A DNA stretch of 33,785 nucleotides from Acidobacteriota bacterium (GTDB lineage: Bacteria > Acidobacteriota > Terriglobia > Bryobacterales > Bryobacteraceae). How positions within the stretch are numbered: the stretch's first letter is position 1; each line of letters opens with the position of its first letter. The notes under the pieces were generated by a model. The model was not told the origin of the DNA, did no database searches, and saw only the letters and a list, made by a program, of their open reading frames with translations. Made by a program: the position numbers and the translations under genes. Shown piece by piece: positions 1-33,785 of the stretch. The DNA lies in NCBI GenBank assembly GCA_028876805.1, contig JAGWQP010000036.1, positions 1 through 33,785 on the forward strand, read 5' to 3'.

Positions 1-2
1 CG

Positions 3-38
3 AAAACGATCCACGTCGTGAAGATCAAGGGGCAATAA
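3..38 (+). CDS. possible C-terminal end of a CDS truncated by the window edge (..KTIHVVKIKGQ*)
   Basis: Frame 3 is open from the window edge to TAA at 36-38; too short to identify. Confidence 0.25.
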   Translation, partial: KTIHVVKIKGQ

Positions 39-443
39 CGGCGCGTTCCCGTTCATGATTCTCATACGCTGGTCGCGAGCGTGAGGGATTGGGATAACTT
101 CTGCTTACATCATTGACCTCGGTATCATAGAGTGACGCTCTTTGACGCAAAGATGGGGTTGACCCTTGTCTCGCCAACAGCCTACAGGGCTTGGATGAGA
201 CCGCGTAGCGGACGCGGCGGGGCGTCTTTGAGGGAGCGGGCCAACCAGAGGCCACCTACGATCAACGACGGTTTTCACCAATAACATTCGTGTCGCTCGG
301 GTTGACCCCTTGTTCTCCATCGAGGCGGCAAACTGTCCCATCTTATACAAGGGGTATCTATCCCTACGAGAGGACTGGAAAGGCGCCCTCATACTGAACG
401 ACGCGTGCCATTTTATCGAAGGCCCGGTCGAGAGGAGGCGCGT

Positions 444-782
444 ATGTCTCATTTGGAACGGGAAGACAGGACGGAAACCGAAGCGCTCTGGCTTGAAAAG
501 TTGCACGAAGCTGAGCACTGGTATGAGATCGCGATCGCCCGAACTAAAAGGGTTCTAAACGAGTACGACTCAATGTCGCCCTCCAGCCGGGACCTCGAAT
601 TGAAGCGTGCTCTGAAATTCCAGAATGAGGCTATGGACGAGTATGCCGAAGTGTTTGCGCAATTGATGAGTGAAAGTCAGCGGGCAGAAAAGGGAGCCCC
701 AACAAAGCCCCAGACTCAACAAAGGCGTTCCCGGACGTCGGGCAAAGCGAAACCGTTGTATAAGCGGGCGGGAAGCACATAA
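444..782 (+). CDS. hypothetical protein (MSHLEREDRTETEALWLEKLHEAEHWYEIAIARTKR...)
   Basis: ORF 405..782; ATG at 444 preceded by AGAGGAGG; charged helical composition. Confidence 0.55.
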   Translation: MSHLEREDRTETEALWLEKLHEAEHWYEIAIARTKRVLNEYDSMSPSSRDLELKRALKFQNEAMDEYAEVFAQLMSESQRAEKGAPTKPQTQQRRSRTSGKAKPLYKRAGST

Positions 783-1179
783 AGGAATCCGGCCAGGCTT
801 GGACGCTCGATTGATCTACAGCGTCTTTGGCATCCTCGGCAGTCCCTAGGCAACACAAAATCGGCTCGCCTCCCGACTCGAATGGATAACTTGCTGAAGT
901 CTTCGGTTGCGGCAAATCTGCGAATGACGCCCGGTGGGGACGATTGTCTCGTTCGGTGACTGTCGGTCAAGCGCCCAAGCGTTAGCAGAAGGGCCAATCG
1001 AGTTGGGACGAAGCGACGGCTGCAAGTATTTCTTGCTAGGGCACGACCAGCCAACCTCACCGCGCCAGCCTCCCCACCCGCTCCCAGCCCGCTCCGATCG
1101 CCGATTGAGTGAAGGTCCTGGAGCCCCCTACAGAGGTGGCTGGTGTATACTGGCCACAATCTGGTTCGATGAAAATTCG

Positions 1180-1632
1180 ATGAAAGTGGAGTTCCAGGCC
1201 AAAATGATCCCATCCCAACTTTGGCGGCTCGTCGCCGCGATCGCTTTGCTTGCGATTCCGCTCGCGGCGCACCATTCCTTTGGCGCCGAATACGACGCCA
1301 ACAAGCCCATCACCCTCACGGGCGTTGTGACGAAAATCGAGTGGACCAACCCCCACAGCTACTTCTACCTCGACGTCAAGGACGAGAAAGGAACTGTGGC
1401 GAACTGGAAGTTCGAAGGCTATGGTCCAGGCGTCCTGTACCGCACCGGCTGGAAGAGAGGAATCAGTATGAAACCGGGCGACACGATCACGGTAACAGGC
1501 TGGCGCGCCCGTGACGGCACCAATTGGGGCCATTCACGGCAGGTCACGCTGGCCAGCGGCGAAAAGCTCTTCTTCGGTCCTCCGGCGGGTACCGGAGATG
1601 GCGGAAGCGTACCCCCGGTGGAGGTGAAATGA
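1180..1632 (+). CDS. DUF6152-like exported small protein (copy A)
   Basis: Signal-peptide-like N-terminus, then AAHHSFGAEYDANKPITLTGVVTKIEWTNPHSYFYLDVKDEKG; start 1180 or 1204; same family as 10548-10967 and 12780-13199. Confidence 0.8.
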   Translation: MKVEFQAKMIPSQLWRLVAAIALLAIPLAAHHSFGAEYDANKPITLTGVVTKIEWTNPHSYFYLDVKDEKGTVANWKFEGYGPGVLYRTGWKRGISMKPGDTITVTGWRARDGTNWGHSRQVTLASGEKLFFGPPAGTGDGGSVPPVEVK

Positions 1633-2468
1633 TGGGCCGAGTCTTGGCCGTTCTCGTCGCCCTGACCCTGTCTTTGCCGGCGCAAAACGCCACGCGAGAC
1701 AAGAACAAGGCTTCCACCAAGGGTTCGGTCCCGCGCACTCCCGACGGCAAGCCGGATCTGACCGGTGTCTGGCAGAGCGGCAGCACGGTCAAAGGGAGTT
1801 GGGAAGAGGCCAATTCCGGGACGGGTATCGGCGGAACGGGAAAGAATCCGTCGGCACCCGCGATTCTATCGGCCTCGGACCGGCCGGCGGCGGCCGAAAG
1901 AGCTCCTTATCAGCCCTGGGCCGCCCAGAAGGTCCTCGAGTCGTACAAGAACCGAGGCATTGACGATCCCGCGGCCGAATGCCTGCCGCCCGGCGTTCCC
2001 AGAACCTCAGTCTTAGGGCTCTTTCCGACTCAGATCATCGAGACCCCGAAACAAATCGTAATTTTGTATGAGTACATGCACGAGTACCGTATCATTCCGT
2101 TGAACGCAAAGCATCCCGACGATCTCTCGCCCACCTACATGGGCGATTCGGTGGGCCGTTGGGAGGGAGACACACTGGTAGTGGACGTCACGGGATTCAA
2201 CGAAAAGACGTGGCTGGTCGGCACCGGCACCTTTCACACCGACGCGCTGCATGTGACCGAGCGTTACACACGCGTCGATAAGGACCAGATCAACTACGAC
2301 ATCACCATCGAGGATCCCAACGTCTTGACCAAGCCGTGGGTCATTCACACCAACCTGATGTTGCGGGACGGCACTCGCCTTCAAGAGTACGTGTGCGCGG
2401 AAAACAACCTGGCTCCGGCGTTTTACGAAAGGATGCAGAAAAACGGCATCAATTTCCAGCGTCCGTGA
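1629..2468 (+). CDS. exported protein of the 'PDGKPDLTGVW' family, unknown function (paralogue 1)
   Basis: ATG at 1629 overlaps the upstream TGA (ATGA); signal peptide MMGRVLAVLVALTLSLPAQ; motifs RTPDGKPDLTGVWQ, MGDSVGRWEGDTLVVD, HTDALHVTE, EDPNVLTKPW. Confidence 0.8.
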   Translation: MMGRVLAVLVALTLSLPAQNATRDKNKASTKGSVPRTPDGKPDLTGVWQSGSTVKGSWEEANSGTGIGGTGKNPSAPAILSASDRPAAAERAPYQPWAAQKVLESYKNRGIDDPAAECLPPGVPRTSVLGLFPTQIIETPKQIVILYEYMHEYRIIPLNAKHPDDLSPTYMGDSVGRWEGDTLVVDVTGFNEKTWLVGTGTFHTDALHVTERYTRVDKDQINYDITIEDPNVLTKPWVIHTNLMLRDGTRLQEYVCAENNLAPAFYERMQKNGINFQRP

Positions 2469-2531
2469 CGCGGTTTCCGAAGCCCTTCCGGCTAGGCGCC
2501 GGTACACAATTTCTTTCACACGAGGTGCGTG

Positions 2532-3506
2532 ATGCTTGCGCGTTTCAGCCGACTCGAATCCTGGCTCGCTACGCTTTGCCTGGCTGTGGTTGCTGGTGCT
2601 GCCATGGGACCACTTTCGCCAGTTGTCGACGCCCAGCGGGCTCGCACGGCGAACGACGCCGTCTACACCGACGCTCAGGCCGTGCGCGGCCGGGCCCTCT
2701 ATCAGCAACGCTGCGCGGTGTGCCACGGCGAGCGACTGAGTGGCGGGCTCGCGCCGCCGCTTTCGGGGAGCGCCTTCCTGGGGGCATGGGGAGGGCAGTC
2801 CCTGTGGGACCTGTTGAGCAAGATCCGGAACACCATGCCGGCAGACGATCCAGGGAAGCTGACGCCTTCCCAGTCGGCCGATCTGGTGGCCCATCTTCTT
2901 CAGGTTGGCAAATTCCCCTCGGGCGAGGCCGAGCTCGGCACAGACGCGGCGGGGCTAAAGGCCATCGTACTCCCCGCCCAGCCGTCGATCGCGTCAGTAG
3001 CCTCACGCGCGCCGACACTTCCGGCGACGGGCAATCTGCAGCAGTTGATGGCCGGCATTCTATTTCCCAGCTCGAATATCATCTTCAACGTTCAGACCAA
3101 CGACCCCAGCGTGCCGGCGAAGCCCGGCGAGGTGGGCAAGGGAGCCTTCTCCTGGGTCGACTGGGGAGCCGGCATCTATAGCGGGTGGGATCTGGTCGAT
3201 AACGCGGCCGTTTCGGTGGCCGAATCGGCTCCGCTCCTTTTGACGCCGGGGCGCCGCTGCCAGAACGGCCGGCCCGTGCCGATCGACAGGCCCGATTGGA
3301 TCAAGTTCACGCAGGGGCTCGCGGAAGCGGGCCGCGCTGCGTACAAGGCCTCGCAGACCAGGAGCCAGGAGGCGGTGACGGAAGCCACCAATCAACTCGC
3401 CGATGCCTGCTTGAACTGCCACCGGGTGTATCGCGACAAGCCAGGCGGCACGCGTGCGGACCCATCGAATAAGGCGGCCCGTTGCGTGCCATCGGCCGGG
3501 GGCTAA
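2532..3506 (+). CDS. di-heme c-type cytochrome (N-terminal class I-like domain, C-terminal CxxCH region resembling cytochrome c')
   Basis: Signal peptide; CAVCH and CLNCH heme motifs; TMPAD possible Met ligand region. Confidence 0.8.
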   Translation: MLARFSRLESWLATLCLAVVAGAAMGPLSPVVDAQRARTANDAVYTDAQAVRGRALYQQRCAVCHGERLSGGLAPPLSGSAFLGAWGGQSLWDLLSKIRNTMPADDPGKLTPSQSADLVAHLLQVGKFPSGEAELGTDAAGLKAIVLPAQPSIASVASRAPTLPATGNLQQLMAGILFPSSNIIFNVQTNDPSVPAKPGEVGKGAFSWVDWGAGIYSGWDLVDNAAVSVAESAPLLLTPGRRCQNGRPVPIDRPDWIKFTQGLAEAGRAAYKASQTRSQEAVTEATNQLADACLNCHRVYRDKPGGTRADPSNKAARCVPSAGG

Positions 3507-3560
3507 CCGATCTAATCTGACCGTCTGCCGGCGCCCCACGCCAGCTTGAGAGGTGCTTGA

Positions 3561-4019
3561 TTGCCTCCTACGTGGAGTGGGGACACCAGTAAGGCTCAAG
3601 CTCTCTCGCCTGAACCGTACTGGACCTCAGAATTAGTTTTACGAGACGGCGGCCGACTCCGTGGTCGCATGGACGAGGCCTTAGCTGACCCGTTACAGGA
3701 CAACGGCCCCCGGCTCGGCGCACGCGCAATTTATCAACAAGGATTCGTGGACTTCTGCTTCCGGCGGAGCCCCGCCCCGATCACGTAAACTTACGCCAAG
3801 CCTATACCGGCGGCTCCACGGCTTGAGCGTGCTGGCGATGATTATCAGAACGGCCAACAGTACATCATTCTGCGCAATCCGTCCGGTGAGGTCGAAGCCC
3901 GCGCGGGCGCATCGAAGGCTACCGTTTTTGCCGACATCAGCTGGTGGCGTCCCAGCTCCGCTACGCTGGATCTTCATCACTTGCTCGCCAGTTTCGCCCG
4001 TTCCGGACCCATGGGGTGA
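3561..4019 (+). pseudogene. possible gene relic: two consecutive open segments in one frame separated by TAA at 3786-3788
   Basis: ORF 3561..3788 is followed in the same frame by 76 open codons with no internal start upstream (TYAKPIPAAPRLERAGDDYQNGQQYIILRNPSGEVEARAG...). Confidence 0.25.
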
Positions 4020-4147
4020 TCGAGCCATTGCAAGCGCCCACGCCGTTATTTTCGCGGAGTATACTGTCTCATGCGACCTGAAACATATCGCGGGCGGCCG
4101 CCCGCCAGGTGGCACACTTGCGCAAAACAAAGTCAAGGGAGGACGAA

Positions 4148-5296
4148 ATGAAACTTCGTCTCGTTGGATTGGGATTGGCCGCAGCCGGCGCAATTGCGCT
4201 GGGCGGCGTGGCGTTTGCTCAAAACGTACCGGAGCAATTCGTCGTCAGCGGCAAAGCCGCCGAAAAAATTCAGGATTTCACCACCATCAATCTGGCCACC
4301 GCGGAGCGCATTGCCGATGCGTGCGAGAAAGCCGCCACTGCCGAGGGCGTGCAAATCAGCATCATGGTGCTCGACAATGACGGCAACCATGTCTACATGG
4401 ACCGCATGGATGGCCAGGGCTATCTCAATATCGTCACGGCGGAGATGAAGGCGCGCACCGCGCTGGCAGACCGGCAACCCAGCAAGCTTCGGATGAACAC
4501 CGTGATTGAGGACCCCACGCGGGAACTTCAGTTCATTCAGCTTGGTTTGTTTTCCAATTCCGGCGGGCTTCCCATCGTCGTCAACAAGCAGATGATCGGC
4601 GTGGTCGGTGTCGGGGGTTCCGCGCCGCGCGTGCCCGTATGGAGCGACGAGATTTGCGCTCAGAAGGCGCTGGTCGAGGTGATCGGGCCGTCGGTCCCGC
4701 CGCTGGCGAAGGACCTTCCGCCGCGGAGGAACCCCAACCCGGGCCATGCGCCGGTACCGCGCTTTGCCTCCGCCACGACGCCCAAGTCTAGCCTGCCGGC
4801 GGAATTCGTAGTCGGCGGCAAAGGCGCCGCAAATGTCTTCGACGGCAATCAGATTTCGCTTGCGGCCGCTAAAAAGATCGCCCGCACCTGCCGCGACTGG
4901 GCGGTGTCGAAGGGCGGCACAGCATCGATATACGTGATCGATAATGCCGGCGAGTTCGTGCACCTGGAGCGCATGGATGGCCAGATCTACAACAACATCC
5001 GCACGGCTCTGTTGAAGGCGCAGACAGCACTGAGGAGCCGCCAGCCCACCTCCATCCGCACGGCACAGCTCAAGAACGACCCGGACGGCATTCCGCGGCA
5101 GCTAGGTAATTTCAATTTCTTCACAAATTCGGGCGGCATCCCCATCGTGGTCGATGGGCAGATGATCGGGGCCGTCGGCGTGGGCGGAGGCGCGGGCGGC
5201 GGCGATGAGAATTGCGCCATCGAAGGTCTGAAGGCGACATTCGGCGAGCACGTGACGCTGCCGGTCTATCCGGCTGCGGCGGGAGCCGGGCAATAA
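4148..5296 (+). CDS. exported GlcG/HbpS (DUF336)-type heme-binding-like protein with two tandem domains
   Basis: ATG at 4148 after AAGGGAGGACGA; signal peptide; two internal repeats, EFVVxGK..ISLAAAKKIA..MDGQ.YNNI.TA..KA.TAL..RQP..(F)(S/T)NSGG(L/I)PIVV..QMIG.VGVGG. Confidence 0.82.
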   Translation: MKLRLVGLGLAAAGAIALGGVAFAQNVPEQFVVSGKAAEKIQDFTTINLATAERIADACEKAATAEGVQISIMVLDNDGNHVYMDRMDGQGYLNIVTAEMKARTALADRQPSKLRMNTVIEDPTRELQFIQLGLFSNSGGLPIVVNKQMIGVVGVGGSAPRVPVWSDEICAQKALVEVIGPSVPPLAKDLPPRRNPNPGHAPVPRFASATTPKSSLPAEFVVGGKGAANVFDGNQISLAAAKKIARTCRDWAVSKGGTASIYVIDNAGEFVHLERMDGQIYNNIRTALLKAQTALRSRQPTSIRTAQLKNDPDGIPRQLGNFNFFTNSGGIPIVVDGQMIGAVGVGGGAGGGDENCAIEGLKATFGEHVTLPVYPAAAGAGQ

Positions 5297-5308
5297 GTGA
5301 ATGGGGAA

Positions 5309-5335
5309 CCCGGCGGTAGTCACTCAACCGCCGGG
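5309..5335 (+). other. intergenic hairpin: CCCGGCGGT - 9 nt loop - ACCGCCGGG
   Basis: Perfect 9-bp inverted repeat between two co-oriented CDSs, no T tract following. Confidence 0.7.
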
Positions 5336-5360
5336 CCATTCCTCACAGCAGGGAGGGACT

Positions 5361-5993
5361 ATGCAGAAGAGCCGGAGAATTTCAGCCAAGGTCGCGCTCG
5401 GCACAAGCGTTGCCGTGTTGGCGCTGATGGCGCAGGCAGGCGGGCCCAACCCGACCTGCCACCATTGCTCAGCCACGTATATTCCAGTGTCGGAGCTGAA
5501 TGCGTACACGGACAAGGCCGTGAAGTACCGTCTGGTCGATCAGCAGGTTCGCTCGGTGGACGTCGGTAAGGTCCAGGTGGGCATCGGGATGGTAACCCGC
5601 GGCAAGCTTCTTGCTGACCCCAACCGCAAAGGCGCAGTGGCCGAACATGAGCAAGTCAGCGAAGTCTACCATGTGATCGATGGAGAGGCGACGCTGCTAA
5701 CCGGGCCGGACCTGGTCAATCCCGTAAAAAGACCGGCGGACGAGCAGACGGTCCGGCTGCAAAATGGCCCAGGTTACAATTCCGACGAAATCCGGCAGCC
5801 GATGACAACGCGCCTCAAACCGGGTGATGTGTTAATCATTCCCGCCGGCACCGGGCATCTGTTCACCGAAATTCCCGATCACATCACGTATATGATGGTG
5901 CGGATCGATCCCGACAAAGTGGTGCCGACTAAGAGCCAAGCTCAATCCGAGGCTGACCTGAAGGCCATTCCCCCGAGGAAAGGCGCGAAGTGA
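5361..5993 (+). CDS. exported cupin-domain protein
   Basis: ATG at 5361 after GGGAGGG; signal-peptide-like N-terminus; EHEQVSEVYHVIDGEATLLTG ... LKPGDVLIIPAGTGHLFTEI cupin motifs. Confidence 0.8.
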   Translation: MQKSRRISAKVALGTSVAVLALMAQAGGPNPTCHHCSATYIPVSELNAYTDKAVKYRLVDQQVRSVDVGKVQVGIGMVTRGKLLADPNRKGAVAEHEQVSEVYHVIDGEATLLTGPDLVNPVKRPADEQTVRLQNGPGYNSDEIRQPMTTRLKPGDVLIIPAGTGHLFTEIPDHITYMMVRIDPDKVVPTKSQAQSEADLKAIPPRKGAK

Positions 5994-6805
5994 GCCGCCG
6001 CGCCTTCAAAGTCACGATTCTGGCCGGGCTAGCCTTGGGAACAGCTTTCGCTATCAGGAACCTACTGGCGCAATCGACGAGTTCGCGCGATCGAGTTCTG
6101 GTGGACGAACTGGTCCTCGCCAATCGCGTGCTGGCTCACGAAATTGGGGTTCTGGATGCGTACGGACACGTCAGCGTCCGGGATACGCGGAATCCCAATC
6201 GCTATTACCTGTCGCGCGCCATCTCGGCCGGTATGGTGACTGCCGCGGATATCATCGAGTACGATCTCGACAGCAAACCGGTGGAGGGCGACCGTTCCGA
6301 CGGGTACCTCGAGCGCTTCATCCACGGCGAAATCTACAAGGCACGCCCCGACGTGATGGCCGTGATCCACGCCCACTCGCCGGAATTAATCGCGTTCGGA
6401 TCGAGCTCGGTTCCCCTCCGGAACATGATTCACACCGGAGCGTTCATCAATGACGGCGTACCGATCTTTGATGTCCGCAAGTTCGGAGGCACTGCGGACG
6501 ATATGTTGATCCGCAATCCCGCGCTGGGTAAGGCTCTAGCTCAGGCGCTCAGCAGCAAAACGGCGGTGATTCTTTACGGACACGGTGTCGCAGTTGTGGG
6601 TGCCAGCCTGCCCACAGCCGTAAGTAACGCCTATTTCCTGAACATGAACGCCAAGGTAGAGGAGCAGGCGATCGCGCTGGGCGGCACCGTCTCCTATCTG
6701 GAGCGCGAGCCCGGCGCGAAAAGGCCGGCGAACGTTGCGCCCGCCGGGGCGGCAGCGAACAACCGCGCCTGGGAGTATTGGAAACGGCAGGTCGCCGGGA
6801 AGTGA
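5990..6805 (+). CDS. class II aldolase/adducin family protein with N-terminal signal/anchor
   Basis: GTG start overlapping the upstream TGA (GTGA); AHEIGVLDAYGHVSVRD, VIHAHSPELIAFG, YGHGVAVVG motifs. Confidence 0.82.
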   Translation: MSRRAFKVTILAGLALGTAFAIRNLLAQSTSSRDRVLVDELVLANRVLAHEIGVLDAYGHVSVRDTRNPNRYYLSRAISAGMVTAADIIEYDLDSKPVEGDRSDGYLERFIHGEIYKARPDVMAVIHAHSPELIAFGSSSVPLRNMIHTGAFINDGVPIFDVRKFGGTADDMLIRNPALGKALAQALSSKTAVILYGHGVAVVGASLPTAVSNAYFLNMNAKVEEQAIALGGTVSYLEREPGAKRPANVAPAGAAANNRAWEYWKRQVAGK

Positions 6806-7516
6806 CCGCGGCAAGCAGTTCGAGATGGACCCGCACTGTGCACCTGGGATTTGAAAACCGCTAGCTAGAAGCTTCGATTTTTGAAGCGCTCGTCAATTGC
6901 CGCTGGTACGCTCGGGTTGGCACGCCCGCTCGCGGTAAACAAGCTGGCCTGAGTCGACGTTTCTCGATCACCCCAGCCCGCGAGCAAGTACCGGTGCACC
7001 TTGAAATGGAAATCCATCTTGGCTCCAGTCGGGTCCGGACCGCTTCCAACAGATGTTTCCCTTCAGGCGTTTTGGACGACCGTTTCGGTCGCATCCTCAC
7101 GAATCGTACAATCCGGCCCGTAGGGCGACCATGGATCTCGATGGCGCCAATGGCGGTGGCGAGCGAGAAGGTTCTTGGTGGTTCGCGAGCCATGGCCCCC
7201 GCACGCTCTCGATTTTTCTGGATCTCGAAGTGACCCTCAGAGAACGCTTGTCGGCGGCGGGGGAGCGAGATGCGACGGACGGGAATTTCGTGCTCCAACC
7301 TGAATCAACTCGCCGGGGGTCAACAGCGGGGTTCGGTAATTTCGCGGTCCCTGCCTGGGCTGGGATCGGGTTGATGAATCAACAGCTCCGTCTGAACGGC
7401 GCCCTTGACCAGCCAGTAGCGCCCGGGTCTCAACCCAGCAAAGCGCACTCAACCCCGAAGGCGAACACCTCATCAGTCGCGCTTAACAAAAAGCTCGTCC
7501 ACGAGGCGCTCGGGGT

Positions 7517-8602
7517 TTACTTCAAGCGTTCGAACCGGTAATCGCCGGAAACGTGCATCTCCGCCAGGTAATCGACCGCACCTTTGCTGTCGACGAGGAA
7601 CTTGATCCCCAGTCCGAAAAAGCCGGAAAACATGGTTGGCGACTGGGCGATAAGCTGCACTCTGCCCCTTCCCTTCAGGTCGGCGAACAGCTTTCCCTCC
7701 GAGACGGTGATTTCGATCGTTCTGCGGATCGGTTCGCCGTTCCAAATGTCCAGCTCGCGGTAGGTGCCGGCGTACTTGGCAAGGGTTTCAGCCGGCACCT
7801 TGACTTCGGATTTCAGATCGTCAGACGCCTTGCCGACCCAGTGTTCGAGCGCGTCCTTCGCGTCCTCGTTGCAGACGTATTCGATCAGTTCAGTGTCGGG
7901 GGCAATCTGCGCCACGGCGGTGACGGTCCACGTCTTGTCGTAAACCTTGGGATCGCGGAGAGTCACACCGATTTCCATGTGTCCGAAGTCCTTGCGCCGG
8001 TAGCGTTCCGTCGTGTGCAGTGCCTCGGTGTGGGGATGGCCATCGCGATCGAGCCAGGTGCGGTCATTGAAGCCATTGCTCTCGACCACCAGCGTATCCC
8101 CTTCCCAGTGTCCGACCGAGTATCCCATCCAACTCGGATTGGGGTCGGCTTCCAGCTTGCGGCCGTCGACGAAAATCTGGCGATAGGTGAGATCCGGGTT
8201 AAGGATGATGATCAGCGTGGGAGTCTGAACAATCTTCATCATGCCTGCAGCCGTGCTCCCTCCGGCTGTCATGTACAACGGACCCAAAGGCAAGCAGTGA
8301 GCGCCCGGGTATTCTTTTCCGAGGTCTTCGGTCCGCTCGCGGACCAAAGCCTCTGCCCAGGGCTGAACCTCCCCCGGCTTCAGATCCGCCGTGATGTCGC
8401 GACTATATTTGGTAGAAATCTTGTCCCACAGACCCGACAGATCGGGTTTGCCGTCGGGTGCGCGCGGCGCGGGTGCGGTGAGATTCGGGTCGCCGCTCGC
8501 AGCGCGGGGCAGGCCCGGCGTAGGGTAGTTCGCCCATTGCGCCGCCAGCGGAACGCTGATCATCGACGCGACGATCAGCACGAAAATAGCAGCGGATTTC
8601 AT
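7517..8602 (-). CDS. exported 'PDGKPDLSGLW' family protein (paralogue 2) with extra C-terminal beta-rich domain
   Basis: SD AGGAGG upstream of ATG 8602; signal peptide; RAPDGKPDLSGLWD, MGYSVGHWEGDTLVVE, HTEALHTTE; C-terminal AKYAGTYRELD... segment. Confidence 0.8.
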   Translation of the reverse strand: MKSAAIFVLIVASMISVPLAAQWANYPTPGLPRAASGDPNLTAPAPRAPDGKPDLSGLWDKISTKYSRDITADLKPGEVQPWAEALVRERTEDLGKEYPGAHCLPLGPLYMTAGGSTAAGMMKIVQTPTLIIILNPDLTYRQIFVDGRKLEADPNPSWMGYSVGHWEGDTLVVESNGFNDRTWLDRDGHPHTEALHTTERYRRKDFGHMEIGVTLRDPKVYDKTWTVTAVAQIAPDTELIEYVCNEDAKDALEHWVGKASDDLKSEVKVPAETLAKYAGTYRELDIWNGEPIRRTIEITVSEGKLFADLKGRGRVQLIAQSPTMFSGFFGLGIKFLVDSKGAVDYLAEMHVSGDYRFERLK

Positions 8603-8639
8603 GATGTACCCTCCTATCACGATCTTCGAATCTCAGGTG

Positions 8640-9662
8640 CTATTTCTTCGCGGCTTCCGCGGCTGCTTTCTCTGCGGCGCGGGCACCCGCGAGGATGTTC
8701 TTCAGGCCGTAGTTCCCCTCGTGACACGCGTACTCGAAAATCGGGCCGGCGAACCTCCGCATCACTAACTCGGCCGACCAAGGCTTCGTCCAAACACTCG
8801 GGTCCTCCACGGTAAACCGGTAGAGAATTGTTTCCGGCCCGGTCATCGTGAAGCGCTCGACCACGTGCAGGTTGTGATCCGTGAAAATGTCCTGCCGGGT
8901 ATCGGAGGGCGGGCCGCGGAAGTTCGTCGCGTCATTGAAGTTGGTCGTATCGACCACCAGCGTGTCCCCTTCCCAATGGCCGCGCGAATCTCCGCCTAAC
9001 TGGCGGATGCCGGGCGGCAGATGCGGACTGCCGTCGAGCGGGATGTTGCGCACGCCGTGGATGATTTCGTGGTGGATCACAAAAGCCTGCGGAGGCTGCA
9101 CGATTTCGAGATTGGCATTGTAGGTAGAGCCCACCATCGGCGGCCCTTCATTGCCCCACGCAATACAGCGCTCCGCCAGGGTGCGATCCTGAGCGCTTTC
9201 GGCGCCCGCGCGGCGGCGGGCGGCGGCGGCCACCGCGACGGCCTGCTTGTTGCCTTCCTCCGACAGCGGAGGGATCCTGCCGTCGGGCGGGTCGAAGATC
9301 AGAGACGTGCGCCGGTTCGATATGATTTTCTGGTAACTCTCGCCCTGCCAGATGGCGTTGTCGTAGTGGACGTCTTCCGGCGACTGGCTGTTCTCCTGCC
9401 GTAGTCGCTGCGCCTCCACACTGGCCGCTTCGGCCTCGGTGTAGAATTCCTTGGTTCCCAACTCCTTGGGGCGTTCCAAGGGAGTAAACGTGGCATTGGT
9501 CCAATAACCTTGCATGTCGGGATGGCCATCCGCGGTCCGCGGGGGAGCCCAAATCTTTTGCGCTTTCGAGGCGATGTGAGTCGTTTGAGCCAGCGCCGCG
9601 GTTCCACCCAGAAACGCGATGGCTGCGGCGGTAGCGCCAAACGGGAAGAATCGAGGCCCCAT
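8640..9662 (-). CDS. exported 'DGHPDMQGYW' family protein (paralogue 3)
   Basis: SD GGAGGAG upstream of ATG 9662; signal peptide; PPRTADGHPDMQGYWTNAT, GGDSRGHWEGDTLVVDTTNFND, EDPSVWTKPW. Confidence 0.8.
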   Translation of the reverse strand: MGPRFFPFGATAAAIAFLGGTAALAQTTHIASKAQKIWAPPRTADGHPDMQGYWTNATFTPLERPKELGTKEFYTEAEAASVEAQRLRQENSQSPEDVHYDNAIWQGESYQKIISNRRTSLIFDPPDGRIPPLSEEGNKQAVAVAAAARRRAGAESAQDRTLAERCIAWGNEGPPMVGSTYNANLEIVQPPQAFVIHHEIIHGVRNIPLDGSPHLPPGIRQLGGDSRGHWEGDTLVVDTTNFNDATNFRGPPSDTRQDIFTDHNLHVVERFTMTGPETILYRFTVEDPSVWTKPWSAELVMRRFAGPIFEYACHEGNYGLKNILAGARAAEKAAAEAAKK

Positions 9663-9728
9663 GCGCCGTCTCCTCCTTCGTGCGTCTTTAGTCAATAGTA
9701 GCTCACGTAGCGGGGTCCGCGCTCGCCT

Positions 9729-10505
9729 TCATTTTGACTTCTGCTGCACATCGGCAGGCTTGCAGTTGCCGGCTTCGCACCGGTTGTTTTCTTCGCAGAT
9801 TTGTTCGAACAGCTTCCAGGTGGGGTGCAGTTTCATCTGAAAATTTTGCGACCACGGCCGGGTGAAGATCTTGGGGTCGTCGATGGTCATCTCGAGCGAA
9901 ACCGTCGTCGGGTCGAGGTATTGGAGACGCTCGATCACGTGGAGGGCGTCGCTATGGTACCGCACCAAACCTGTAGTAAAGGCATCAATCGGCCACGGCT
10001 TGAGCCCGATCGTGTCAATGACCAGAGTGTCGCCTTCCCACCTCCCGACCGAATCTCCCATGAAGGTCAGATCGAGATCTTTGGGATGAGGACGGCCATC
10101 GGTCGCGACGACCCGGAAGAAATGCATGTACTCGTAAAGAAAGGTCACGGTCCCCGGTTGCTCGAGGATCTCGGTCGCGTAGGGAGACAACACCTCGCGC
10201 GGAAAACCGTCCGGCAGGCAATGAGCCGTCGGGTCGTCGTGGTTGACGTCCCCGGTCAGCTTCTGCAGAAACAACGCCTCGCCTCCTGGCTTGTACGGAG
10301 CGAAGTTGTTGGGATCGAAGTTCGTCACCGAGGGCGTGTCGGTGTCATGGGGACCCACCTTGTGGGTGAATCCGGGGCCGGCCCACACACCGGAAAAATC
10401 CGGCTTGCCGTCGGCCGCGCGTGGTATCGCCTTGCGGTTTGAAGCCGGCTGGGCGAAAGCACCGGCCGCCAGAATCAACCACAAGAGCACGAAACGATTT
10501 CTCAT
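9729..10505 (-). CDS. exported 'DGKPDFSGVW' family protein (paralogue 4)
   Basis: Signal peptide MRNRFVLLWLILAAGAFAQ; PRAADGKPDFSGVWAG, MGDSVGRWEGDTLVIDT, HSDALHVIE, DDPKIFTRPW. Confidence 0.8.
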   Translation of the reverse strand: MRNRFVLLWLILAAGAFAQPASNRKAIPRAADGKPDFSGVWAGPGFTHKVGPHDTDTPSVTNFDPNNFAPYKPGGEALFLQKLTGDVNHDDPTAHCLPDGFPREVLSPYATEILEQPGTVTFLYEYMHFFRVVATDGRPHPKDLDLTFMGDSVGRWEGDTLVIDTIGLKPWPIDAFTTGLVRYHSDALHVIERLQYLDPTTVSLEMTIDDPKIFTRPWSQNFQMKLHPTWKLFEQICEENNRCEAGNCKPADVQQKSK

Positions 10506-10547
10506 GTTGAGGTCCTTCCCGAACTCGGTAGCCGCTCTGGCCGCGGT

Positions 10548-10967
10548 CTACTTCCCGTTGGCATCGCCTTTCGGAACCACATCCTCGGCGGCGCCCGCAA
10601 ACACCTTGCGGCCATTGGCAAACGTGACGTTGCCGCCGGATGCGTTGTTGGAACCATCCTTGGCGCGGAAACCTTCGACGATGATGACGTCGCCCGGCTT
10701 CAAAACGTCCTTGGTGATCCCCCGTCTCATCAGCATTCCGGGCGGGCCGCCGGAGAAGCCCCAGGTCGTCACTTTGCCGCTTTCCTCCGCCACATCGACG
10801 TAAAACCAGATGTGCGGGTTCATCCACTCCAGTTTCGAAACCACGCCTTTCACTTTGACGGGTTTGGTTGAGTCGTACTCGGCCGAAAACGCGTGATGCG
10901 CAAACGCCGGGACTGCCGCCGCGACGAGGCCCAGGCTCGCGGCACACACCGCCAATTTCGTCTTCAT
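10548..10967 (-). CDS. DUF6152-like exported small protein (copy B)
   Basis: MKTKLAVCAASLGLVAAAVPAFAHHAFSAEYDSTKPVKVKGVVSKLEWMNPHIWFYVDV. Confidence 0.8.
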   Translation of the reverse strand: MKTKLAVCAASLGLVAAAVPAFAHHAFSAEYDSTKPVKVKGVVSKLEWMNPHIWFYVDVAEESGKVTTWGFSGGPPGMLMRRGITKDVLKPGDVIIVEGFRAKDGSNNASGGNVTFANGRKVFAGAAEDVVPKGDANGK

Positions 10968-10981
10968 CGGGTCGCTCCTTC

Positions 10982-12640
10982 TCATTCCGCCATTAACGCG
11001 AAGGTCCAGACCGAGCCGCCGGTCGGCACCCTCCGGGAGGCGTAGCGAGTGGCCAGAGTGCCGCCGAGTCCCGACGCGACCGTCACATATTGGCGGCCTT
11101 TGTGGGTGTAGGTGATGGCCGTCGAATTGATGCTCGAGCCGGTCTTGAACTGCCAGAGCGTTTTGCCCGTCTCGTCGTCGAGGGCCAGAAACTCGCCCGT
11201 CAATTGGCCGGTGAAAACCAGTCCTCCCCCGGTCGCCAGCATGCCGGCTGAGCTGGGCAGATCGGTCAGGGGGACCTCCCATTTCTTGTCGCCGGAGAGG
11301 GGGTTGATCGCCAGGAAGTGACCGAAGACCTCACCCGGCCGGGTCTCCGGAAACCGGGCATTGACACCGGTTGAGGTTCCCCCCTTGACTGGCGGCCTCG
11401 GCGCCGCAAGCTGCTGGATACGCGGCACGTTCCATGTGCTGGCGTAGATGAGGCCGCTGTTCGGATTGAAGGCGATCGGCACGGCATTGGTGCCGCGCGA
11501 CGGCCAGATCTCTACCTCTTCACCCGCAGCAAAGCGTTTGTAGATGTCCGTCAACACCGGCCGGCCGGTGACTGGGTCGATCTCGGAAGCCCAGTTGACC
11601 CTGACGTAGGGGTGCGCCGCGATCAGTTTGCAGTTGGTCCGGTCCAGAACATAGAGGAAGCCGTTCTTGTTGGCCTGGATCATGACTCTGCGAAGCTGGC
11701 CGCCAACCTGGATATCGGCGAGCAAATGCTCGTCGGTGGCGTCCACGTCGTACACATCGTTGGGTGTGTATTGAAAATAGCAGGCAACTTCGCCCGTCTT
11801 CGGGCGGATGGCGAGAACGCTATTGGTGAACAAGCTATCCAGGCCCTGGCGAGGTCTGGGATCGTATGGCTCGGCGTTGCCGGTACCCCAGTAGACTAGG
11901 TCGAGCTGGGGATCGTAGGAGCCCGAGCGCCAGGTCGGACCTCCGCCTTGCGACCAGGCATCGGTGTTCTTCGGCCACGTCTCCGAGCCCGGTTCGCCGG
12001 GGGCGGGAATGGTATACCGGCGCCACAGTTTTTTCCCGGTGTCCGGATCCCATCCGTCGAGGAACCCGCGCGTGGTGGACTCGCCACCAGCCACTCCGGA
12101 GATCAGCACGCCGTTGGCTATGATCGGCCCACCCGTGGCGTAGTAGCCATCGGCCGCGTCCGCGAATTTCTGGTTCCAGATCTGTTCGCCGGTCTTCATA
12201 TCGAGCGCCAGCAAATGGTTGTCGATGGTCACGCGAAAGACTTTGCCGTTATAGATGGTCGCCGCGCCGCGGTGGAAAGCGGTTCGCTTGATCCCCGATT
12301 CAAGCACCACCGGCGTGCGCCAGATCTGCCTGCCGGTTTCGACGTCGATGGCGAATGTCCACCTGCCGTTGATCACGTACATGACGCCGTTATAAATCGT
12401 GGGCGCTGCCAGTTCACCCTCGTCGTTCATGAGGCTGGTGCTCCAGACGGGCACCAGGCGCTTGACATTGCTTTTATTGATTTGCGCAAGCGGGCTGTAG
12501 CTCTTCCGGTCGTAGCCCATGCTCTCGGTCGTGACGTTTTCGGGGTTCTTGGCGTCGTTGATTAATTCTTCGGTCGTTTGGGCCAGCCCGAGCATGGCCC
12601 AGGAACCAAGTAGCGTCGTACACACCCAGATTTTCTTCAT
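10982..12640 (-). CDS. PQQ-dependent (quinoprotein alcohol dehydrogenase-type) beta-propeller protein
   Basis: Signal peptide; repeated W-motifs (LDMKTGEQIWNQ, WDPDTGKKLWRR, LDDETGKTLWQF); SYDPQLDLVYWGTGNAEPYDPRPRQGLDSLFTNS. Confidence 0.82.
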   Translation of the reverse strand: MKKIWVCTTLLGSWAMLGLAQTTEELINDAKNPENVTTESMGYDRKSYSPLAQINKSNVKRLVPVWSTSLMNDEGELAAPTIYNGVMYVINGRWTFAIDVETGRQIWRTPVVLESGIKRTAFHRGAATIYNGKVFRVTIDNHLLALDMKTGEQIWNQKFADAADGYYATGGPIIANGVLISGVAGGESTTRGFLDGWDPDTGKKLWRRYTIPAPGEPGSETWPKNTDAWSQGGGPTWRSGSYDPQLDLVYWGTGNAEPYDPRPRQGLDSLFTNSVLAIRPKTGEVACYFQYTPNDVYDVDATDEHLLADIQVGGQLRRVMIQANKNGFLYVLDRTNCKLIAAHPYVRVNWASEIDPVTGRPVLTDIYKRFAAGEEVEIWPSRGTNAVPIAFNPNSGLIYASTWNVPRIQQLAAPRPPVKGGTSTGVNARFPETRPGEVFGHFLAINPLSGDKKWEVPLTDLPSSAGMLATGGGLVFTGQLTGEFLALDDETGKTLWQFKTGSSINSTAITYTHKGRQYVTVASGLGGTLATRYASRRVPTGGSVWTFALMAE

Positions 12641-12714
12641 GATCGGCCTTCCTTATCACTGCCGGTTTGGCGACTTCGCACAGCTTATCAGAAACGGAAA
12701 AGCCCGGCTGACGC

Positions 12715-12743
12715 TTGACAATGGGTCACCAGATCATTAGCCT
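12715..12743 (+). promoter_or_regulatory. candidate sigma70-like promoter, TTGACA-N17-TAGCCT
   Basis: Perfect -35 hexamer, 17-nt spacer, weak -10, 36 nt upstream of the CDS at 12780. Confidence 0.4.
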
Positions 12744-12779
12744 TTAGGAACGCTGGTCAGCAAGCAGCAGGAGAAGGCG

Positions 12780-13199
12780 ATGAACGATAAATTTCGTATT
12801 TGTTTTTGGGTGGCAATGGCAGGGCTTTTGGCAGCGCCACTGTGGGCACATCACTCGATCTCGGCTGAGTTCGATACGTCTCGAACGCTGAATGTGAAGG
12901 GCACTCTCACCAAAATCGAATGGGTGAATCCGCATGTCTATATCTACCTTGATGCCAAGGACGAGAAAGGCGAGGTGACGGCGTACGCATTAGAAGCCGG
13001 TCCCCCGGGCAATCTGCGAAGGGCGGGTGTGCTGAAAACGATGTTCAGCGTGGGGGATCAGGTCACCATCGAGGCTTACGCGACCAAAGATGGCACAAAG
13101 AACCTCGGATTGGTGAAGTCGATAACATTCGCTGATGGCCACACCATCGTGATGGGAAGAGATCCCAAGGAAGTCGAAAAGGCTAACCAGCCCGAGTAG
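12780..13199 (+). CDS. DUF6152-like exported small protein (copy C)
   Basis: Signal peptide; WAHHSISAEFDTSRTLNVKGTLTKIEWVNPHVYIYLDAKDEKGEV. Confidence 0.8.
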   Translation: MNDKFRICFWVAMAGLLAAPLWAHHSISAEFDTSRTLNVKGTLTKIEWVNPHVYIYLDAKDEKGEVTAYALEAGPPGNLRRAGVLKTMFSVGDQVTIEAYATKDGTKNLGLVKSITFADGHTIVMGRDPKEVEKANQPE

Positions 13200-13236
13200 G
13201 CCGGCTCGGAGGTTCACCGGCAAGGAGGGCAGACGG

Positions 13237-14214
13237 ATGAAAGGTTCTTTGCTCGCGTATAGCGTGGCGGCTACGATGGCGATGGCGTCTCTCTCGATCC
13301 CCGCAGCTGCACAAAATCACAAGGTCTCGCCGGGCGCGCCTCGGGCGAAGGAGGTTCAGGTTGGATACGGGCTTGACAAAGACCAGCCCTTTGCCGGGGC
13401 AGATCCGGATGGAACCGGCCTTCCCTTTAAAGAGCCTCCCGCCGAGGCCGTCGCAGCTGCCAAAAAAGCGCCTACTCCCCACATGATCGATGGGCATCCC
13501 GACCTGACCGGCTTCTGGGCGCCGGCCGGCTGGGGATACGCCGTCACACAGGGAAAACTGAGCACGGATGGGAAGACCTACTACACCCAGCGCCAGGCGG
13601 AAGGCCCCAATCAGACGGCGCAGAAGGTGGCAGAACTAAAACATCGCACCGAGGGCGCCAATCTTCCTCCCTACCGGCCGGAACTAGTAGCCAAGGTGAA
13701 AGATCTAGCGGAGCATCAAAGCAAGATGGATCCCGCGTTTTATTGCGCGCCCAAAGGATTCCCGCGCGTCGGCCCTCCGACAGAGGTCATCGAGAATCCG
13801 AAGACACTCGTATTCCTGTACGACACCGTCAACTCTTCGGAGCAAAATGCGTTTCGAGTGATCTCGACCGATGGCCGCGGTCACGACCCGACTCTCAATC
13901 CTTCGTACTACGGCGACTCCGTTGGCCACTGGGAGGGGAACACGATGGTGATCGATGTGACGAATTTCGTTGACGACACCTGGCTCAGCCAGAACGGCAC
14001 GATCCACAGCGATGCCATGCATGTGGTTGAGAAGCTGACACGGGAAGGCAACGTGGTCACCTGGGAGGTCAGCATTGAAGATCCCAAGGTGTTCACCAAG
14101 CCGTGGGTCTTCAGCCGCCACTTGATCCACGGCCTCGCAGGTGGTCATGCGCTAGAAGAAGCCCCGTGCGTAGAGCACGACGGCAATCATTTGGTGAATA
14201 CCGATCGCAACTAG
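13237..14214 (+). CDS. exported 'DGHPDLTGFW' family protein (paralogue 5)
   Basis: Signal peptide; MIDGHPDLTGFWAPAGW, YGDSVGHWEGNTMVIDVTNFVDDTW, HSDAMHVVE, EDPKVFTKPW. Confidence 0.8.
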   Translation: MKGSLLAYSVAATMAMASLSIPAAAQNHKVSPGAPRAKEVQVGYGLDKDQPFAGADPDGTGLPFKEPPAEAVAAAKKAPTPHMIDGHPDLTGFWAPAGWGYAVTQGKLSTDGKTYYTQRQAEGPNQTAQKVAELKHRTEGANLPPYRPELVAKVKDLAEHQSKMDPAFYCAPKGFPRVGPPTEVIENPKTLVFLYDTVNSSEQNAFRVISTDGRGHDPTLNPSYYGDSVGHWEGNTMVIDVTNFVDDTWLSQNGTIHSDAMHVVEKLTREGNVVTWEVSIEDPKVFTKPWVFSRHLIHGLAGGHALEEAPCVEHDGNHLVNTDRN

Positions 14215-14729
14215 ACCGGTCGCGCTCCAAGGGCCGCGGCCGCCTCGGAGTCAGCCCGGGCCGACCGCTCGTCGCCCAGCTGACGGTGCACTTGCCCGCG
14301 CAACACGTACAGATGCGGCTCCTTGGGAGCCAGGTGGATCGCCTCTGTAAGATCTCTAACAGCGGCGTCCAGGAATTCATTCTGACGCGAATACAACTGG
14401 GCGCGGTATTGGTACGCTTGCCACAGCCGCGGACTCCGCCGGATCGTTTCGGTCAGCAGGGCCAGAGCCCCCCTGGTCTGGCCGTTCGCGGCCAGCTCGA
14501 GGGCTCGCTCGAGAACCGCAGCATCATCCCGGAGCGTGCGGCTGTGCCTTCGGCCGAGGAAATGAAGGTAAGTCCCGAGGATCAGGCACAGAAACGCAAT
14601 CTCGGTGGCGCCCGGGAACGCCCACGCCCCCAGAACGAGGCGACCGGCCAATGGCAAGCTCGCGAAAAGCACCGCCAGCACCCAGGCCGCGCGGCTCCAC
14701 TGCCGGGCCGTTGAAAGCGGTTTCATCAC
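14211..14729 (-). CDS. TPR-containing membrane protein
   Basis: N-terminal hydrophobic segments, then ALELAANGQTRGALALLTETIRRSPRLWQAYQYRAQLYSRQNEFLDAAVRDLTEAIHLAPKEPHLYVLRGQ. Confidence 0.7.
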   Translation of the reverse strand: MMKPLSTARQWSRAAWVLAVLFASLPLAGRLVLGAWAFPGATEIAFLCLILGTYLHFLGRRHSRTLRDDAAVLERALELAANGQTRGALALLTETIRRSPRLWQAYQYRAQLYSRQNEFLDAAVRDLTEAIHLAPKEPHLYVLRGQVHRQLGDERSARADSEAAAALGARPV

Positions 14730-14733
14730 GCGG

Positions 14734-15650
14734 TTATCCCTCTGGCGCAGGCGCGCCCGTCAGGAAGCGGAAGACCGTGGTACTGCGGAAGGTCTGACCG
14801 GGCTTCCGGTCGGTGGAATTGGACGCCGGTTGATTCGGGGAGTCGGGGAAATGCTCGGTCTCCAGGCAGAGACCGGGGGGCCGGCCATCCATGCGGCCGC
14901 CTTTGCCGCGGATGGACCCATCCCGAAAGTTGCCGGAATAGAACCGAATCCCGGGCTCGCCGGTAAGCACCTCGAGCACCCGTCCGCTGTCGCTCGCTTC
15001 CACGCGCGCCGCGAGCAACAGCCCTTCGCCATTCCGATTGAGTGCCCGATTGTGGTCGAAGCCGCAGCCGAGTTTCAACTGCTCGTCATTCTGGTCGATT
15101 CGCGCTCCGATCGCGACCGGCTTGCGGAAATCGCAGGGCGTGCCGGCGAGAGGGCGCAATTCGCCGGTGGGAATCAAGTTGGCGTCCACCGCGTTGAAGC
15201 GGTCGGCGTTCAACCCCAGGTGGTCGCCGAGAACGTCGACCGAACCGGGAGCGCGCCGGGTCCAAAAGCGTTTGTCAAATCCGCGCGGCCCTCCATCGAG
15301 CCTGTTTTCGCCGTCGTTTTTGTCCAGTTGATACAGGACCCTGGTCAGCGCGAAGCGGGCTTGGCCGATACGGTCGGCGGATCTGCCGACTCCGAACAAC
15401 GGCCCCGGGTTCGCCAGATATCCGTCGAGCGGATCGAAGCCGCGCACGAAATCGCTGATCGTTTCAAGCGAGGTCACGATTCCGCCGTCGTTCATGATCC
15501 GGGCCCGCAACCCGTTGGTTTGCCGAAGTTCGCTCGTCGTCGAACGCTCGCCGCGCTCATCAGCGTCGCGCTTCCAATCAGAAGGACCCCTGTCAAGCGC
15601 ACCCCCGAATTGTATGTGCTTTCCTTCAAACCTGCAAGATGCCTTTCGAG
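14734..15650 (-). pseudogene. galM: decayed aldose 1-epimerase (GalM-like) pseudogene
   Basis: GLRARIMNDGGIVTSL, GFDPLDGYLANPGPLFG, GGPRGFDKRFW, NLIPTGELRPLAGTPCDFRKPVAIG, GRVLEVLTGEPGIRFYSGNF, CLETEHFPDSPNQP are recognisable, but the middle domain is missing and the signal-peptide region lies in another frame (15492..15743). Confidence 0.75.
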
Positions 15651-15847
15651 GATGGTAACGTGAAACGGATTGCTCACGGGAATGATCCTGTCGACTTGCT
15701 CTGCGGCTCTTTGGCCCGAGCAGCTTGCGAAGGGGAAAGACATCTTCCATTTTTTCGCTTGGCGCCGCGGAATAACTAGCCATCATGGCACCGGAAATCT
15801 CACCTTCGGCGTTACCCGCACGCGGTGGCCGCAGGCACAATGAAAAT

Positions 15848-16156
15848 ATGCATGTGATTGCGGATGTATGCATCATCCCGCTCGGAGTCGGGGTTTCGGT
15901 GTCGGCCGAGATTGCTTTGTGCGAACGGATTTTGACGGAGGCGGGCCTCTCGACACGCCTGCACGCTTACGGCACCAACGTGGAGGGCGAGTGGGACCAG
16001 GTCTTCGCGGCCGTGAAACGGTGCCACGAGGCCCTCCATATTCAAGGCGTGCCGCGCATCTCGACCAACATGCGTTTCGGCACCCGGATCGATCGCGGCC
16101 AAAATATCGAAGACAAGATCCGCAGCGTCGAGGAGAAGCTGAAACCGCCAGCGTGA
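15848..16156 (+). CDS. MTH1187/YqgV family (DUF77) thiamine-binding-like protein
   Basis: MHVIADVCIIPLGVGVSVSAEIALCERILTEAGLSTRLHAYGTNVEGEWDQVFAAVKRCHEALHIQGVPRISTNMRFGTRIDR. Confidence 0.8.
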   Translation: MHVIADVCIIPLGVGVSVSAEIALCERILTEAGLSTRLHAYGTNVEGEWDQVFAAVKRCHEALHIQGVPRISTNMRFGTRIDRGQNIEDKIRSVEEKLKPPA

Positions 16157-16209
16157 CATAGCGCCGGCTTCGCAGATGACGCCGCGCCACATCCCCATTT
16201 CTTTTGGAA

Positions 16210-16215
16210 TATAAT
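16210..16215 (+). promoter_or_regulatory. candidate -10 element TATAAT
   Basis: Consensus TATAAT 55 nt upstream of the ATG at 16270; no strong -35. Confidence 0.35.
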
Positions 16216-16269
16216 TCTACGAAAGTGTCATGCCCAGTCTCGCGCCAGGGAGCGCGAAAGGAGAGGACC

Positions 16270-18282
16270 ATGAGGCGAGTGTTTTCACGGCGGGCCGTCG
16301 GCCGGATCCAGGCGGCTTCTTTTTTGTTGTTGGCGGCCCTGCCTGCCTTGGCGCAGTCGGGAGCGAAAAATGGAGAGTGGCGCACGTACGGCGGCGACCT
16401 CGGCAATACGCACTACGCGCCGCTCGACCAGATCAACGCGAGTAACTTTAATCAGCTCCAGGTGGCATGGCGGTTCAAGACCGACAATCTCGGCGCCACG
16501 CCCGAATACAACTTCGAGGGCACCCCTCTCATGGCGAACGGCGTGATGTATTCGACCGCCGGAACGCGGCGCGATGTGGTGGCGTTGGACGCGGCCACTG
16601 GCGAACTGCTCTGGGTGCACTCGGAGAACGAGGGCAAGCGCGGCGGCGTCGCGCCGCGCAAGCTTTCGGGCCGTGGCCTGGCCTATTGGAGCGACGGCCG
16701 GGAAGAACGGATCCTGTACGTCACGCCGGGCTACCGCCTCATCTCGCTCAACGCCAAAACCGGCACCGTCATCGCCGGCTTTGGAGCCAATGGTGCGGTC
16801 GATCTGAAGATGGATGACGACCAGCAGATCGATCCGGAATCGAGCGAGATCGGGCTGCACGCGGCGCCGGTGGTGGCTGGGGATACCGTCATCGTAGGCG
16901 CCGCCCACAAGCCCGGCGGCGTGCCGACCAGCAAGACGAACGTGAAAGGATACGTGCGCGCTTTCGATGTGCGTACTGGCAAGCGCCTCTGGATCTTCCA
17001 CACCATTCCGAAACTGGGCGAGTTCGGCTACAACACATGGGAAAACGACTCCGCCACCTACACCGGCAACACCGGGGCGTGGGGGCAGATCAGTGTGGAC
17101 GAGCAACTGGGAATGGCGTTCATTCCCGTTGAACTACCGACCGGCGACTATTACGGCGGGCACCGTCCGGGCAACGGCCTGTTCGGCGAGAGCGTAGTTG
17201 CCGTCGACTTGAAAACCGGTGTGCGCAAATGGCACTACCAACTGGTGCACCACGGCATCTGGGACATGGACATTCCCGATGCGCCCATGCTAGTCGACAT
17301 CACACGGAACGGGCAAACGGTCAGGGCCGTGGCGCAGCCCACCAAGCAGGCATTTTTGTACGTCTTTGATCGAACCAACGGCCAGCCGGTTTTCGGAATG
17401 GAAGAGCGCCCGGTCGAGAAAGGCGAGGTGCCGGGCGAATGGTATTCACCGACACAGCCGTTCCCGCTCAAGCCGCCTGCCTATGACCGTCAAGGCTTCA
17501 CCATGGACGATCTGATCGACTTCACTCCGCAACTTCACGAGGAAGCCGTCCAATTCGTTTCCAAGTACAAGTTGGGGCCGGTCTTCACACCGCCGGTGGT
17601 CAGCAAGCCGGAAGGTCCCTATGCGACGCTCGCGCTGGCGACTGCGGGCGGCGGCACCAATTGGGCCGGCGGGGCGTTTGACCCCGAAACCCATATCGCC
17701 TACCTGCCCTCACAAAAGGCACTGACGGCCTTGGGCCTGGTGCCTCCCGAAAACGGCCGATCCGACATGCGGTACATTGCCGGAAGCGCGGCGCCGCGTT
17801 CCGGCCGCGGCGGGCGCGGGGGAGGAGGGGGAGGGGAAGGCGGAGGTGGCGGGCTCACCATCGAGGGCTTGCCGCTGGCCAAGCCTCCCTACGCGAGCAT
17901 CTCCGCGATCAACCTGAATACCGGCGACATCGTGTGGCAGATCGCGCACGGCGAGACGCCAGACAACATCCGCAATCACCCGGCCCTGAAGGGGCGGACG
18001 ATTCCGCGGACAGGGCGGCCGGGCGTGTTCAGCGTTCTGGTGACGAAAACCCTCATTATCGCCGGCGAGCGCGGCGTCTTCACCACGCCTTCCGGCCAAG
18101 TGGGCGCCATGCTACGAGCCTACGACAAAGCGACCGGCAAGGAAGTGGGCGCGGTTTACATGCCTGCGGGGCAAACCGGTACGCCGATGACGTACATGCT
18201 GAATGGGAAACAATACGTGGTTTTGGCCATCGCCGGGCAGGGCTTCCCCGCCGAATTGATCGCGTTCAAGCTGCCGAGCTAG
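16270..18282 (+). CDS. quinoprotein (PQQ-dependent glucose dehydrogenase-like) dehydrogenase
   Basis: Signal peptide; GEWRTYGGDLGNTHYAPLDQINASNFNQLQVAWRFKTDN; VVALDAATGELLWVH; WHYQLVHHGIWDMDIPDAPML. Confidence 0.85.
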   Translation: MRRVFSRRAVGRIQAASFLLLAALPALAQSGAKNGEWRTYGGDLGNTHYAPLDQINASNFNQLQVAWRFKTDNLGATPEYNFEGTPLMANGVMYSTAGTRRDVVALDAATGELLWVHSENEGKRGGVAPRKLSGRGLAYWSDGREERILYVTPGYRLISLNAKTGTVIAGFGANGAVDLKMDDDQQIDPESSEIGLHAAPVVAGDTVIVGAAHKPGGVPTSKTNVKGYVRAFDVRTGKRLWIFHTIPKLGEFGYNTWENDSATYTGNTGAWGQISVDEQLGMAFIPVELPTGDYYGGHRPGNGLFGESVVAVDLKTGVRKWHYQLVHHGIWDMDIPDAPMLVDITRNGQTVRAVAQPTKQAFLYVFDRTNGQPVFGMEERPVEKGEVPGEWYSPTQPFPLKPPAYDRQGFTMDDLIDFTPQLHEEAVQFVSKYKLGPVFTPPVVSKPEGPYATLALATAGGGTNWAGGAFDPETHIAYLPSQKALTALGLVPPENGRSDMRYIAGSAAPRSGRGGRGGGGGGEGGGGGLTIEGLPLAKPPYASISAINLNTGDIVWQIAHGETPDNIRNHPALKGRTIPRTGRPGVFSVLVTKTLIIAGERGVFTTPSGQVGAMLRAYDKATGKEVGAVYMPAGQTGTPMTYMLNGKQYVVLAIAGQGFPAELIAFKLPS

Positions 18283-18395
18283 GAGCATGAGGCTCCGCGT
18301 TTTGTCGGGAGCAAAACTTCGGGGAGTTTCCGCCCGTACCGTCGCCGAGCGATGAATTCGCGATCGACCCTCAACGTTTTCCGGATCGAGCGCGA

Positions 18396-19223
18396 TTAAA
18401 GCGGCGAATCCGGCCGCATGATCGAACGCCACATGTGCGCTACCGGGCTGTTGTCGAAGCCCAGCCCTTCCTTGGGCTGTTTGAAGTGGCGACCGATGAT
18501 GTCGGTGAACTCTTCGAGCTGGGGATTCACGTTGGGCTCGAACGCGTACAGGTCATTGATCGTAACCTGCCGCGGATAAATGTACCATTTGTGCTTGCGC
18601 ACCATCTGGTAGGTCGCTTCAATGTACGGTTCCGGCTTGTAGTCGACGCCGAACATCCGCCGATACAGGTCCGGGTACTCGTAGCCGTTCTCCTTGTCTT
18701 CGTAAAAACGGAGCGCCTGGTGATAGCGGATGGCGAAGGCGGTTTTTTCAGGAACATACGGCTCGTAGAGTTGCGCGCCCCACCAGCCGTGGTCCACCTT
18801 AATCATGGCCTGCACGGTGTCGTGCAGCAGACAGGCCAGAATGATTTCCTCCGACATGCCGTTTCTCTTCGCGAGATTCGCGCTTTGCAGCACGTGATTG
18901 GCGGTCCCCGCGAAGCGCATCGCGAAGAAATCAACGAGCGTCGGGGTGGCCGGCATGGGAGGCAGCTTTTTCACATTACCCCGAGGGTTGACAAACAGAC
19001 TTCCAACTCCTCGGCGATAGGGCAGCGTCTCTACCTGCTCGTCGACTTCGGCCGCGGTCGGAAACTCATGGCCGCCTTCGCCCGATCGAGCGCTCGCGGA
19101 GGCCTGGCTGAGCTGAAACAGCATCTGGTCTTCCAGCGCGTCCGCTTTCGCTTCATCGCTCATCCTCTTCAGGGTGGCGGCACCGCCCAGACTGGCGAGA
19201 AACGACTTGCGATCGATTTCCAT
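18396..19223 (-). CDS. HD-domain protein, PhnZ-like di-iron oxygenase-type candidate
   Basis: ANHVLQSANLAKRNGMSEEIILACLLHDTVQAMIKVDHGWWGAQLYEPYVPEKTAFAIRYHQALRF: H...HD...DHxxxGA...H pattern; SD GGAGGGA upstream of ATG 19223. Confidence 0.6.
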   Translation of the reverse strand: MEIDRKSFLASLGGAATLKRMSDEAKADALEDQMLFQLSQASASARSGEGGHEFPTAAEVDEQVETLPYRRGVGSLFVNPRGNVKKLPPMPATPTLVDFFAMRFAGTANHVLQSANLAKRNGMSEEIILACLLHDTVQAMIKVDHGWWGAQLYEPYVPEKTAFAIRYHQALRFYEDKENGYEYPDLYRRMFGVDYKPEPYIEATYQMVRKHKWYIYPRQVTINDLYAFEPNVNPQLEEFTDIIGRHFKQPKEGLGFDNSPVAHMWRSIMRPDSPL

Positions 19224-19280
19224 GTTTCCCTCCACTATCCAGGATCTCAGAATCGCCGCCCGCCGTCGATCTGGGGCGGG

Positions 19281-19697
19281 TTACGGCGAAACTTCGATTT
19301 TTGCGGTGCGGGGTTTGAGGATCTCGTCGATCAGGAACAGATCCGTCAGCAGCGCACGGAGGTGGATGGAGGCATTGAGATTGTCGATCAGTTGGGAGCT
19401 AAGCGAGGGCTGGGCCTCGACCAGTTGAATCGCGGCCAGCGAGTCGGTGGAGTCCCGGTCCAAGACGGCAAGAAAAGCTTCGTAGGACTCCGCCGGTTCG
19501 AGTGAGTCTTGCTTCACCGCCGCGCGAAAGGCGTCAGCGAGCCCGGAAAGCGCTTCGACAGCGCGCCGGAGAAATTCCCGCAACTGCCCGCCGGAAGCGG
19601 ATCCTTGATCCCCAGGCAGGCCCTGGGCGGCATACGCCAGCATGAACTCGTAGCATTCTTCGATGGCGTTGGTGCGATCGGCCAGGCTGTTGATCAT
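19281..19697 (-). CDS. hypothetical protein within the Mo-hydroxylase operon
   Basis: Co-oriented ORF with short gaps to its neighbours; no recognised motif. Confidence 0.6.
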   Translation of the reverse strand: MINSLADRTNAIEECYEFMLAYAAQGLPGDQGSASGGQLREFLRRAVEALSGLADAFRAAVKQDSLEPAESYEAFLAVLDRDSTDSLAAIQLVEAQPSLSSQLIDNLNASIHLRALLTDLFLIDEILKPRTAKIEVSP

Positions 19698-19702
19698 CTT
19701 CC

Positions 19703-20545
19703 TCAGTCGCCGGCCGCTGCTTCCTCCGTGGCCGTTTCTTCAGGCCCCCACCGCGCCGGATCGTGATGCGACAGATAATAATCGCGATCCAGCGTGCCGA
19801 AGATCATCGACTTGGTGATGACCAGCTTTTCCGGACGAATTGCGAAGTAGATGTGGACCATGATGAGCGCGATCAATCCTACGCCCGCCAGCCCGTGAAG
19901 GAAGTACATCCAGCCCCACGTCATGTCGCCGAACAGGTAGGGATTGCGCGTCAGGAAAGGCGTGCGCACGCGGAACATCATGAGCAGCCCGGTGCCCATG
20001 ACGCTGAGACCGGCCAGGACGATCACGCCATGATACATCTTGTTTTCGAGCGGATATTTGGCGAATCGGCGGGGCGGTGGAGCAGACAGCCCGAGCGAGC
20101 GGCGGAGCCGGCGGAGGCCGTCTTCGCTGTCGGCTCGGTCCGGCCAGATGGACCAAAAATCCAGCCAAAAGCTGGCGTGGACGACATGGAACACGATGGA
20201 CGCCGACAGAACCAAGCCGGCGACCCAGTGATACGTCACCCAGGGGAACTCGACACCGACCTTCGGCAGGAACGCGGTGAACAGCAGCACCAGCATAGCT
20301 GCCGCCATAATCCAGTGAAACAGGCGCGCGGCCAGCGAGTGGCGCGGAACTTTGTCTGGCACGAGTGCCGCAGCGTTGGCGCGCGCCGACTCTTCGTACT
20401 CCTCCGGGCCTGAAAAGCGCAGCCAGATGGCATGCCCGATCAGAAACAGCAGGCCGGCGATCGCCGATACCCACAGCAGGTAAAAGGAAACATGGATGGG
20501 GACGCTCTGCCCCCACGGACTGGTCGCCCACTCTACGATACCCAT
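19703..20545 (-). CDS. cytochrome b / formate dehydrogenase gamma-type membrane subunit
   Basis: Four or more hydrophobic helices with His (PRHSLAARLFHWIMAAAML, VTYHWVAGLVLSASIVFHVVHASF, YHGVIVLAGLSVMGTGLLMM, FLHGLAGVGLIALIMVHIYFAIRPEK). Confidence 0.8.
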   Translation of the reverse strand: MGIVEWATSPWGQSVPIHVSFYLLWVSAIAGLLFLIGHAIWLRFSGPEEYEESARANAAALVPDKVPRHSLAARLFHWIMAAAMLVLLFTAFLPKVGVEFPWVTYHWVAGLVLSASIVFHVVHASFWLDFWSIWPDRADSEDGLRRLRRSLGLSAPPPRRFAKYPLENKMYHGVIVLAGLSVMGTGLLMMFRVRTPFLTRNPYLFGDMTWGWMYFLHGLAGVGLIALIMVHIYFAIRPEKLVITKSMIFGTLDRDYYLSHHDPARWGPEETATEEAAAGD

Positions 20546-21549
20546 TTGGGCTCCTCCACTCCTCGAATGGCGCGCTTCACCAGGTTGCGCAGCAGCGGAA
20601 CCTTGTAGCCGTTGTAGCGCAGCGGTTCGGCGCCCTGGATGGCAAGGTGGCCGCCCAGTTGGGCCGTGGCTTCGTTGCGCGGCTTGCCGGTCACCGCATC
20701 TTCAACCTGCTTGAGACGCAGCGGACGCGCGGCCACGCCGTTGACTGCGATCCGGATGCGTTCAATCCGGTCGCCCGAGAAGACGGCTGCGGACGCCACG
20801 TTGACCAGCGGGAAGTCCCACACGTTGCGGTCCCGTACCTTTTCAAAATAGAAGTGTGTGCCGGCCCAGGCCGCCGGAATGCGGATCGCGGTGAGCAGGT
20901 CACCGGGCCGGAGCACGTTCATGTGCATGATATCGATGTCCGGACCGACGAAGTAGTCTTCGGCATTCAGCACGCGCTCGCCTTTGGAGCTGCGAATCAC
21001 CATCTGGGCGTCGAGCGCGATCAGGGCCGGCGCCGAATCCGACGGGTTGACGGCGACACAGCGGTCGGCGTTGAGAATGGCATGCTCGCGGTTAATGGCC
21101 GTGGGCGTATCGGCGTAGCAGGTGTTGCCGCCGGCGCGATAGCAGTTCCACCCGCCGCGATAATACCAGCAGCGCGCGTCTTGCGACACGTTGCCGCCGA
21201 GCGTGCCCTGGTTGCGGATCTGCGGGGAGGCGGCGGCTTCGGCGCCGGTCGCGAGGATGCTGAACTTTTCCCGCACCACCGGATGGCGCACTACATCGGT
21301 GAGCGTGGTCATAGCGCCGATTTCGAGCCCGCCGTTCCAGGGGCGGATCCCGGCAAGTTCCTTGACCTGGCTGAGATCGACTACCACTTTCGGCCGCTTG
21401 ATGCGGTCCTTCAACCAGTCGAAGGTGTCGAGGCCGCCCGCCATCACCCAAGCGTCTTTGCCGTGCTTGGCGACGAGCGCCAGCGCGTCATCGGTGTTGG
21501 CCGGCTGAAAGAGCTCGAAGGCCGGCATAATGTCGCGAATGATCGCCAT
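20533..21549 (-). CDS. FAD-binding subunit of xanthine dehydrogenase-family molybdenum hydroxylase (PaoB/YagS-like, with four-Cys insert)
   Basis: VMAGGLDTFDWLKDRIKRPKVVVDLSQV; QIRNQGTLGGNVSQDARCWYYRGGWNCYRAGGNTCYA...DRCVAVNPSDSAPALIAL. Confidence 0.88.
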   Translation of the reverse strand: MAIIRDIMPAFELFQPANTDDALALVAKHGKDAWVMAGGLDTFDWLKDRIKRPKVVVDLSQVKELAGIRPWNGGLEIGAMTTLTDVVRHPVVREKFSILATGAEAAASPQIRNQGTLGGNVSQDARCWYYRGGWNCYRAGGNTCYADTPTAINREHAILNADRCVAVNPSDSAPALIALDAQMVIRSSKGERVLNAEDYFVGPDIDIMHMNVLRPGDLLTAIRIPAAWAGTHFYFEKVRDRNVWDFPLVNVASAAVFSGDRIERIRIAVNGVAARPLRLKQVEDAVTGKPRNEATAQLGGHLAIQGAEPLRYNGYKVPLLRNLVKRAIRGVEEPKWVS

Positions 21550-21567
21550 ATTCGTTTCTCCTTCCGC

Positions 21568-24111
21568 TCAGATGTGAGCCGTCAGGTGTTCGCCAGCCGC
21601 CTTACCGGCTTCCAACGACGCCAGAATGATGTCTGAGGTCACGGGCGCACGGCGGAAGATTTCGTCTCCGAGCGCGTCCGAAAGAGCGTTGAGGATCGCC
21701 ATGCAACCGGCGCCCACCGGCGGTTCGCCGATGCCGCGCGCCCCGATGGGAGTCTCGGGATCTGGGATGTCGAGCGCGGCCCACTGCATATTCTCAGGCG
21801 CATCCAGAATCGTGGGCGGCTTGTTGTGGTGGAACCGCTTGGCTAGAGGCAGGCCGTAGTGCTGATCGTACACCCACTTCTGTCCGATCGCATGGCCGAT
21901 GCCCAGCATCGATCGTCCGAGAATCTGGCCGCCGAGCGCGTGCGGGTGAATGATCGTGCCCACGTCGGCGACTGCGAGGTAATCCAGAATGCGGTACTTA
22001 CCGGTTTCGAGGTCGACTTCCACCTCCGCAAAACCCGCCACGTAGGAGTGCGTCTGGCCATCGCGCGGCATGGTGTCGCGGGCCACCGCGAGCAGGCCCT
22101 GGCCAGCGAGCGCTTTGGCGGAAGCCACCGTCATGGGATTGATGCCTTTAGGCAGTTCGTGGCCGTCGTAGATGCCGCCGAGTTCAATGGCGCGCTTGGC
22201 GGCTTGGGCGAGCGTCATACCCGCGCCGCCCCCCTTGCGGGAGACGCGCTCGTTGGCGACCACGTAGTCTTCGGGCTTGCCGCCGTGATCCTTGGCGGCA
22301 ATTTGCCGAAGCTTGTCGATTCCGTCCATCGTAACGGCGTAGGCGGCCCGCGTGTGCGCATGCGTGGTCTGGCTGCCGCCCGACGGACAGCTCCAAGGAA
22401 GATTGCGCGCTGTACTGCCCCAAGTGAGCTCGCATTTTTCCCACGGCACGCCCAGCAGCTCGGCGGTCACGCGATGGGTGTCGCTCACCGACGCCGTGCC
22501 GAGATTGCCGATGCCAGACTGGATGTAGACCTTGCCGTCAGGCTTGATCACGAACAGCCCGTCAAAGCCGATCGAGCCACCAACGAAACAGCTGGTGGCC
22601 ACGCCAATCCCGCGTGCCTTGGAGCCGCTGCGTTTGGGCAGCACTTTGCGCTTTTCCCACTGGAATTGCTCGGCACCGCGGTCCAAGGCCTCCTTAATAT
22701 AAGCGCTGGTGACGTAGAGCCGCTTTTTGTCCTTGCCCACGGGTGGTCCGATGGGCGCTTTGCCTTCGGGTGCGTTCATGCGGTGGAGCGCCACCTGGTC
22801 GATTGCGAGCTTGCGCGAAGCTTTGGCCAGAATCGGCTCCATCAGGGCGATTCCCTGGTAACCGCCCGGCTGGCTTTGCGACACTCGGGGCGGCGTGTTC
22901 GTCAATACCGACAGGCCTCGCCAGCGCATGGCGGGCGGCTGGTACATGAGCGAGACCATGCGGCCGGACTGGTTGGCGTCGCCTTGCGGATCGTACGGAC
23001 CGTTATCGCAGATCACGAACATGTCGATCGCGGTGATCTTACCTTCTTTGGAGAATCCGACCTTGAGGCGGCCGTGGAGGCTCGGCCGCGCGCGGCCGAT
23101 GTAATGCTCCTCCTCACGGCTGATTCGCATCATCACGGGCTGTCCCGTCTTCCGGGAAAGGATGCACGGGATGATGGCCGAGATCGCGCTGGTGATCTTG
23201 CTACCGAAGCCGCCACCGGTGTATTCGCTGATCACCACGACTTTGCTTATGTCGGGCCGACCATTCGCGTCCACCAGGCCCAGCCAGCGCGCCAGCGCAG
23301 GCGCGGTTTGCGCGGTGCTCTGGGTCGAGCAGTGCACGTACACCTTGCCGTTCTGCCAGTAGGCCATGGCGGTGCGGGTCTCGAGCGTCTGGTGGCTGGT
23401 GTTGGGCGTGACGAAGGTCTCGTCCAAAACCAAATGGGCGTTCTTCAGCCCGGACTCCCAGTCGCCGAACGACCACTCGGGTTCAGTCGCCTTGCCCATG
23501 GGCAGCTTGCCTTCGTTGTACTCGGCGAAATCCTCCTTGGTCCACTTCACTTCGCCGACGTGCGGAGGCGGCTGCGGCGGCGGGGTGTTCGGGTCCGGCC
23601 GCATCCAGACGTTGCCTTCGACGCGCGCGTTTGGCCCGCCGGGTCGGAGGCTGACCAGCGGATCGACCACGTGCGGCAGCCGCTCGATGTCGAGTGTGAT
23701 CTTCTCGATGGCCTCGGCTGCGGTGAGCTCATCGACCGCGCACACAGCCAGAATCGGCTCGCCCTGGTAAACCGGATCGTTGGTGAGGCCGCGTTCTCCC
23801 AGGGGGTTGGCGGGAATCCGCTGGCCCAGATCCGTCATGGCGTCGGCCGGCTTCGGCATGTCATCCACGGTCAGGATGGCCTTGACGCCCGGCATCGCCA
23901 AGGCTTCGCGAGCGTCGATATGTCGCACGTGTCCATGCGGCACCGGGCTGAGCAGCAGCTTGGTGAACAGCATGCCGTCGGCGCGATAGTCCTCGGCGTA
24001 TTTCGCCTTGCCCGTCACCTTGGCAATCAGGTCGGGAGTGATATAGTTCTGGCCGAGCAGCTTGTAGGGAGGATGGGTCGGAAGCTGGTTATCGGGAGCT
24101 TTGGCAGCCAT
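21568..24111 (-). CDS. molybdopterin-binding catalytic subunit, xanthine dehydrogenase family
   Basis: VTGKAKYAEDYRADGMLFTKLLLSPVPHGHVRHIDAREALAMPGVKAILT; EYTGGGFGSKI; GARGIGEPPVGAGCMAILNALSDALG. Confidence 0.9.
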   Translation of the reverse strand: MAAKAPDNQLPTHPPYKLLGQNYITPDLIAKVTGKAKYAEDYRADGMLFTKLLLSPVPHGHVRHIDAREALAMPGVKAILTVDDMPKPADAMTDLGQRIPANPLGERGLTNDPVYQGEPILAVCAVDELTAAEAIEKITLDIERLPHVVDPLVSLRPGGPNARVEGNVWMRPDPNTPPPQPPPHVGEVKWTKEDFAEYNEGKLPMGKATEPEWSFGDWESGLKNAHLVLDETFVTPNTSHQTLETRTAMAYWQNGKVYVHCSTQSTAQTAPALARWLGLVDANGRPDISKVVVISEYTGGGFGSKITSAISAIIPCILSRKTGQPVMMRISREEEHYIGRARPSLHGRLKVGFSKEGKITAIDMFVICDNGPYDPQGDANQSGRMVSLMYQPPAMRWRGLSVLTNTPPRVSQSQPGGYQGIALMEPILAKASRKLAIDQVALHRMNAPEGKAPIGPPVGKDKKRLYVTSAYIKEALDRGAEQFQWEKRKVLPKRSGSKARGIGVATSCFVGGSIGFDGLFVIKPDGKVYIQSGIGNLGTASVSDTHRVTAELLGVPWEKCELTWGSTARNLPWSCPSGGSQTTHAHTRAAYAVTMDGIDKLRQIAAKDHGGKPEDYVVANERVSRKGGGAGMTLAQAAKRAIELGGIYDGHELPKGINPMTVASAKALAGQGLLAVARDTMPRDGQTHSYVAGFAEVEVDLETGKYRILDYLAVADVGTIIHPHALGGQILGRSMLGIGHAIGQKWVYDQHYGLPLAKRFHHNKPPTILDAPENMQWAALDIPDPETPIGARGIGEPPVGAGCMAILNALSDALGDEIFRRAPVTSDIILASLEAGKAAGEHLTAHI

Positions 24112-24114
24112 TGA

Positions 24115-24741
24115 TTACGCCCTCCTGGAGAGTTCCGCGCCGCGCATCATCGCGGTCAGGATTTTGTCATAGTCCTGGCACCGGCACAGATTGCCGGAAA
24201 TGCCGTGAGCCAGCTCCGCGCGGGTCGGATTCGGATTCGCCTTCAAATATCCGACGGTCGCCATGATGAAGCCGGACATGCAAAACGCGCACTGGAAGCC
24301 TTGTTCGTCGATGACGCCCTGCTGCACGGGGTGCAGCTTTCCGTCGGCCGTGGCGAGCCCTTCAATCGTGACGATCTTCTTGTCGCGCGCCGTGTGCGTC
24401 AGGATGGAACAGGAGTAGTGCGGGACGTCGTCGAGCAGCACCGTGCAGCAGCCGCACTCGGAGCGGTCGCACCCCAACTTGGTTCCGGTCAGGCCCAGCT
24501 TGTAGCGGAGGGTCGTCGCCAGGGTCTCCTGTTTCATCACGTCGACACGCCGTTGCTGGCCGTTCACGTTCAGGGTGATCAGGCGGTCAACCGAGCCCGG
24601 GGCCGAAACCTGCGCCCCCACGGTGGAAGCGCGGAACAGATAGCCGGCCGAGGACACCGCGCCCCCGGCGATCACTCCCTTGATGACGTCGCGCCGCGTA
24701 AATTTTCTCGGCGTGGCTTCCGGATGATTCACGTCTTCCAT
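24115..24741 (-). CDS. Tat-exported (2Fe-2S)-binding subunit of the molybdenum hydroxylase
   Basis: Twin-Arg KFTRRDVIKGVIAGGAVSS; CDRSECGCCTVLLDD; QCAFCMSGFIM; GNLCRCQDYDKI. Confidence 0.92.
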   Translation of the reverse strand: MEDVNHPEATPRKFTRRDVIKGVIAGGAVSSAGYLFRASTVGAQVSAPGSVDRLITLNVNGQQRRVDVMKQETLATTLRYKLGLTGTKLGCDRSECGCCTVLLDDVPHYSCSILTHTARDKKIVTIEGLATADGKLHPVQQGVIDEQGFQCAFCMSGFIMATVGYLKANPNPTRAELAHGISGNLCRCQDYDKILTAMMRGAELSRRA

Positions 24742-24885
24742 AGGATCACCTCATCTCGCTTGCACGTTCAGGTTGGGCCTTTTCGGAACGTTTCCCGCAC
24801 GCCAGGCAGGGTCCAGACTCCACCCTTTTGGAACTCTCTCGTCGCCTGAGTGCAACGGCACGTTCGCAACTACTGAAACGGAGAA

Positions 24886-24915
24886 ATTATATGACTTTTC
24901 GGGGGTCGGTGTCGA
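24886..24915 (-). promoter_or_regulatory. candidate sigma70-like promoter of the Mo-hydroxylase operon, TCGACA-N18-TATAAT
   Basis: Minus-strand -35 TCGACA (24910-24915), 18-nt spacer, -10 TATAAT (24886-24891), upstream of the CDS starting at 24741. Confidence 0.5.
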
Positions 24916-24934
24916 GGTCATACCCACGGATTCG

Positions 24935-25363
24935 TTAGTGCGGTTTCGCACCCGAGGGAGGAGAGACCGGACCCACCACGGCTTCGTCCACGCGGATCGA
25001 CCAATCGACGTTGCGAGACTGGATCTCGAGATAGTAAGGGCGCGGGTCGTCGGTCACGTACGCCGTGTCGTGGCCGGCGCCGCGGTGTTCTACAGCCACC
25101 ATCAGGGGACGCCCGCTGACTCCGCTCCGAACGGTGATACGGAAAAGACCCGCGCCCGCAGGCGTTTCATGGCTGGTTTCCCACCGGATGCGGAACCCCC
25201 CGCTTCCAATATCAAACGAGCCCGTCTGCGCATTGCCGTTACCGGACCACGAGCCGGCTGGACGCCACCCGACGGCGAGGGTCTTCGATTCGGGTTCCGA
25301 TGTAGACCGGCAGGCGGTCGCGACGAGGGCAGCCGCAACCAGGAGTCCGGTTTTGCGCCTCAC
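24935..25363 (-). CDS. small putative lipoprotein/exported protein (GTG start)
   Basis: GTG at 25363: VRRKTGLLVAAALVATACRSTSEPESKTLAVGWRPAGSWSGNGNAQTGSFDIGSGGFRIRWETS; lipobox-like VATAC. Confidence 0.6.
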   Translation of the reverse strand: MRRKTGLLVAAALVATACRSTSEPESKTLAVGWRPAGSWSGNGNAQTGSFDIGSGGFRIRWETSHETPAGAGLFRITVRSGVSGRPLMVAVEHRGAGHDTAYVTDDPRPYYLEIQSRNVDWSIRVDEAVVGPVSPPSGAKPH

Positions 25364-25377
25364 GTGAGTGGTCGATG

Positions 25378-26595
25378 CTAGGCGCCAAACACCTGCCCAC
25401 GGCGTTCCCGGCTGAAATAAGAGGCCACCGCCGCCAGTACCAGCACCGTCGCGGCTGTGGCGGCCATGGCGATCGAATAGCTGGTGCGGGTCGCAAAGAC
25501 GGCTTCGATGTAGGCGACGGTTCCAGCAATCAGCACGCCGCATTGGTAGGCAAAGCCCGGCAAGAACCCTCGCACCGAATCCGGCGACAGCTCCGAAAGA
25601 TGCGCCGGAATCACTCCCCAGGCGCCTTGAACCATAAATTGCATCAGGAAGGCGCCCGTGACCAGCAGGCCGATCGAAGGAGCAAAGGCCCATATCGGGA
25701 TCACCAGCAACCCCGCGAGCAGGGCGGAGATCATAGCCCGCCGGCGGCCGAAACGATCCGAGAGCATGCCGACCAGGGTCCCGCCGACAATCGCTCCGAC
25801 GGCCGAGATCCCGGTTAAAACCGCGACCGTCCGCGGTAAAAAGTTCCACTGCCGCTTTAGAAAGGTGGGGTACATGTCCTGCGTCCCGTGCGACACGAAA
25901 TTGAACGCGGTCATGAGCACGACGATGAACGCCAACACCTTCCAGTGTGAAAGGATGGCGCGGAAAAGGTGGCCCCAGTTTTCGCTGCGAGTCTTCTGCC
26001 AAACCTCCGATTCTTTTACGCGGTACCACACGAAGACCGCCAGCAGCGCGGGCAATCCACCGAGGAAGAACAGCGGGCGCCAGCCGATGCGGTCGAACAG
26101 GAAGAAATAGCAGATCCCCGCGAGCAGGTTGCCCGCAGCGTACCCTTGCTGAAGCACTCCGGAAAGCAGCCCGCGAATCCGTGGCGGCACTTTTTCCATG
26201 GCGAGTGATGCGGCCACACCCCACTGGCCACCCATCCCGATTCCGAACAGCGCGCGCAACCCCATAAATGTCGCGTAGTTCGGCGCCAACCCCGAGAGCA
26301 CTTCCACGACGGAGTAGAAGATGAGGTTGAGCATGAGCGGCCGGCGGCGGCCGTAGCGGTCCGCCATCAGCCCGAACAAGAATGCTCCGATGGGACGAAA
26401 TGCGAGAGTCAGCGTCAGCGAAAGGGCCATAGCCGCATCGGACACGTGGAAATCGTGCCCGATGGCAGTGAGGCAGTAGACCACCAGGAAGTAATCGAAC
26501 GCATCGAGGGTCCATCCGAGAAAACCGGCCACCACTGCCGGCCGATGGTCGGTGGCGGTCGCAGTCGAGATCGACGGAGATCGAGTCGCGCTCAT
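25378..26595 (-). CDS. MFS transporter (AAHS/sugar-acid type)
   Basis: Multiple TM segments; GLMADRYGRRRPLML and GMLSDRFGRRRAMI loop motifs. Confidence 0.88.
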   Translation of the reverse strand: MSATRSPSISTATATDHRPAVVAGFLGWTLDAFDYFLVVYCLTAIGHDFHVSDAAMALSLTLTLAFRPIGAFLFGLMADRYGRRRPLMLNLIFYSVVEVLSGLAPNYATFMGLRALFGIGMGGQWGVAASLAMEKVPPRIRGLLSGVLQQGYAAGNLLAGICYFFLFDRIGWRPLFFLGGLPALLAVFVWYRVKESEVWQKTRSENWGHLFRAILSHWKVLAFIVVLMTAFNFVSHGTQDMYPTFLKRQWNFLPRTVAVLTGISAVGAIVGGTLVGMLSDRFGRRRAMISALLAGLLVIPIWAFAPSIGLLVTGAFLMQFMVQGAWGVIPAHLSELSPDSVRGFLPGFAYQCGVLIAGTVAYIEAVFATRTSYSIAMAATAATVLVLAAVASYFSRERRGQVFGA

Positions 26596-26642
26596 GCTTC
26601 CAGGGCGCTTATACGCCCACACAAGGCTGGAGCCCTATGCTA

Positions 26643-27962
26643 CTACTTTCCGTAGCTCACATGCCATATGGACATGGAGCCGTCGTCGGTCACGTACAGA
26701 GAACCATCCTGGGCCACCACCACGCCGACCGGTCGCCCCCAGGCCTGCCCCTCCGGCGTCAAGAAGCCCGTCAGGAAGTCTTGATAGATGCCGTTGGCCT
26801 TACCCTTTTCCAATGGAACGCGGACCACTTCGTGGCCGGAGCGGGCGGCCCGGTTCCAGGAACCGTGCTCAGCCGCGAACAGGTCGCCCTGATACTCTTT
26901 CGGGAACTGAGTGCCGTCGTAGAACGTCAGGCCGAGCGAGGCGCTGTGGGGCTGAATCAGAACATCGGGGACGATCACCTTGCCCACCAGCTCCGGAGGA
27001 GCTCCGCTTTTGCGCGGGTCCGGGTTGTTGCCGATGTAGAACCAGGGCCAGCCGTAGAAGCCTCCCGGTTTGACCGACGTGATGTAATCGGGGACCAGGT
27101 TATCTCCCAGTTCATCGCGCTCGTTGACCGAACACCAGACTTCGCCGGTGGTGGGATTCACACCGAGGCCGACCGGGTTGCGGATACCGGATGCGTAGAC
27201 GCCGACGAATTTGCCATCGGGCGTGTACTCGAGAATGTTGGCCCGCAGCTGATTGTCACCCTTCGCGTCGATGTTGTCATTGGAGCCGACGGCTACGAAC
27301 ATCCGCTTGCCGTCCAAGGAAAATACGACGTCGCGAGTCCAGTGATTGCCGCCCGGCTTGAGATCGGAAACCACGGTTTCGGGTCGACCGCTGGCCTTCA
27401 GGTCACCGTTGTGGTAAGCGAACCGCACGATTGAGCCGGTGTTGCCCACGTAGACCCACTGCGGGTTCGGACCGGGAGGGTAAAAGTTGACTCCGAACGG
27501 CCGGGTCAAGCCGGTCGCAAACACCGAAACCTCGGCCGGCTTGCCGTCCTGGTTCCCCCGAAAAATCTTGACATCGCCGTTACTTGAGAGGGCGCCTCCA
27601 AAGGGGTTTTGAGCTGCCGGAAAGCTTTCAACGACGAACAGATCTCCGTTGGGAGCCGTGCGAATCTGACGCGGCGTATTGAGACCAGTAGCGTAGAGTT
27701 CGACTTTGAAGCCCGGAGGAGCCTGCGGCAGGGCGTTGGCCGGCCGGGGAGCCAGCCGGCCGAAATTCGCGCTCGACTTGGTTGCGAACGGCTTGGGAAG
27801 TTGGTCCGGAGTGATTTTGTGGAAGGTCGCGGGCTTGAGCGTCTGCGCGTCGGCGAAGGTTTGTAAATCCTTGGGATCGATCTTGACCCCGGCCGCCTCA
27901 AGCAGCCAACCCGCGCTGACGCTGCACAACCCGGCGGCGATCATCCACCGAAAGCCAGACAT
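26643..27962 (-). CDS. sorbosone dehydrogenase-like / PQQ-dependent sugar dehydrogenase-type beta-propeller
   Basis: PPGFKVELYATGLNTPRQIRTAPNGDLFVVES; GIRNPVGLGVNPTTGEVWCSVNERDELGDNLVPDYITSVKPGGFYGWPW. Confidence 0.85.
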   Translation of the reverse strand: MSGFRWMIAAGLCSVSAGWLLEAAGVKIDPKDLQTFADAQTLKPATFHKITPDQLPKPFATKSSANFGRLAPRPANALPQAPPGFKVELYATGLNTPRQIRTAPNGDLFVVESFPAAQNPFGGALSSNGDVKIFRGNQDGKPAEVSVFATGLTRPFGVNFYPPGPNPQWVYVGNTGSIVRFAYHNGDLKASGRPETVVSDLKPGGNHWTRDVVFSLDGKRMFVAVGSNDNIDAKGDNQLRANILEYTPDGKFVGVYASGIRNPVGLGVNPTTGEVWCSVNERDELGDNLVPDYITSVKPGGFYGWPWFYIGNNPDPRKSGAPPELVGKVIVPDVLIQPHSASLGLTFYDGTQFPKEYQGDLFAAEHGSWNRAARSGHEVVRVPLEKGKANGIYQDFLTGFLTPEGQAWGRPVGVVVAQDGSLYVTDDGSMSIWHVSYGK

Positions 27963-28015
27963 AATTTCCTCCAGAGCCGAATCAGGTGTGATTGTATCAC
28001 GCTCGGGTAGAGCGC

Positions 28016-28543
28016 TCAGATGCCGAGACCGGTCTGCCAGATCAGGAAGCCGAGCATGGTTTTCCCGTCTTCGAGCTTGCCTGTGCGAATCATGGCAGTG
28101 ACTTGGCGCCGCGTGAACCAGCCGGTTTCGATGCGTTCGTCCTCCATCGGGGTCGCCTCACCTTTGGTGAGGTCGGTGGCCAGAAAGATGGTCATTCGCT
28201 CCTCGACGTAACCGGGACTGGCGAGGAAGGAGACCAGCTTCTTCCAGGTGCGTGCGCGGTAGCCGGTCTCTTCGGCAAGTTCACGCTTGGCGGCCTCAAG
28301 CGGCCTCTCGCCGGGATCGAGGCGTCCGGCCGGCAGTTCCCACAAATACCCGTCCGCGGGCAGGCGGTATTGATGAACGAGGAGAATGCGCCCGCGGCGA
28401 TCGACCGCCAGCATCACGGCGGAACCGGCATGCCGCACGACGGAGCGTTTGATCCGGAACCCGCGCTTCGGATCAACGGCGCGGTCTTCGGTCACGCGGA
28501 ACAAGCCGCAGTTGTAGACTTCGCGGGAAGAGGCGATTTTCAT
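28016..28543 (-). CDS. NUDIX hydrolase (ADP-ribose pyrophosphatase-like)
   Basis: Nudix box GRLDPGERPLEAAKRELAEETGY; ATG at 28543 overlaps the polX stop (ATGA). Confidence 0.9.
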   Translation of the reverse strand: MKIASSREVYNCGLFRVTEDRAVDPKRGFRIKRSVVRHAGSAVMLAVDRRGRILLVHQYRLPADGYLWELPAGRLDPGERPLEAAKRELAEETGYRARTWKKLVSFLASPGYVEERMTIFLATDLTKGEATPMEDERIETGWFTRRQVTAMIRTGKLEDGKTMLGFLIWQTGLGI

Positions 28544-30270
28544 ATCCTGTTTTGAAGGGCGGCCGCGAACTGCTTGGCCGGCAGTGTGTTCATCACGTCG
28601 GAGGGACCCAGCCAGCCGCGCCGTGCGGTGATCACGCCGTAGCGCATGCTCTCGAGATGCTTCGGGTGATGCGCATCGGTTGAAATCGTAAACCGCGCTC
28701 CTTTGGATTTGGCCGTGCGGACGAGCGTGCCGCTCAGATCGAGCCGCTCCGGGCTGGCATTGATCTCGAGCCAAACGCCGCGTCGCACCGCCTCGGCCAC
28801 GACGCGTTCGAAATCGAACGGGAACGGATCGCGGTGTAGCAGAATACGCCCCGTCGGGTGCCCGAGGATCCGAAGATGCGGGCACTCGAGCGCGCGCAGC
28901 AGCCGATCGGTCATCTCGGGGGCCTCCAAGTTCATGTGGCTGTGCACGCTCGCGATGACCAGATCCAGTTCCGCCAGCGCATCGTCGGCCAGGTCGAGGG
29001 TACCGTCCTTGAGGATGTCACACTCCAGGCCGGAAAAGACGTGGATGCCTATTTCGCCGCGGTTGATCTCGCGCACCTGGGCGGCGAAGGCCACAGCGCG
29101 TTTTTCGTCGAGGCCGTTAGCCATCGCCAGCGCCTTGGAGTGATCGGTGATCGCGATGTATTCATACCCATGCGCGCGACCGGCCTCCGCCATCTCCGCG
29201 AGCGTAGCGCGTCCGTCGGTCTCGGTGGTGTGCATGTGAAGATCGCCGCGAATCTGCTGCAACTCGACCAGTTCGGGCAGCGTTCCTTGTTCGGCGGCTT
29301 CGACTTCGCCAGAGTTTTCGCGCAGCTCCGGCGGAATCCAGCCGAGACCGAGCGCTTCGTAAATCTGGGCTTCGGTCTCGCCGGCCACTTTGGAGTCGTC
29401 GGCCACGCGGTACAGGCCGTATTCGCTCAGCTTGAATCCCATCTTGACGGCGCGCGTGCGAACGGCTACGTTGTGGTCTTTACTTCCCGTGAAATATTGC
29501 ATGGCTGCCCCGAAGCTCTCCGGCGCGAGCGCACGAACATCCACTTGGAGGCCCTCGCGGCCGACCTTGGCGCTGGCCTTGTTCTCCCCGCGGCTGAGCA
29601 CTTCTTCCACGCTGGGGTAAGCGATGAAGCGATCGAGGGCCGCGGTCGGGTTTGGCCCCGTCACCAGCAGATCGAGATCGCCCACCGTCTCGCGTCCCCG
29701 GCGCAGGCTGCCTGCCGGCGTTACCGCCTCTACGCCGCGAACCTCATGGAAGACGGCCGCGAGCTCCTGCGCCACGCCCTCCGCATAGCTCAACAGGTAG
29801 CGGCCGGTTCGCTGCCGGTACTGGGAGATCGAGCGAAGCACCTTTTCTTCCAGCTTGGCGCCCATGCGCGGCAGCACGCGCAGCTTCTGCTCGCGGCACA
29901 ACCGCTCCAGTTCGTCGATGGTGCTGACCCGGTAATGCTCGAATATCAGGGCGATCCCCTTGGGGCCCAGGCCTTGGATCTTCAAAAACTCGAGTGCGGT
30001 CGGCGGAAATTTTTCCAGGAGGTGGTCGCGACGGTCGCACGAACCTCGCTCGACGATTTCACTGAGTACCTGGGAGAGGCCTTTGCCGATCCCCGGAATA
30101 TCAGTAACCTTGCGCTCCGGGTCTCCGAGAATGTCCTCGATGCGCTCGGGATATCCTTCGACCGCGGTGGCGCCGTTGCGGTAGCTGCGAATGCGGAACG
30201 AATCTTCACCGGCGATCTCCATCAGGTCGGCGGTTTCCCACAGCAAACGCGCGATTTCGCGGTTTTCCAC
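28540..30270 (-). CDS. polX: DNA polymerase/3'-5' exonuclease PolX (X-family polymerase + PHP domain)
   Basis: HhH IPGIGKGL; GSLRRGRETVGDLDLLVTG; PHP motifs GDLHMHTTETDG, SGLECDI, VHSHM, TDAHHPKHLE. Confidence 0.93.
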   Translation of the reverse strand: MENREIARLLWETADLMEIAGEDSFRIRSYRNGATAVEGYPERIEDILGDPERKVTDIPGIGKGLSQVLSEIVERGSCDRRDHLLEKFPPTALEFLKIQGLGPKGIALIFEHYRVSTIDELERLCREQKLRVLPRMGAKLEEKVLRSISQYRQRTGRYLLSYAEGVAQELAAVFHEVRGVEAVTPAGSLRRGRETVGDLDLLVTGPNPTAALDRFIAYPSVEEVLSRGENKASAKVGREGLQVDVRALAPESFGAAMQYFTGSKDHNVAVRTRAVKMGFKLSEYGLYRVADDSKVAGETEAQIYEALGLGWIPPELRENSGEVEAAEQGTLPELVELQQIRGDLHMHTTETDGRATLAEMAEAGRAHGYEYIAITDHSKALAMANGLDEKRAVAFAAQVREINRGEIGIHVFSGLECDILKDGTLDLADDALAELDLVIASVHSHMNLEAPEMTDRLLRALECPHLRILGHPTGRILLHRDPFPFDFERVVAEAVRRGVWLEINASPERLDLSGTLVRTAKSKGARFTISTDAHHPKHLESMRYGVITARRGWLGPSDVMNTLPAKQFAAALQNRI

Positions 30271-30322
30271 CCTCGTCCCTTCTTCAATTGTAAGCGAGGC
30301 GGTTGGTTATGCTGGTGTTCGG

Positions 30323-32746
30323 ATGCCTGAGGGTTCGTATCTTTATTGCGACGTGAGCCTTCCAGTGCCGATGGATCAACCGTTTACTTATGCTCTGCCG
30401 GAAACCCTGCGCCATCGGGTTCGTCCGGGCAGCAGGGTGCTGGTGCCGTTCGGTCCGCGCCGGCTGACGGGAGTGGTCGTGAACTGCCACGATCAGCCGC
30501 CGGCGATGGCCACACGCGAAGCCTCGCGACTCGTGGACGCAGAACCGGTCCTCGACGCCGAACTGCTGGCGCTCGGCCGCTGGATCGCCGGCTACTATTG
30601 CGCACCGTTGGGCGAGGTTCTGCGCGGCATGCTGCCGCTCGCCGGAGACGTGCGCTGGGCGAAGGTCTGGTCGCTCACCGACTCCGGACGCGACGCGGCC
30701 CGCCAGCTTGTTCTCGATTCCGAACCGGGGGATCCGGTGACCGAGGTGCTGCGGCTGCTCGAACGGCGTCCGCTGACGGCCGCCTACCTGGCAAGGGCTT
30801 TTCCGCTAGCTGACAAAACCATCCGCTCGCTCGAGCGCCGAGGTTTCGTCGTCGCCGAGCAGGTCGCGGCGGCACGCGACCCGTTGCGCGCGCCGGCCGA
30901 GCGACTGCGTGTGGAACTCGCCGGCGCCCCGCGCCGCGCGAAGCTGAAAAAAGCGGAACGGGAACTCCAGGCTTTTCTCGAACTGCACCCGGGTTCGCAC
31001 AACCTGAAAGACTTGGAGAACCTGGTCCGCAACGCCAGCCCGGCAGCCCGGGCCTTGGCGCGGAAAGGCGTGGTCTCGCTTGAAGCCGAGCCGATCGCCC
31101 TTCGCGTCAGCCCCGCCAGTACCCCACGCCGCCTGAACACGGCGCAACAGGGAGCCTTCGATCAGATTCGAAGGGGCCTCGACGGGGGAAGGTTTCATGC
31201 GTTCCTGCTCCACGGCGTTACCGGTTCGGGCAAGACCGAGGTGTATCTGAACGCCATCGAAGCTGTCCTGCGACAAGGACGGAGCGCCTTGCTGTTGGTT
31301 CCCGAGATCGCCCTGACTCCGGCGATGGCCGGCCAGTTTCTGGCCCGCTTTCCGGATCGCGTGGCCATTCTGCACAGCGCATTCACCGACGTGGAGCGCT
31401 CCGAGGAGTGGCGGCGGATCCGTTCCGGCGCGGCCTCCGTGGTGGTCGGGACGCGTTCGGGGGTTTTCGCGCCGGTCCGCAACCTGGGCCTGATCGTCGT
31501 CGACGAAGAGCACGATGGCAGCTACAAACAGGAGGAGACCCCGCGTTATCACGGCCGCGATGTCGCGGTGGTTCGCGCACACGACGCCGGCGCCTGCGTG
31601 CTGCTGGGTTCGGCCACGCCGAGCCTGGAGAGCCGGTACAACGCCGAGTCCGGCAAGTACACTTTGCTCGAACTCCCCGCACGCATCGAGAAGCGGCCGA
31701 TGCCGACCGTGGAGCTGATCGACATGCGCCAGGAGTTTCTGGAGACTCGCAGGCAGGCGACGTTTTCGCGAAAATTGACGGCAGCGCTGGCCGAGCGCCT
31801 GGCCAACCACGAGCAAACCATCATCCTGCTGAATCGCCGCGGTTTTTCAAGCTTTGTCGCGTGCCGGGCGTGTGGCGAGCGCGTCGAATGCGTGAACTGC
31901 TCGGTGACCCTCACCTTCCACAAGCGCGATCGACGCCTGCTGTGCCACTATTGCGGCTACGCCCAAAAGCCGCCCAGCGCCTGCCCGAAATGTTCGAGCG
32001 ACCATATCTACTTCCTCGGCCTGGGATCGGAGCGCGTCGAAGAGGAGCTGCACCGCGATTTTCCCGCGGCGCGGGTCGCCCGGCTCGATCGGGATACTGC
32101 CACCGGTGGACGCCGATTTGAAACCATCCTCAACGGCTTCCGCAAGGGCGATTACGACATCCTGGTGGGCACACAGATGATCGCGAAAGGGCACGACATT
32201 CCAAATGTGACGCTGGTGGGGGTGATTTCGGCCGACATGGGCCTGGGCGTGCCGGACTTCCGGGCGGCCGAACGCACGTTTCAACTGCTCACACAGGTGG
32301 CCGGCCGGGCCGGGCGTGGCTCGGTGCCGGGAATCGTACTGATCCAAACCATCCAACCTGACCACTACGCCATACGCCTAGCCGCGGCGCAGGATTACGC
32401 GGCGTTTTATGAAAAGGAGCTGGCCTTTCGGCGGGCCCTGCACTATCCGCCATTCAGCGCCATGGCCAACGTCCTGGTGCGCGGCGAGAAAAAGGAAGTC
32501 GCTCTCGGGATGAGTACCAGTCTGGCCCGGCTGTTCACGCCGCCGCCCGACAAGCTACGGGTGTTAGGCCCCGCCGAGGCCCCGGTCGCTCGCTTGCGCA
32601 ACGAATACCGGTATCAGTTTCTGATCAAGGCTGCCAGCCGGAGGGCGCTGAGCGAGTGGCTGCAACGGGTCCGGCGCTTTGCCCAAGAACACAAATGGGG
32701 CGCCACCGCCCTGATGATCGATGTGGACCCGCTGACGTTGATGTGA
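30323..32746 (+). CDS. priA: primosomal protein N' (replication restart helicase PriA)
   Basis: GVTGSGKTEVYL; VDEEHDGSYKQEETPRYHGRD; zinc-binding CRACGERVECVNC...CHYCG...CPKC; GTQMIAKGHDIPNVTLVGVISAD. Confidence 0.95.
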   Translation: MPEGSYLYCDVSLPVPMDQPFTYALPETLRHRVRPGSRVLVPFGPRRLTGVVVNCHDQPPAMATREASRLVDAEPVLDAELLALGRWIAGYYCAPLGEVLRGMLPLAGDVRWAKVWSLTDSGRDAARQLVLDSEPGDPVTEVLRLLERRPLTAAYLARAFPLADKTIRSLERRGFVVAEQVAAARDPLRAPAERLRVELAGAPRRAKLKKAERELQAFLELHPGSHNLKDLENLVRNASPAARALARKGVVSLEAEPIALRVSPASTPRRLNTAQQGAFDQIRRGLDGGRFHAFLLHGVTGSGKTEVYLNAIEAVLRQGRSALLLVPEIALTPAMAGQFLARFPDRVAILHSAFTDVERSEEWRRIRSGAASVVVGTRSGVFAPVRNLGLIVVDEEHDGSYKQEETPRYHGRDVAVVRAHDAGACVLLGSATPSLESRYNAESGKYTLLELPARIEKRPMPTVELIDMRQEFLETRRQATFSRKLTAALAERLANHEQTIILLNRRGFSSFVACRACGERVECVNCSVTLTFHKRDRRLLCHYCGYAQKPPSACPKCSSDHIYFLGLGSERVEEELHRDFPAARVARLDRDTATGGRRFETILNGFRKGDYDILVGTQMIAKGHDIPNVTLVGVISADMGLGVPDFRAAERTFQLLTQVAGRAGRGSVPGIVLIQTIQPDHYAIRLAAAQDYAAFYEKELAFRRALHYPPFSAMANVLVRGEKKEVALGMSTSLARLFTPPPDKLRVLGPAEAPVARLRNEYRYQFLIKAASRRALSEWLQRVRRFAQEHKWGATALMIDVDPLTLM

Positions 32747-32932
32747 CCGAGGTAGGTGCCCATCGAAATCCTGACTGCGGTCCAGCCGATGCCTCCCCTC
32801 TTGAGGGCGTTTGGCGCCGTGCTCTCCATCGCCGAGTACCCTAACCCACGTCGCTCATCGCAGTTCGGATCGAGATCATGCGCCGAACTTGTCCTCCAGA
32901 TCGGCCGAGTCGCTCGGAAACTTTGCAGTTGA

Positions 32933-32970
32933 ATTTCCCCTTTTGTTCGCCCACAATGGGAAGGGGAAAT
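32933..32970 (+). promoter_or_regulatory. perfect inverted repeat ATTTCCCCTT - 18 nt - AAGGGGAAAT covering the lexA ribosome-binding site
   Basis: Right arm contains the AAGGGG Shine-Dalgarno 9-10 nt upstream of the ATG at 32977. Confidence 0.7.
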
Positions 32971-32976
32971 GAACCC

Positions 32977-33597
32977 ATGCCTCTGACCAAGCGACAAAAG
33001 CAGGTTCTGGATTTTATCGCCCACTTTCAGGACGAAAACGGCTATTGCCCGAGCTACGAGGAGATTGCCCACGGGCTCGATCTGGCGTCTCTCGCCACGG
33101 TGCACAAACATATCTCCTCGCTCGAGGCGAAAAGCTACCTAAAGCGTGGATTCAATCAGAGTCGATCGCTCGAACTGGCTCCCAAGTATTTGCAGGAACA
33201 GCGACGCTCCCGTCCGCTCACCGAGGTTCCGCTTCTAGGACGAATCGCCGCGGGCGCGCCTGTGGAATCCGTGGCCCAGCGGGAAACCTTGAACTTCGCC
33301 GAGTTCACCAGCAACGCGAACACGTTCGCGCTGGAGGTCCGGGGCAATTCCATGATCGACGATCACATCTGCGACGGCGACTTGATCCTTCTGGAGCGAG
33401 TGGCCCAAGCCCGCGACGGCGATATTGTGGTGGCACTCGTTGCGGGCTCGGAGACAACGCTGAAACGCTTCTATCGGGCGCCCGGCGACCAGATCCGTCT
33501 TCAACCCGCCAACTCGACCTTGAAACCGATCATCGTTCCGGCGCGAGAGGTGCAAATCCAGGGCCGGCTGCTGGCCGTGCTGCGAAAATATCGGTAA
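32977..33597 (+). CDS. lexA: LexA-type SOS repressor
   Basis: PLTKRQKQVLDFIAHFQDENGYCPSYEEIAHGL wHTH; Ala-Gly cleavage site RIAAGAPVES; catalytic GNSMIDD Ser and TLKRFYR Lys. Confidence 0.93.
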   Translation: MPLTKRQKQVLDFIAHFQDENGYCPSYEEIAHGLDLASLATVHKHISSLEAKSYLKRGFNQSRSLELAPKYLQEQRRSRPLTEVPLLGRIAAGAPVESVAQRETLNFAEFTSNANTFALEVRGNSMIDDHICDGDLILLERVAQARDGDIVVALVAGSETTLKRFYRAPGDQIRLQPANSTLKPIIVPAREVQIQGRLLAVLRKYR

Positions 33598-33604
33598 TGT
33601 AACG

Positions 33605-33785
33605 TCAGGCGGTCGCCGAGAAGACGCGCTGTCGCAGTTGCTCTTCGGCACGCCGCCAGTCTTCTTCTGGATTGCCCCCCTGGCCGCCTCGAGCTTCCCA
33701 CAAGGCATAAGCCAATCGGGCGATTTCATCGTGCGAAACCTCCGGCTCTCGCGCAACAGCGGTAGCGCGAGCTGGGGATTCCGGA
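33605..33785 (-). CDS. DUF2934-domain protein, truncated by the window edge
   Basis: Minus-strand frame open from the edge: ..REPEVSHDEIARLAYALWEARGGQGGNPEEDWRRAEEQLRQRVFSATA*; not in the ORF track because the start lies outside the window. Confidence 0.8.
   Translation of the reverse strand, partial: PESPARATAVAREPEVSHDEIARLAYALWEARGGQGGNPEEDWRRAEEQLRQRVFSATA

Follow-up and report, generated by a model that had tools for sequence, protein, structure and literature searches.

The window is a 33,785-nucleotide stretch from a Bryobacterales-like genome of 4.88 Mb (656 contigs, 92% complete). It carries three copies of DUF6152 (Pfam PF19649), each followed on the same strand by a gene of the 'PDLSGVW' family, which we will call PAR (Table 1). 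A first-pass annotation, made from the sequence alone, had listed these six open reading frames, and all of them are present with the same coordinates and strands. It had called the short genes DUF6152-like; they are clear members of PF19649, at 93–108 bits, with all three copies above the family's gathering cut-off of 27 bits. The order that it noted, DUF6152 and then PAR in three of three cases, also holds within the window, with an ATGA overlap, a 42-nt gap, and a 37-nt gap. In profile searches of the window's proteins, no Pfam or NCBIfam model matched PAR. The PAR alignment has invariant columns (PD...G.W, C, WEG, DP, and C...E), and the window's partners belong to one family.

Table 1. 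DUF6152, PAR, and quinoprotein genes in the window.
Feature	Position	Strand	Evidence
DUF6152 (PF19649) copy 1, exported, predicted OB-fold protein	1180..1632	+	Pfam 104.6 bits; AHH after signal peptide; NPH
PAR, partner of DUF6152 copy 1, 'DGKPDLTGVW'	1629..2468	+	Family alignment; ATGA overlap
PAR with C-terminal DUF3471-like domain	7517..8620	-	Family alignment; DUF3471 28.7 bits (cut-off 29.3)
PAR, 'DGHPDMQGYW'	8640..9695	-	Family alignment; profile match 375 bits
PAR, partner of DUF6152 copy 2	9729..10505	-	Alignment; AF2 model, pLDDT 86, pTM 0.85
DUF6152 copy 2	10548..10967	-	Pfam 108.2 bits; predicted mature-start HH at residues 24-25; NPH at 50-52
PQQ-dependent alcohol dehydrogenase-type quinoprotein	10982..12640	-	TIGR03075 484.8 bits (cut-off 480)
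DUF6152 copy 3	12780..13199	+	Pfam 93.4 bits
PAR, partner of DUF6152 copy 3	13237..14214	+	Family alignment; profile match 402 bits

Two further PAR genes, starting at 7517 and 8640 on the minus strand, had been overlooked at first. With them, the central operon reads quinoprotein - DUF6152 - PAR - PAR - PAR. The quinoprotein gene lies 14 nt upstream of DUF6152 copy 2, and we treat it as operon context, not as a core part. (It also matches the 'acido-empty-quinoprotein' profile TIGR04528 at 374.5 bits, under the cut-off of 650; this profile has 61 match rows in the window's genome.) Elsewhere in the window, the region 4109–6805 includes a protein with a tandem pair of HbpS-like domains (PF03928, a haem-binding/degrading family), then a cupin-like protein and one with a class II aldolase fold, apparently exported. 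On the minus strand, at 20533–24741, three genes resemble, by their sequence, the FAD, molybdopterin, and 2Fe-2S subunits of molybdenum hydroxylases, and a cytochrome b-like gene (19703–20545) adjoins them.

Adjacency, fusion, and co-divergence of DUF6152 and PAR

The window's genome has 43 DUF6152 matches and, on the contigs examined, about 123 PAR genes. PAR is roughly three times as numerous and often solitary, and the majority of its genes have no DUF6152 neighbor. We asked how often a stand-alone DUF6152 gene has a same-strand PAR gene or fusion within 300 nt, as compared to the other genes on the same contigs. In the window's genome (80 contigs, with genes from our own simple codon-usage caller, so that start codons are approximate), this was true of 33 of 39 DUF6152 genes and of 50 of 553 other genes (9%; Fisher p = 2e-25, which overstates independence because the genes are paralogs). 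The corresponding counts were 58/94 versus 44/539 (8%) in 80 named loci, 49/64 versus 40/221 (18%) in loci from other Acidobacteriota genomes, and 18/19 versus 18/133 (14%) in a gammaproteobacterial MAG. Since the p-values, all around 1e-12 or smaller, ignore shared ancestry, we give more weight to the spread over genomes. The pairing, which the first-pass annotation had proposed to set against chance, thus withstands that comparison in all four samples.

The relatives that we retrieved via DUF6152 are mostly Bryobacterales. Our first DUF6152 alignment, of 32 sequences, was too diverse for scanning the collection; ten closer sequences served as the query instead, so the sample is biased towards this group. 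DUF6152 was found in 31 of 299 sampled Pseudomonadota genomes. Its link to PAR, with either gene first, was seen in other Acidobacteriota, in one gammaproteobacterium, and on plasmids of sphingomonads; no PAR was found on viral contigs. A fixed order of DUF6152 before PAR is not a rule: across the window's genome, we counted DUF6152 then PAR 24 times, PAR then DUF6152 14 times, and PAR on both sides five times, so we rejected the idea that DUF6152 always comes first. One PAR gene of this genome (L025:4581–6020, on G000:C80; 479 amino acids) contains two tandem PAR domains. We also noticed that four records titled 'Bordetella parapertussis isolate HRS-HS12-bin-180' (L090, L093, L137, and L153; CALQCC02) are almost certainly mistitled, as their DUF6152 match coordinates are identical to those of G179, which is listed in the family of the window's genome.

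In fused genes, DUF6152 is always the N-terminal part and PAR the C-terminal part. Two fusions are in the window's genome (L017_17 and L022_10), six are in named MAG loci, two more are in the Acidobacteriota sample, and 17 are in one gammaproteobacterial MAG; of the long DUF6152 frames that we read there, all were fusions. Fusions are therefore known from both Acidobacteriota and Pseudomonadota. When 27 fusions are placed on trees of either domain, five changes are needed, versus about 25 at random. The largest fusion clade has 12 members in both trees, and the size of the second depends on the tree (10 members for DUF6152, 11 for PAR). The phyla are mixed in at least the first of these clades; this implies that the fusions are old, that they were transferred, or both.

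Distances between DUF6152 proteins are also correlated with distances between the neighboring PAR proteins (Spearman/Mantel r = 0.63, p = 0.0005 in the window's genome; 0.40 in the gammaproteobacterium; 0.62 overall), so the pairs duplicated and diverged together. The first-pass annotation had suggested a functional two-component exported module, and adjacency, gene fusions, and co-phylogeny all support this. We have little doubt that the DUF6152-PAR module is real.

Predicted folds and conserved histidines

No relatives with solved structures were found by sequence for either DUF6152 or PAR. A model of a mature fusion protein (L108:3954–4985) has a mean pLDDT of 86.9 and a pTM of 0.79, which is higher than any single domain of the chain could give, so some packing between the domains is predicted. 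The DUF6152 part (pLDDT 87) has the strand order b1-b2-b3-a-b4-b5 of an OB-fold, and its Foldseek matches are OB-fold domains (for instance, Rim1 with TMt of 0.70). We rejected LysRS as a relative: these top Foldseek matches cover the OB domain only (TMq about 0.2). We therefore predict that DUF6152 is an OB-fold protein.

The model of a PAR protein from the window (9732–10451; pLDDT 86.0, pTM 0.85) is a barrel of eight to nine strands. Its best PDB matches are CRABP and fatty-acid-binding proteins (probability 0.97–1.0, TMt 0.49–0.53), with E values of about 0.01 (0.011 at best), which is below significance. PAR is predicted to be an up-and-down beta-barrel, as in the calycins (fatty-acid-binding proteins, CRABP, and lipocalins), with a weak likeness to the fatty-acid-binding proteins. 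Unlike them, PAR is exported, it has a conserved pair of cysteines, and its long N-terminal arm bears the PDLSGVW motif; the TM score is only about 0.5.

DUF6152 has a conserved pattern at its predicted mature N-terminus. Among 281 scorable distinct domains, His-His directly follows the -1 residue in 278; the -1 residue is alanine in 270 of the 281, and the -3 residue is mostly alanine, valine, or leucine. In other words, an AxA-type signal-peptidase I pattern precedes the two histidines. The (N)PH histidine is likewise present in all 278 of these domains. The three exceptions have Gln-x in place of His-His and also have arginine in place of the NPH histidine. Of these exceptions, L017_17 and L318_02 share one branch in the tree of fusions and L278_04 is on another, and relatives that keep HH/NPH lie in between. 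The histidines were lost jointly, twice, and never singly, which indicates that they contribute to one putative shared site. However, the joint loss amounts to just two events, and in the sequence, the long OB strand b1 separates His-His from the NPH histidine.

In sequence terms, an N-terminal histidine together with an internal one is the mark of histidine braces and of related metal sites (PMC10952591; PMC12537917). DUF6152 shares export, a predicted mature N-terminal histidine, and a conserved internal histidine with such proteins (LPMO, CopC, YcnI, X325, DUF4198, DUF6702, and anglerases), and it differs from them in its predicted OB-fold scaffold, its His-His start, and its PAR partner. 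In particular, DUF6152 is not predicted to have the immunoglobulin-like beta-sandwich of LPMOs and CopC, and it does not match their profile; PF19649 is its sole Pfam match. Searching the two papers by term turned up neither an OB-fold case nor PF19649, and the resemblance to histidine braces is an analogy. The first-pass annotation had suggested that the AHH and NPH motifs bind a metal or cofactor. The predicted N-terminal position of His-His and the joint loss strengthen this suggestion and fall short of proving it. From these patterns, we lean towards a metal site formed by HH and NPH, with copper as the likeliest metal.

Proposed role of the module

We propose that DUF6152 and PAR act as one exported module, as partners or, when fused, as a single chain. 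Signal peptidase would cleave exactly before His-His, so that mature DUF6152 begins with these two residues. Together with the NPH histidine, in the turn between b1 and b2, they would form one metal site, most likely for copper, that is chemically like a histidine brace. The PAR barrel, with its one conserved cysteine pair, would hold a small and probably hydrophobic ligand, and PAR would dock on DUF6152. Dozens of pairs that diversified together in a genome would be for different ligands, which might enter via TonB receptors or be oxidized by quinoproteins and cytochromes of the periplasm. The whole scenario, in which a metal-bearing OB-fold protein works with a ligand-binding barrel, is plausible, and we offer it tentatively.

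The recurrent neighbors of the module are c-type cytochromes, quinoproteins, TonB receptors, metallo-beta-lactamase-fold proteins, esterases, and tannase/feruloyl esterases. The operon in the window and these neighbors suggested that partnership with quinoproteins might be the core function. But enrichment of quinoproteins around the module falls short of significance in the window's genome (10 of 45 contigs, p = 0.08), so we keep them as context.

The main rival is copper trafficking, or the acquisition of another metal: DUF6152 would be a carrier like CopC or CusF that delivers metal to PAR, or to DUF6644 as a CopD-like partner, with no substrate chemistry. CusF is a periplasmic copper chaperone with an OB-fold, and DUF6152 is likewise a small exported protein, predicted to be an OB-fold, that may carry metal. 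DUF6152 has no CusF Pfam match, and its proposed metal residues are the N-terminal His-His and NPH. Among the known N-terminal-histidine proteins other than LPMOs, most are metal carriers (PMC10952591; PMC12537917).

This rival also draws on DUF6644, a small membrane protein with multiple transmembrane segments. In Pseudomonadota, the nearer DUF6152 proteins are found alongside PAR, while a divergent type (HHGW) adjoins DUF6644 in most of the readable loci. In the window's genome, DUF6644 follows DUF6152 on C581, and on C301, four tandem same-strand DUF6644 genes (2077–3966) lie near a DUF6152 copy (5161–5382) that has two in-frame TGA stops. We also retrieved loci from sphingomonad plasmids (Croceibacterium, Novosphingobium, and Sphingobium), using DUF6152 alone as the query. 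PAR lies beside DUF6152 in all four of the loci that we read, DUF6644 is present in three, and two have TonB receptors nearby. (A paper on steroid-saponin degradation by Sphingobium sp. TomTYG65 does not mention genes for DUF6152, PAR, or DUF6644, and our literature search found no mention of DUF6152 or DUF6644.)

DUF6644 has no CopD match in a Pfam profile search. It is collinear with short CopD-like proteins, at an HHalign probability of 70% (1.5% for the reversed control, with reversed controls ranging from 0.4% to 1.5%), but reaches just 16–34% with long CopD. The similarity points to copper without proving it. The DUF6152-DUF6644 branch does resemble the CopC-CopD pairs, in that an exported protein with a putative N-terminal histidine is encoded beside a multi-transmembrane protein. 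However, the predicted fold is different, the relation to CopD is weak, and the module in the window uses PAR instead of DUF6644. Furthermore, 43 copies of DUF6152 and about 123 copies of PAR in one genome are hard to square with copper supply alone, and the neighbors are catabolic (esterases, tannase, quinoproteins) rather than copper genes. We consider metal trafficking to be rather unlikely.

Slightly less likely again is that DUF6152 is an adaptor without metal, which caps or stabilizes the PAR barrel, with HH and NPH as a structural or interface feature. OB-folds commonly bind proteins, and every protein that lost the histidines is a fusion, in which the tether could make such a loss at the interface tolerable. 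But His-His right after the cleavage motif in 278 of 281 domains would be unusual for a structural role, and among the 29 fusion proteins of the tree, 26 still have the histidines. Finally, the co-phylogeny also fits mere co-duplication of neighboring paralogs with no functional link, but drift would break such pairs, and they have been kept in different phyla, with either gene first, and at least two large clades have them in fused form; the fusions and the cross-phylum linkage largely refute this idea, which we consider very improbable.

Returning to a metal-bearing DUF6152 that works with a ligand-binding PAR, we can speculate further that DUF6152 is the first histidine-brace copper enzyme with an OB-fold, and that its role is the activation of O2 or peroxide on a hydrophobic substrate that PAR presents, with a different compound for each of the many pairs per genome. 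This stronger version is improbable. If it is true, then soil and aquatic bacteria have a large uncharacterized system for periplasmic oxidation.

In one Bryobacterales-like genome, about 165 genes are devoted to two families without known function. The Pfam entry for PF19649 gives neither a function nor a partner. Thanks to the fusions, the linkage across phyla, and the paired loss of histidines, two families labeled "unknown function" can now be treated as one testable module, for which we propose a specific metal site. Because sphingomonad plasmids carry just one or a few copies, simple knock-outs should be feasible there. If the site binds copper, then DUF6152 would bring a new fold to the metalloproteins with N-terminal histidines. 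More broadly, Acidobacteria and several proteobacteria have many copies of an exported two-protein module whose role is undescribed, and one of the partners seems to begin with a pair of histidines that would be suitable for binding a metal (copper, for example).
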